A DNA stretch of 64,000 nt from Thelonectria olida (Eukaryota; Ascomycota; Sordariomycetes; Hypocreales; Nectriaceae). Of this stretch, positions 1-64,000 are shown piece after piece. The stretch covers positions 1-64,000 of the forward strand of contig JAGPYM010000058.1 in the NCBI GenBank assembly GCA_020736575.1, read 5' to 3'. Every line of letters begins with the position of its first letter. Within the stretch, counting starts at the first letter, position 1. The notes under the pieces are model-generated. The model was given only the letters and a program-made list of their open reading frames with translations, did not search any database and was not told the origin of the DNA. A program made the position numbers and the translations under genes.

Positions 1-559
1 CAAGTATATTATAATAACCTAGTTATTACTTAGCTCCTTTTCCAGTTAAAATTATAATTACTATTTTTTACTACTTGAAAATAAAACTATATTGCCCCCA
101 ATTACTTAATTATAAGCCTAAGTTTAAAACATTTCTTAATTAAGTTTACTACCTTATAACCTATCTAGTATTAAATAATAGCTTTTTATAAGTTAGTAGC
201 GCACTATATACTATCTAGCTTATAAGATATCTGCTTTATTTATAAGTAGGATAGCTTTTTACTAGCTTGCAATTTTAAAAATATTTATTAGAATCCGCTT
301 TATATTAACTAAATCCATACTAATCTGGCCAGCTAGCATCTAACTAGTTAGTAAAGGGCGTTATAAAATATAATAGTAAAATCCTTATTATATATTTATA
401 AAGTAAAATTATTAAATAGAAAAGGGAGGTCTAGGGGCCTAATAGGTATATAAGTACCTATATATATAAATTTTATAAAACTTATATAAATTATATAAGT
501 ATTAATAGCTACTAGTAAATATAAGCTATATAAGTATAGTAAATTCCAATTTATAATAT
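1..559. other. AT-rich gene-free DNA
   Basis: Very AT-rich sequence with dense stop codons in all frames and runs of TA. It looks like old RIP-degraded repeat, but I cannot assign it to a family and see no gene in it. Confidence 0.6.
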
Positions 560-1490
560 AATTATCTTTACAATTAGTAATTTTTATTATTATATAAACT
601 CTTAGTATATTTTGCTGCCTAGTTGCCTTGCTCTATTTCCATTAGTTTGAATGCCCTTGGACTCACTTTAACCTTTTTCAGACTTTCCTTTTTCATCTAA
701 CCTTTTTAGCCCCCCCCCCCCCACTTTTTCAACCCTTGCGTCCATTTGACCCACTTTTTGTCTTCGAATTTTCCTCCCTTGTGCTTTGTCCCGCTTGTGA
801 GCGAGCAGCCTTTCAGGCAACCATTTGGATTGTCGCTACCGCGCACAGCAGCTCCTGGAGCCACGGCTTATAAGCATCTGATTGGATTGTCTTAACAAAT
901 TGCTTATTATTATTATTAAGATAGTTTTTTCTTTCCCTTTTAAGAAGTCGTATAAGGTCTTTAACTTCCTATTTGAGGAAGTTGCAATAGTATTAATATA
1001 TATTAGGTCTTTCAACTAGGATCTTATAGCCTAAAATGACTAGATTGATCTTTTAATTAATATTTAGTGGCGTGTCTGTATTAGGTAGTGCAGGGATGCC
1101 TAGGAGTTATAACTCCTTTAGGTGCCTATTAAGGTCTCTTATTAGCTTAATATGCTTAAGGAAATCTGCATATCCTAATATATAGCGAGTAGCTGCGCGG
1201 CTTCTATTATCTAGTTGGATTATATTATATTTAATTGATAAGAAGTTGGGTATTTTAGCTGTTATATGTTATATTATTGGTCGAGTTGTATGGATTAGGG
1301 TTGGATAGAGAGGTGCTTTTATATTAGAGGCCTAAAATAAGGTTCCTTAAGTAAGGTTTACTTAGTGGGGACTTTTACTTTAAAACTAATTATAAGCCCT
1401 ATTAAAAAGCTTATTATAATAGATATAAGGCTAGGGTTTAGCCTGTATTAACCTCTATTATATGCCTAGGTTATTAGCTTTTTTAATAAT
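560..1490 (-). repeat. Inverted copy of unidentified dispersed repeat U
   Basis: This stretch is the reverse complement of 38990-40295. Matching landmarks include a homopolymer (13 C at 710-722 here, 16 G at 40116-40131 there), the GC-rich block around 780-870 and the tract that ends in a run of AAT trinucleotides. Differences are mostly C-to-T and G-to-A, so this copy is the more RIP-mutated one. The other copy has about 390 bp extra (about 39178-39570). No recognised protein is encoded. The family is unknown to me. Confidence 0.75.
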
Positions 1491-2949
1491 AATAATATAA
1501 TTATAAATAATATATAGTTATATAGTAGAATATAAAGACTATTACTTTTTAATATTCTTTTTATATGCCTTTTAGATTTTACCTAGCTTTTATCTATTTA
1601 AAAAGGGTTATACTACTATTTTATTTTTAATTTAAATATTAATATGCTTGTTTTTTAATTTATTCTAGTTAAAATAGGCTATTATTTCTTTTTTAATCTA
1701 TTCCCTAGAGCCTATTAGTATTATATAGCGCTTAGTTATTTGCTTTTAGTTAAGGTACTAGTTATAGTTAGTTTTATTATATTATAAAAGTAGACCTATT
1801 ACCTTTTAATACTACTAGTTAGACTTAAGGCTGCTATAAGGCTGCGCCCTATATTAAGCACCTCTTATTATAATATATTTCTAATAAATAGCCCACAGGT
1901 TGTTATATTTTAATACTAGTACTTCTATTACTACTAGTGCTTTTATTACTACTAGTACTTTTACTACTACTAGCGCTTTTATTACTACTAGTATTACTAT
2001 TACTACTAGTAGTAAAAGCTTTATATATTATAAAAGGTATAATTTTAATACTATTATATAACTTAGTATATAATATTTACTATATATAGGCTATACCCTT
2101 AGCCGGATTGCTATCTTAATAGCTTTAAATATACTAGGCTCCCGCTAAGTACTTAATTATAATTTAATTAAGCTAGTAGCTACTTAATTAATATATTAAT
2201 AAGGCTTTAGTAGTAATTAAGGACCTTTACTATAATTAAAATACTAATATATTTAGAAATGCTTTAAATAAAAGCTTTAATCTTGTTCTTATAGGGCTTT
2301 AAATATATAAGTATAAGGGAGATTATAAGATTAAAAGAAGGCACTAATATAGCTAGGCAGGTCTTCTTTTAAAAATAGCTTCTACTACTTTTTAACTTTT
2401 TATAATACCTTATAAAATATCTAGCTATAAATAGTATTATATAGTAACTTAGAGAGCTTAATTAGTATATATACTTACTACTTAGCTTAGTTTAATTATA
2501 GTTTAGCTAGTTAATTAAATAGTACTTACTTTATAACCCTTTAAGCTTTAAAAAGATTTAATATAAATTTCTTAAAATAGCTCTTTAATAGTATATAAAT
2601 ACCCTTAACTTATAAAGCAATTATATTATTAAAAGGAGGGTACTAATTAACTTAAGTTTTAGTAAGCTTTTCCTTATATAAGTTAAGCTAATTAGTTTTA
2701 ATATAACTAATCTTTTTAAAATATTATAATAAGTAGCACTTTTTAAGCTTTTTAATATACTAATTAAATGTCTTTTTATTTACTAATTTTATAATTAAAT
2801 GCTAATAATTAAAAAACTTATTTTAATTATTAAAACTAATTTAATAAGCCTTAGCTCCTTAGGTATAATATATAAAACTTAGCTAATAGTAGTAAAAAAC
2901 TGCTTTATTTATATACTAAAAGTATAAGAGTGAAATTATAATTAGAAAG
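1491..2949. other. AT-rich gene-free DNA left of gypsy copy 1
   Basis: AT-rich, stop-dense DNA without a recognisable gene. It contains a short minisatellite near 1.9-2.0 kb. It probably contains RIP-degraded repeat whose parent is not in this window. Confidence 0.5.
1908..2030. repeat. Minisatellite with about 18-bp period
   Basis: About six imperfect tandem units built on TTTTATTACTACTAGTG. Copies differ by single transitions. It lies inside AT-rich gene-free DNA and is not coding. Confidence 0.6.
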
Positions 2950-3304
2950 TGTTATAATTTATAATAAATACCCTACTCTTATTGCCCAATTATTAGAAAA
3001 TTACCTTCCTAAGTATAATTTAAATAACTAAATTACCCTTTTAATTATAATTTAAAGAAAGGCTTACAATTTTAACTATAATTTAAGAAAAACACTCTTA
3101 TTATATAAATACACTTATTTAATATATTAAATAGATATAGCTATTTTAGCTTTTAATATAATTTAATTATACTTATTTACTTTAAGTATATTACTAAATA
3201 TAATAACTTACTATATTACTTAAATTTTAATACTCTAATCTTTCTACTAATATAAATTTAAAACCCTCTAGTCTTATTTATTAAAAATTAACCAAATTAT
3301 TATA
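2950..3304 (+). repeat. RIP-mutated 5' LTR of gypsy copy 1
   Basis: Begins with a transition-mutated form of the LTR start (TGTTATAA where the intact LTR has TGTCACGG) and ends before a segment matching the sequence that follows the intact 5' LTR. The right half (R-U5) aligns well with the intact LTR; U3 is too degraded to align. About 355 bp. Confidence 0.7.
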
Positions 3305-4914
3305 TATTAAAAGCTTTTATTTAAAAGGTTATTATATTACCCTAAGTAATATTATACTATTATAATTATATTTAAAAGTTAACTTACTAATACTTTTAAT
3401 TTTATATTAAATAACTTACCCCTAGCTTATAATACTCTACTTAATAATATAAAAGTTACTATTAAGGTCTAATAATTTTAAAACTTAATTAACTAATTTT
3501 ATATTTAAATATAAAGTTAAAAATAATAAGCCCTAGCTATTTAATAGAATAGAAAATATAATTCTAATAAAATAATTAAGCTATTCTAATTAAAACCTTT
3601 TAATAGAACTTTTAAAAATATTATACCTTTCCTTATATATTTTAAAACCTACTTCTACTAGTTTTTATATAAACTTGTTTTAACTAAAGGAAGGGTTATA
3701 TATACTTATAGTTATATAAAAGGAACTATAGCCACTTAGTTTAAACCTATTATAAAAAACTACTTTAAGTATAATAATAATATTAGTTAAAATTAAAATA
3801 CAATTAATATCTTCTTAAAATAGAACAACTTTAAAATTGCACTTAAAAATATATTTAAAATAGTTAATAAAAAGTAATAAGTAGCTACTAATATTTATTA
3901 AATTAAATAATTTAAATTTACTACTAGCTACTCTATTATATTTTAACAAATTGCAGCTAAACTTAAATAGAATAATAATATACTTATAAAAGTTTACTAC
4001 TAGGGACTTAAAAAAGAAGTTAAAAATAAGATTTATAAGGCAGAACATCCTAAGACCCTTATAAAGTTTATTATTATAGCTATTAAAATTAATAAAAGAT
4101 AATATAAATATAAAAGAGAGAAGGCTTAAAAGTGTTATATAGAATAAAATACCTCTTATAATCCCTACTATTCTAACTAGTATTAAGTAAAAAATAATAA
4201 GAGAAAAAAAAGAGCTTATTAAAATAATACCTCCTATAGTATAAACTTAAGACTTATAAAGTTTAAAGCTACTTAGTAAAACTACTTATAAGTTATTTAT
4301 TAGAATTATAAAAAGAAGGGATATTTTAAAAGTAAGTATTAAAACCCTAATAAAACTAACTAAAAGTTTAAGCCTATTTTAAAAAGTAAGAGACTCTTAA
4401 ATAATACTAACTAATAGAACGAACCCCAAATAGCAGTTAAAATAGCTACTAGAATACTAGTAGTAACTATTATAATTATAATTAACCTAGTAGATTATAA
4501 TAAATAATACAAACCTTAGGAGCATACTTTAACATACTAGATAGCATGCTATAATAATAACTATTATATTTATAAAAATAGTAAAAATAATAAATACTAT
4601 TCCTGCAAGCCCTAGTAAAAGAAAAAATAAAAGATATAACTTACTATATATTATAAAACCTATTTAAAAGATTGCTAGATTTATAAAAATAAGAAATAGA
4701 TAAAAGTACTAATTAATACACTTAAAAATAATATATCTAATTAGAATATTCTAAAGAAAACCCTTATAATAGTATAAAATAATTATAATAATAAAAGAAT
4801 CCCTAGTAATATTATACTTTTAATATTATAAAGCCTATATAAAAAATAAAAGAAAGCCAAGCATAATAATAGTAATATAATAATCCAACTAGATACTTAA
4901 TCTAGCCTATATAA

Positions 4915-5990
4915 ACAAAATGTTACCAAATACGCTATATAGAGACCAGTCCCCGAACCACTAAAGACGAACCTTGTCAACCAAGGCAACACGAGAATCC
5001 TCGCAATAGTCCGAAGAACGAAGGTAATAAGCCCGGAAGGAAGCGACATCATCTACAATAATACACTGCGACGACCTATCAAGGCGCACAGCCGCTCAAC
5101 AAACCCTCGCTAAAATACCTACACAAGACAATCAGCTGTAGAAGCTCTCGACTTAAGCCCAGCAGACCAAGACCTTATCAAACTAGTCAAACGAGAACTC
5201 ACAATCCAAGCAGGAAATAATATTCCTAAACCATTTCTCACAGTATCGGATTACAAACGAGCCCAAGAACTAGGATTACCTGTCACTATATGGCACGTAT
5301 TCCCCAGCTCGCTCACTAACAGCATCCCAGTACAACAAACACAAATTCACAAAACACCGGAAGAAGAAGTAATCCCCAAGACCAACGACACCATTTCGGA
5401 AGAAGACGTTAAAAGAGAACCCCAACGGGTTCATCCAATTCACGAACTGATTATCAAAGGACAAAAGATCACTGCGGAAGACTTCTACGTCCACGGCATG
5501 AACCAACAAATGAACCAGTCAAGGAACTACAAACTTGATCAGTCCTATGCAAATGACGCACCCATCCTGAACACAACGCACCCTAACCACAATATGATCT
5601 CATAGGTATCATACTACAATCACATGTGCACGCAACATTTGCCACACAAAGCCCAGAACAACTACTACCCGACACGAACAGGGCCACACCCTGTAGGACG
5701 ATAATACCAAGCCGCTGACCTTACGACCCAAAGGAACGCAAGCTGGTTACCACACCTAAACGTTACCATCCTCACAAACAGCATGCATCCCCTGCCCAGG
5801 AAATGCATGGATGGGACGCACGACGCACTCAAATGTCAGCACCAAGAATGCCTTGTGCACGAACGAGCCAAAATAGCAGATTGGCACCAAACACATCAGA
5901 AACGACCCACGCGACCCTACAATATACACACTCCACAAAGTGAGACTATAGAATAATAGGTAAAGGATGTACACGAACAGTTAAAAAACG
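4915..5990 (+). pseudogene. gag: Gag C-terminal segment spared from RIP (copy 1)
   Basis: Corresponds to gag residues from about 574 to the end of the intact element (52930-54010). GC content is ordinary here and drops sharply on both sides. Only scattered stops interrupt it, so it is still readable as gag. It includes the conserved His/Cys-containing modules of the gag extension and, at its right end, the gag-pol overlap. The same segment is spared in copy 2. Confidence 0.8.
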
Positions 5991-7679
5991 ATAGACGCCC
6001 CTTATAATAGAGTAATAGAACTGGCTAGAGTAGGAGGAATTTGCAAAACCTTTAAAAAGAGCTCTATATGTAATATAAAGACCTAATGAAATATTATTAT
6101 AATAATAAATAATATTATAAGTATAAATTAAAAGATAGTAGTTTATTATATTAGTAGATAGTAGAGTAAAGATAAATAGAGTTAATTTATAAATAGTTAA
6201 TTATTTTAAGCTATTATAAAAGGATAAGAATATATTTTATAAAATATTTAATATAAAAGGAAAACTATTTAAATATAAAAATAGATAAATTACTTATAAG
6301 GTTAATTACTTTAAGGTATTTATTAAAGGAAAGAATTAAGGAGTTAATTTTAATATTATACCTTTTTAAGAATATAACTTACTTTTAAGTTACTTATAGC
6401 TTTACTAATATAACCCCCTTATTAGTTAGTATACTAGCTAGGTATAAACCTTTTAAAATAATACAGCTAATAATATAAATAATAATTTAAATAATATAAG
6501 ATTTTAAACTTTTATTAATAAGAATAAAAAAGTATAATAAAGTAATAATAAAAACACTCCCTAACTTATAAAGAAAATACAACTTTTAAAAAAAATATAA
6601 TATAAATATAAAAAAGGGCAAGTATAATAAATATAATAAATAATTGCATTCCTTAAAAAAATATTTATATAAATAAATAAAAACCTTAAGTAATAAAAAG
6701 AGATATTAACTAATAATAGACTTAAAAATATACTAATATAATATTAAATCTATAAGAAACTATTTATTAAAAAATTAAAAATAGGCCTACTAGAGCACTT
6801 TTAGTAGAATTATAAGATTTAGCTTAAAAATAGAATATTAACTATATTCCACCCTATTTATAACCTTAATAAAGCATAGCTATATAAGCTTAAAAATTAC
6901 CTTAAAAAATATTAAGGAAAAAATATATTAGAATTTCTAAGTTAAAAGCAGGCTATCTAGTTATATTTGTTCCTAAAAAGAATAGAAAACTTTAACTTAT
7001 TATAAATTACTATAAGCTTAATAATATTACTATTAAAAATAAAACACTCTTACTTTTAATTAATAAACTAAAAGACTAATTTTACAAAATAAAGTACTTT
7101 ATTATATTAAATTTTAAAAAAGCTTACAACCTTATTTATATTAAAAAAAAATATAAATAGAAAACTGCTTTTAAAATAAAGTTTAAACTTTATAAATATC
7201 TTATTATACCTTTTAATCTTACTAATATACTAGTAACATTTTAATAAATAATTAATAATATATTATAAGAATACTTAAATATATTTATAATATACTATTT
7301 TAATAATATTCTTATCTTCTTTAAAATGGAAAAAAAATATATAAAATATATTTATAAAATATTATAAGCTTTTAAAAATACTAAACTACTAGTTAAACTA
7401 GAGAAAAGTTATTTTTATACTTTAAAAGTGAAATTTCTAAAATATATTATTTCTTATAATAAAATATAAATAGACCTAAAGAAACTAAAGTTAGTTAAAA
7501 AAGTATAAGCCTTTTTAAAATTCGCAAACTACTACTATAAGTTCCTTAAAGATTTTAAGAAACTAGCTGCACTACTTATTAAATTAATAAAAAAAGATCG
7601 ACCATTTAACTAGAAACCTAATATCTAAAAAGCCTTTAATAAGATTAAAAATCTCATTCTTAATAAACTAGTATTTAAA

Positions 7680-7857
7680 ATGTTCGACCTTATACGACCT
7701 ATTAAACTAGAAATAGACTCCTTAGACTTCACCCTAGGAGCCCAGATCGGACAACGCGACGACAATAGAAAGTTACACCCAATAGCGTTCTACTCCCACA
7801 AACTGCATAGAGCAGAACTCAACTATCCCATCTACAACAAAGAATTCCTCGCGATAG
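7680..7857 (+). pseudogene. pol: RNase H fragment of gypsy copy 1
   Basis: Open for 59 codons of gypsy RNase H, starting at the residues matching the D(S/T)SDFALGAQIGQ block of the intact pol and ending just after the FLAI block. At 7857 the reading frame runs into unrelated sequence, which marks the truncation point. It is nearly free of RIP mutations although the preceding 1.6 kb is heavily mutated. Confidence 0.8.
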
Positions 7858-8999
7858 GCCGAGTCGGAGATCAGTCCCTTCAGTGCAGTCCCACTAAGCA
7901 TCCGACAAACCAAATACAACACGGGAAAGTTTGCACGAATTGGAAGAGGGAAACAGCCGACAGGATTGCGTTGGCCACATTGAACAAATATCAAGGATCG
8001 ATGCGGGGGAGACGTCGACGTGACGGGAGCTAATGACGGAGAGGGATTACGGATGGCCAGCGAAACGGTAGATTGATGGCGATGCAGAGCCCACGCGCCA
8101 ACGTCTCCACGGCACCTGCAAACTCAGGATGCAGGATGGGGCCTACGTCTGAGGTGGACACTCATATGCAAACGGAGAGTGTGACGTGGCCATGCTCAAG
8201 CGGCTGGGGCAACTGAGACAGCTGGGTTGCACATCTGCATGCCATCTGTTCGCTTATCTCGAACTATCGTCGGTCGCCGATCGTGGAGCTTCATCGTTTT
8301 TATTTATCGTAAAGCAACGTTCAACTCAAGAATGATGGAGAAACCGCTTGATCGCAGTTAACATGACTTGTAGTTAATCTGCGGAAAACACGACACAGCA
8401 AACACGTGCAAACTGAAGTCACGGCAATCTGAGAGGCAACGCAGGTGCTAGCGAAAGTTTGACCGGTCCGTGCCGCAACTCTAATGCACGGTAGCAAATA
8501 AGCAAATATCGCACTGTCAGCGCAGGTACTTTGGGTGTCTTTGGGTGGCCTCAAAGGCTGACCCCGGCAAGTACCTGCCAAGAACGCTGTGCTCTGGGCC
8601 GTCGCTGATCGACAAGTGGGGTCAGCCTTATAATGTATCCCCGCATGCAGACCACCTGACAACCTCGAGCAGTGTTCTCGTAAGCTGCTTGTGATGCTGA
8701 CACTCATAGTGGCTGTTTGGATGTTCCTTCTGGCTCGGCAAAAGACATGCACATGCATGCCGGTGCCTCCGGTTTCGATATGCGGCATTCGTCTTGGTGG
8801 GAAGTAGCATCCATGCCAGTGTATGACGTGGCATCAGATATTGGTTTCTGCATGACTGCAAGTGGCGGCGAATAAGCACTCTGCCCGCTGGAGAAGGTGT
8901 CCCCCTAGCTATCAATGCACCCATATGTTTTCTTATTGGGCAATGCGGGACGTTCACCCGCCAGACATGCAGATTCTCGGATTCAGAAATCACCGTACC
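7858..8999. other. Unique intergenic DNA, no recognised gene
   Basis: Normal-GC DNA after the truncation point of gypsy copy 1. The ORFs here (for example 8321-8788 and 8628-8993 on the minus strand) overlap one another and match nothing I recognise. It may include further decayed remains of the ATPase fragment at 9000-9560, but I could not find the phosphorylation or hinge motifs. Confidence 0.4.
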
Positions 9000-9560
9000 T
9001 CTCGTCAGCCATGTAGCGGTATTTTGCGCTGAGGCAAAGAGACATCCAAAGCCAGGTAAGGATTGCGACGAGAGTGACGATAGGAACGAAGTAGGCAGTC
9101 AATCCATCCGCGATCTGCGCTATAGGCGCGTTTGACCCTCTGGGACGACGTCGACGATCTGGTCCGGCATCGACTTATCTACGACGCCGGTGATCTGTAC
9201 GAGGATCGGCGCGTCCTTGACCGTTTCCTCGAGTACCTCGCTGTCAACTCTCTTCTTCAGGAGCCTCGATTCCCGGTGCGACTTGACTCGTCAAAGTTTG
9301 CTCTCTCCTTGAACGACAATGCCATCGGCTGGCGGGGACGTACCATGTGGTACGCGTACGACGTCGCCGAAGTCGAGCAAATCGGCCTGGACGACAGAGT
9401 CCTGTTCCTTTTTGACTGCATGTCACTGACAACTTCCCGCCTTACACTTGACAAGTCGAGCTGCTTCGCCATGTTGGGAAACCTTTTGCCTAGTGCCAGC
9501 GTGCATCCAGCAACCATTGTGCCGAATGTCCAATTTGCGGCAATTCATGGAGCCATTGGA
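9000..9560 (-). pseudogene. Fragment of a P1B-type heavy-metal (copper) ATPase
   Basis: Read on the minus strand from about 9560 down, several frames together spell the actuator-domain part of a P1B-type metal-transporting ATPase. There is a membrane-like stretch around 9500, then an ADLLDFGDVVRVPHG block followed by PPADGIVVQGES, then the FDESS-TGES-like loop one frame over, then a QIADGLTAYFVPIV block that matches the helix after the actuator domain, and a hydrophobic segment ending near 9020. At least two frameshifts are needed. The P-domain DKTG motif, CPC motif and metal-binding N-terminus are not visible. The plus-strand ORF 9132-9644 is a shadow of this. Known for the family: copper or cadmium export. 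Here it is dead. Confidence 0.6.
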
Positions 9561-9871
9561 TCTTCCCCGTCGTGCAACTTACCAAGGAGGTGCCCGATTA
9601 ACATTTATTGGCCGGTTGTGAAACTCTGTGCAGTCAAGTGGTAAGCGAGCTGCGGATGTGGAGCGCCTCAAGTGTTCCAGAATCTGAGAAGAAGCTAGTG
9701 CAAGAGATAACGAATTGAACAACAAAGCTAGTCATTGTCAGCTTGTGGAGGCTACATGAGAAGGTATAGTGGAATGCAAAAAGGTGATGGCCCTTTGTCA
9801 AGCCACTCAAACAGCCCTGGCCTGGTTGCCTAGATTGCCTTGTTGAGAGCGCCTCACTTTTTGCACCCCAA
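9561..9871. other. Intergenic DNA
   Basis: No feature recognised between the ATPase fragment and the foldback element. The ORF at 9634-9924 on the minus strand runs into the foldback arm and has no recognisable domain. Confidence 0.4.
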
Positions 9872-10117
9872 GGATGTGATGTGGCGGGACGGAAGGTAGC
9901 TATTGGCTGCGACGGAGGCGGCACATGCAGTCAGCTGTGACGGGGCTTGCGAAGACCCCTCTATTAGCCAACTCCGCTCTTCGCATATCGGAGATGGAAC
10001 CAAAAGGCAAGAGGTATTTGGCTAATAGAAGAGTCTGCGCAAGCCTCGTCACAGCTGGCTGCAAATGCCGCCTCCGTCGCAGCCAATAACTACCTTTCGT
10101 CCCGCCACGTCACATCC
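9872..10117. repeat. Foldback element with two 100-bp inverted arms
   Basis: The left arm 9872-9971 and right arm 10018-10117 are inverted copies of each other with roughly ten mismatches; a 46-bp spacer separates them. The outer ends start with GGATGTGA and end with TCACATCC. No clear target-site duplication is visible in the flanks. The shape suits a non-autonomous foldback or MITE-like DNA element; the family is unknown. Confidence 0.8.
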
Positions 10118-10639
10118 CTGGTTTTTCTATTGACGGAGACCCTCAGACAAGGTCTGACAGTGTATGCACAGCCGTAGCCGTTTCAAGAGATGTTTTGCAG
10201 GGAACTTGGATTGAGCTGAACTTCCACAGCACTTGTTGGATGCGCGAACGCGGGATACTCCATAGTGTTGCAATTCGCTGCAAGCGTATGCATTAGTAGC
10301 ACCGTATTTGGGTGCCCGTGAGGGCAAATCAGGAAGCGGTATCTGTTGTACGGCATGGAATAGGTCCCATGAGATATGCTGATCCTTCCGCGCGTATTCC
10401 TAGCAGGCGAACGAAAATAGTGTCCTTGACTTGTCAAATTTCAACTCCCGAATATCTTTTCCCTACAAAGCCGCGCGTCTGGTGAGCATCCATGTTGCGT
10501 GACTCTAGAAGCCCATATTTATATAAACGCTCAAAATAATCGTTACTGAGAGAATACACTCTCAGCTGAATTACATTTTTTCAGTCACTGCACTTAGTGT
10601 TGACTGTTAACTAAATCCCTTGCCCCATCTGAAGGCCAT
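10118..10639. promoter_or_regulatory. Upstream region of the TPR-CHAT gene
   Basis: No recognised gene. A TATA-like ATTTATATAAAC lies near 10515 and is followed at about 10546 by a perfect 7-bp stem (CTGAGAG / CTCTCAG). These may be the remains of the promoter of the downstream TPR-CHAT gene. No ATG lies between the TATA-like box and 10709, so either the first exon is lost or translation began at the in-frame ATG 10709. Confidence 0.35.
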
Positions 10640-12080
10640 CCTGACAGGGCAAGGCGGCTAAGCAACCTTGGGAATATACTGTCAAGCCGATACGAGCGGA
10701 CGGGAAACATGGACGACCTCGAGGCCGCGATCTCGATAGCGGGCCTGGCCGTCTCTATTACGCCTAAAGACTATCCTAATAGGGCACGGTGGCTAAGCAA
10801 CCTTGGGACTATGCTTTCCAGTCGATACGAGCGGACGGGAAATATGGACGACCTCGAGGCCGCGATCTCGAAAGCAAACCTGGCTGTCTCTGCCACGCCT
10901 GAAGACCACCCTAATAGGGCAGGGTGGCTAAATAACCTTAGGGCTATGCTATTAAGCTGATATAAGCGGACTGGAAATATGGATGACTTTAAGGCTGTAA
11001 TCTTAAAAGCAAACCTGGCTGTTTCTGCCATGCCTAAAGACTATCCTAATAGGGTAGGGTGGCTAGGCAACCTTGGGATTATGCTGTTCTGCTAATACTA
11101 GCGGACGGGAAGTATGGACGACCTCGAGGCCGCGATCTCGAAAGCAAATCTGGCTATTTCTGCCACGCCTGAAGGCCACCCTAATAGGGCATAGTGGCTA
11201 AGCAACCTTGCGAATATGCTTTCCAGTTGATATAAGCGGATAGGAAATATAGACGACCTCGAGGCCGCGATCTTGAAAGCAAACCTGGCTGTCTCTGCTA
11301 CGCCTGAAGGCCATCCTAATAGGGCAAGGCGGCTAAGCAACCTTGGGAATAGGCTGTTAAGCCGATACGAGCGGACGGGAAACATGGACGACCTTAAGGC
11401 CGCGATCCCGAAGGTAGAGCTCACTATCTCTGCCACACTTAAAGACCACCCTAACAGGGCAGTAATACTAAACAACCTTGGGAATATGCTGTTAAGCTAA
11501 TACGAGCGGACGGGAAATATAGACGACCTTAAGGCCGCAATCTCGAAAGCAAACCTGGCCGTCTCTGCCACGCCTGAAGACCACCCTAATAGGGCAGTAA
11601 TACTAAACAACTTTAAAACTAAGCTATTAAGCTAATATAAGCAGACGGGAAATATAGACAACCTTAAGGCTGCGATCTTAAAAGTAAACCTGGCTATCTC
11701 TGCCATGCCTAAAGACTATTCTAATAGGGCAGGGTAGCTAAGCAGCCTTAGGAATATGCTATTAAGCCGATATAAGCGGACGGGAAACATGGACGACCTC
11801 GAGGCCGCGATCTCGAAAGCAAACCTGGCTATCTCTGCCACGCCTGAAGACCACCCTAACAGGGCATGGCGGCTAAACAACCTTAGAGGTATGCTGTTCT
11901 GCCGATACGAGCGGACGGGAAACATGGGCGACCTCAAGGCCGCAATCTCGAAGGCAGAACTGGCCGTCTCTGCCACGCCTAAAGACCATCCTGATAGGGC
12001 AGGGTGGCTAAGAAACCTTGGGGGTATACTGTTAAGCCGATATGAGCGGACGGGAAACATGGACGACCTTGAGGCCAGCT
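10640..12080 (+). repeat. Tandem 135-bp repeats encoding TPR units
   Basis: Unit starts (GGAAAYATGG) recur exactly every 135 bp from 10703 to 12053, giving 11 units plus a partial leading unit. Units differ mainly by C-to-T and G-to-A transitions, often turning CGATACGAG into TGATATAAG or similar. Some units (10703, 11783, 11918) are almost unmutated, others (10973, 11108, 11648) are heavily mutated. Confidence 0.9.
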
Positions 12081-13744
12081 TAGACAATTTTGTCGAATCA
12101 AGTGAATGTCCTAGCGCAATACCTTTGGTGCGTGTCCAGGCCGCTCGTCGCGCTATTCAAATACTACAAGTCCTTCATATGTGGGAACCCGCTAGCAAAC
12201 TAGCTCAAGACGCAGTTAAACTCCTTCCATATGTGTGTGGCCGCTATTTAAATCGCCAGGATCAGCAGCATGCAATTCTGCAAACGTCAGGACTCGCTGC
12301 CGACGCATGCTCTCTCTCTCTTAGGGCTGGCCATGTCGATCAAGCCCTCCAACAGGTGGAATTTGGGCGTGGGCTAATCCTTGGTTACTTAATCGACAGC
12401 CGAAGTGACGTTTCCGTCTTGAGGAAGGATCACCCCGACTTAGCGAAAGAATTCGAGGAACTACGATTTATAGCATCCAGGCCCATCGACGCTGTGGAAC
12501 CCCCAATCCGAGACCAATCAGTAAGACAGCGCAGAGAAGCAGCTCGTGGATTGGAAGACTGCCTGCATCGAATTCGTCAGAAGCATGGCCATGAACGGTT
12601 TCTCATGGAGCCAACACTGGACGAACTAATGCAGTGTGCCACAGAAGGACCAATCGTTATCGTGAACGTCACGGACATTGGCAGTGATGCTGTCATTGTT
12701 TCCATGTCTAGCGTCAAAGCGATCAATCCACCAGAGATGACTTCGTCCAAGGCCACGCTACTAGTTCAGGATTTCAGAAGGTACAGATCAATGGATGAGC
12801 CACACGGTGGGAAATATGACCGAGACATTGCAAGCGACACAGATGCGATGGAAAAATTCAATTCCGACTTCTTATCTTGGCTATGGTCGAGCTGCGTGAA
12901 GCCGATCCTCGCAGAACTTCCTGTTTCTACGTAGATTCCCCGGATTTGGTGGATTGGCACTGGTGTCGCGAGCTCTCTTCCGTTCCACGCCGCTGGTCAT
13001 CATTCCGATGGCTCTCTAGAAAATACGCTGAGTCGAGCAATCCCATCATACACTCCGACAATAAAGTCGCTTGTGCACGCCAGATCATGTGCAGCGAGAT
13101 CAAATGGCGACAAACACGAGAAGGCGTCAGTTTTAATGGTTGCGATGCCAGAGACACCTGGTCAAAAACCACTTGCTGGGGTAACCAGAGAAAGTTCGGC
13201 TGTTCAGCAAGCTCTTGGAGATGTCTTCGCTGTCAAGCCACTGGTACAGCCGTCGGTGGAGCAAGTGGTGGCAAACATGAGAGAATCTGATATTGTTCAC
13301 TTTGCATGCCATGGATCATCGGATCCCGCAAACCCTTCTAACAGCCACCTCCTGCTCCAAAAGACTACCGCGCAAGGGCCATCCGTGGACAGGCTGACAG
13401 TTTAAGAAATTTCAGAAAAGCAAAGCCTAGGAAAGGCACGGATTGCCTATCTTTCGGCGTGCTCGATAGCGGAAGTCAAGGCTGGGCAGTTCGCAGACGA
13501 AGCCCTCCACATTGTTAGTGCGTTCCAGGTGGCCGGATTTGGACATGTCATAGGATCCTTATGGTCGGCGGATGATGACACTTGCGTCCGAGTGGCAACG
13601 CTCTTCTACGAATATCTGACGATACATGGACGTGGTAAGACCACAAACAGTGTTGTCGCGGAAGCATTACGGCATGCTATATCAACAGTTCGCTCGGACC
13701 GAGATCCAAGCATGTGGGCGCCGTATATTCATTCCGGCGCCTAA
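10640..13744 (+). pseudogene. TPR-CHAT protein (tetratricopeptide plus caspase-like peptidase), decayed
   Basis: One reading frame spells about eleven tandem 45-residue TPR-type repeats (consensus GNMDDLEAAISKANLAVSAT), a helical linker (about 12080-12600), and a CHAT domain ending at 13744. The presumed CHAT catalytic His (HFACHG, about 13310) and Cys (YLSACS, about 13455) are both present. CHAT is a caspase-like cysteine peptidase fold (family knowledge) used in fungal and bacterial immune or cell-death proteins, often with TPR sensors. Several TPR units carry stops (TGA or TAA where sister units have CGA), and the CHAT part has two in-frame stops, TAG at 12932-12934 and TAA at 13403-13405, both consistent with C-to-T changes in Gln codons. 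I saw no frameshift. No N-terminal start is certain. It converges on the NLR fragment to its right. As it stands it cannot make a full protein without readthrough. Confidence 0.85.
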
Positions 13745-13839
13745 CGTCCGTTTGTCGAGACCAGCAATCTGCGGGTGGCGGGGATATTTGAAGCATTGCT
13801 GGTGCGTTGAGGATTTGCGGATGTGGGCCGGGTGATAGG

Positions 13840-14457
13840 TCGGTATACTAAAGCAGCAGCTAGGATCTTCTTGTAAAGTTTTGCATCATTCGAATTACAG
13901 ATTTGTTCCATCATTCGCTTGTAGAGAGAATCAAGTCCTAGTGGGTACGACTTCAATTTGGCGAGCGTGTGCCATTTTCGGACCTTGGGATCTGCAAGCT
14001 CTTAACAAACCAAGACTACCCAGACGAAGGTGCCATCGGCATTGTCAGTCAAGTGGTGTTGGACAGCATCGCTTGTTTTCTTGTCATATTTCTTATCATG
14101 AGCCAATTTATCCATCTCGTTTCTGTAGGTTCGAAAGCAACAGAGGCCGAGTCGTTTCGGCCAAGTCTAGCAGATAGGATCGCCTCGTACGCTCCGACTA
14201 CTTTGGGCGCGCTCGCTTTGAGCTCATCGTAGGCCTGGTTCCAAAGTCGCTCTTGTAGACTCGGCAGCGAGATTTCAGAATGGTAGTGGCGAGCGGAGAG
14301 GGTGTTGGCTGAGATGTTGGTTGATTTGCTGGTTGAGATGCAGGCTGAGAAGGTGTTGGTGAAGGTGTTGACGGAGGAGCCAAGGCAGACTCGGGGGAGG
14401 GGTCTGCCGCAGGCTTCTGAACTTGGATTCGAATTTCTCAAACAAGCGACGCACCAT
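13840..14457 (-). pseudogene. NLR fragment: NACHT_N domain joined to the end of a NACHT region
   Basis: Minus-strand remnant of a fungal NLR. It begins with an ATG at 14457 (MVRRLFEKFESKFRS), shifts frame into the NACHT_N-like SLQERLWNQAYDELKASAPKV block (about 14250), then jumps to the post-NACHT block with GTFVWVVLVC and PLGLDSLYKRMMEQI (about 14060-13890) and ends after LVYRPIT. P-loop, Walker B and all sensor repeats are missing, and a TAG interrupts the later block. The same blocks are complete in the NLR at 43831-47854. This is a decayed, internally deleted paralogue lying tail-to-tail with the TPR-CHAT gene. Confidence 0.75.
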
Positions 14458-14953
14458 AGTTATTAAGAAGAGGAAAGCTTGACCTCCTTGCGTGTGACGG
14501 TGATTTCAGCGAGAACGATTCTCCTCTGATTGAGGAGGGCGACAATGATGGATAACCATGGCCGACACCTGGAGATAGAACCATTGTTGCGGGATATCCG
14601 TGCGGGTCGGCGTTAGCAGCTGAAAAGACCCTTGTTGCTAGGTGTAGGTTGTGAGGGAAATAGGATGGCCGAGTATGGTACGTCTGCATCAGCTGCGATA
14701 AATGGTTCCAAAACGTAGGAGGGGAAGTCGGGATGGTTAAGCTTCTGTTTCTTCTCGGCGTGTAGGGAGGGATTTTCTGGTGATCGGATTGAGGACCTAG
14801 TTCGCCGACGTTTTTAAGGCCACTCGATTGTGGATTGCTAGTCTGAGGAGGTCCTTGTGAGTCGGACATCTTCAGTGGTGATGTCGGACAGACGAGGGAT
14901 TTACAGGGCGTCCCATCGGATAATTCAATAGGGATAGAAATGAGAGATATCAA
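14438..14953 (-). CDS. Hypothetical Ser/Pro-rich protein
   Basis: Open frame of 171 codons with a second in-frame Met near 14869 (MSDSQGPPQTS). The product is rich in Ser, Pro and His with no domain, signal peptide or membrane segment that I recognise. Its end overlaps the start of the NLR fragment by 20 bp on the same strand, which is unusual for two fungal genes and argues that one of the two is not expressed. It could be a chance ORF. Confidence 0.3.
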   Translation of the reverse strand: MISLISIPIELSDGTPCKSLVCPTSPLKMSDSQGPPQTSNPQSSGLKNVGELGPQSDHQKIPPYTPRRNRSLTIPTSPPTFWNHLSQLMQTYHTRPSYFPHNLHLATRVFSAANADPHGYPATMVLSPGVGHGYPSLSPSSIRGESFSLKSPSHARRSSFPLLNNYGASLV

Positions 14954-15039
14954 GGGCCTAGTGTTGGGCTATTCAATTGATCAAAAGGTCCTTTTGATGA
15001 CCCTGTTCAAACTGATGATCTTGATGATGTGGTGTTGCG

Positions 15040-15339
15040 TTACGTGACTGGGGTAACCGGATTTCCCCTCTTTTCTAGGTCACCAGCCAAGGCTCTAACC
15101 TCTTCCGTCTGACCGGTGAAAGACTCGTCTAGCAGTGTTGGGAAAGAGTCAACGAATGGCTGCGCGTGCTTGATGGCTTTGCATTGAGCTAAGCGCTCAA
15201 GGGTGGAGAAGGGACCACCGGAGATCCGTAAGTCAGCTATGCAGCCTATCAGAGCATACTGCTCACCGAGGTGTGCCGTGTGCCTCAAGTGGAACCATAG
15301 CCAATGATTTGTCATATCGGTTCTTGGCGGATACAACAT
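15040..15339 (-). CDS. Hypothetical 99-aa protein
   Basis: Open frame of 99 codons starting upstream of MTNHWLWFHLRHTAHLG. No recognised domain. It has ordinary amino-acid composition with Trp, Cys and an acidic C-terminal stretch, so it might be an exon of a lost gene. No neighbour supports a function. Confidence 0.25.
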   Translation of the reverse strand: MLYPPRTDMTNHWLWFHLRHTAHLGEQYALIGCIADLRISGGPFSTLERLAQCKAIKHAQPFVDSFPTLLDESFTGQTEEVRALAGDLEKRGNPVTPVT

Positions 15340-16754
15340 TGGACTGCTTTATGAACCGCGACTTCTATTTCTTTCTTTCATTCATTCATTCAACCGGGAC
15401 TTCTAATGACGCCGTATCATTAGTCTTGGTGCATACCCACGATTAATTTTGTATTTGATATCCCTCTTCCATTTCAGATTAGTCAGGAAGGGATACTAAC
15501 CTTACACAAGAAGTCTCCTAGCTTGAAAGGAGGAGACTGTCATTCTTGAAAGTTTGCCGTATGTGAGATAATGAGTCGTCTTTTGATCGCGTAGAAGTCA
15601 ATCTGAAACCTCGTATATGCAAGGAATCTTTTGGAAATGTATTAAGTTAGGGGCTGTAAGTCCTACTCGTATGACATGTGGACTTCTAGGAATAGCAATT
15701 CTTGGTTGAAGCAGCGATCTGCCTCACCAACAATGTAGATTTGACCTAAGAAGGATCAAATCCAAAACCCGGTATATGCAAGGAATCCTTTGGAAAGGTT
15801 TTAAGTCAGGGGCTGCGAATCCTACTCGTACGACATGTGGACTTCTAGGGTAGAAATTCAGTTAAAGTAACAAATCTGCCTTACCAATGTTATTCTATGC
15901 TTGGCTCTTGCAATCAGGCCAATCTGAGGCCTTTATGTGAATTGTTCGATGAATAATACTCATGCAAGTGCCGATATATTCGTCATCTGAGAGCTGGGTC
16001 ACAAGGACGACGCTGAGGTGTACGCCCGGTCTGGAGGAGGATCTCACGAGATTCACTTTACAGTCAGGAACGCATCTTTGCCCTAGTTGCCCTAGGACTG
16101 TATTTCTGATGCAATTAATCAGCCATTTTTCATGCGTCTGATCCTTGTGGGTTTCGAGTACATGGACATGGCTCTAATCGGCCCTGTGTCTGGACTGCGC
16201 CTGCCTCACCTCGGTTTCTTTTCCACACCAACGGCTAAATCGGCAATTGCTCAACACAGTGATAACGAGCGAAAATGTTAACTTGTTTTACGGCCAATAT
16301 GATTGAGCTTTTCTTGGAGAAGATGTAAAGAAAATGGTGAATGGCCTAAGGCTTGCGATAGCAGCAGTTCTGCAATATTCTAAGCCCTCTAAACTGTCTC
16401 ATGATACAGTAAAACCTGGTCAAATTTCAAGAAGCGATTTTCAATGACAAATAAAATAATTTCCCCCCTCTTCGGTGTCTATATGGGTTCTTTGCGTCCC
16501 CATCTCTGTCTGAGGAGGTGGGGGCGACTGCTCACCCTGCTCAGGCGCTACTCAGTTGCTGCTCAGTTGCTCAGGCACTGCTCAGGCACGACTCAGGTTA
16601 AAGCGGCAACAGCTCCAGCTCACGCACGACAAAGGAAACTTTCAATGTCGAGATTCGTATTTTACAATTGACTGTTATTCCGTTATAACAGATTAGTGTG
16701 AGAGCCATAACATGATAACAGAATAACAGAACAAGTTGCCCATGTATGGGCTCT
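15340..16754. other. Intergenic DNA with a direct repeat and a small palindrome
   Basis: No gene recognised. It holds a diverged direct repeat (15612-15690 and 15772-15850), a CTCAG-rich low-complexity stretch (16505-16610) and a short inverted repeat at 16672-16735 that starts CTGTTATTC and ends GAATAACAG, possibly a tiny DNA-element remnant next to the truncated regulator that follows. Confidence 0.45.
15612..15850. repeat. Diverged direct repeat, about 80-bp units 160 bp apart
   Basis: The units at 15612-15690 and 15772-15850 share long blocks such as TATATGCAAGGAATC and GACATGTGGACTTCTAGG with scattered substitutions. Flanking bases are also partly similar. Origin unknown. Confidence 0.6.
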
Positions 16755-17176
16755 TTGAGACGAAGACCAGATGGCCAGAACACGCTTGAAAGGGAGGCCC
16801 GACCTCCTAGCCCTGGACGCGCCTCGTCAACAGATGCCAGGTTTGTCCCATATTCTCATTGAGTCGACACTTAGATTGACGCCAATGGGCTAGGCTCGAG
16901 AGACTCGAACAGACGGTTGCGGCATTGGTAGAGCGGCTGGACTCGCAATTCGACCGTCGTGGGCCATCTGTAGATCACGACACACCTCTGGTAGGCGGAG
17001 AATCGGGAGAATCATCCGAACCAAACCCTGCGCCCGTGATTCTTATCCGAGATGCCGCGACAGACGCTGGTGTCAACTCGCCAGAACAGTTCGAAGCGCA
17101 CTTAAAGTCTGTGTCTGATGTAATCTCTACTGGGCTCGTCGCATTGCCAACCGCTCACTCTCTTCTCAAATTGTGA
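16755..17176 (+). pseudogene. Fragment of a Zn2Cys6 fungal transcription factor
   Basis: Two exons joined by a clean 53-bp intron (16841-16893, gtttgt...ctag) encode the linker that normally follows a Zn2Cys6 cluster: basic RRPDGQ, then the coiled-coil LERLEQTVAALVERLDSQ, then the start of the fungal-specific regulatory domain ending in TAHSLLKL, where a GTGAGT donor occurs at 17173. The six-Cys cluster is not found upstream and the regulatory domain is not found downstream. The identification rests on the typical order of these blocks in the family. The piece is probably truncated at both ends. Confidence 0.55.
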
Positions 17177-17614
17177 GTTCTATATCAAAGGTGACTTCTA
17201 TCCACTTCCCTAAGACTCTTCTAATTCAACCATCGGGCTAGACGAGGTTCGGATTGCCTCATGCCGGGCGAGATCCTTGCCTGACCCAGATCTGCTGAGG
17301 TGATTTGTACTGGCATGACGCAGCTGGCAAAGGCCCACTGCAGCTTCAAGGGTCCCCGGTCCCGCGGCGAGCTTCCGCCTTCGGGGCACTTTCGGTGGAC
17401 TAGACTACCTGTACTTAGTCTATCTGGAGGTCCGGGTACCTGGACCACGGACTGGAAGGCGCCATGTGTCATCACCTACCTGTGCGCAGTAGTTACGTAG
17501 CCTATAAAGCCAACGGCCAAGCCAACCATCTTTGGCGTCGGGTCGAGTCCTTCTCCCGCTGCAACCTCATCACTACACTCACTGTCGCTGCTGCATGCCT
17601 ACCACCCATTCGTC
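17177..17614. promoter_or_regulatory. Upstream region of the 274-aa gene
   Basis: About 440 bp without a recognised gene. A TATA-like CCTATAAAG lies at about 17500, roughly 115 bp before the ATG at 17615, and the stretch between is C-rich as in many fungal 5' leaders. Confidence 0.35.
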
Positions 17615-18499
17615 ATGCCCATCACGGATACTTTCGATGTGCCGGACCAGACCTTCAGGCAAGGCCCAGCCCAAACCGGCGACACTACCGCAATAGACTT
17701 CATGTGGACCCTCACCAATACCATGGCTGATGCTCGTCACTTGACGTATTCTCGGGGCACCTGGGGCTATACGAGTGAGTGAAATAGCTTGCCAGTTTGA
17801 TCCATGGCTTCGCTGATCGAGATGCCATGTCAAGTCTTTCGCACCGTCTTTACCGAAGAATCCGGAGGCCAATTCCCCATTGCCATGGAGAAGATGCAGA
17901 AATGGGTCACGCAGTACTACCTCCATCATAACCGCTTTCGTAAGTGGGGTGAGAAAGGCCTTGAAAATGAGAAGCCCGATGGCTCGGTGAATGACGAGCT
18001 GGCCCGTCGATTCCGCGTAGAGCTCATCGAGGACAGGGAGCTTGATATACCCCTTCTAAAAAATGCTACCCCAGGGGACCTCGGACGCCTCTGTGATGTC
18101 TTCCACCGCTGGGTTGTCAGTGTCGGGGGGGACCCAGACTGTCGCAATAGCGCCACCAATCCCCGGATGCAGCTCTTCCTTGCCATTGATTCCGAGTGTC
18201 TTGAGGAGCTTGCCAACATGACCGACGAGCTTCTGCCCCTTAACACGGCGCCCACTCATGAAGAATGGGGGAGACGCATACAAACCAGGCCTGGGTGGAT
18301 TTGGGGCTTTGATTACCATGCGATTCAAGACTATGGGCCAAACAGCCCCATTGAGGAAAGGGGATGGATGAGAATGACGCTTGGCGATCTCTCCGAAGCT
18401 TGGTTCTCCAAGGCAAAATGGCTGAAGGACGATCAGAGGATTCTACAGAGTTACGATACAACAGACTTATCCGGAAATGTTGAATATTGGTATTATTGA
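17615..18499 (+). CDS. Hypothetical protein, 274 aa, one intron
   Basis: Exon 1 is 17615-17774, starting MPITDTFDVPDQTF. The intron 17775-17834 (60 bp, GTGAGT donor, CAAG acceptor, CTGAT branch-like site) restores the frame into exon 2, 17835-18499. I chose the ATG at 17615 because it is the first in this frame and the intron then joins the frames cleanly. The product is soluble, with no signal peptide or membrane helix, rich in Trp, Asp and Glu, ending NVEYWYY. I do not recognise the family. It is intact, which sets it apart from most neighbours. Function unknown. Confidence 0.6.
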
Positions 18500-18588
18500 G
18501 GTAGCCATGTAGGAGGAATGCGTCGAGGAATGCAACCGAGGTTATCCAAGAATGCATAGTATTCTCTATATACCTTAGCCTAGATTGA

Positions 18589-20881
18589 TCATGGAAGAAC
18601 AGGGTAGAACCCAGTCTGCGAGATGGGCTCCAAATTACTAAAGTCTACCTTCATGTTGATGACCTGTTGCAGCTCGATTTTGTGCGGTTGCATCGCCGGC
18701 GACATTTCTATGTTCTCGCACCAATCGACTCCGAACTTCTTCACGTTGAGCCGCATGCGCTCAAATTGCAGCTTGAGCCAGGCGTCGAAATGTTCCAGCG
18801 CAAAGACCTGCACTCCGAAAATCCGCTGGTGCTCTAGCTCGGCCTCGCGAATAAGCTTCCGAAGCTTGAGGACGACCGTTTTGAGGCGATCGTTGACTTT
18901 GCGCTTGTTGTGCCACAAATACGTGATGAGCACCTGCATCACCGGGGTCAGGCCTTGTCTTCTGCCGTTCCGCACCACTCGTCCAAACTCACCTGGCGAA
19001 TCTCTTCCTTTGCTTCCAGAAGCTTGGGAGCCTTCTTCGCGAGGTATACAAGCTTTTCCATCCTGTCTAGCGAAACAGGCGAGTCCCTGGCGGACCACAG
19101 CTGAGCACATGGGGTGAGTATGTTGTGTTCCAGGATTCACAAATCCAAGATGCTTGCTCACCTGCTCTTTCTTCCGGTTCATTTCGGCTATAATCACTGT
19201 CATGTCATCGTAGTTGTCCTTGCTGCCAAGGGCCTCCATTAGGCGCTGCTGGATCGTCCCGCCTGGCCCAGTCGTCTGCCGCAAGGACGTGTCAAAGAAT
19301 TCAAACGGAACAGAATATAGAACGTTATTGTGCCGAAAGGACGTCATGGCTTTATCACGCAAGATTCCACTGAGTGCATCGTCGCCCCACAGCGGGAACA
19401 TTTGGCGTTCGAAATTGTGATCGTCTGTGACATGCTTAGTATCAAACGCCAGGCCAGTTGAGAGGACCGTTTCGGAACTCACTTTGGTAGCCATGCAAGG
19501 TTTTGCCGTTGACGTAAATGCCGACGAGCTTCAGATCCCATATGGTGCAGTCTGGGTCGAACGTGTAGGCTTCACTCAGCTTGTCACGGTGCTTTACATG
19601 ACTGAGTTCGCTGGGAGCGTAGTACTGTAGCCAGTTCATTAGCCATCTGCAAAGAGGGAGGCGAGCGGACGGGAGAGCCAAGCTTACTGAGGGCGCCCAC
19701 CAGTCGAGTACCACAGTCACTCCGGTTGCTGGGTTCACTTTTTCCCAATCGTACTTCTCGGCGGCAGTGCGTCTGACCAGGCTGCCAGAGGAGAGCCCGT
19801 TGCACTCGCTGTCGCCCAGGAGGCAGCAGTCGTCCCTCACGCAGACGCAATCCTTGATCTGGGTGCCGCCATTTAATCAATCAGTGACAGTTTTGGCCAG
19901 CCCGGCCAAGTTGCACGCAATCCACTGAGCAGCCTGGTTAGGGCCCATGCTTCCGAAGCGCTCCCTGCCGGCGAGACTGGTCAAGTAGTCGTGAAGGTTG
20001 GCGTATGAGAGGCTGCTGTATGCCGAAACCAAGATCCGGTTGTCCCACACGGATATAGTGGCAGCTCTGTGCTGACCGAAGTAGACGACGTAAACAAGCT
20101 CAACGGCGTACTGTTGTGTCTGCCATTTCATGAACCTATCCTCGGCTCTTGACTCGAGGTCGGAAGATGCATGTACATGGTCTAACCCACGATGCAGGAG
20201 TCTGTTAGCTGGCCCTGGCCACGTGCGAGTAATTCTCAAAAAGGAAGCATGGCATAGCGTACCTCTGCGGGCGAAAGACGACAGGCCCCATTCGCTGGTC
20301 CCTGCAAACGTACACGTTGGATCCTTCAAGAATGCTACAAAGAAAGATCAGGGTCAATAGCTGAGACCTCGTTCAACCTGAGAAGCGGTACTCGCCTTCA
20401 AACATTTGGTCGAACAAGGAATCTTCCATGTTTAACATGCTCTTGGTCACAGTCTTGTAGTCGACCTTGCAGCATCGAGCCTTTGCACTTCCGCCGGTAC
20501 ATCCTCCACGATCCTTGGACACTCTGACCTGGCCAGAAGGACAGTTGGCTTGGCACCAGCCGTCGCCAAAGCTCGTGCCGGACGAGGTGAGATCCGAGTG
20601 CCATTCGCAGTCGCTCCATCTTGTGTTTTCGTCCTTTTGGTCACAGCAATACTTGGCCTTGGCAGAATCTATCAGAGAGGCCGACGCCCACCCTTTGCAG
20701 GTGGCATCGCCGCTTCCAGTGCCGGAATAGGCAATGATGTCGTTGCTGCAAGTTCCTTTGGCACAGTGGGGGTACTCGGTCCAGCTGCACTGGCTATACA
20801 GCTTCATGGCTGGGACATAAGTCGTACAGCACGCCGATTGGTAGCTGTACACGGGGCCGCCCGGACCCCGGCTACCGTCTC
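18589..20881 (-). pseudogene. C-terminal accessory region of a killer-toxin-type GH18 chitinase
   Basis: Multi-exon minus-strand frame. It begins at an AG acceptor (20881) with a Cys-rich module (CCTTYVPAM, then KYCCDQKDENTRWSDCEWH, CPSGQVRVSKDRGGC, ARCCK, about 20850-20450). It continues through a likely GC-AG intron near 20400-20335, a second intron near 20270-20190 and a WDNRILVSAYS block, then the later segments to the stop at 18589. This order matches the region after the catalytic domain in subgroup-C fungal chitinases, which resemble yeast killer-toxin alpha chains (family knowledge). The GH18 barrel, LysM and chitin-binding domains are absent upstream. A TGA interrupts the frame at about 19875 (after TVTD), and exon joins near 19650 are unclear. 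It is therefore probably a 5'-truncated pseudogene that would not cleave chitin. Confidence 0.6.
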
Positions 20882-21117
20882 CTAAGAGGTGGGGATATTA
20901 CATGCCATTCAGGTCGAAATAACTGTGCGAAACCGATTGTTTCATCCTAAAATATGCATCCCTACTATTCAATAGCGTGTAGAGATGGATCCCCCATTTT
21001 CGTCCTCCCACTAGCCACTACCTCTTCCCTCTTCTCGTCCTCTTAAGCGTTCCAAAATGCCCCTTCGCTCGGGGGAATCAGTATTGGGTGCCCAATGCCG
21101 CTCCCGCGACAATTCTT
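20882..21117. other. Short intergenic region
   Basis: Between the chitinase remnant and the secreted-protein gene, both on the minus strand. No catalytic-domain exon of the chitinase is visible here, which supports 5' truncation. Confidence 0.4.
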
Positions 21118-21831
21118 CTACTTCCAATGCAACTTATCCATCCGTTGATAGTAGCTAGCGTCTGTCTCTCCATCTTCCTTTGGTGTGTCGACTGCCTTGT
21201 TACAGAGCGGGTGGCATATGCCAATAGCATTTCTCAGTCCTCGGTCACACCAGTTATCAATCCTAGAGGTGTGGCAGATGTCGCAGTAACCATGTGACTG
21301 CCGTTTACAGTCGTCAGGGTGGTAATAGCCATACCTGTCACAGTCCCCGGGCTGCCTCGCCGTTAATGAGGTGCCGATTTCGTAGGTCACCAACCAATGA
21401 CCGGCGGGCTCATGTTCAGGCAGTTTGAGCTTTGGGTTAAGTCGGTTCATTCCTGGCGCAAACATCACCCTAGCATAAGGGGGATCGAAGATGAATACCG
21501 TTTCGTTAGTCAGAGTGCTTCGCACTTCCGCTGTAGCCGAAATCTCGTCGATGAAGATGACCTCGTCCGGCTCACCCAGTACAGTTGCCCTCTCGATTTG
21601 TTCTTTTATATGCTGTGCAGTCTCATGATCGAACCGGGTATCAATGAAGTATAACTGGTTTGAGCCCGACGCTGCCACATATGGAGAATCTGGCGCCACA
21701 GCCTGGAGGCCGTGCCATGTGTCGATAACCTGTGGCACGTAGTTGCCCCGATACTCCTCTTGGAAGGTTGGCGAACCCTCGCAAGGTCGGAACGGGTTCA
21801 GAAGCAGAGCGAAGAACAGCGTAAAGAGCAT
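21118..21831 (-). CDS. Hypothetical secreted protein, 237 aa
   Basis: Uninterrupted frame from ATG 21831. The N-terminus MLFTLFFALLLNPFRPCEG is a convincing signal peptide (hydrophobic core, small residue near 20). The mature part is acidic in its first half and has a Cys-rich C-terminal module (CDRYGYYHPDDC, YCDICHTS, WCDRG, GICHPLC) with at least seven Cys, likely disulfide-bonded outside the cell. I do not recognise the family. It is immediately upstream of and in the same direction as the chitinase remnant, so a shared role at the cell surface is possible but unproven. Confidence 0.6.
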   Translation of the reverse strand: MLFTLFFALLLNPFRPCEGSPTFQEEYRGNYVPQVIDTWHGLQAVAPDSPYVAASGSNQLYFIDTRFDHETAQHIKEQIERATVLGEPDEVIFIDEISATAEVRSTLTNETVFIFDPPYARVMFAPGMNRLNPKLKLPEHEPAGHWLVTYEIGTSLTARQPGDCDRYGYYHPDDCKRQSHGYCDICHTSRIDNWCDRGLRNAIGICHPLCNKAVDTPKEDGETDASYYQRMDKLHWK

Positions 21832-22765
21832 TGCGGTATAGGGACGGTTTGCTTATGAATTCTCGAGGATATGGGAAACAGAAGACCCAGGCGTCTGCCA
21901 ATTGATCAAAAGAGAATATTCAATATAAAAATAGTAATAAGCAGCCAATTCAATAGAACAATGCTCAAAAAGCATGCCTCTTCTCCCCTCTTGTCAATAA
22001 GAGATTTGGGCTCCTTTATATCTTCCAGGAGACCGAACGACGGTTAAGTCCGACTCATCCACAAGACAATTGCCTTTGAACGTATGACCCGGCCTTGCCT
22101 TAATGCAGGTAAAGAGCACGGGTGATAAGAGGCGCGAGCTAGGCAGGAAGGTATTAGCACATGCCTGCAATATTCAGCACTCCTTTACCTTAGAATTATG
22201 CTCAAGATGACTTACAACGGGCAGCCCTCGGGCCGGGTGATGCCGTGATGAGGTGGTGAGAGTCTTTCTTTCCCCTGATGCTGCCCTGTTGGTTTAGCTT
22301 GGGACGGGATAACGGGAGAAGGCAATGCAGTGGCATGCTCCGAGCTAACACGGATTGCTGGGAAAATGAAGCCGAGTTCCGGTTACACTCGTAACTTAAG
22401 CTTCCTGGGAAATGTGATTCGATCGTTAATAATCATCTTTAATGCCTAGGAAGGAAGGTGCACTATTACATCGATAGCAACAAGGATGTAACAAACGACT
22501 AGTCTGCTATAATGAGTTCGGAATGATGGCCGAATACGAGAAAGCAGGGAGTCCATCATCAACCAACAACTACCAACCACCAACAACCAATAACCAATAA
22601 CCAACAACTAACAACCAACACAAGCTTTCGGATCGAGCGGCAAAACTAGTAGCTTTACAGGCATCTAACCTTCCATATTAGGCTGCGTATAGCGAATGGC
22701 GTATTAGTAGACTTTACTGAGGATGAGGGAAGGAAGCATTCCAGGTGGCACGGAGTTTTAGCAAG
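21832..22765. other. Intergenic DNA with a CAA-rich microsatellite
   Basis: No gene recognised. A CAAC/CCAA-rich low-complexity stretch lies at 22556-22622. The left part is the probable promoter of the secreted-protein gene. Confidence 0.45.
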
Positions 22766-23550
22766 TCAAGTCATGAATGTGTTTTCGTGGATGGAGAGTT
22801 GCGGGCGCAGGACGCATGCGTTGGCGGATTTCTGAGACGATAGGAATACCTCGCACACCTCCCTGGCCTTGGAACCGTGGTTATGCAACGTCGTCTCACA
22901 TTGACAAAGTTTCCAGTCCTTGGTCATGCCAATTGCCTTTAACGGCGCGGCGATTTCACACCAAAACCCTTCTCCCGTCTTGCACATAACATGTAACGAT
23001 CTGGTCAATTCCCAACGGTAAAGACTAGAGGGTTCTAGGTTCATATTGGCAGAGAGATCAGGGCGTTAGGGTCTGAGCAGTGAAAAGGCGCGGTGTTACG
23101 TCTGGTGATGTGCTCAAGGTATCGCAGTCTACGTCTTAGACGATGGGATGACCAATGGGGGACTTGTAGGGGGCCGTGAAGCGATGCGAGATAATGACTC
23201 CTCTCTTCCCGACAGCACGGCCGTTGACGGGGTTGATGTCGACCATGGTGCCTATTTCGGAATGGTAGATTGACATTCCCCTGCTCTTTTCGGACTTGCA
23301 AAAATCGATGAAATTTCTCATGGATTTGGTGCCCGACCAGGCTTATTATCGCGGTGTTAGTGCAGGGGTATCTTAGAGAAAGGGTGGGATGGGTATTTTG
23401 CTTGTGGTGATGCTGCCGTCGGGTGTGCAGAGGGAGGAGAGATTTCGCCATTTGCTGTTGTTAAAGTAGATGTACCAGCCTTTGCAGAGCTCGGCTATAG
23501 CGGGACGGGAGTAGATTTCGGTCTTGCAGTTGTTGATGTGGGAGTGTTTG
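22766..23550 (-). pseudogene. Hypothetical Cys-containing ORF broken by an LTR scrap
   Basis: Minus-strand coding-like segments: NNCKTEIYSRPAIAELCKGWY (about 23540-23400), then MRNFIDFCKSEKSRGMSIYHS to GKRGVIISHRF (23321-23136), then, past an LTR remnant at 22992-23121, CKTGEGFWCEIAAPLKAIGM to the stop at 22766. Candidate intron signals (CTAAC branch, AAG acceptor) occur near 23345. All three parts have similar composition and regular Cys, so I infer one small, perhaps secreted protein interrupted by the LTR sequence. I do not recognise the family. Confidence 0.4.
22992..23121 (-). repeat. LTR scrap (R-U5 end) of the gypsy superfamily
   Basis: In reverse orientation this matches the last 130 bp of the LTR at 63.45-63.85 kb and the R-U5 part of the intact LTR (ending CCAGATCGTTACA). 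U3 is missing: homology stops at GAGCACATC plus a few bases. It sits inside the ORF at 22766-23550. Confidence 0.8.
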
Positions 23551-24017
23551 TGATGGGTCGGGTTGCGTTGGTGTGGTCATGGTAGATGAGATGGCGAGGG
23601 GAGACGCCGAGAAGAGTGACGGGAAGTATCGGTCGGGGTGATGGGGCTAAAGTGAAGAGGGATTGAGTGGCTGTTATGCTAATTGATCACAGATGAGGCG
23701 GGAGTGTGATTGTCTTGAGCTCTCGTGAATAACAGCATGCATTGAAGCTTGCAGGGTTGGGATTGTACCAGAGCAAGCCGTTCAATAGGTATTCAAACAA
23801 GCAAGTATGTCAGCTAAACATGATGTTCTACGATTCTTAGCTAAGTATTCTTGAAAAGAAAAACAAATGCGATTGATGTGCGTCTCCGTTGCCTGCCATC
23901 TGCACACACGAATCATCCAAATGACGGCGATTGCAGAAACAACCCCAACGTAGCCTCAGCAGGCTTTCGGCAATATGCATAAACATCGAGAATCGAATCA
24001 AGGACGTTGCACTTGCC
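23551..24017. other. Intergenic DNA
   Basis: No gene recognised between the broken ORF and the end of the HET gene. The ORF starting at 23931 on the plus strand is a shadow of the HET gene's 3' end. Confidence 0.4.
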
Positions 24018-26080
24018 CTAAACCAATTTGACTTCAGAGATCATATTAAGATCATCAGGGCCAAAGGTTTCTTGTCCACACAGGAGAAACCCGATCCTTT
24101 TGAATGTCCCCGTCTCAGAGCCCGTAGGTTCGATAATGAGTGCGAAATATGTCGAATAAGGGTCATCCTCAGTGGGAGCGCTCCGCATCATGATCAGAGC
24201 AAACAAGTGCATAGCACGGACCTTATCCGCCGACACTTTATAATTCCGATCTATCACGTCAAATCCTGCGTAGCACCCTTCGTCACTATGCAGAGTTCGA
24301 AGATACATGTGTCCCGTCGGTCTCTTGGCCTCCGAGAGGGTGAGAGGCACGAGCGGCGCCTTGAGTCGAAGCCAGCCGTTCTTTACTTTGCCGAATGGAT
24401 TGTCGCCGTCGACTTTAACGTGCGAATCGATAACTGTGGCGAGATAGTCATTTCCAGAGAAGCCGGTTGCGGCGGTGCCGTCTAACGAGGCCCACGACCA
24501 CGACGGAGCGCGGTACTCGTCGTTAGGCGGCGAGGAACAATGCAGCCCCTGCCAACAGATTCCCTCGACTATGTTGGTTTTCCAAATCCCGGCAAGATAC
24601 TCTTCCTGGAGTAGTTTCTGGTAGATCCGCGCAAGGCCAGACATGGCAGGCAGCTTGTCCGAGGCGCACGTCAACTTCCTCCTGCCGTAGCCCCAAAGGA
24701 GCCCGTACCACTGCAGGAGGATCGGATTAGACGACCTTTTTCTTCTTGGCTTTCCGGAAAACGTTTTTTCGATCATCTCTGTCTTGGTCTTGTCTAATGC
24801 ATCATAGGCGTACTGATAGCGATCGGGTAGCGTGAGGCCGTTTTCTGTTAGTGTTCCCTCGATGCATTCATAATACACTTGGTGCTTCGCAAAGTGGAGG
24901 ACTCGTCGAGAGAGGACGCGCTCTTGGAAACCCCAAGCTCGCTGCGTGAGCGGCTCATCCCTCATCTCGGTGTGGTACTTCTTGATGACCTCCCTATCGA
25001 ACGGTAACGGGTACGCGAGAACAGTGCCGCTCGTTTCGCCCGATGTGTAAGGGAGCTCTATGCTTTTTGGAGGGTTTCGAGAGAAAAACAGGCCTCCGTC
25101 ACTATGGCCGACGCCTGTGGCAGCGACGGTGAGATAGGCGTTGGTGTAGACCATGGCTATATTTGCAGATTCTCGCTCCCACTCGTGAATCTGATCCTGA
25201 CAGATGCAGAGACTGTCGATCCAGATGTATCTCACTCCAAGTTGCCTCGACAAGGCGATGGCATCTTGGAACGTCTTAGGCAAAGCTGACATATCGATGC
25301 CCTGCTTTCGCTCCGCCACCGTCGCTTGCGTTGTCGTGTACTGCTTTGTGCCAACGCCCCAGCAGTAACTCAAAGCGATGTATCTCTCCTGGTCGTCGAC
25401 GGTAGTTTCGGTCAGTTTCACAGAGATTCCAGACTTCTCGTTGCCGACGTCGACGACGCGAGTTGGCATGGTTCGATCCTGCGGGGCGCAACGGTCATGC
25501 TTGTCGCAGGCGGCCACCCAGCCACGAATGCGGCTTAAAACGCTCTCGTCTGGAGTGTCGCTGATTTGATGGCCCTTCATGACTTCGGCCAAAGGGTCGT
25601 CTGCAAAGAGTTAGTGGTCGTTTCATGGACGGAGCAAAACGGACCTTGTTGCGGGCAGAAAGCGATGACGGCTACGGGCACGACCTTTCTACCCAGCTCC
25701 CACGAGCAATTAGTGAGAACCCAGATTCCGTCTTGACCATCTGGGCGTTTGGTGACCCATAGATCGAATGTGAGATGTGCTCCTTCATCGACTCCCAGCT
25801 CTTGTAACACTGGCATTTCCTCATTCTCAAAATCAGACTGAACAGCATCTGCCTGCACCTTGATGAGCTGGCATAAGTCACACCCTTCTTTCGCCGCGCG
25901 CCTTAGGCTCTCTAGGTCTGGATGGTGCTTGAACCCCAAGAGCTCTAGCCTCTTGCACTTTAGCACAATGAGGTGCTGGAGATGTGCGTAACCGCTGAGA
26001 GTTCGCATATAATACTCCTCTGGGAAGGCCGGGAGCGCCTCAAAGGACATGGACTCGCAAAGCGCACATAGACGAGCCAT
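24018..26080 (-). CDS. HET-domain (heterokaryon incompatibility) protein, intact
   Basis: Two exons, 26080-25645 and 25600-24018, joined by a 44-bp intron (25601-25644, gtccgt...gcag), giving 672 aa. The N-terminus has two CxxC pairs (LCALC, CDLC) and fits the usual lead of HET proteins. The HET domain shows its hallmark blocks: YIALSYCWG at 219-227, YIWIDSLCICQD at 270-281, then the NIAMVYTNAYLTVAATG stretch and RAWGFQERVLSRRVLHF at 366-382. HET proteins trigger cell death when incompatible strains fuse (family knowledge); the domain is related to TIR. It carries no C-terminal repeat sensor, so it may act as an executor or with a partner. It is one of the few intact genes here and shows no RIP-type stops. 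Confidence 0.92.
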
Positions 26081-26879
26081 TATTGATGTATAGATATATC
26101 TTTTGATGAAATTTGTTGTGTTAGTGAGGGATAAAAGGTCAACGGCGCAGCCAACAGGCAGTAAGGAAGACTGTCTTCACGTGCACCGAGGAGAAGAGTA
26201 CGATTACGACGGGTGCTTCACCTCTCCTGTCACGTGCCGCGAATAATACGAAGGAGGGATTGTCATTGGGTTGTTCAAAGAGTGGCCGGAAAACTGCGGC
26301 TAAGACCAACCCCCGGTTCCCAGCGGCAAGACTCGTAAGCCTCCACCTCCGTACCGAGCAGGGCTCTAGCCAACCAGAGAGCATCAAATCAAAGGTACGT
26401 TGTAAAGGTTCTTGATTATCGATACATGCCTACACCTCTACTTGATCTATCTTCTTCGAGTCAAGTTGATCACGAATGGCCTCGAAAAATACATCCCGTT
26501 GTTCAGGTTCAACCTCATGATGGTGCGGTATCGATGAGTCTAAATGTGAGCGAAGCCTTAATGCGGTTATGGCGGTCTTGATACTAACCCGATGATGTGC
26601 AGATAATTCTCATTGGCAGCATGTCAATTAGAAATGGCTTCATGTACGTTATTGGCGCTCTTTGATTCTGCGGTTTATGCTTATCATCCTTTACCGAGTT
26701 ACGTTCAGTCTCACTCGCTGGTGTATATGCTCAAGCTGCATATCGATAAACATCTGTTACCTAATTGTCAAGGTTGTCCGCGCCACAGGTGACGACAGCT
26801 TGTACGCACGAGGCACTGAACTGTAGTCGAAGCCGAACAACAGGTCCGGGGCTGCCGCAACCTCGAACAACATCTTCTC
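26081..26879. promoter_or_regulatory. Upstream region of the HET gene and intergenic DNA
   Basis: No gene recognised. The first 300 bp lie directly upstream of the HET start and are the likely promoter; the rest has only overlapping short ORFs. Confidence 0.35.
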
Positions 26880-27300
26880 CGGAAATCGATAAGCTATAGC
26901 TTGAAGCCGGGACTGATGTGGTAGCCGGCGTTAATATGAGCATCAACAAGAAGGAGCCGCCGTTTTGGCTCCAGCAGGAGAACGACTATCCCAGCCTGCT
27001 CAAGTGGGTTGCTATGCAACCCATTGTTTTTTACGACGTAGCAGATGGTCGTGCATGGCTTGTCGACGGCGCTTCTGCATTGCTTTATCTCGTCCGTATA
27101 TCACTATATCTGGATGAGAACGATCCCGAATCGACATACGAATGGGTCTCTGATGCCACAAGACTTGAGGATAAATGAAACGGGTTTAGCGGGCGCCAAG
27201 CAACACTAAAGACTTTAAAGAGCTTTGCTAATCGCAAGTTGAATGTCTATGTTCTCGGCGATGGTGCGTCGGCTGCCTTAGGCATGGCCCTTTTCTTAGT
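26880..27300 (+). pseudogene. Fragment of a conserved fungal protein of unknown function
   Basis: Open from about 26900 (VAGVNMSINKKEPPFWLQQ), through FYDVADGRAWLVDGASALLYLVR, to a TGA at 27176-27178, and readable again in the same frame (NGFSGRQATLKTLKSFANRKLNVYV) to about 27265. The block with YDVADGRAWLVDGASALLHLVR-like sequence recurs in large fungal multidomain proteins, I believe some of them NLR-like, but I cannot name the domain. The TGA stands where TGG is likely, a G-to-A change. Both ends of the gene are missing. Confidence 0.5.
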
Positions 27301-28058
27301 TTGATTGTTTCTTGGCACCTCCTTACCGCTCTCCTCCTCCTCTCGCTGCACGTACCAGACATCTGCCATAGGGCCTAATTCTCCACCAAGCAGTTACCTG
27401 GTATTCCAAAGATAAAGGGAAGATTAATAATGGAAAAATCGAGTGGTATTTGAGGCTAGAAATTGTGTAGCTAAATGAAAAATATATGGGTCTAAAGACA
27501 CTCATCTGCATGCACGGACGAAAAGGGAGTAGTTTTATTAGGGTTGCCTTATATAATGACTATTCTATAAAATAGGCTTCCCTGCCTCAGAGGCTTACTA
27601 AGGGGTTCTTCCCTCCTGTAACTGCCTTACGGGAGTTAATTGTTTGTCTCTGCAAGTAGCTCGTTATCTCTCATGCAGTCAAGTCTTGATTTTCCCTCCT
27701 ACCTTCCCTCTATATATAAAACCACTGCAATATATAAACACTTGCCTTCCTATAAGGGAGCGCACATGGGGCCCTCTCTAATACTATGGTTTAATACGTT
27801 TATATATAAGACTGTAGCAATAGGTAACTTATTGCAGCCAAACTATACACACTCTATCCTTCTTAACTGCGTGAGGTCACTACTAAAAGATCGTATTCAA
27901 TTGATAGTACAAGCATCAATCCAAGAACGACAATATACAAGTTCCTTATAATAGTCCGACAACAACAGTATTACTCATGCAGCCGCAGAATGATACCTCT
28001 CACCACAAGCTGAATCTACTATACCATGTCGCTTCTCTTCGCATTTCCCAAAGTGGTA
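27301..28058. other. Intergenic DNA, no recognised gene
   Basis: Several features recall an LTR or promoter (CTCTATATATAAAACC at about 27710, then C- and A-rich tracts), but I found no terminal repeats or target duplication. Short ORFs here look like chance. Confidence 0.35.
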
Positions 28059-29337
28059 CTATTCCTTGTGACGTTCTGAGTGGTGCATCCCTGTCTTATA
28101 AGTATTGGCATACGACCCCGTTAACACAGCTGCCAACCACTCCGCAGCGGCTGGTAGACTATATAGAAAGTCCTCAGTGTGCGTACCAATCGAATTCCTC
28201 TGATACAAAATGTTGGCGCCGACTTGGCAGTATCTCTCTACCAGAATATCTGTATCAGCGACCTTGCTAATCTCATCGTGGATGGCCTTATACGCAAAGA
28301 TAGGCACCTGCGGAACGCCATGGTAGCCCATAATGCCATCGCGATTGATAATTGTCTGGACCTTAGGGTCGAGGAAAGTTGCCATGCCATTCTTGAAATA
28401 ATCGGTAATGTTATCCCCTGCATACGTTAAGAAAGTTTCGTTTACATCCATGTCCTCGGCAGCGAGGAAACCAGTTTTATTGTGGGGTCCGGAAGTCTTG
28501 AGCTGGGAGATCAAATACTCCTGTACCTCTGGGTATTGACTTGAGAGGCCCAAGATGGAGCCTGGTGCCAGGCCAGCCCAGTCGGCTCCGCTGATGGACT
28601 CTAAGACGCTGGTGATATTCGGTGTCAGGCCTCCAAGAGCGGCGCCAACGATAGTCTCGGATAGTTCTGGGGCGTATTGCACCTGTAGCTCAGTCGCCCA
28701 CCCCCGAAGCTAATGCACCTCCAGAGTAGCCCCAAAGCGCGACTCGTGGCGAGGTGGTGTTTAGACCCAGTCCGAGTGAGAGCACGGCGCGAATCGAGTC
28801 AATGGTCGCATGTCCAGAGAAGACACCCGCAGTAAATGAAGCCAATTGGCCCTCAAAATCGGGGATAGAAACAAACAATCCCAATCCCAAAGACGCGCCA
28901 ATCGGATGAGGAGCTTGAGTGCTGTAAAGACTATAGCTCGGGCTCGCATTAATATCGGCAGAGTCGTAGGGCACTTGGTAAGACACCAAAACAGACTGAT
29001 TAAACATCAGCTGCGCAGTACTGTTGGGGCCGAGCTCCGGGATGAAGAGAGTTGTAACAGCCCATGCCGGCCTGTACTGGCTATCAGTCGTACGGTAAAG
29101 GATATTATAGCTTGCAGAGGTGTTGCCCGTAATCTGAGTCAAATTCCCTAGAGCAGGTCGTAGGCGCAAAACTGTTCCGGGCTCGGTCTTCTCATACCCG
29201 GCTGGCGCAGTGTACCATGAATCCTCGCTCGGCGGGAGAGGTCCTGAGGATGTAGCGTACTTGTGAAGGTTCGAGGTATGGCCAGCTGCGATAGCAAGAC
29301 AAAGGCTCGCAAAAGCCAAAACACAACGAAGAGCCAT
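28059..29337 (-). pseudogene. Secretory lipase (LIP family) with one frameshift
   Basis: Starts at ATG 29337 with a signal peptide (MALRCVLAFASLCLAIAAG). The first frame runs to about 28690 and ends just past the nucleophile elbow GYSGGALAS (Ser of GxSxG). The second frame (28682-28059) continues the family without a gap (ELQVQYAPELSETIVGAALGG to the end) and holds the likely acid and His residues (YKAIHDE, and GTHTEDF). Together about 425 aa, the usual size for secreted triacylglycerol lipases related to Candida antarctica lipase A (PF03583). The break is one extra G in a run of five G (about 28704-28708). It could be a real mutation or a sequencing error in a homopolymer; if an error, this is an intact extracellular lipase gene. 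Confidence 0.85.
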
Positions 29338-29914
29338 TTCGTTATCGAATTAGTATCTTGAGGATAGAATGAGGAGGCGAGTATAGAGGAGATTGGTATA
29401 ATACGGGATTATTTACTTATATATTAGTTATTACTCGGGCTAAGATAAAAAATATGTAAGCTGAGTGGTCTGAGTAAGCGAGTGTGATTTTAATAGCTGC
29501 AACTTGAAGCTGCGCAATGGGGCTTAGAGCTAACATGGTAATAACTGCATTTGTCTTAAAGGCTATAACAGCTCTTATAAATCTGTCATATGGCTCTGTT
29601 AGGCGTTATAACTGTAATATAAATAAGGGAAATAAAAAAGTTATTTATAATAATAGTATTATTATAGGCCTGTTTATTAATAGTTGCATTCTATTAGATC
29701 AGTCTATTTAGTAACTAATATATTTATTATTACAATTTAAAATATATTAAACTCTTAGCTTTAAGGTTTAAAAGTTAAATAAACTAGTTAAGTAAGGGTT
29801 TTAAAACTTAAATTATAATAAAGAAATTTATTTAAATTAGTTCTTTTATATTATAACTTTTTTTAATATTTTATAATAAGTTACTAGTAATATTAAAAGT
29901 TTATATTATATTTT
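29338..29914. other. AT-rich transition zone
   Basis: Promoter side of the lipase gene, then increasingly AT-rich DNA leading into the repeat block. No gene recognised. Confidence 0.4.
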
Positions 29915-30218
29915 TATAAAAGCTAGTTTTTATATAAGCTTAAATATATAAAATAGAATAACTTAAATATACTTTACCTATTAAGGGAATAAAATTCATT
30001 ATTAAATCCGCAAAAATATAAGGATTATAACAATATATTTTTTACCCTATATACCTTATTAGTTATATTTTTATCTAGAATATTTCACTTATTTCCAAAT
30101 TAAAAAGGCGGACCCACTAGTGCATACTATTCTTACCCTAATAGGTAATATCCGCCCTAATAAGGCATGCAATCCCAAATAGGAAAGCGCGTTAAAATAT
30201 ATAACAATCCGACGCGCC

Positions 30219-30620
30219 TATTATAGCCCATGCTATAACCCTATAAGAGACTAGGCAGTTAGCTATAATAAAACTAATAAACTTATAAAAATTACCCTAT
30301 AAACGTAAAGTATTATATATAAGTTAAACTAGATTAGTTTAACTTAATTTAATAATACAAGTCAAATTAAGTCAGTTTGACTTAAGTTAATTATAATTAA
30401 CTTATAAAAGTAGCTAGTATATAAATATATTTATTTAATATATTAAATAGATATAACTACTTTAGCTTTTAATATAATTTAATTATATTTATTTATTTTA
30501 AGTATATTACTAGATATAATAACCTATTATATTATTTAAACCTTAATACTCTAATTTTTCTACTAATATAAACTTAAAACCCTCTAGTCTTATCTATTAG
30601 AAATTAACCAGATTATTATA
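30219..30620 (+). repeat. 5' LTR of gypsy copy 2, heavily RIP-mutated
   Basis: 402 bp. Aligns end to end with the 3' LTR at 38014-38415. The many differences are almost all C-to-T or G-to-A in this copy, for example AGTTAAACTAGATTAGTTTAACT here where the 3' LTR has two 9-bp inverted half-sites. Confidence 0.9.
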
Positions 30621-32319
30621 TATTAAAAGCTCTTATTTAAAAGGTTATTATATTACCCTAAGTAATATTATACTATTATAACTATATCTAAAAGTTAACT
30701 TACTAATACTTTTAACCCTATATTAAATAACTTGCCTCCAGCTTATAATACTCTACCTAGAAATATAAAAGTTACTACTAAAGTCTAATAACTTTAAAAC
30801 TTAGTTAACTAACTTTATATTTAAGTGTAAAATTAAAAATAATAAGCTTTAATTATTTAATAAAATGGAGGATATAACCCTAGTAAAGTAATTAAACCAC
30901 TTTAATTAAAACCCTTTAATAGGACTTCTAAAAATATTATACCCTTTCTTATATATTTTAAAACCTATTTCTAATAGTTTCTATATAAACTTGCCTCAGC
31001 TAAAAGAAGGGTTATATATACTTATAATTATATAAAGGGAATTATAGCTATCTAGTTTAAACCTATTATAAGAGACTACTTTAAATATAATAATAATATT
31101 AGTTAAGATTAAAATATAATTAATATCTTCTCGGAATAGAATAATTTTAAAACTACACTTAAAAATATATTTAAAATAGTTAATAAGGAGCGCTAAATAG
31201 CTACTAATATCTATTAAATTAAATAATTTAAATTTACTACTAGCTACTCTATTATATTTTAATAAATTGCAGCTAAATTTAAATAGAATAATAATATACT
31301 TATAAAAATCTACTATTAGGGACTTAAAAAAGAAGTTAAAAATAAGATTTATAAGATAGAATGTCTTAAGACTTTTATAAAGTTTATTACTATAGCTATT
31401 AAAATTAATAAAAAATAGTATAAATATAAAAGAGAGAAGGCCTAAAAATGCTATATAAAACGAAATACCTCTTATAACCCCTACTATTCTAATTAGTATT
31501 AAGTAAAAAATAATAAGGGAAAAGGAAGAGCCTATTAAAGCAATACCTCCTATAATATAAATTTAAAACTAATAGAACTTGGAGCCACTTAGTAAGACTA
31601 CTTATAAGTTACTTATTAGAACTATAAAAAGAAAGGATATTTTAAAAGTAAGTATTAAAACTCTAATAAAACTAACTAGAAGTTTAAACCTATTTTAAAA
31701 GGTAAGAGATACCTAAATAATACTAACTAATAGAATAAACTATAAATAGCAATTAAAATAGCTATTAGAATACTAGTAGCAACTATTATAATTACAACTA
31801 ATCTAATAGATTATAATAAATAACACAAGTACGCCCTATAATATTAAGCAATATGCACAAATAAAAACTACTATATTTATATTAATAGCAAAATTAACAA
31901 GTACCTTAAACCCCAGGAGTATGCCCTAATATACTAAATAGCATACTATAATAATAACTATTATATTTATAGGAATAATAAGAATAATAGATACTACCCC
32001 CGCAAGCCTTAGTAAAAGGAAGGATAGAAAATGCAACTTACTGCATATAATAAAACCTGCCTAAGAGATTGCCAAATTTATAAAAATAAGAAATAGGTAA
32101 AAGTACTAATTAATACACCTAAGGATAATACACCTAATTAAAATATCCTAAAGAAAACCCTTATAATAGTATAAAGTGGTTATAATAATAGAGGGATCCC
32201 TAGTAATATTATACTATTAGTATTATAGAATCTATATAAAGAACGAGAAGAAGCCGAGCATAATAATATTAATATAACGATCCAACTGGATGCTTAAACT
32301 AACCTATGCAAATAAAACA

Positions 32320-33370
32320 TCGCTAAATACGCCATATAAAGACCAGTCCCTAAACCACTAAAGATCAGACGTATCGGTCAAGATAACACGAGAACCCTCG
32401 CAGTGATGCGTAAGAGTAAGGCAGCAAGCCCAGAAGGGAGCGATCTCGTCTACGACGAAGAAGAACGACGACCCATCAAGGCGCACAGCCACTCGACAAA
32501 GCCTCGACAGAACAGCTACGCAAGACAAACAGCTGCGGAAGCTCTTAACTTGAGCCCAGCCGACATGGAACTCGTCAACCTAATAAAACGAGAACTCGCC
32601 ACCTAAAGCGGAGACGACATCCCGCAACCCTTTTTAACACTGTCAGACTTGGACAGGGCCCGAGAACTGGGACTACCAGTCAACATATGGCATATGTTTC
32701 CCGACTCTCTCGACAACGCGCAGTCAACCAAATAATCACGAACCGAGGAATCGGTCATTTATGAAACACCTGACGAAGAATCAGAAGACACTACAGAAGA
32801 AGGAGAGACAAGACGAGTCCACCCAATTTACAAATAGATCAGACGAGGATAGAGAATCGATGCTAAAGAACTCTATGTCCACGGTGTGACATAACAAGTA
32901 ATACAATCCGGAAGATATGGACTTTATTAGTCGCACGAAGACGACGCACCCATCCTTAGCATAATACACTAGGATCACCATATAATCTTATGGGTATCTT
33001 GCTACTACCACGATTGCACACACCACCTAAACGAGAAAGTCAAGAACAACTGCTACCTACTACGATTGGGACTGTACCCAGTCGGATAATAGTATTAAGC
33101 CACCGACCTAGCGTTATAAAGGATTGTGACCTGGCTAGACCATCTAAATGTTACTATCCTGGCGGAGTATATACACAAACTTCCGAAGAAATGTATGGAT
33201 GGAATATATAATAAAGTCAGATGCTTGCACCCTGAGTGCCTTATACACGAACGAGCCAAGATAGGAGATTAGTATAGGAAGCATCTAGCATAATACACAC
33301 AACCCTATAACATACTACCTAAGAAGAATAACACAGTGGAAAACTAGGTTAAGAAAGTATACTAAAAGTT
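32320..33370 (+). pseudogene. gag: Gag C-terminal segment spared from RIP (copy 2)
   Basis: Matches the intact gag C-terminal extension (about 52930-54030), with only scattered stops. Includes an open stretch 32403-32606 ending LSPADMELVNLIKREL. Its boundaries match those of the spared segment of copy 1. The slippery heptamer at its right end is mutated at the last base (33371-33377 reads AAAAAAT). Confidence 0.8.
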
Positions 33371-35639
33371 AAAAAATAATAAGTGCTGCTTGTAATAGAG
33401 CTATAGGACTGGCTAGAGTAGGAGGAATTTGCAGAACTTTTAAAAAGAGCTTTATGCGTAATATAAAGACCTAATAATATATTACTATAATAATAAATAA
33501 TACTATAAGTATAAATTAAAGAATAATAGTTTATTATATTAGTAAATAGTAAAGTAGAAATAAATAAAGTTAATTTATAAATAGTTAATTATTTTAAATT
33601 ATTATAAAAAAATAAGAATATATCTTATAGAATATTTAATATAAAAGGAAAACTATTTAAGTATAAAAATAAATAAATTACTTATAAAATTAATTATTTT
33701 AAAGTACTTATTAAAAGAAAAAATTAGAAAGTTAATTTTAATATTATATTTTTTTAAAAATATAACTTATTTTTAAATTACTTATAGTTTTACTTATATA
33801 ACCCCCTTATTAGTTAGTATATTAGTTAAATATAAACTTTTTAAAATAATATAGCTAATAATATAAATAATAATTTAAATAATATAAAATTTTAAACTTC
33901 TATTAAAAAAAATAAAAAAGTATAATAAAGTAATAATAAAAATACTTCCTAATTTATAAAAAGAATATAACTTTTAAAAAGAATATAATATAAATATAAA
34001 AAAGGGCAAGTGTAATAAATATAATAAATAATTGCATTTTTTAAAAAAATATTTATATAAATAAATAAAAACCTTAAGTAATAGAAAGAGGCACTAATTA
34101 ATAATAGATTTAAAAATATACTAGTATAATATTAAGTTTATAAGAAACTATTTATTAAAAAACTAGAAATAAAACTACTAGAGCACTTTTAATAGAATTA
34201 TAAAATTTAGCTTAAAAATAGAATATTAACTATATTTCACCCTATTTATAACCTTAATAAAGTATAATTATATAAGCTTAAAAACTACTTTAAAAAAATA
34301 TTAAAAAAAGAATATATTAGAATTTCTAAATTAGAAATAGGCTATTTAGTTATATTTCTAAAAAGAATAAAAAACTCTAACTTCTTATAAATTATTATAA
34401 GCTTAATAATATTACTATTAAAAATAAAACACCCTTACTTTTAATTAATAAATTAAAAGACTAATTTTATAAAATAAAATACTTTACTATATTAAATTTA
34501 AAAGAAGCTTATAATTTTATTTATATTAAAAAAGAATATAAATAAAAAACTATATTTAAAATAAAATTTAAACTTTATAAATATCTTATTATACTTTTTA
34601 ATCTTACTAATATACTAGTAATATTTTAATAAATAATTAATAATATATTATAAAATACCTAAATATATTTATAATATACTATTTTAATAATATTTTTATC
34701 TTTTTTAAAATAAAAGAAAAATATATAAAATATATTTATAAGGTATTATAAGCTTTTAAAAATATTAAATTACTAATTAAACTAGAGAAAAGTTATTTTT
34801 ATACCTTAAAAGTGGAATTTTTAAAATATATTATCTCTTATAATAAAATATAAATAGACTTAAAAAAGCTTTTAGCTATTAAGGACTAAAAGAAACTAAA
34901 ATTAGTTAAAAAATATAAGCCTTTTTAGGATTTATAAATTACTATTATAAGTTTTTTAAAGATTTTAAGAAACTAGCTATACTACTTATTAAATTAATAA
35001 AAAAAAATTAAATATTTATTTAAAAACCTAATATTTAGAAAGCCTTTAATAAAATTAAAAATCTTATTTTTAGCAAACTAGTATTTAAAATGTTTAACCT
35101 TATATAATCTATTAAACTAGAAATAGACTTTTTAAACTTCGCCCTAGGAGCCCAGATCGGATAATATAATAATAATAGGAAGTTATACCTAATAGCATTC
35201 TACTCCTATAAGTTATATAAAGTAGAATTTAACTATTTTATTTATAATAAAGAGTTCCTTGCAATTATAAACACTTTTAAGGAGTTTAAATAGTACCTCC
35301 TTAAAAGCTACTACTAGGTTACAGTCTATATAGACTATAAGAACATCTCTTACTTCGCTACTACCTAATAACTTAGCAGATAATAACTTAGATATGCTAA
35401 ATACCTTATAGAATTTAATTATATTATTAAGTATAAGAAAGGATTGGAGAATAGTAGAGCTATTACTATTAGCTAATAACCTAACTTTAATATAAGTAAG
35501 GTTAAAATAAAAAAACAATTATTAACCTTCACGCCTAAAGGACACTTAAAGTAAAAATATATTATAGCCACTACTATTTAATATATCCCTAAATGTTTAA
35601 TAGAATAATAGAAGGAACGTATCTAATAATTAATTACTA

Positions 35640-37366
35640 GAGATAAACTTAAACAACTTATTATTAGACAAGCAGACTGGGTCAACTTAATATTAGAAAT
35701 AATTACCTATTAAGGAATAATCTACCTACCCTAGAAAATATAAAATAAATTTATTAAATACTATTATTAAACCATTAAGCATTATAAGAAATAGGACAAC
35801 TTATAATTCTAAAATTTCTTTAATAAGAATTTCTAATAGGAAGGAGCTAGACTAAATAACTACCTCTATTGCAATTAGTGCCTAAAAAACCAAGGCCTTA
35901 CCCTAAGGATAATAGGAAGAACCCCTGTTAATAACACCCTTGCAGTAACACACACGATAGAATAGGGAAATCCACTACTCAAACAGATCTTGGAATATAA
36001 CAAATAATTACCAAGCGATGAAAAAACAGACAAGCAATAAGTACCGGAACACCTACAAGAGGATCTCATATGGGAAATTCACAAACACCCGCTCCACGGA
36101 CACTAAGGAATTAATAAAACCCTCAAACGAGTTAAAACGACATTCTTATTTCCTAAAATCAAAAAAATAGTCAAGAAAGTCATCAAATAATGCCTCATCT
36201 GCAATAAGATAAAGGCATAATAATACAAACCTTATGGAGAATTATAGCCCATACCGGTCGCGGAACAACTATAGGATTCAATTATTATAAACTTTATTAT
36301 AAAATTACCCCTATTATTAGACCCTACTATAAGCACGGCCTATAATAGCATTCTAGTTATTATTAATAGACTTATTAAATTTTCCTATTTTATTCTATAT
36401 TAAGAAGCAACTGATGCAGAAGAATTTTCCTATATCTTTTTATAAAATATTATTAGCATATACGGACTACCTAATACAATTATCTCGAATAGAGGACCAC
36501 CCTTTTTCTCGAACTTTTAATAATGCCTTATAATAAGAATCGGACTGAACCACAAGTTAACTATAGCTTGGAGACCTTAAGTCGATAGATAGACTAAACG
36601 GATAAATTAAGTCTTAGAAACCTACCTTTATTACTATATTAACTACATCCAGAACGATTGGGTTAAGAAGTTACTAATAGCACAACTAGCATATAACATA
36701 GCAACCAACGAGAGTACCAAAATCATACCAAGCTACACAAACTTTAGATTTACCCCCAACGCCTATAGAGATTTAAGGAATGGACTACTCGCACTAGCAG
36801 CTATTCTTATATTAGATTAACTTAAGAATTTGCATGAAGAAATGTATATAGAACTTTCTTTTATTTAGAAAATGTATAAAAAATACTATGACCAGAAAAG
36901 GTTAAAGGGACCAACCTTCTCGGAGGGAGATATAGTACTCCTTGCTATAAAAAACATTAATACAAAACGACCGAACAAAAAACTCAACTACAAATACATT
37001 AGACTATATAAAACTTTAGAAAAAATCTCAAAAAACAACTACAAACTGGACTTGAAATCAAGACACCACCCAATCTTCCACATTTTATTACTCGAGCTAA
37101 CAGAAGGAACAATTATAGTCAAAATAGGGAACGAACCGGAAACAGAAATCGAGGACCCCGAAGAATATAAAGCAGAAGAAATCCTCAAGATGACAAAAGA
37201 AGACAGACAAGTCAAGTACCTCGTCAAATGGAAAGGATACAATACATTAGAAAACACATGGGAACCACCGGAACACCTCACCCATGTGCAGCGCCTGTTG
37301 AAGGATTTCCACCAGAAGCGTCAAAAGCAAACAAAGCCTCGGAAGGAACCGCACTCCAGTCAATAA
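35640..37366 (+). pseudogene. pol: Integrase and chromodomain remains of copy 2 pol
   Basis: Readable with stops as the H2C2 zinc region, the DDE core and the C-terminal chromodomain of gypsy integrase. The last 165 codons (36872-37366) are open and include the chromodomain core VKYLVKWKGYNTLENTWEPP. The stop at 37366 overlaps the end of the antisense ORF by 89 bp, the same arrangement as in the intact element. Confidence 0.85.
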
Positions 37367-37900
37367 CCCCATGGTCCTCCAGAAGCTGAATCTCGGAAAG
37401 AGCCCCTGCCTCGGCGGAACGGCGCTCCTCTTCGTCCCGACGCTCCAACTCCTCCAACTCGTCCAAATCCTCACAACCCCGACGAACCATTTCCGCCGCC
37501 TTCTCCCGCAAATGTTTCTCCTAACGACGCAACCGTTGCAAACAAGCCAAAGCCTCCAACAAGTCAGCCTCCGCCTGCTCCTTTTGCTCCTCCAGACGAT
37601 CTTTCTCGCGCGAGACACAAGCAACTGCAACCCGTCAGCAAAGAATAAACCAGACACTCATTTTCACGAACACGCCTGAGAAGTAACACCACCAAAATCA
37701 CATTAGGTATACTTTTTCTCCACGCAGAAGTCACATCGCTATTTACCCTCCGCCACCACACAAGGATGACGATTGGCCTTAAAACAAGCGGAACAGCGCG
37801 GCATTTCGAAACCGAACTTCTCGATTACTTTGGCAAGATCGCCACGTCTCTCGGCTGTAATTTTCGGACGCGAAACAGCTTTGGCGATACGACCTGACAT
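37278..37900 (-). pseudogene. Antisense Zn2Cys6-like ORF3 of gypsy copy 2
   Basis: Minus-strand counterpart of ORF3 in the intact element. It starts MSGRIAKAVSR at 37900, then shows a Cys cluster (PRCSACFKANRHPC, later RCDFCVEKKY and a further Cys) with two stops of the C-to-T type, then a coiled-coil (REKDRLEEQKEQAEADLLEA), and ends in VIDWSAVPSEALFAFDA to TGAAHG before the stop at 37278. At least one frameshift and three stops are present. The protein is clearly homologous to the intact ORF3 though far diverged, with the same start, order of blocks and last residues. It is transcribed towards pol, from inside the element near the 3' LTR. Confidence 0.75.
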
Positions 37901-38013
37901 ATTGTCAGCCAGAAAAGTAAGGAAACAAGGGTAAGTTGGTTAGGGAACCAACTTACAGGACCACGGCCTACTTATACGGTCTTAAGGGCAAGACCAACGG
38001 AGGGAAGACATCG

Positions 38014-38415
38014 TGTCACGGCCCATGCCATAACCCCGTGGGGGACCAGGCGGTCAGCCATAGCAGAACCAGTGGACCCACAAAAATTACCCTATAAACA
38101 TAAAGCATTGTATGCAAGTCGAACCAGGTCGGTTCGACTCAACTTAATAATACAAGTCAAACCAAGTCAGTTCGACTCAAGTCGACCACAATCGACTTAC
38201 AGAAGTAGCCAGTATATAAATACATTTATTTAGCATATTAGATAGATATAGCTACTTTAGCTTTTAATACAACTTGATTATACTTATCTATTTTAAGCAT
38301 ATTACTAAATATAATAACCTACTATATTGCTTAGACCTTAACGCCCTGATCTCTCTACTAATATAAACCTAAAACCCTCTAGTCTTATCTATTAGAAATT
38401 GACCAGATTGTTATA
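38014..38415 (+). repeat. 3' LTR of gypsy copy 2, little mutated
   Basis: 402 bp, TGTCACGG start, end GTTATA (mutated GTTACA). U3 holds AGTCGAACC (38117-38125) facing GGTTCGACT (38131-38139), a second pair at 38155-38176 and a GTCGA pair around 38180-38197. The TATA box TATATAAA follows at about 38213. R-U5 aligns with the other LTRs of the superfamily while U3 does not. Confidence 0.9.
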
Positions 38416-38789
38416 GCACCTCTTAAGTCTTCTACTTTTAACTAACTATTTAAATAAGAAGGAATGCACTTATATAAGCATTTTAAATACCGTTGGATAG
38501 AGGAATGATAGAGTTTTTATCTGATATATGTATCTTTTACCTAGGGCTAATAGGACCCGACTTATTATGTATAAAAGACAAGGGTGTTCCTCCACTTGTC
38601 CAACCTAATAGAATTATTAATATTTATAACGAACTTTCAACCAATTAGAACCTTCTTTACATCTTTATGACCACCTTGATTTGCTAATTCTAAATATCTA
38701 ATTAGAATTTAGATATTTTTACTCCCTATTCCTCTATTTGCTCCTAAAGCTTTTAACCTTCATTTTCTATTATAGCTCTAGCCTTTATA

Positions 38790-38989
38790 ATTTTAACAGT
38801 TTTTAATATTATAGCTTTAATAAGAAAAAGTAAATAAATAAAAAACAATTTATAAAAATAGTTAACTAGCTAAAAATCCTTTTATAATAAAAGTAATAAA
38901 TATTTAATTAAATAAGAAAGAAGCACTTTATAAAATAGTTAATTTTAAATATTTTCTATTAGTATTATTATTATTATTAAAAAAGCTAA
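38790..38989. other. AT-rich spacer
   Basis: AT-rich sequence between the right end of the family B solo LTR and repeat U; no feature recognised. Confidence 0.5.
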
Positions 38990-40295
38990 GAATCTAGGCA
39001 TATAATAGAGGTTAATACAGGCCAAACCCTAGCTTTAAATCTATTATAATAAGCTTCTTAATAGGGCTCACAGTTAGTCTTAAGGTAAAAGTCCCTACTA
39101 AGTAAACCTTACTCAAGGAACCTTATTCCGGGCCTCTAATATAAAAGCACCTCTCCATCCAACCCTAGTCCGCACAATTTAATAGTGGGAGTAATAACAC
39201 AACCCAACCCCTAACGGAAGTAACTGCAGAAGGCGAATATATGAAAGATAGAGCGATAGAGGTCCGGAGGAAAATCGACTCTTATTTGCAATTGGTTGCA
39301 ACTGCAGATAAGAAACAAGAGGGAAAATAAGTAAACCAACTAATTAGAAAGAAATATGTTAGAAATATTAAAATAAATTATAAAAACTCGGGCAAAAACT
39401 TAATAAAAAAAAACTATAAAGAAGGTATAATATCTGTCCTTGGAGGTTTCTAGCCTCCCCTTTTAAGTCCGTATGGCTCGATTTGGCAAGAAGCTCAGAC
39501 CACCTAATTCTTATCAACCTCCAATAAAAATCCTCCGTTCTTATTACTGCAAATAACCCGCCACACTACCACAATAACTCAACTAATAATATAACATATA
39601 ACAGCCAAAATGCCCAACTTCTTATCAATTAAATGCAATACAATCCAACTAGATAACGGAAGCCGCGCAGCTACTTGCTATATATCGGGATATGCAGATT
39701 TCCTCGAGCATATTAAGCCAATAAGAGACCTTAACAGGCACCTAAAAGAGTCACATCTCCTAGGCATCCCTGTACTGCCTAATACAGACACGCTATTAAG
39801 TGTTAATTAAAGGATCAACCTAGTCATTTTGGGCTGTAAGATCCTGGTCGAAAGACCCGATATGCGTTAACACTATCGCGACTTCCTCGAACAGGAAAGT
39901 TAAAGACCTTACGCGACTTCTCAAAAGGGAAAGAAAAAACCGTCTTGATAACAACGACAAGCGATTTGTTAAGACGATCCAATCAAATGCCTACAAGCCG
40001 TGGCTCCAGGAGCCGCTGTGCGCGGTGGCGACGATCCGAATGGTTGCCTGAAAGGGGAGGAAAATTCGAAGACAAAAGGTGGGTCAAATGGACGCAAGGG
40101 TTGAAAAAGTGGGGAGGGGGGGGGGGGGGGGAAAGGTTAGACGAAAAAGGTAAGTCTGGAAAAGGTTAAAGTGGGTCCAAGAGCATTCAAACCAATGGAA
40201 ATAGAGCAAGGCAACCAGGCAGCAAAATATACCAAAGAGTTTACACAATAATAAAAATCACCGATCGTAAAGAAGACGGTAATTTATATACACGC
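38990..40295 (+). repeat. Unidentified dispersed repeat U, less mutated copy
   Basis: Reverse complement of 560-1490 and the better preserved of the two. It has 16 G at 40116-40131 and a 67-codon ORF at 39610-39810 (starting MPNFLSIKCNTIQLDNG) followed after a stop by more readable sequence in the same frame, perhaps an old element-encoded protein I do not recognise. About 390 bp near 39178-39570 are absent from the other copy, either an insertion here or a deletion there. Confidence 0.7.
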
Positions 40296-40385
40296 CGACC
40301 CATCGACCCTCCAAAAGAAAGTGAGGAAACAAAAACAGGACTGATTAATGGATCAATACACCGACTGACAGGTTAGTGTAGCACC

Positions 40386-42703
40386 CTAACGAGGAGCGCT
40401 CCCCGTGAACCGGAATAGTAAGACCCGTCCCGACCTGCAGCCGAGAGCGACAGTCGATGCCGCGATCGCTAACGTCGCTGGACGATACTCTGATGGGAGC
40501 CAGAGCAGGTTCCGGCCTTGATACGTGATCCATACGTCATCGGCACTGATGCCATAGCCTCGACGCTGGAGTGGGTGATGCGGAGGACTGGATGCGGCGG
40601 GTGGCGAGGGCGAGGGCGAGGGCACGGTCAGCTCGAAAGCGCCAGCATCTGTAAGAAGACGAGCACCTGTCTGATCGAAACAGATAGTATTGGGGGGCAT
40701 ATGGCCCTCGAGCGTCGCTTGGCAGTGGCCCGTCGTGGCATCCCTGATCTTGACGGTCCTGTCCCGTGAGGCCGATGCGAGGCGCTGACCGTCGGCCGAG
40801 AAGGCCACCGAGTCAACCTCATTGCCGTGGCCCTCGAGCGTCGCCTGGCATGCATCCCAATCCTCTGCCATAGCCGGTTTTGTTACAATCCAATTTGGCT
40901 CTTCTCCTTCGAACAGTTTTCTCGCTATGCTCTGCCTAGGACTAAAGATAAGCGCCGACGCATACGCCTGAAGAGGCGCGTTCCCTATCGCCCACCCGTG
41001 TGATAGGATGAACCGGCGTGCATCTCGAATGAGGTCGAATAAGCGGGACTTGTCGGACTCTTCCTAATAGAGACACTATTTAGCGCATCGGTGCCATAAT
41101 ATGATCAAGTCGATTCGCCTACTAGTAATGTCTCCAGCTTCGTCGTCGCAACCACTCCTTCAGGCATGCCTCGGAGAAGACTCAGCGCCTCGAGCCAGTA
41201 GAGGTACTTCTTGCTGAGGAATTTATAGACTGTACCGTCGTGGAGGTCATCGATGGGCCTGGAAGTTCCGTGCGATATGGCATCTCTTAGGTGGTCAACC
41301 CAGTAGAAACACGAGTACCGTGCCGGGGCTAATGGGTCCGGTTTAGGCTGGCGGACGTCATCGATAGAGGCGCCGGGATGGTGTAAGTCGTACATATCGC
41401 GCCCCAGTGACCTGGACATAACCAGCAGCGACCTCGAGAAGATGGTATAGTGGTCTAACCCAGAAAAGATTTCACTGGATGCCCTTGTAAGTAAAAAGTC
41501 CTTAGCAGACTGATGGATGAAGTAGATGGTACGGTCGCGAAGAGTCAGGAACGATCTGCAAAGCCCTATGATCTCCACCAAAGAGTCGACGTCATCAGCC
41601 ATGCCTTCCAGCATGTCAACAAAAGACGTGAGTTCGTGTAGGGAAATGGGTCGATAGACAATGGTCAGGAGCGCAAGTATGCGCATAGAGAGGTCAGAAT
41701 CGTCCGTTTTGCGAATTTGCTCGATCATTCGCTCGTAAAGAGAATCAAGTCCAGGAGGGAACGCCTTTAACTTGGCGAGAGTGTTCCGTCGTGGGATTTT
41801 CTCGAGATCTTGACAGGCCAAGGCCACCCAGAGGAACGTGTCGTTTGCATTTGAGAATAAGTGGTGCTAAACAGCATCCCGTATTTTATCATCGTATTTC
41901 TTCAGCCGCGCCAATCGATCCACCTTCTGCCTAATGTATATGCTGACAGCAGCGGAGATGGACTTTTCGTTTAGCTCGAGACACAGCCTTACTTTCTGTC
42001 CTGCTGTTTCCAGCTGCTCCTCGATGTTCGGCCAGTTGCGACTGGAGACAACCCACTTAACATGAGGAGACTCAGATGACTTTTCGACAATTAAGTTAAG
42101 AAGTTTCGGTAGGTCTGACGCGCATTCATCGAGCGCGTCGATGATCAAGAAGGTGCTCTTCAAGTTTGGATCTTGCAGAATGTTTGCAAAAATCTCGGAC
42201 AAGGCCACCCAGGCATTCACGTCCACGAAGAGGTCTTTTCGCGCGTAGTCGTACTTCTTCTATACGTACGGGATCAGCGATGGCTGCTGGTTAACAAGGA
42301 GGTAAATGAGGCCACGCAGCACGGCTGTCGCGTTGTTGATGCGCGAGTCGGCGCCCTGGCAGAAGAAGTAGGACATAAGGTTCGCGGTCTGCTTCTTTAA
42401 CTCGTTGATAATGCCGCAGAGCAATATGGTCTTGCCCTTTCCAGGATCGCCCTTGATTCAGAGCAGTCGGCTCTGTTCATCGTTGCGCCATTGCTGGAAA
42501 TAGTCGTTATTGAGGATCCAGCAGTATGAGTCTTCTAGCAGGCCGCCCTTTGTCTGTTCGATGCGCACCTTGTCGTGGCGGGGATCCGTCGATCGCAAGT
42601 CTGCCAGGCAGTGGTCTTCTGTTCCGTAGATGTTGTTACCAACGTGAATATGAGCATTTCCGTCGGCGGTGAGATTGTCGACTGTATTCGATATGGTGCT
42701 CAT
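40386..42703 (-). pseudogene. NACHT-WD40 NLR with N-terminal HET-s-type amyloid motif (NWD2-like)
   Basis: ATG 42703 opens a frame of 527 codons (to 41123). A 59-bp intron (41064-41122, gtaggc...ttag) joins it to exon 2 (41063-40386, 226 codons), 752 aa in all. Residues 15-30 read ADGNAHIHVGNNIYG, which fits the HET-s prion-forming motif pattern (small residue, alternating polar/hydrophobic, G-N-x-[YI]-G). NACHT follows with GDPGKGKT, LIIDALDEC and the downstream TFLWVAL and YRPISLHELT blocks. Then come about one and a half WD40 units and a C-terminal cap ending VALGCRSGRVLLFRF. Three in-frame stops (TGA 42458-42460, TAG 42260-42262, TAG 41867-41869) each fit one C-to-T or G-to-A change. In Podospora, such an NLR seeds the HET-S prion fold on ligand binding (established). 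Here it is a pseudogene 6 kb from a HET-s homologue. Confidence 0.82.
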
Positions 42704-43830
42704 CTGAGACCCGAGCAAATTGCACTACACGCTGCATAACAATTAGCATTCGAATGGAGCAATCCATTTTGGTACTGACATGTGGCAGTGATCCTCAGTC
42801 TTGTGGGGGAGAAAAGTTGGCACTTGGCTAATGGCTTTGGCATGAAGGTTAGGACTCTCGTGGCCTCACAAGTCTAAAGACACCAGCTTGCGGTGAAGTA
42901 TGATGGATGCGGACACAAAATGGGAGGGGGTAGACTCGCTCCCGTTTGTGATACGGCTTGCAGATGAGGCGCGTAGCCCACCAATTATCAGCGCCATCTT
43001 GGCAAGGAAACGGTGAACTGGAGTAAGGAGTGATGGATGCATGTAGGTTTTATTCCACCCGGAATAATCCCCAGAATGGCCGAATTTATTTCAATGATTT
43101 GAACGTGTAGGCACGTGATGCTCCAATTGACCAATTTGAGGGTCTGCTGGCTGAGGTTGGTAGCCAGGCATGCTGGTAGGCGGCCGATTGCTGTGGCGCA
43201 GTGTGGCTCAAAAACTGTGGCGCGTCGACCCTGGTGAAGAACCCTGCAATCTGATTTGATTTGATTTGGATTTATTTGGATTTATTTGAATTCATTTATT
43301 TGTTGACAAGTCTGAGTGCACTCCAGCCGGCCCTTCAACTGCACGGCGATGGTGATGGTAGTAGTAGTTATTATCAATTCGATGGCGATGATCGGCTACC
43401 GACTATCGGTAATGGAGGAACTGACGGCGCCAAGTCGGCCAATTAATAGAAACCGGCTAATGCCGTCAAGTCGGAGCTCGGGTCAGATTAACCGCTCCCC
43501 GCTTGCCAGCGTGAATGGAACCACAGATCACATGATTCCCAACGGTAGATGGTTCTCGTTTGGTCTCGAAGGTAGTAACGCCTCAGTCCCTTCTACAATA
43601 AATTTATCTCGACCCCTATAACCCTCCAAGGTCAAAGCGGGGAAAAAAATTAAAGAGAACGAAATAACAATAGCGTTTTCCTATACACACATAAAACTCA
43701 GTTAAGGCCTCCTACTTCTGATGTCATATCCTCGCGAGGTAATTACAGATACATCCAATAGTGTAGATCGCTACTGAGAACCGAAAGATGGCTGCTTAAG
43801 ACTAAAGAGGCAAGTATACCTGCCTACCCT
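42704..43830. other. Intergenic DNA between the two NLR genes
   Basis: Upstream region of the NWD2-like gene and 3' region of the next NLR, both on the minus strand. It has a GATTTGATTTG-type low-complexity stretch at 43254-43302. The short ORFs have no recognised domain. Confidence 0.4.
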
Positions 43831-46800
43831 CTAAGAGAACTTCATCACCAATACACGACCGGAACGACAGCCAATGGCGGCCGTGGATCCTACTACAGCT
43901 GATGCTACCACTCGATACTCCGGGGGTAGCCAAAGCATCATCTTTCCATCCTTTACAATCCATAAACCGTCAGTGCTTATACCATACCCAGTGTGGCCGG
44001 CACCTCGTAAAACAGCTTCAGTCGATTGATTATTAATAATAGGCGGTAGGGCCGGTAGATCCAGGTTCAGAAGTCCAATTCCGGTAAAAAGACGATAGTT
44101 AGTGGTTGGATCGAATGTAAGGTCGGTAAGCACCCGGCCAACCTCGAGTGTCTGCAGGCATGTGCCCGAGCTGGCATCCCAGATCTTGATCGTCTTATCG
44201 TCAGAGCCCGATGCGAGCCGCTGGCCGTCTGCTGAGAAGACAACCGACCGGACCGAGCGATCGTGGCCCTCGAGTGTCTATAGGCATGTGCCCGAGCTGG
44301 CATCCCAGATCTTGATCGTCTTATCGTCAGAGCCCGATGCGAGCCGCTGGCCGTCTGCTGAGAAGACAACCGACCAGACCCAGCCATCATGGCCCTCGAG
44401 TGTCTGCAGGCATATGCCCGAGCTGGCATTCCAGATCTTGATCGTGCTATCGCTAGAGCCCGATGCGAGCTGCTGGCCGTCTGCTGAGAAGACAACCGAC
44501 CAGACCCAGCCATCATGGCCCTTGAGTGTCTGCAGGCATGTGCCCGAGCTGGCATCCCAGATCTTGATCGTGCTATCGTTAGAGCCCGATGCGAGCTGCT
44601 GGCCGTCTGCTAAGAAGACAACCGACTGGACCGAGCTATCGTGGCCCTCGAGTGTCTGTAGGCATGTGCCCGAGCTGGCATCCCAGATCTTGATCGTCTT
44701 ATCGTTAGAGCCCGATGCGAGCCGCTGGCCGTCTGCTGAGAAGACAACCGACCAGACCCAGCCATCGTGGCCCTCGAGTGTCTGTAGGCATGTGCCCGAG
44801 CTGGCATCCCAGATCTTGATCGTCTTATCGTTAGAGCCCGATGCGAGCCGCTGGCCGTCTGCTGAGAAGACAACCGGCCGGACCGAGCGATCGTGGCCCT
44901 TGAGTGTCTGCAGGCATATGCCCAAGCTGGCATCCCAGATCTTGATCGTCTTATCGTCAGAGCCCGATGCGAGCCGCTGGCCGTCTGCTGAGAAGACAAC
45001 TGACTGGACCCAGCTATCGTGGCCCTCGAGTGTCTGCAGGCATGCGTCCCAGTTTGCTTCCATTCTTGGCTTCGATATGATCCAATCCGGCTCTTCATTC
45101 TTGAAGCACTGTCTGACTTGGCTGCGCTCAGGACTAAACACGAGTGCTGATGCGTAAGCTTGTAGCGGCGCAATATCAATTACACCTCTATGAGAAAGGA
45201 CATATCGTCGCGCATCTTCCACAAGACTATCCAAGCCTGGAACCGCTGTATTCTTCTGTTGAAGTGTTAAAACTGTCTCTAAGTATTATTTGGTGAACTT
45301 ACTATGACCTCCTTGAGCTTCTGTACTGCCTTTACTCCTTGTGACATCCTGCTCTGTAGGCTGAGAGCCTCCAGCCAATACAGGAACCTCTTACTGATGA
45401 ACCTGTCAATGGCCTCATCATCCGATTGATTCCTATTTCCTTTGATCACTTCAAGGTGATCCACCCAGTGCAGGCAGGAATATCGGAGACGAGATAACGG
45501 ATCAGGCTTCGGGCACGAAATCTCAGTAACAAGTACTCCCGGGAATTCCAGGTTGTAAATGTCGCGTGTGAGTGTCATCAAAGCGTCCAATGATCGTTGG
45601 AATATAAGGCGGTGCTGGTCTTGGATGCCAGAAGGGAAGATATCACTCTTGGCTGTGCCAGTGAGGAAATCCTGGGCCGATTGATGCACAAAATAGACAA
45701 GGCCGTCTTGGAGAGTCAGGAATGAGCCACACTCTCCAATGACCTCTTCCAACTCCTCGTCACTGAAGCCCTTGACCTCCGTCACGAGAACCCGTAGTTC
45801 ATCCAACGAAACTGGGCGATACGTGATACAGGCCGTAGCAAGAATTTGCCGATATCTATCGCAGGATGTCAAAACTTGCTTCAGCATGCGCTGGTAGAAT
45901 TCGTCTAGTCCTTCGGGCACAGAATCCAGCTTGGCAATGGTGTCCTGGGCTTTGACCTGGGGACGTGCCAACTCTTTGCACACTAAGGCCACCCAGAGAA
46001 AGGTGTCGTTGGCCTTGAGTAGCAGCTTTTTGAGCACATCGTCCTTTGTTTTTGGGTCATATTTCTTTGTTCGTGCCAGCTTTTCAACCTTGTATTCGAT
46101 AAACATCCTCACCGCTTGAGATATAGAATCCTTGTTCAACTCGAGCGGTACCCTGATGTTCTCGGAGTCTTGAAATTGTGCCTCAATTGAGGGCGAGTTG
46201 CGACTAGACACGATCCACTTGGAAGAGGAGAGACGAGACGCCCTGAGAATGAGATCAATGAGATCTTCCCTGCTATCGTTCGAGCACTCATCTAGAGCAT
46301 CAACAACGAAGACAGCCTCTTGCAAGCAAGAATCCTTGAGCATTTCGAGAAAGATCTCTTCTAAGGACTCTAATGCAGAGTCGTCCTCAAAGAGCTTCCT
46401 GCCTTGAATATCATACTTGGATCGGACGAACGAAGTTAGCTGCCGCTGCTTGGCACAGAGAAGCCATAAGAGGCCACGGAGCACTGATACCGCACTCCTG
46501 AGCTCGCCCTGAGTGGCTTGACAGAAGTAAAAAGACAACATCTGGGATGTCTCCTTCTTGAGTTGGTCAATGATACCGCATAGAAGCATCGTCTTCCCCT
46601 TTCCGGGGTCGCCTTTGATCCATAGTAATCGGCTCTCTGGATCATTCCGGAATCGCCGAAAATCGTCGTGGTCGACAATCCAGTAATACGAATCCTTGAG
46701 CAGGCCGCCTTTTGTCTTCTCGATTTTCTTCTTGTGAGCTTCGGGGTCGACAATGCGTAGATCTTGGAGGCATTTCTCGTCCTTCTCGTCGTGATGGATC

Positions 46801-47854
46801 TGGCGCAGCACCTGGGTCTGACCTAGGACGGCCGATTCTACTGCCTTAACGTCAAGGCGTAAATGGCCAAGTGTGCTGTCGATACTCCGAAGTCGAGATT
46901 TGAGCTCTTCGGAGTTATGCTGATTCACGTCCTCGCGTAAGGAAGCCTCGACTTTCTTTATTGTGTCGACCTTGTCCTGCCAATCGTCTGCTTTGAAGAG
47001 ATCCTTGACGATGACAGCAGCCCAGTGCTTGTTATACAGACATACACTCTGCATTTGATATAGCAGCAGCTTCTTATAGAGTTTGATGATGTGGCGTCTA
47101 AGGAGACTTTGTAACCTGACGATGGAATTATCAACCTTGCCCGGGTCAAGCAAGAGCTGTGCTAACTCCCAGTACCATTCAACTCGCTCGAGGACGTATT
47201 TCATTCCGTCGCGGTTGATGCCTGGTTCAGTGAGTGGGTTGGCAATGAGCTATAAACTATTAGCAAGGTCAATAAAATAATGATAGTATTTCTCACATCT
47301 ATCAATGTAGTGATACCTAGCCAGGCGACAGCAGCGGATGGCTCACTCTTCACAGCTATTGACACAAAGTCTTTGACATTGTTGACTAGTTGAATTGTTT
47401 CTTTGAATTCCTCCTTGATCTTTGCTTCTTTCTCAGTCTTGTCTAGTCCTTTTCTGACTAGTGTCATCATTTGAGCTTGTCTGGCTTCTGCATTCTCTCT
47501 GATGACATTTGTGGTGTTTCTATCGGCCGAAGGAACTGTATCTCCAGCAGCAAGTTGGGTGGAAAGGATCTTCTCGTACGCGTCGACAGCGTCAGGTTCG
47601 TCATCCTTGACTTTGTCATAGGCCTCGTTCCAGATCTGTCTTCGAATATCTTCGATGCCGGCTAGCACGGGCGGTACAGCCGGCGGATCGGGTGTGATTG
47701 AAGTCGGCTGGGTAGGGATCGGATCAGGCTCGGGCCGAGTCGGAGTTAGTCGAGAGGAGTTCGAGGACGTTGGCCGTGAAGTCCCGGCGTCGGGCTTGGG
47801 CGACGACAGCCTACTCTTGATTTTTTGTCCGAGCCTATGAAGTCGGTCTGACAT
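43831..47854 (-). pseudogene. NACHT_N-NACHT-WD40 NLR, one premature stop
   Basis: Three exons, 47854-47297, 47249-45303 and 45255-43831, with two 47-bp introns, all in frame, 1310 codons. The N-terminus has a Ser/Pro-rich lead (about 1-65), then a NACHT_N-type domain (QIWNEAYDKVKDDEPDAV onward). The P-loop GDPGKGKT is at about 399-406 and Walker B VFVVDALDEC at about 499-508, followed by TFLWVALVCKEL and YRPVSLDELR. Seven near-identical 42-residue WD40 units begin near residue 908, then a cap ends SGRVLVMKFS. One TAG (44278-44280, about codon 1161) cuts the frame before the last WD unit, at a position where sister units have CAG. NLRs of this type sense non-self through WD repeats (family knowledge). 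A protein with six WD units could still be made, so loss of function is likely but not certain. Confidence 0.88.
44145..45055 (-). repeat. Seven tandem 126-bp WD40-encoding repeats
   Basis: Units recur every 126 bp and are about 95 percent identical to each other by eye. Variation concentrates at a few codons: the residues after GHD (SW, RS, GW, SS) and the G-S-[DNS]-D turn. That is the pattern known in Podospora HNWD genes, where concerted evolution and RIP diversify recognition repeats. The frame on the opposite strand (44102-45157) is an artefact of the repeat. Confidence 0.9.
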
Positions 47855-48522
47855 TGTGATAAGGGATGGAGACCGAGTCCGTCAGACTTTCTCTGTTAGC
47901 AGCAGACGATGAAATATTTTGAAACGATGTGAGATGCGGGGAGCTTAGAAGCGAGGGAACATCTGAGAAATACACGCTGCGCAACCATCAAGCCACTGCG
48001 ACTGCATCAGCTTGCACCAGCGCCAAATGGCTCATTAACATTGGCCGCCTGAGAATTCGCTCCACTAGCGTGGGGTGGAGGGCCAACAATTGGTTGAGTA
48101 GGGATGCGCTGCCAACGACTACGGAATAAATTGGGACATCGAGTTGTCCGAAACACTGTTCTACCTAGTTATCCGTGATTGATTATTCTGCACATATTGC
48201 CGGCAAGTCAGAGGAAGCGCTTGTGCGGCGGCTATAAATCAAGCCATTGGTCATTGGCGTTCACGTCCCGGACGAGGTTTATTGGTCGTACCATGCACTC
48301 GTCGCTGTTCACTGACGCCATTGCGGTATTGGTGATGACGAGAATGGTTTTTGTGCCCAAGCTGAAGCAGACTCGGGGTTGGCTGCGGACGGCGCTTCGG
48401 TGAACCACTTAAGGTGTCTTCATTCATCAGCCGTACCAACTCCTGAGGTGGCGCGGCCTGCGCCAATAAAGCTCCTCTCGGAGACAAGAAAAACCTGCAT
48501 CGATTCACCTCACACGACCAGC
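47855..48522. promoter_or_regulatory. Shared upstream region of the NLR and the HET-s homologue
   Basis: 668 bp between two divergent starts (ATG 47854 on the minus strand, ATG 48523 on the plus strand). No clear TATA box or long palindrome seen. Divergent placement would allow co-expression of an NLR and its cell-death partner, which is inference. Confidence 0.4.
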
Positions 48523-49336
48523 ATGGCTGAAGTTTTTGGCACCATGGCCGGCGCTTTGAGCGTGGCGGCCTTGTTTAACAACTGCGTCGACTGCTTCGGG
48601 TACATCCAACTGAGCCGCCATTTGGGCCGAGACTTCGAATGCTGTTAACTGAAACTCGACATCGCTAAGATCCAATTGGGTAGATGGGGCGAGGCAGTCG
48701 CGATTAACGACGACCCACGCTTCGCCACCGACGCGCCCGACGATAGAGATTCTCGATAGGTCTAAGCGATACTGGAGGAGATCGAACTGCTCTTCCAGAC
48801 TGTACAGAAGTCATTGAGGCGGTACGAGATCGATGTGAGGCAAGATGATTTGACGCGCTTTGAAGATAAGGACATGCAGCCGGTGGTTTGGGGACTGCAC
48901 GGCCGACTGGGGGTTGTCGCTCGCCAGAGACAGAAGCGAACGGGCTTGCTGAAGAAGGCGGCGTGGGCGCTGTACGACAGCAAGAACTTCAACAAGCTAG
49001 TAGAGCATATCACGGGATTTGTAGATGATCTAGAGAAGCTATTTCCCCTAGAGACCACGCGTCGCAAGCTCGTGGAGCTAGAAATTGAGGAGGTGGACGA
49101 CGAGCCAAGCTTGATGACTCTACAGGACGCCGCTACCGGTACCGATAGTGTCTTGTCCGAGGCCGTTACGGAGAAGATTGAGGGAATCGCGGGGAGAAAC
49201 TATACAAAGGACATCAAGAGTGAAGAGATGGCGAGGTTGCGGGTCGGGAACGAGTGGACCGAGACTGCCTTGGCTCGTGGCACGGGTATCGCGGATCGGA
49301 CCGCGAACCTAGCGGATTCCGTCGAGGCGAAAGGTA

Positions 49337-49362
49337 CAGTGGGTCACGAAAGTTCCGAGCAG
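49337..49362 (+). repeat. Left terminal inverted repeat of the Tc1-type element
   Basis: Matches the inverse of 59685-59711 with about three differences. The dinucleotide TA precedes it. Confidence 0.88.
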
Positions 49363-49949
49363 TTCCGCAACCCCGCTCCTCAACACCAACATCCTCAATA
49401 TCACACATCAAATTCAATCGCACATATCTCAGTCAATTTTAATTATGCCGAGGTCAGGGCCGAATTATTCACCTCACAAAAGAATAAGGATTGCAACATC
49501 CTATTTTTTAGGCAAGATAGCGCGCAGAATTGGGGCTGAAGAGGGCATTTCCGACCGAGCTGTCTATGCGATTGTTGCGCGTTATAGGGACCAAGAGAGT
49601 GTATAAGACCGACCTCGCTCTGGCCGCCCTTCTGTATTGACCGAACGCAATAAAAGACATATCTTTATACTTATTAATAGCAACCCTTTCATACAGCATA
49701 AGGATTTAATTGAAGAAGCTAGCCTAAGCTGTTCAATTCTGACTATAAGCTGGTACCTTCGAAAAGAGGGTATTGAACACTGGACAGCTCTGCGGCGGCC
49801 CAAATTAACGCCAGATATAGCTTAAATACGGCTTGAATTTGCAAGAAGCTATTTAGAAAAGCCGGTTAGCTTTTGGAAGGTTTGGATTTTCACGGATGAA
49901 GTTACTATTGTTAGGGGACAAGGGGAGAGACAGAAGTGGGTTTTCTGCC

Positions 49950-50622
49950 TATAAAAGCCAGTCTTTATATAAGCTTAAATATATAAAACAGAATAACTCA
50001 AATATACTTTACCTATTAAGGGAATAAAATTCATTATTAAATTCGCAAAAATATAAGGATTATAACAATATATTTTTTATCCTATATACCTTATTAATTA
50101 CATTCTTATCCAGGATATTTCACTTATTTCTAAATTAGGAAGGCGGACCTACTAGTGCATACCGTCCTTACCCTAATAGGCAATATCCGCCCCAATGAGG
50201 CATGCAATCCCGAATAGGAAAGCGCGTTAGAACGTATAACAATCCGACGCGCCTCTTAAGTCTTCCACTTTCAACTAACCATTTAAATAAGAAGGAATGC
50301 ACTTATATAAGCATTCCAAATACCATTGGATAGAGGAATAACAGAGTTTTCATCTGATATACGTATCTTTTACCCAGAGCCAATAGGACCCGATTTATTA
50401 TATATAAAAGACAAGGGTTTTCCTCCCCTTATCCAACCTAATTGAATTATTAATATCTATAACGAACATTCAACCAATTAGAACCTTCTTTACATCTTTG
50501 TGACCGCCTTGATTTGCTGATTCTGAATATCCAATCAGAATTTAGATATCTTTACTCCCTATTCCTCCATCTGCTCCTAAAGCTTCCAACCTTCATTTTC
50601 CACTGCAGCTCTAGCCTTTACA
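49950..50622 (+). mobile_element. Solo LTR of family B
   Basis: 673 bp. Starts TATAAAAGC (transition from TGTAAAAGC) and ends GCCTTTACA, with target duplication CTGCC (49945-49949 and 50623-50627). It interrupts the Tc1 transposase. No coding capacity; presumably left by recombination between the LTRs of a full element. Confidence 0.92.
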
Positions 50623-50748
50623 CTGCCGAAGGGTGCGACTTCTGAACTCTGCGATTTCTCAATAACTAATAGAGATATAGGGAGAGCGATTATATCCAAA
50701 GCATATACAACTAAAGGAGAAGCCGTCACGACATTCTCAAATGTTTTG

Positions 50749-51152
50749 TGTCACGGCCCATGCATGACCCAACTCCCACCAAAGCGGTCTGGGACGGCAG
50801 AACCGCAGACAGCCCCACTTTTTCACGATCTTATGCAAGACATCGTCGAAGGACCGACGAGGACCGACCGACGGTCCCAACGATCCTACCCTGGACCGAT
50901 CCCTCAACTTCATCGGTCCCTGGAGGAACACTTAGTATATAAACACATTCCTTTAAACACATTAGATAGAACACAGCTCTTCAGCTTTCAATACAACTTG
51001 GTTACACTCATCTACTTTGAGCACATTACCAGACGTAACAACCCCCTCTGTTTACCTTTGCGCACTGCTCAGACCTTAACGTCCTGTCCTCTCTGCCAAC
51101 ATAAACCTAGAACAGTCTAGTCTACCTGTTGGAGATCGACCTGACCGTTACA
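50749..51152 (+). repeat. 5' LTR of the intact gypsy element
   Basis: 404 bp. The U3 contains inverted half-sites (see the separate entry), a TATA box at 50936-50943, and an R-U5 part shared with the other LTRs of the superfamily. Ends CCGTTACA. Confidence 0.95.
50784..50943 (+). promoter_or_regulatory. U3 half-site array and TATA box
   Basis: GGACCGA at 50851-50857 and 50861-50867, CGGTCC at 50872-50877, then GGACCGAT (50893-50900) facing ATCGGTCC (50912-50919), plus GCGGT/ACCGC at 50784-50806. The box TATATAAA is at 50936-50943. The array ends about 17 bp before the TATA box. CGG/CCG half-sites in inverted pairs are what Zn2Cys6 proteins usually bind (family knowledge). The same array is present in the 3' LTR. 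Confidence 0.6.
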
Positions 51153-51214
51153 CGTTGAAAGCTCTTGTTCAGAAGGATACCGCGTTACCCTGAGCAATAT
51201 CGAGAATTGTCAAC

Positions 51215-54055
51215 ATGGCCACCCAGCAACAGCAGCAACTCAATCTCAACCAGGGACAGCAAGGCAACCCGCCTGTTAACCCCACACCTCCTACTGACGA
51301 CGAAATGGAGGATGACGACGACGAGGAAGTCGAGGCGCTCAGACAAGACATACGCAACATGCAGATCCAACACGAAGGCGAACTCCGTGTGCAACGACTC
51401 GAAGTCGAAGCCATGCGAGCCGAAATCAACCGAATTCTCGCCATCCAGCAAGATCAACAAACACTGCAACGAAACCAAACCAACGACCTCAACAACCTCG
51501 CCACTACTGCCACCACTGGACGTGACCCCGGAGAAATCCTTAAGCCCTCTGCACCTGAGAAGTTCGACGGAAATGCCCGCAAGCTCCAAATGTTCATCAC
51601 CAGCATGAATGCCTTCTTCTCGTACTACCCGACCCAATTCCGATTCGAAGCCGCCAAAGTTCACTACGCAGCCGGACGATTCACTGGAAACGCAGCTCTG
51701 TGGTTTGAGCCCGTCATGCGGAACTACCACGACAAACCGGAAGTCGAACGAGACGAACGAACCCGACGCATCTACGGAAGCTATGCCACACTCGAACAAG
51801 AACTCAGACAGTCTTTTGGAACCATCGACGAAAAATCTAAAGCCGAAGATCGGATCAAATCTCTCAAACAAACTGGATCGGCATCCGACTATGGAACCCT
51901 GTTCACCCAACTTGCGATCAAGTTACCTTGGGACCAGGACGTCCTCATGTCACTCTTCTTCGACGGACTCAAGCAATCAGTCCAGGAAGAACTGTACAAA
52001 CACGAACGGCCAACAACCCTTGTCGAGTACATCGGACAAGCGGTCAAGATCGACGACAGACAATTCTCATGGCGCAAGAAAAAGAGCCCTAATACCGGAA
52101 ACAACAACCGATACAAGCAACCCCGGTACAACGCCAACCAAGGAAGACAGCGACAAGGACACACTTCCTACGGCACGGATTCAGGCCCGATGGAACTCGG
52201 CGCCACCAAACGCGACCACTCGCAAGTCCTCTGCTGGAACTGCGGGAAGAAGGGACATTTCGAAAGCAAGTGCCGAAACCCTAACAAGACGAACCAGAAG
52301 TTCAAACCTGTCCCAGAAGGTAAGAAACGCCTGAGTAACACTAACCGACAGGACGAACCCCAAATGGCAATCAGGACAGCCACCAGAACCCTGGCAGCAA
52401 CCGGTATGTTCACAACCAAACCAGTGAACCACGCCTTGCGACGAGAACACGCCCTGGAACACCGAGCGACGTGCACGGACAGCAAAGACTGCATCGTCTG
52501 CATAGACGGCAAAATCAACAAGTACCTTGACCCTAAGGAACACGTCTCGTTGCACTGGACGGCTTGTTACGATGACAACTGCCTCATCCACAAAGACGGC
52601 AAAGACAATGGATACTACCCCCGCAAACCCCAACAGAAGGAAAGACAGGAAGTGCAACTCACCGCACACAGCGAGACCTGTCCGGAAGGTTACCAACTCC
52701 GCGAAAACGAAGAATGGGTGAAAGTACCAACCAACACACCCCACGACGCGGAACCCAACCAAAACATTCCGAAGAAGACCCTGGCAATGACGCGAAGCGG
52801 TTACGATAACGGAGGAGTTCCCAGTGGCACCGTACTCCTAGCATCTCGAAGCCTGTACAAGGGGCTAAGGGAAGCCGAGCACGACGACAACGACACTCTA
52901 AGTCAAGACGACGCCCGAGCCAACTTGAGCAAGAAGAGTATCGCCAAATACGCCACATGGAGACCAGTCCCCGAACCACCAAAGACCAACGTCACTGGTC
53001 ACGGAAACACGAAGATTCTCGCAATGGTCAAGAAAGGCAAGACCAGCCGAAAAGACAACGAGGAAGCGACGGGATACGCGCAAGCACCCAATCAAGCAAC
53101 GAAGTCATGGCACGCGCCGCCCGACGATCAACCAACGGATCCGCAACCAAGCCGACACACCAAGAACCGAGCAACCATTAAAGACCTCGACCTAAGCCCT
53201 GCGGACCAAGACCTAGTCAACCTCGTGAAACGAGAACTCACACTCCAGAACGGAAACGACATCCCAGAACCATTCCTAATGCTATCGGATTTGGAACGAG
53301 CCCAAGAACTCGGCTTACCTGTCACCACATGGCATGTATTCCCGAACTCGCTCACCGACGATATCCCCACGCGACAAACACTAAACCACGAGCCCCTCGA
53401 GGAAGGAGAAATCCCTGAGGAAGACAACGGCTCAGTGGACGACACGAGCTCAGATGAAGCCAGTAACCCAGAAGAAGAAAAACGACTGGTTTACCAGAAG
53501 GTCACGAAAGGGCAGAACGCCAACAATGAAGACTTCTATGTGCACGGCATCACACACCGGCAAGCCCAAAAAGGACAAGGAAGCTATCAAGCTCACCCCA
53601 ACGATGCACCTATTGTGAACCCAACTCACCCGGAGCACAACACCATTTCATGGATCTCATGTTACGACCCAACATGTGAACCACACCTACGGTACAAAGT
53701 CAAGAACGACTGCTACCCTACACGATTAGGACCACATGCTATCACGCGATGGTACCAAGCCCAGCACTTACAATTTCGACGCAATGTAGCCTGGATCAAG
53801 CACATGAACGTAGCCATCTTCGAGAACTACACCCACGAATTCCCAACCAAATGCATGAACGGAACGTACGACCTACGACAATGCCGATTTGAAGAGTGTA
53901 AGGTCCACGAAAGAGAGAAAATTGAACAATGGCACGTCAAACACCCGAAACGACCAACACGACCACACCACGTACCCGCCTCACGAAACGAGACAGTGGG
54001 ACAATGGGTCAAGGACGTACAAGGAAAGTCAAAAAACGACAAGCGCCGCCTGTAG
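51215..54055 (+). CDS. gag: Gag polyprotein with long C-terminal extension
   Basis: 946 aa. The acidic/Gln-rich N-terminus is followed by a capsid-like retrotransposon gag domain (about 110-270, including AALWFEPVMRNY and LEQELRQSFGTIDEK), a basic linker and a CCHC zinc knuckle CWNCGKKGHFESKC near residue 345. The remaining 570 residues are unusual for gypsy Gag. They contain repeated His/Cys blocks (CTDSKDCIVCIDGK, SLHWTACYDDNCLIHKD, ISWISCYDPTCEPH, CRFEECKVHER) that look like small metal-binding modules. It ends at TAG 54053-54055 in a 127-bp overlap with pol. Gag would form the particle and bind RNA in the cytoplasm. Confidence 0.92.
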   Translation: MATQQQQQLNLNQGQQGNPPVNPTPPTDDEMEDDDDEEVEALRQDIRNMQIQHEGELRVQRLEVEAMRAEINRILAIQQDQQTLQRNQTNDLNNLATTATTGRDPGEILKPSAPEKFDGNARKLQMFITSMNAFFSYYPTQFRFEAAKVHYAAGRFTGNAALWFEPVMRNYHDKPEVERDERTRRIYGSYATLEQELRQSFGTIDEKSKAEDRIKSLKQTGSASDYGTLFTQLAIKLPWDQDVLMSLFFDGLKQSVQEELYKHERPTTLVEYIGQAVKIDDRQFSWRKKKSPNTGNNNRYKQPRYNANQGRQRQGHTSYGTDSGPMELGATKRDHSQVLCWNCGKKGHFESKCRNPNKTNQKFKPVPEGKKRLSNTNRQDEPQMAIRTATRTLAATGMFTTKPVNHALRREHALEHRATCTDSKDCIVCIDGKINKYLDPKEHVSLHWTACYDDNCLIHKDGKDNGYYPRKPQQKERQEVQLTAHSETCPEGYQLRENEEWVKVPTNTPHDAEPNQNIPKKTLAMTRSGYDNGGVPSGTVLLASRSLYKGLREAEHDDNDTLSQDDARANLSKKSIAKYATWRPVPEPPKTNVTGHGNTKILAMVKKGKTSRKDNEEATGYAQAPNQATKSWHAPPDDQPTDPQPSRHTKNRATIKDLDLSPADQDLVNLVKRELTLQNGNDIPEPFLMLSDLERAQELGLPVTTWHVFPNSLTDDIPTRQTLNHEPLEEGEIPEEDNGSVDDTSSDEASNPEEEKRLVYQKVTKGQNANNEDFYVHGITHRQAQKGQGSYQAHPNDAPIVNPTHPEHNTISWISCYDPTCEPHLRYKVKNDCYPTRLGPHAITRWYQAQHLQFRRNVAWIKHMNVAIFENYTHEFPTKCMNGTYDLRQCRFEECKVHEREKIEQWHVKHPKRPTRPHHVPASRNETVGQWVKDVQGKSKNDKRRL

Positions 54056-57000
54056 AAGAGCCACAGGACCGGCCAGAGCAGGAGAAATTTGCAGAACCTC
54101 CAAGAAGAGCTCTATGCGCGACAACAAGGCCCCACGAAACATCACCACGACGACGGATGATGCTGCAAGTACGAATCACGGGAAAATGGTTTACCGCGTT
54201 GGTAGACAGCGGAGCAGAGATGAATGGAGTTGATCCACGAGTAGTCAATCATCTCAAGCTACCATGGAAGGACAAGGACATACCCTACGGGATATCTGAT
54301 GTGGAAGGAAAACCATTTGAGTACGAAGATGGACAAGTTACTCGCGAGGTTGATCACCTCAAGGTGTTCATCGAAGGAAAGAATCAGGGAGTTGATCTCG
54401 ACATCATACCTCTCCAAGGATACGACCTACTCCTAGGTTACCCATGGCTTTACCGATATGACCCCCTTATCAGTTGGCGTACTGGCCAGGTGCAAGCTTT
54501 TCGAAGTAATGCAGCCAACGATACGGACAACGATTCAGACGACACGAGATCTCAAACTTCTATCGAAGAGGACGAAGAAGTACGGCGGAGCAACAACGAA
54601 GACACTCCCCAACCTACGGAGAAAACACAACCTCCAAAAGGAACACGACACAAACACAAGAAAGGGCAAGCGCAACAAACACGACGAACAATCGCATTCC
54701 TCAAGAAGACATTCGCACAGATGAACGAAGACCTCAAAGAACAGAAGGAACCATCTGACGACAGACTCAAGAACGTACCAGCACAGTACAGAGTATACGA
54801 GAAGCTGTTTGCCGAAGAACTGGAAACAGGTCTACCAGAGCATTCTCAATGGGATCACGAGATTTGGCTCAAAGACGGAACATCAACCACGTTCCACCCC
54901 ATCTACAACCTCAACGAAGCACAGCTGCACGAGCTCAAGAACTACCTCGAAGAAATGTTAAGGAAAGGATATATCAGGATTTCCAAGTCAGAAGCAGGCT
55001 ATCCAGTCATGTTCGTTCCCAAAAAGAACGGAAAGCTCCGACTTGTTGTGGATTACCGCAGGCTCAACGACATTACCGTCAAGGACAGAACACCCTTACC
55101 TTTGATCAACGAACTGAAGGACCGACTCCACGGGATGAAGTACTTCACCGCGTTAGATCTGAAGGGAGCCTACAACCTCATCCGCATCAAAGAAGGACAT
55201 GAATGGAAAACCGCCTTCAGAACGAAGTTCGGACTCTACGAATATCTTGTTATGCCTTTTGGTCTCACCAATGCACCGGCAACATTCCAACGAATGATTA
55301 ACAACGTGTTACGAGAATACCTAGACGTATTCGTGGTATGCTACCTCGACGATATCCTCATCTTCTCCAGGACGGAAGAAGAACACACGGAACACGTCCA
55401 CAAGGTACTGCAAGCTCTCGAAGACGCCAAACTGCTAGTTGAACCAGAGAAAAGTCATTTCCACGCCTCGGAAGTGGAATTTCTGGGACACATCATCTCC
55501 CACAACGAGATACGAATGGACCCAAAGAAACTTTCAGCAGTCAAGGACTGGAAGAAACCAGAGTCAGTCAAGGAAGTACAAGCCTTCCTAGGATTCGCGA
55601 ACTATTACCGCAAGTTCCTCAAGGATTTTGGGAAACTAGCCGCACCACTCACTGAGTTAACAAAGAAGGATCGACCGTTCACCTGGAAACCCGACATCCA
55701 GCAAGCCTTCGACAAAATCAAGGAACTCATCCTTAACGAACCAGTACTCAAGATGTTTGACCCTACACGACCTATCGAACTAGAAACGGACTCCTCAGAC
55801 TTCGCCCTAGGAGCCCAGATCGGACAACGCGACGATGATGGAAAGTTGCACCCAATCGCATTCTACTCTCATAAGTTACACGGAGCAGAACTCAACTACC
55901 CCATCTACGACAAAGAATTCCTCGCGATAGTCCAAGCTTTCAAAGAATTCCGACAATACCTACTAGGAAGCCACCACCAGGTCACGGTCTACACAGACCA
56001 CAAGAACATCTCTCACTTCGCTACCACTCAACAACTCAGCGGACGACAACTCAGATACGCCGAATACCTATCAGAATTTGACTACATCATCAAGCACAAG
56101 AAAGGATCGGAGAATGGCAGAGCCGACGCCATCAGCCGACGACCTGATTTCGACACAGGCAAGGTCAAAACAGAGGAACAACTGTTAACCCTTACGCCTG
56201 AAGGACACTTAAGACAGAAGTACATCGCAACCACCCTCGCCCAACGCATCCCCGAATGTTTGACAAAACAATGGACGGAACGCATCAGACAGTCAATCAC
56301 CAGAGACGAACTCAGACAACTCATCATCGGACGAGCAGACTGGGTCAACTCGGTATTAGGAATGATCACCTACCAAGGAACAATCTACCTACCCCGGAAA
56401 ATACGAAACGAATTCATCGAACACTGTCATCAAACCGTCAAACACCACAAGAAATGGGACGACCTACAATTCTGGAATTTCTTCAACGAGAATTTCTGGT
56501 GGGAAGGAGCTGGACCAAACAACTACCTCCACTGCGATCAGTGCCTAAAGAACCAAGGCCTCACCCCGAGGATGATAGGAAGAACCCCTGTCAGCAACAC
56601 CCTCGCAGCAACACACACAGTGGAACAGGGAAATCCACTACTCAAACAAATCCTGGAATACAACGAACAATTACCGAGCGACGAAAAAACAGATAAGCAA
56701 CAAGTACCGGAACACCTACGAGAGGAACTCGTAAGGGAAATCCACGAACACCCGCTCCACGGACACCAAGGAATCAACAAAACCCTCGAACGAGTCAAGA
56801 CGACATTTTCATTTCCTAGAGTCAAAGAAACAGTCAAGAAAATCATCAAACAATGCCTCATCTGCGACAAGACAAAGGCACGACGACACAAACCTTACGG
56901 AGAACTACAACCCATACCGGTCGCGGAACGACCATGGGATTCAATCACTATGGACTTCATTACGAAATTACCCCTATCATTAGACCCTGCTACGAGCACG

Positions 57001-58044
57001 GCCTACGACAGCATTCTAGTCATTGTCGACAGACTCACCAAATTTTCCTATTTTATTCCATATCAAGAAGCAACCGACGCAGAAGAATTTTCCTACATCT
57101 TTTTACGAAATATCGTCAGCACACACGGACTACCCAATACGATCATCTCGGATAGAGGACCACCCTTTTTCTCGAACTTTTGGCAATGCCTCATGGCAAG
57201 GATCGGACTGAACCACAAGTTGACCACCGCTTGGAGACCACAAGTCGACGGACAGACCGAACGAATGAATCAAGTCTTGGAAACCTACCTTCGTTGCTAC
57301 ATCAACCACATCCAAAATGATTGGGTTGAGAAACTGCCAACAGCACAACTGGCCTACAACACTGCAACCAACGAAAGCACCAAGATCACACCAAGCTACG
57401 CAAACTTTGGATTCACCCCCGACGCCTACAGAGAACCACGGAACGGACCACTTGCACCAGCAGCTATCCTTGCATCAGATCAACTCAAGAATTTGCACGA
57501 AGAAATGCGCACAGAACTTTCTTTTGTCCAGAAAATGCACAAAAAATACTACGACCAGAAAAGGTTGAAGGGACCAACCTTCTCGAAGGGAGACATGGTG
57601 CTCCTCGCTACAAAAAACATCAACACAAAACGACCAAACAAAAAACTCGATTACAAATACATCGGACCTTACAAAATTTTGGAAAAAATCTCAGAAAACA
57701 ACTACAAACTGGACTTGAAATCAAGACACCACCCAATCTTTCACATTTCCTTACTCGAGTCAACAGAAGGAACAGTCATGGTCAAAACAGGAGACGAACC
57801 AGAAACAGAGATTGAGGACCCCGAGGAATACGAAGCGGAACGAATCATCAGCATGAGGAAGGAACGACCCGACGGGACAAAACAAACAGAATACCTCGTC
57901 AAGTGGAAAGGGTACACTGAATCAGAAAATACATGGGAACCACCTGAACACCTCACCCATGTGCAGCGCCTGCTGAAGAACTTTCACCAACAACAGCAGA
58001 AGGAAAGGAAAACTCCTCGAGACCCACGGCATTCCAGTCGATAA
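53929..58044 (+). CDS. pol: Pol polyprotein: protease, RT, RNase H, integrase, chromodomain
   Basis: 1371 codons from ATG 53929, in the minus-1 frame relative to gag. The N-terminal 34 codons are probably not used if it is made by frameshifting at 54031. Domains in order: aspartic protease (ALVDSGAEMNGVDP, about residue 90); reverse transcriptase with LVMPFGLTNAPATFQ and the catalytic YLDD (about 480); RNase H (LETDSSDFALGAQ, later VYTDHKNI); integrase zinc region (HPLHGHQGINKT, CLICDK), then the DDE core (TMDFITKL, ISDRGPPF, WRPQVDGQTERMNQ); and a C-terminal chromodomain (EYLVKWKGYTESENTWEPP). The chromodomain marks it as a chromovirus, a group that targets heterochromatin. No stop or frameshift. 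The last 92 bp overlap antisense ORF3. Confidence 0.95.
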   Translation: MARQTPETTNTTTPRTRLTKRDSGTMGQGRTRKVKKRQAPPVEEPQDRPEQEKFAEPPRRALCATTRPHETSPRRRMMLQVRITGKWFTALVDSGAEMNGVDPRVVNHLKLPWKDKDIPYGISDVEGKPFEYEDGQVTREVDHLKVFIEGKNQGVDLDIIPLQGYDLLLGYPWLYRYDPLISWRTGQVQAFRSNAANDTDNDSDDTRSQTSIEEDEEVRRSNNEDTPQPTEKTQPPKGTRHKHKKGQAQQTRRTIAFLKKTFAQMNEDLKEQKEPSDDRLKNVPAQYRVYEKLFAEELETGLPEHSQWDHEIWLKDGTSTTFHPIYNLNEAQLHELKNYLEEMLRKGYIRISKSEAGYPVMFVPKKNGKLRLVVDYRRLNDITVKDRTPLPLINELKDRLHGMKYFTALDLKGAYNLIRIKEGHEWKTAFRTKFGLYEYLVMPFGLTNAPATFQRMINNVLREYLDVFVVCYLDDILIFSRTEEEHTEHVHKVLQALEDAKLLVEPEKSHFHASEVEFLGHIISHNEIRMDPKKLSAVKDWKKPESVKEVQAFLGFANYYRKFLKDFGKLAAPLTELTKKDRPFTWKPDIQQAFDKIKELILNEPVLKMFDPTRPIELETDSSDFALGAQIGQRDDDGKLHPIAFYSHKLHGAELNYPIYDKEFLAIVQAFKEFRQYLLGSHHQVTVYTDHKNISHFATTQQLSGRQLRYAEYLSEFDYIIKHKKGSENGRADAISRRPDFDTGKVKTEEQLLTLTPEGHLRQKYIATTLAQRIPECLTKQWTERIRQSITRDELRQLIIGRADWVNSVLGMITYQGTIYLPRKIRNEFIEHCHQTVKHHKKWDDLQFWNFFNENFWWEGAGPNNYLHCDQCLKNQGLTPRMIGRTPVSNTLAATHTVEQGNPLLKQILEYNEQLPSDEKTDKQQVPEHLREELVREIHEHPLHGHQGINKTLERVKTTFSFPRVKETVKKIIKQCLICDKTKARRHKPYGELQPIPVAERPWDSITMDFITKLPLSLDPATSTAYDSILVIVDRLTKFSYFIPYQEATDAEEFSYIFLRNIVSTHGLPNTIISDRGPPFFSNFWQCLMARIGLNHKLTTAWRPQVDGQTERMNQVLETYLRCYINHIQNDWVEKLPTAQLAYNTATNESTKITPSYANFGFTPDAYREPRNGPLAPAAILASDQLKNLHEEMRTELSFVQKMHKKYYDQKRLKGPTFSKGDMVLLATKNINTKRPNKKLDYKYIGPYKILEKISENNYKLDLKSRHHPIFHISLLESTEGTVMVKTGDEPETEIEDPEEYEAERIISMRKERPDGTKQTEYLVKWKGYTESENTWEPPEHLTHVQRLLKNFHQQQQKERKTPRDPRHSSR
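54031..54037 (+). promoter_or_regulatory. Minus-1 ribosomal frameshift site A AAA AAC
   Basis: Read in gag codons the sequence is (TC)A AAA AAC, exactly the X XXY YYZ slippery form. Slipping back one base gives AAA AAA CGA in the pol frame. The gag stop is only 16 bp downstream. A stimulatory structure beyond it is likely but I could not fold it. The heptamer is also intact in RIP-degraded copy 1. Confidence 0.75.
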
Positions 58045-58546
58045 GGTCAAAAGCCCCCAGAGACGCAGCCTCCGACACCGCCGCAGGCTCTTCGCGCGCC
58101 AGAACACCCGACCCCTCCAAACCCTGCAGACCACGAGAGACCAGGTCCTCCCCCTTCTTCTTCAACAAACGCTTTTGCTTTCGAATCCGAGCAAGACGAG
58201 CCATCGCTGCTTCTAGCGCCTCCTCAGCCTCCAGTTCCTCGCTCTCCAAGCGTTTTCGCTCGCGCATGTTTTTGGACACTAAGCAGTCAGCCGAGGACCA
58301 GCCACCAAGAAAAGAACTCAGAAACCCACGAAATGAAGCCACTCCCGCACCATCACAAACCACCTTGGCCTCCACGCAGTTAGAACACCGGTGCGAACGA
58401 TCCCCAATGGTGTTGCAGGAGATTTTCAGACGATGACAACGAGAACAAGGCATGGTCTCAGAACCAAAAGTGTCAATGTACAGAGCAAGAGCCTCACACT
58501 CTTTCGATTTGCGAGAAGATTTTTGCTTCAAGACGCGACCGGACAT
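57953..58546 (-). CDS. Antisense ORF3: Zn2Cys6 cluster plus coiled coil, 197 aa
   Basis: Minus strand, between pol and the 3' LTR. The ATG at 58546 (MSGRVLKQKSSRK) is chosen because the homologous ORF in copy 2 begins with the same MSGR; the frame is open a little further upstream without an ATG. Residues about 32-62 have six Cys spaced C-x2-C-x6-C-x9-C-x2-C-x6-C, within the GAL4-type consensus, with basic residues after the second Cys (CHRLKISC). A coiled coil of about 45 residues follows (MRERKRLESEELEAEEALEA onward), then an acidic/hydrophobic tail (FDLIDWNAVGLEEFSF) that could activate transcription. The end overlaps pol by 92 bp. The start lies 113 bp from the 3' LTR, so an antisense promoter in that LTR could drive it. 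Presumed nuclear DNA-binding protein; target unproven. Confidence 0.75.
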   Translation of the reverse strand: MSGRVLKQKSSRKSKECEALALYIDTFGSETMPCSRCHRLKISCNTIGDRSHRCSNCVEAKVVCDGAGVASFRGFLSSFLGGWSSADCLVSKNMRERKRLESEELEAEEALEAAMARLARIRKQKRLLKKKGEDLVSRGLQGLEGSGVLAREEPAAVSEAASLGAFDLIDWNAVGLEEFSFPSAVVGESSSAGAAHG

Positions 58547-58642
58547 AATGTCAGCATAACGGAATGTTTTAAGGAACAAGTTTGACCTACCAACAAGAAA
58601 ATTGACTACGGTCTACTTATGCGGCCTTGAGGACAAGACCAA

Positions 58643-58653
58643 CGGAGGGGAGA
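58643..58653 (+). promoter_or_regulatory. Polypurine tract before the 3' LTR
   Basis: GGAGGGGAGA a few bases before the 3' LTR, in the right place to prime plus-strand synthesis. Copy 2 has GGAGGGAAGA at the same place. Confidence 0.6.
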
Positions 58654-58658
58654 CATCG

Positions 58659-59062
58659 TGTCACGGCCCATGCATGACCCAACTCCCACCAAAGCGGTCT
58701 GGGACGGCAGAACCGCAGACAGCCCCACTTTTTCACGATCTTATGCAAGACATCGTCGAAGGACCGACGAGGACCGACCGACGGTCCCAACGATCCTACC
58801 CTGGACCGATCCCTCAACTTCATCGGTCCCTGGAGGAACACTTAGTATATAAACACATTCCTTTAAACACATTAGATAGAACACAGCTCTTCAGCTTTCA
58901 ATACAACTTGGTTACACTCATCTACTTTGAGCACATTACCAGACGTAACAACCCCCTCTGTTTACCTTTGCGCACTGCTCAGACCTTAACGTCCTGTCCT
59001 CTCTGCCAACATAAACCTAGAACAGTCTAGTCTACCTGTTGGAGATCGACCTGACCGTTACA
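58659..59062 (+). repeat. 3' LTR of the intact gypsy element
   Basis: 404 bp, identical to 50749-51152 as read. Followed by the target duplication TTTTG. Confidence 0.95.
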
Positions 59063-59684
59063 TTTTGGGGCGGAATTGCAGGCTTGAGACGCACGTCTCT
59101 AGTGCCTTTGATTGGGGACCCCGAGGCACCTTGGGGGGGAGTAATAGGCCGCCGAATTCAAGCCTGCCTTAAAGAAAACCTCCCAACTATAGCTGAACCG
59201 GGCTATACATTCCAATAAGATAATGCACCCGTGCATACAGCTGGAATAGTTCAAATCTGGCTCTAAGACTGGGCTGAAGAGAATGGGGTCGCCATCGCCA
59301 ATTTCCCCCCTTATAGCCCTAACCTCAACCCCATCGAAAAAATCTGGCCCCTAATAAAAACCCGGATCATTCAGGCATATCCCGAATTGAATGAGATGCC
59401 TCGAACGGATAGGACTAAACAGCTGCTTGTGCAGGCTGCTATTGAAGCCTGGGAGGGCATTGAAGATAGGGTCCTAGCCAGCCTATGGAAATCAATGCCC
59501 AAGAGGTTGAAGGCCGTGAGAGATGCAAATGGCTGGTACACTAAATACTAATCTATACCAGAAGAAAGTCCTGCCATTTGGCGTTATAATGCTATTTTCG
59601 ATGAATCAATTGACCTTTATTTGGCTGAGAAATATGACTTCAAAGTTCATGTGTTGGGGCGTGGGTGTGGTCATGTATCGAGGA

Positions 59685-59711
59685 CTGCTTGGAACTTTTG
59701 GGGACCCACTG
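59685..59711 (-). repeat. Right terminal inverted repeat of the Tc1-type element
   Basis: Ends GACCCACTG followed by TA; the inverse of 49337-49362 with about three differences. Confidence 0.88.
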
Positions 59712-59766
59712 TACGTCCGCGGTACACATAGGGAATCAGTACGGCGGGCGGGGCATCTTCAATTAA

Positions 59767-60979
59767 AGCCATCTCCTGATCTTATTTCGTTCCTGGTCGA
59801 TGATAGAGCTAGAACTCTCCCGTCACAGTCAGGTCCAGGGTATAGAAGCGCGACCGGTACCCTGCAATATATATCCCGTGTCAGCATTCGAGTGGACGTC
59901 TCCGCTGCTGTTAGCTGACTGCCTCGAGGATAGTGTTACGTGACGCACACAGGGTGGAGTGAGCCCGTGGGAACGCGATCGGCACGGGGCGCGTTTGGTG
60001 TCGCAAACACGGCCCCGCCATCCGCGCCTAGCGTCACATCAAGGCCATACTACGTAGTATGGCGATGTTCTCATTTGACCCCGTCTGAACGACTCTGGAA
60101 TTCGAATCGCCCTGCCTATGCCTACAATACCGTTCCTCGTGGAGCTGCTTGTAGCTATTCGCACGGCCCAGGCCGCGTTGACTGCCTTCTCCCCATCCTC
60201 TTTAGCAATCAGCTGTACACGTTCTTAGTTAGAATACCCGAGATTAAGCCGATGACCTTAAATCCAGATATTATAAACGCGTTTAGAGCAAGAGTCTCCC
60301 TGGCTATGACTTGGGATGTTGCTTGGTTAGGTCTTTCTATCCGGAAATCAAGCACATACGCTCAATAGGATAGGATTTTTAGGGTGCATCTGCAGGGCAC
60401 CTTATGTTCGCCCCCAGCTTATTTGTTGCTGCATTTTGCCTGCGGAGCGAGTGGAGTCGGGCCAATTGGGAAGCGCCGCGTCGATTTATATTCCCACAGC
60501 ATAAACATATAGTGAGATTAAATATACTTTAGAGTAGCGATAGGGTTGCCTGTACGTATAATACTATACTCTCTTGTCGTCTAATGCACTTGATTTATTT
60601 CCTTAACCTATGCGCCCCCACACTTAAATGCGGATAGTATATCCTCTGCCACTTAATAAAGGCATATTGCAAGTTGACAATTTGGTCTATGGATTAAACG
60701 CTGCTTTACGGTCTCCTAAGTACTAGAGCTGCAAGTCTTTAGCTGGAAATATGACGCCTGAAGCCTAGTTTTTAATTTGATTAGGTGGACTATTAGACCT
60801 AACTGAGGCGATGTATGATTGATAGTTGTTCTTATTATAGCTGGAGTAATATTATAATAAATTTAAGTCGAGCTTCTATTTTAATACCAGTTTGCGTTAA
60901 GTATAATTTATAATCTATTAACTATATGTAATTGCATAATAATGCTCTATAGTATGATATAAGTGTTATATTAATATTG
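59767..60979. other. Intergenic DNA downstream of the HET-s homologue
   Basis: The first 600 bp have ordinary GC content, the rest is AT-rich. No gene recognised; the ORF at 59940-60368 has no known domain. It contains an 18-bp perfect palindrome at 60045-60062. Confidence 0.45.
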
Positions 60980-61652
60980 TGTAAAAGCTAGTCTTTATAT
61001 AAGCTTAAATATATAAAATAGAATAACTCAAATATACTTTACCTATTAAGGGAATAAAATTCATTATTAAATCCGCAAAAATATAAGGATTATAATAATA
61101 TATTTTTTACCCTATATACCTTATTAATTATATTTTTATCCAGGATATTTCACTTATTTCCAAATTAGGAAGGCGGACCCACCAGTGCATACCGTTCTTA
61201 CCCTAATAGGCAATACCCGCCCCAATAAGGCATGCAATCCCAAATAGGAAAGCGCGTTGGAACGTATAACAATCCGACGCGCCTCTCAAGTCTTCCACTT
61301 TCAACCAACTATTTAAATAAGAAGGAATGCACTTATATAAGCATTCCAAATACCGTTGGATAGAGGAATGACAGAGTTTTCATCTGATATATGTATCTTT
61401 TACCTAGGGCCAATGGGACCCGACTTATTATATATAAAAGACAAGGGTTTTCCTCCCCTTGTCCAACCTGATCTAATCATCAATATCTACAACGAACCTT
61501 CAACCAATCAGAACCTTCTCTACATCTTTGTGACCACCTTGACTTGCTGATTCTGAATATCCAATCAGAATTTAGATATCTTTACTCCCTATTCCTCCAT
61601 CTGCTCCCAAAGCTTCCAACCTTCATTTTCCACTGCAGCTCTAGCCTTTACA
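60980..61652 (+). mobile_element. Solo LTR of family B
   Basis: 673 bp, ends TGTAAAAGC and GCCTTTACA, target duplication TATTG (60975-60979 and 61653-61657). The left 250 bp are AT-rich, the right part less so. Best preserved terminal motifs of the three copies. Confidence 0.93.
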
Positions 61653-61657
61653 TATTG

Positions 61658-63449
61658 TTATTGTGTAGGGGGACGGCAATACCTAAGTAGCCCTTAGGAA
61701 CTTAATAAATTCCACCTCGATTAAGTTAATAGACCCGCGGGTGCTTAGGCTTGTCTAGTGCCTGGAAGAGGGATTCCTAGAGAACATATATTAGTGATGT
61801 AGGGGGGGGAGGACGGACGTCTACCGACTGTTCGAATTTATAAACCTCTTAATACCGTAATATAAGGGCGAATACTTAGGGGGCAAGCCTAAGTCCTATT
61901 AGTTTATACTAATAGATTTTGGTTGGATCCATGTAATAGATATTATGGAATCCAGTTAAAAGCTTCTTAACCTATCGTCTAGAGGGGAAAGTCTAAAGAA
62001 AATAATAGGCTGAGACTTAAGGCCTGCTTCCTCCCACTTAAAGGCTATAGACTTGTTACTAACTCCATTTGGCCAAGGACTGCTATGTCCAGCTGGCGGA
62101 TTATGCTCTTTAGGGGGGCGAATGGGAGGCAATTGACTATAGGATATTAGGTATCAGTGCATGCTGAAACCAGGCTTAGGAAGATCTATAGTAAACGGGC
62201 GCGCTTAAGTTAGGGTCTGTGGATTAGCATTTGCATTCATTTAGAATATATCCTTAGGCTGTGGCTTCTAATAAGCTGTAATGGCAGAAGTATGTTTTGT
62301 ATGGGCAATTGGTATGTTTTGGGAGGTTGCTGGCTCCTTTTATCTTTCTATAGAAGATATATCCTATAAGCTATAAACCTAATTAATTAGAGCTCTTTTG
62401 GTTATAGAGGGGCGTTTATAGATCACATTCCATACTATTCGGGCTTCTCTTATTACTATGGGTTCGCTTAGTAATGTTTCTTGGGTGGTTTGCATTTATT
62501 AGTGTTGCGCAGATTATGCCATATTCTTCTTCGGACTTGCCGATATAGCATCTTCTCTATTATCTGGTTGGCTGACGGCTGGAAATGTTATCCGAACTAC
62601 ACTCTTATGTGGACCTGCAATTAGTTCTTGCAGGGAATCTCTCGTTATGACTCTACGGTTCTAGTTGCGGGGAGATTGATCTAGATGTCTCTAGAGTAAT
62701 GAAGTGTTATTGACGCTTTATGGCGTATGCTCGGACGAAGCCTCTTCGCGGGGAAAGGTAATATTAACGAGTGGTATTATCATTGGTGTCGCGGCTGTAT
62801 CAGATTGAGAGTTGTCTATTGCCTCCTGGTCCCTTGAAGTCAATAAAGCAGGAGATCCAGGGCTTCGAGCTTGCTCCTCTGTTTTGCGACGGTAAAGGCC
62901 TTATCAGCTATGTTCATATCCATATATTAAACCTCGCGTTGATTCCCATTATGTGCACTTACTATTTTGGTTGATAACGATAGAGTCTCTTGTTCCAGCC
63001 TTGGGAGCAATCTTCTGCTGGCCCGCGCTCTCCCGAGCTTCTAGATAATCTAGGACCTATTGGTTGTGTTCGATAAGATTCTGCGGCTCTAAGGTATTCT
63101 AACCTATTTTCCTTTTGCGTTTCCTGGTGTGGTTAGCAATCGAAGAAAGTGTTATTTTATTACTACTCGCATTGTCGACTATAAAGTGAATGAAGGGAAA
63201 TTTTACGCTTATTATATACCGGGCTGTCTTAGGCTATTTTCCTCTATTTTCGGTTTGTAAATACTGGCTTGTGTGCTGCAAATGATCTGGTTCGTCTAGG
63301 CATAAATTGTTGGAGGTAGTCTCTCGCGCTGTCGTAGAGTGGCGCGAGCCCAGCACCCTAATTATGGATTCGCCGGGGAAAAATGCGTCTGGGCCTTGCG
63401 ATTAGAGTACGAACCGGCCACCAGGCCCGCACTAGAAATGTGGGAAATG
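61658..63449. other. Unrecognised low-coding DNA
   Basis: Moderately AT-rich with G-rich patches and only short ORFs (for example 62771-62974). I recognise no protein, terminal repeat or RNA gene. It may be an old repeat without a relative in this window. Confidence 0.4.
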
Positions 63450-63849
63450 CAAAAGGAGATAATGAATTTCAGTGTTGTGATGTAGAAGAATGGCGCGAGG
63501 GTTTCCAGATAGGTGCAGCCTGGGCTACGACCCTCAGTTTAAATAACTCGTTCACCCTGGATCACTTCGTGAACCAGAGTGAACCACGGACAAGTTCACT
63601 CAAGATCACTCAGTGAACCCCCATGAACCCTTCGAGGATCATTAACATATAACACATTCACTTAGAAAATTAGATAGACACAGTTTCCTCAGCTTTTAAT
63701 ACAACTTGGTTACACTCATCTACTTTAAGCACATCACCAGACGTAATACCGCGCCTTTCACTGCTCAGACCTTAACGCCCTAATCTCTCTGCCAATATAA
63801 ACCTAGAACCCTCTAGTCTTATCCGTTGGGAGTTGACCAGATCGTTACA
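63450..63849 (+). mobile_element. Solo LTR of a third gypsy subfamily
   Basis: The right 250 bp match the R-U5 of the intact gypsy LTR and end CCAGATCGTTACA at 63849. The left end is uncertain (no target duplication found). U3 has its own array of half-sites: GTTCACC 63550, GTGAACC 63569, AGTGAACC 63578, GTTCACT 63594 and AGTGAACC 63612, with CATATAACA following near 63645. The LTR scrap at 22992-23121 belongs to this subfamily by sequence. Confidence 0.75.
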
Positions 63850-64000
63850 ATATCCATTAGGGGTTGGCTCGTAGTATTGCTCCAGTTATTAAACTCAAAG
63901 GAAGCTGGAGGTAACTTGTAGGAAAAGGTTATTTTCTTCCAAGCTAGTATTATACTAAAGACATCCTAAAACTGGGCATTGCTCCCGCAAGAAAACACTC
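63850..64000. other. Window end, no feature recognised
   Basis: The last 150 bp after the LTR; nothing identified. Confidence 0.5.

What the first reader, a model, noticed from the sequence alone, without database searches (positions are those of the whole stretch)
57953..58546. Antisense Zn2Cys6 regulator-like gene inside a gypsy retrotransposon
The intact gypsy element carries a 197-codon ORF on the opposite strand between pol and the 3' LTR. It has six Cys in GAL4-type spacing followed by a coiled coil and an acidic tail. The diverged copy at 37278-37900 retains the same start, Cys cluster, coiled coil and C-terminal end, despite RIP damage. Conservation of an antisense protein across subfamilies suggests selection. 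Antisense extra ORFs are known in some plant LTR elements; I know of no Zn2Cys6 protein in this position, though my knowledge is limited.
Basis: partly seen in the sequence, partly recalled or inferred. Interest (0 to 1): 0.88.

Follow-up and report, generated by a model that had tools for sequence, protein, structure and literature searches.

The report
Retrotransposon's own spliced antisense regulator
A jumping gene in a fungus carries, on its opposite strand, a selected two-exon gene for a small zinc-cluster-like protein, and sister families carry different versions next to different sets of repeated candidate binding sites, so the element probably controls itself.

Summary
In detail: the ORF is real, conserved, and antisense between pol and the 3' LTR of an intact chromovirus. 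(1) The gene has two exons. A 51-nt intron (58279-58329) interrupts the "197-codon ORF"; sister subfamily B needs a frame-breaking 52/53-nt intron at the same place and phase; database protein P0003 matches the spliced form. (2) It belongs to a large protein family (124 records at E<=0.01; the named ones are Sordariomycetes). 81 of 97 members with a readable cluster keep six cysteines, followed by a coil that mostly varies by whole heptads. C101 differs from B by 6 silent and 1 replacement change (dN/dS about 0.05). (3) All four U3 types tested carry their own repeated dyad, e.g. GGACCG-N15-CGGTCC (A), GGATCAC-N10-GTGATCC (B), AGTCGAACC-N5-GGTTCGACT (D). Regulator and U3 diverge between A and B while pol is nearly identical. 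Most likely it is a self-encoded dimeric LTR regulator. Binding, expression and sign are untested. Antisense genes in this position are known, including brtn of Botrytis Boty, whose paper I could not read; the protein type, intron and subfamily-specific dyads appear new.

The parts
50744..50748 (.). target-site duplication TTTTG, left copy
50749..51152 (+). 5' LTR (404 nt, TGTCAC...GTTACA), identical to the 3' LTR
50851..50919 (.). U3 dyad array in the 5' LTR: half-sites GGACCG/CGGTCC at 50851, 50861, 50872, 50893, 50914; two GGACCG-N15-CGGTCC dyads 42 nt apart
50936..50942 (+). TATATAA box of the 5' LTR, 16 nt between it and the end of the dyad array
51215..54055 (+). gag (Retrotrans_gag / Ty3_capsid)
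53929..58044 (+). pol (RT, RNase H, integrase, SH3_Tf2-1, chromodomain), overlapping gag
57953..58546 (-). antisense gene, start codon to stop (197 aa read through the intron, 180 aa spliced)
58330..58546 (-). exon 1 (N-terminus and six-Cys cluster)
58355..58447 (-). codons of the six-Cys cluster, residues 34-64
   Evidence: derived
58279..58329 (-). predicted intron, 51 nt, GTGGGT...GGCTGAC...TTAG, phase 1, no stop in frame
   Evidence: same place and phase in B (53 nt) and C101 (52 nt)
57953..58278 (-). exon 2 (coiled coil, basic segment, acidic C-terminus with DLIDW)
57953..58044 (.). tail-to-tail coding overlap of the antisense gene with the chromodomain end of pol
58659..59062 (+). 3' LTR
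58761..58829 (.). U3 dyad array in the 3' LTR, between the antisense start codon and the TATA box
59063..59067 (.). target-site duplication TTTTG, right copy
37278..37900 (-). antisense gene of a third subfamily (D) with stop codons and a frame change between its halves
38117..38177 (.). U3 of the D copy: AGTCGAACC-N5-GGTTCGACT (38117-38139) and a second, mutated dyad 38 nt on

Best explanation
The element carries its own antisense regulator gene. Shown: a two-exon reading frame on the minus strand between pol and the 3' LTR, conserved as a protein, with six cysteines in Zn2Cys6 spacing, a predicted coiled coil and an acidic end; and, in the U3 of its LTRs, identical dyads repeated at fixed spacing, ending 16-35 nt before the sense TATA box (measured in A, B and D), with a different dyad in each subfamily. 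Inferred: the gene is transcribed from the 3' LTR side, the RNA is spliced, and the protein enters the nucleus, dimerises through the coil and binds the dyads of its own U3. In the 5' LTR this would set transcription of the genomic RNA; in the 3' LTR the same array lies upstream of the regulator's own start and would give feedback. The UAS-like position before TATA and an acidic/aromatic C-terminus (DLIDW) favour an activator (about 60:40 over a repressor, my estimate). The confidence below is for a self-encoded regulator of its own LTR of either sign. An intron on the minus strand would survive each cycle because the plus-strand genomic RNA is not spliced there.
For: Gene: 16 of 16 A/B-type copies listed with open RT keep it open: A, 7 full plus C22 cut by a contig end; B, 7 identical plus C101. 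Selection: C101 vs B, 6 silent and 1 replacement change, dS 0.043, dN 0.0021 (Fisher P 0.0008), while all 3 indels of the gene lie in the intron, with 1 further substitution there. Intron: same position and phase in A, B and C101, with GT...AG and CTGAC/CTAAC; P0003 (source 'lgn') equals spliced A over its 119 residues apart from a first M where A has a GTG codon, so a caller without introns is likely. Protein: of 125 proteins (window's included) 97 show a recognisable cluster start, 81 of these a six-Cys pattern, 74 of 81 the canonical spacing. Cluster-to-RLxRIR distance is 33, 40 or 47 (heptad steps) in 49 of 78 measured, 34, 41 or 48 in 11 more; the other 18 differ, at least 7 of them because the intron is read through. 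Several records are named 'Zn(2)-C6 fungal-type domain' proteins by UniProt. In one search the cluster superposes on PPR1 and GAL4 at 1.2-1.4 A over 33-34 residues. Sites: repeated same-arm, same-spacing dyads in 4 of 4 U3 types (A, B, D, E; at most 1 of 500 shuffles each; E tested as a 320-nt stretch), in 0 of 3 R-U5 parts and not in the LTR of control family C. Genome-wide, dyads A, B and D occur 48, 40 and 10 times against 0 for each reversed pattern; 42 of 48, 36 of 40 and 4 of 10 are in pairs 42, 32 and 38 nt apart. In the diverged LTR C140 all 30 half-site bases match A (24 fixed by the search pattern, 6 not), against 22/39 spacer and 61/97 other aligned U3 bases; in the closer C127 30/30, 34/39 and 98/118.
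Confidence: 0.66

Rival explanations
1. Repressor / copy-number control: the antisense protein binds its U3 dyads to shut its own subfamily's LTR, like a phage repressor, so subfamilies with different dyads escape each other's control. (This figure is a part of the 0.66 above, not added to it.)
For: Same anatomy as the best explanation. Regulator and U3 are diverged between A and B (antisense dS 1.59) while pol is nearly identical (dS 0.16). B and D LTRs are nearly identical from TATA through R-U5 but have wholly different U3s.
Against: The array lies upstream of the TATA box rather than on it. The C-terminus is acidic with DLIDW, more like an activation domain (by analogy, not tested).
Confidence: 0.28
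2. The antisense RNA matters, not the protein: it feeds small-RNA silencing or interferes with the sense transcript.
For: Skippy-like elements of F. oxysporum form small RNAs (both-strand sRNAs are stated for a copia element of F. fujikuroi; PMC11130915, abstract and passages). Whether skippy belongs to this family was not tested.
Against: Silent changes far exceed replacements in the exons and all three indels lie in the intron. Six Cys (81 of 97) and heptad steps (49 of 78) are kept in the family.
Confidence: 0.05
3. A nucleic-acid-binding accessory protein that acts on nuclear import, integration or the cDNA, not on transcription.
For: The plant Grande antisense protein is nuclear with unknown role (PMC11963269 and PMC7264820 passages). 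Coiled coil and basic segment.
Against: It does not explain the U3 dyads that differ between subfamilies and are absent from R-U5.
Confidence: 0.15
4. A captured host Zn2Cys6 gene that is a passenger, or serves the host.
For: Zn2Cys6 proteins are abundant in fungi (recalled). The genomic context of the outside homologues could not be read.
Against: Present in the 16 open copies and in damaged copies that have LTR matches beside them (L011, L014-L017), and part of a distinct family.
Confidence: 0.04

Closest known systems
brtn, antisense gene of Boty-like retrotransposons (Botrytis, Sclerotinia; Zhao et al. 2011, not held; known here only through passages of PMC7264820, PMC8365987, PMC5987419 and PMC4227169)
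   Same: Gypsy element of an ascomycete whose gag-pol has a chromodomain (PMC4227169); extra gene antisense between pol and 3' LTR
   Different: What BRTN encodes, and whether it has an intron or U3 sites, could not be read. It may turn out to be a relative.
Antisense aORFs of plant Gypsy elements: Grande, RIRE2, Retand (TRP28) (PMC11963269, PMC7264820, passages)
   Same: Position and orientation; suspected nuclear or DNA-binding regulator; family-wide conservation in Retand
   Different: Plant lineages, Retand being non-chromovirus; TRP28 instead of a zinc cluster ('zinc' does not occur in PMC11963269; 'intron' does not occur in PMC7264820)
HBZ of HTLV-1 (PMC1459196, abstract and outline)
   Same: Antisense, spliced, from the 3' LTR; transcription regulator
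   Different: bZIP instead of zinc cluster; animal retrovirus; start site in the LTR shown there, only inferred here
GAL4/PUT3/PPR1/HAP1-type Zn2Cys6 regulators
   Same: Six-Cys spacing, coiled-coil dimerisation element, dyad sites, acidic end
   Different: Host genes; here about 180-210 aa without the large middle domain (recalled), encoded antisense in a retrotransposon
Phage repressor-operator immunity groups (recalled)
   Same: A different regulator with different candidate operators in sister elements whose replication genes are nearly identical
   Different: Retrotransposon; repression not shown

Membership tests
Zn2Cys6 (GAL4-type) DNA-binding domain | CX2CX6CX5-12CX2CX6-8C (consensus recalled) | tested here: met
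   Window protein CX2CX6CX9CX2CX6C. Family: 74 of 81 with a six-Cys pattern; 16 of 97 with a recognisable cluster start lack the pattern. B itself has X8 in the second gap.
Zn2Cys6 (GAL4-type) DNA-binding domain | Pfam PF00172 above curated cut-off | tested here: not met
   20.1 bits against 21 for the window protein; 6 of 29 and 7 of 58 homologues at E<0.01. So I call it Zn2Cys6-like, not a member of the Pfam family as modelled.
Zn2Cys6 (GAL4-type) DNA-binding domain | binuclear-cluster fold | tested here: inconclusive
Zn2Cys6 (GAL4-type) DNA-binding domain | binds DNA dyads as a dimer | not testable with these tools
   Coil and U3 dyads present; binding not tested.
Antisense accessory gene between pol and 3' LTR (aORF-3R) | antisense position between pol and 3' LTR | tested here: met
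Antisense accessory gene between pol and 3' LTR (aORF-3R) | kept in all or most copies | tested here: met
   16 of 16 A/B-type copies with open RT, one of them cut by a contig end
brtn (Boty) | sequence homology to BRTN | not tested
   Paper and sequence not held.
HBZ (deltaretrovirus antisense gene) | basic leucine zipper | tested here: not met
   Six-Cys cluster instead; no bZIP family in the Pfam list.
HBZ (deltaretrovirus antisense gene) | transcript starts in the 3' LTR | not testable with these tools
   No RNA reads available.
Ty3/gypsy chromovirus | RT-RNase H-integrase-chromodomain order with LTRs | tested here: met

The most novel reading that the evidence does not exclude
Fungal chromoviruses carry an exchangeable regulator-operator module: an antisense, spliced zinc-cluster gene plus a U3 dyad array that are replaced together, so sister retrotransposons sharing nearly the same pol in one genome form separate regulatory specificities, a eukaryotic counterpart of phage immunity groups.
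Probability: 0.42. Interest if true: 0.87.

Novelty: new variant of a known kind. Interest (0 to 1): 0.74.

Why it matters
The roles of antisense genes of LTR retrotransposons are stated to be unknown (PMC7264820, PMC11963269, passages). Here the protein type, the gene structure and candidate binding sites come together, so the question can be tested directly: does each protein bind only its own LTR, and does it raise or lower transcription? A protein family of over a hundred database records, most of those with a name being called hypothetical, uncharacterized or unnamed and some 'Zn(2)-C6 fungal-type domain', would get an identity, and annotators could stop counting its members as host regulators. 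It may also offer a case of specificity divergence between competing retrotransposons in one genome.

Tried and rejected
Simple long ORF: rejected, since B and D change frame at the intron position. C-terminal conservation as evidence of selection: rejected, it lies opposite pol. A sense-strand gene in the gap: plus-strand open runs reach 112 and 144 codons, but one search lists no plus-strand ORF of 120 aa or more between 58045 and 58601. Sequence search of solved structures with profiles A3 and A5: mostly coiled coils; Cep3/CBF3B, a zinc-cluster protein (recalled), only at E 1.2-7.5. NCBIfam: no relevant family in the four proteins tried. Viral contigs: none of 41 pattern hits is a relative. 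CGGTCC hits at 49256/49298, 42 nt apart, looked at and not resembling the LTR. The host was not identified. Paper searches (all 10 used) showed no Zn2Cys6 antisense retrotransposon gene in their listings; subscription papers are mostly not held.

Results against my reading: A-B dN/dS only 0.43; PF00172 below cut-off; weak fold scores. Of the 6 single A dyads, the C28 one lies in a damaged A-type LTR and 5 (C30:12721, C81:570778, C89, two on C111) were not inspected; the paired sites on C4, C51, C81:464516 and C87 and the single B site on C1 were not fetched either. 6 of 10 exact D dyads are single. Unspliced but open proteins exist in other records (P0002, P0005, P0024, P0092, P0094, P0095, P0104), so retention is not always fatal. 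Selection of relatives by dyad pattern favours conserved half-sites, which is why only the fifth half-site counts as independent. Both profile searches scored only about 8,000 candidates each.

Full report
What is there. The window holds a full chromovirus between identical 404-nt LTRs with a 5-bp target duplication. gag and pol overlap, and pol ends with a chromodomain. Between pol and the 3' LTR lies the reported minus-strand frame. In the same genome 7 full-length copies of the protein, the window's included, are at least 99% identical and unbroken, and an eighth is cut by a contig end.

A second subfamily and the intron. A subfamily B, with 7 identical copies of the antisense gene plus the related C101, shares pol with A: 92-98% identity in 17 of 18 200-nt bins from 54149 to 57748, one bin at 86%. 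Its antisense protein is only 42% identical and cannot be read through: exon 1 and exon 2 lie in different frames. A 53-nt intron with GTGTGT, CTAAC and GCAG restores the protein (52 nt in C101). A has a 51-nt intron at the same place and phase, with GTGGGT, CTGAC and TTAG, that happens to be open. Annotated Fusarium homologues (P0004, P0006, P0007, P0008) are modelled without it. P0003, held under a source label 'lgn', equals spliced A over its 119 residues apart from the first, an M where A has a GTG codon. I take it to come from an assembly read by a gene caller that does not know introns, so the intron was absent from that DNA or cDNA; the meaning of the label is my inference. Because the genomic RNA is the plus strand, such an intron would not be lost in retrotransposition.

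Selection. C101 and B differ at 7 sites in the exons, 6 of them silent; dS 0.043, dN 0.0021, Fisher P 0.0008. The 52/53-nt intron holds all 3 indels and 1 substitution. This is one pair with few differences. Between A and B outside the pol overlap dS is 1.59 and dN 0.69, which is near saturation. In the overlap with pol the pattern differs (dS 0.35, dN 0.35), as expected where the other strand is constrained. Of the 16 A- or B-type copies that one search lists with an open RT, all keep the gene open; most are near-identical, so this is not 16 independent observations.

The protein family. Searches with A2 and A4 gave 65 and 71 hits, 124 different ids; where an organism is named it is Fusarium, Trichoderma, Cordyceps, Akanthomyces, Metarhizium, Hapsidospora, Stachybotrys, Colletotrichum, Verticillium, Apiospora, Neoarthrinium, Pseudomassariella or Xylariaceae, all Sordariomycetes (recalled). 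Each search scored only about 8,000 candidates. Of 125 proteins (window's included) 97 have a recognisable cluster start and 81 of these a six-Cys pattern; 74 of the 81 have the canonical spacing. The distance from the cluster to the conserved RLxRIR of the coil is 33, 40 or 47 residues in 49 of 78 measured, i.e. whole heptads; 11 more are one residue longer and 18 differ, at least 7 of those reading through the intron (sequences). AlphaFold2 models of the homologues P0007 and P0012 give a cluster region followed by one long helix (pLDDT 77.8 and 86.0). Foldseek finds Pho7, Put3 and Leu3 (top 6 of 9 rows) and Pho7, Leu3 and a CBF3 chain (7 of 7 rows), with weak E-values, 0.28 or worse. In the second model the cluster superposes on PPR1 and GAL4 at 1.2-1.4 A over 33-34 residues, though the best rows of that list are vimentin and KAP1 helices. 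Pfam PF00172 is just missed.

Candidate binding sites. The U3 of A has five GGACCG/CGGTCC half-sites, four of them at exact 21-nt steps with alternating direction (103, 124, 145, 166 in the LTR). The U3 of B has GGATCAC-N10-GTGATCC twice and a third with one mismatch. The U3 of D has AGTCGAACC-N5-GGTTCGACT twice, 38 nt apart, in two undamaged LTRs. The LTR E at 63.53-63.85 kb has GTTCAC-N13-GTGAAC twice; its antisense gene was not seen. Repeated same-arm, same-spacing dyads occur in 4 of 4 U3 types, in none of three R-U5 parts and not in the LTR of control family C; at most 1 of 500 shuffles matches. Exact-pattern counts in the genome are 48, 40 and 10 against 0 for each reversed pattern. The arrays of A, B and D end 16-35 nt before TATATAA. 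In a much diverged LTR (C140) all 30 half-site bases match A; 24 were fixed by the search, the other 6 were not; spacers match at 22 of 39. In the closer C127 the contrast is small (30/30 against 34/39).

Modular exchange. pol codons 75-1270 have dS 0.16 between A and B, gag 1.29, the antisense gene 1.59. C101 has a mostly B-like gag and a B-like antisense gene and 3' LTR, with a pol that matches A best in some 200-nt pieces and B in others (its 5' LTR was not fetched). B and D LTRs are nearly identical from TATA through R-U5 while their U3s are unrelated. So regulator and U3 differ where the replication genes hardly do. Control family C (RT 48% identical, open) has its LTR starting right after the pol stop and no such gene (one copy, L024, read in full).

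Reading. The simplest account is a self-encoded dimeric DNA-binding regulator with its own sites in U3. Position upstream of TATA and the acidic DLIDW end point to an activator; the private specificity fits either sign. Not shown: transcription, binding, effect.

Known before. Antisense genes at this place are known in plants (Grande, RIRE2, Retand; PMC7264820 and PMC11963269, passages), in HTLV-1 (HBZ; PMC1459196 abstract and outline) and in Botrytis Boty (brtn; passages). The 2011 brtn paper is not held, so I do not claim that BRTN is different. I therefore rate this a new variant of a known kind.

Noticed in passing
50983-50991 and 51155-51163: TTGAAAGCT just after the 5' LTR (putative PBS) is complementary to AGCTTTCAA 47 nt downstream of the TATA box start in A (46 in B and D), which suggests Tf1-like self-priming instead of a tRNA primer (the Tf1 comparison is recalled).
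   Followed up: partly
49952-50251 and 60982-61281: A 95% direct repeat flanks the element at 11.0 kb distance: the chromovirus seems to sit inside another repeated element.
   Followed up: no
59070-59720: The sequence right of the element is repeated in the genome at 87-98% identity over about 640-650 nt at 7 other places, with shorter matches elsewhere.
   Followed up: no
63530-63849: An LTR of the same family with a fourth U3 type (GTGAACC repeats) and B-like R-U5; no partner LTR was looked for.
   Followed up: partly
window 1-8000 and 29000-40000: Very AT-rich blocks (GC down to 13%) with damaged relatives of the element, as after RIP (RIP is inferred).
   Followed up: no
L024 (G000:C57:361500-370900): A second intact gypsy family (RT 48% identical) with 199-nt LTRs starting right after the pol stop, without antisense gene.
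   Followed up: partly
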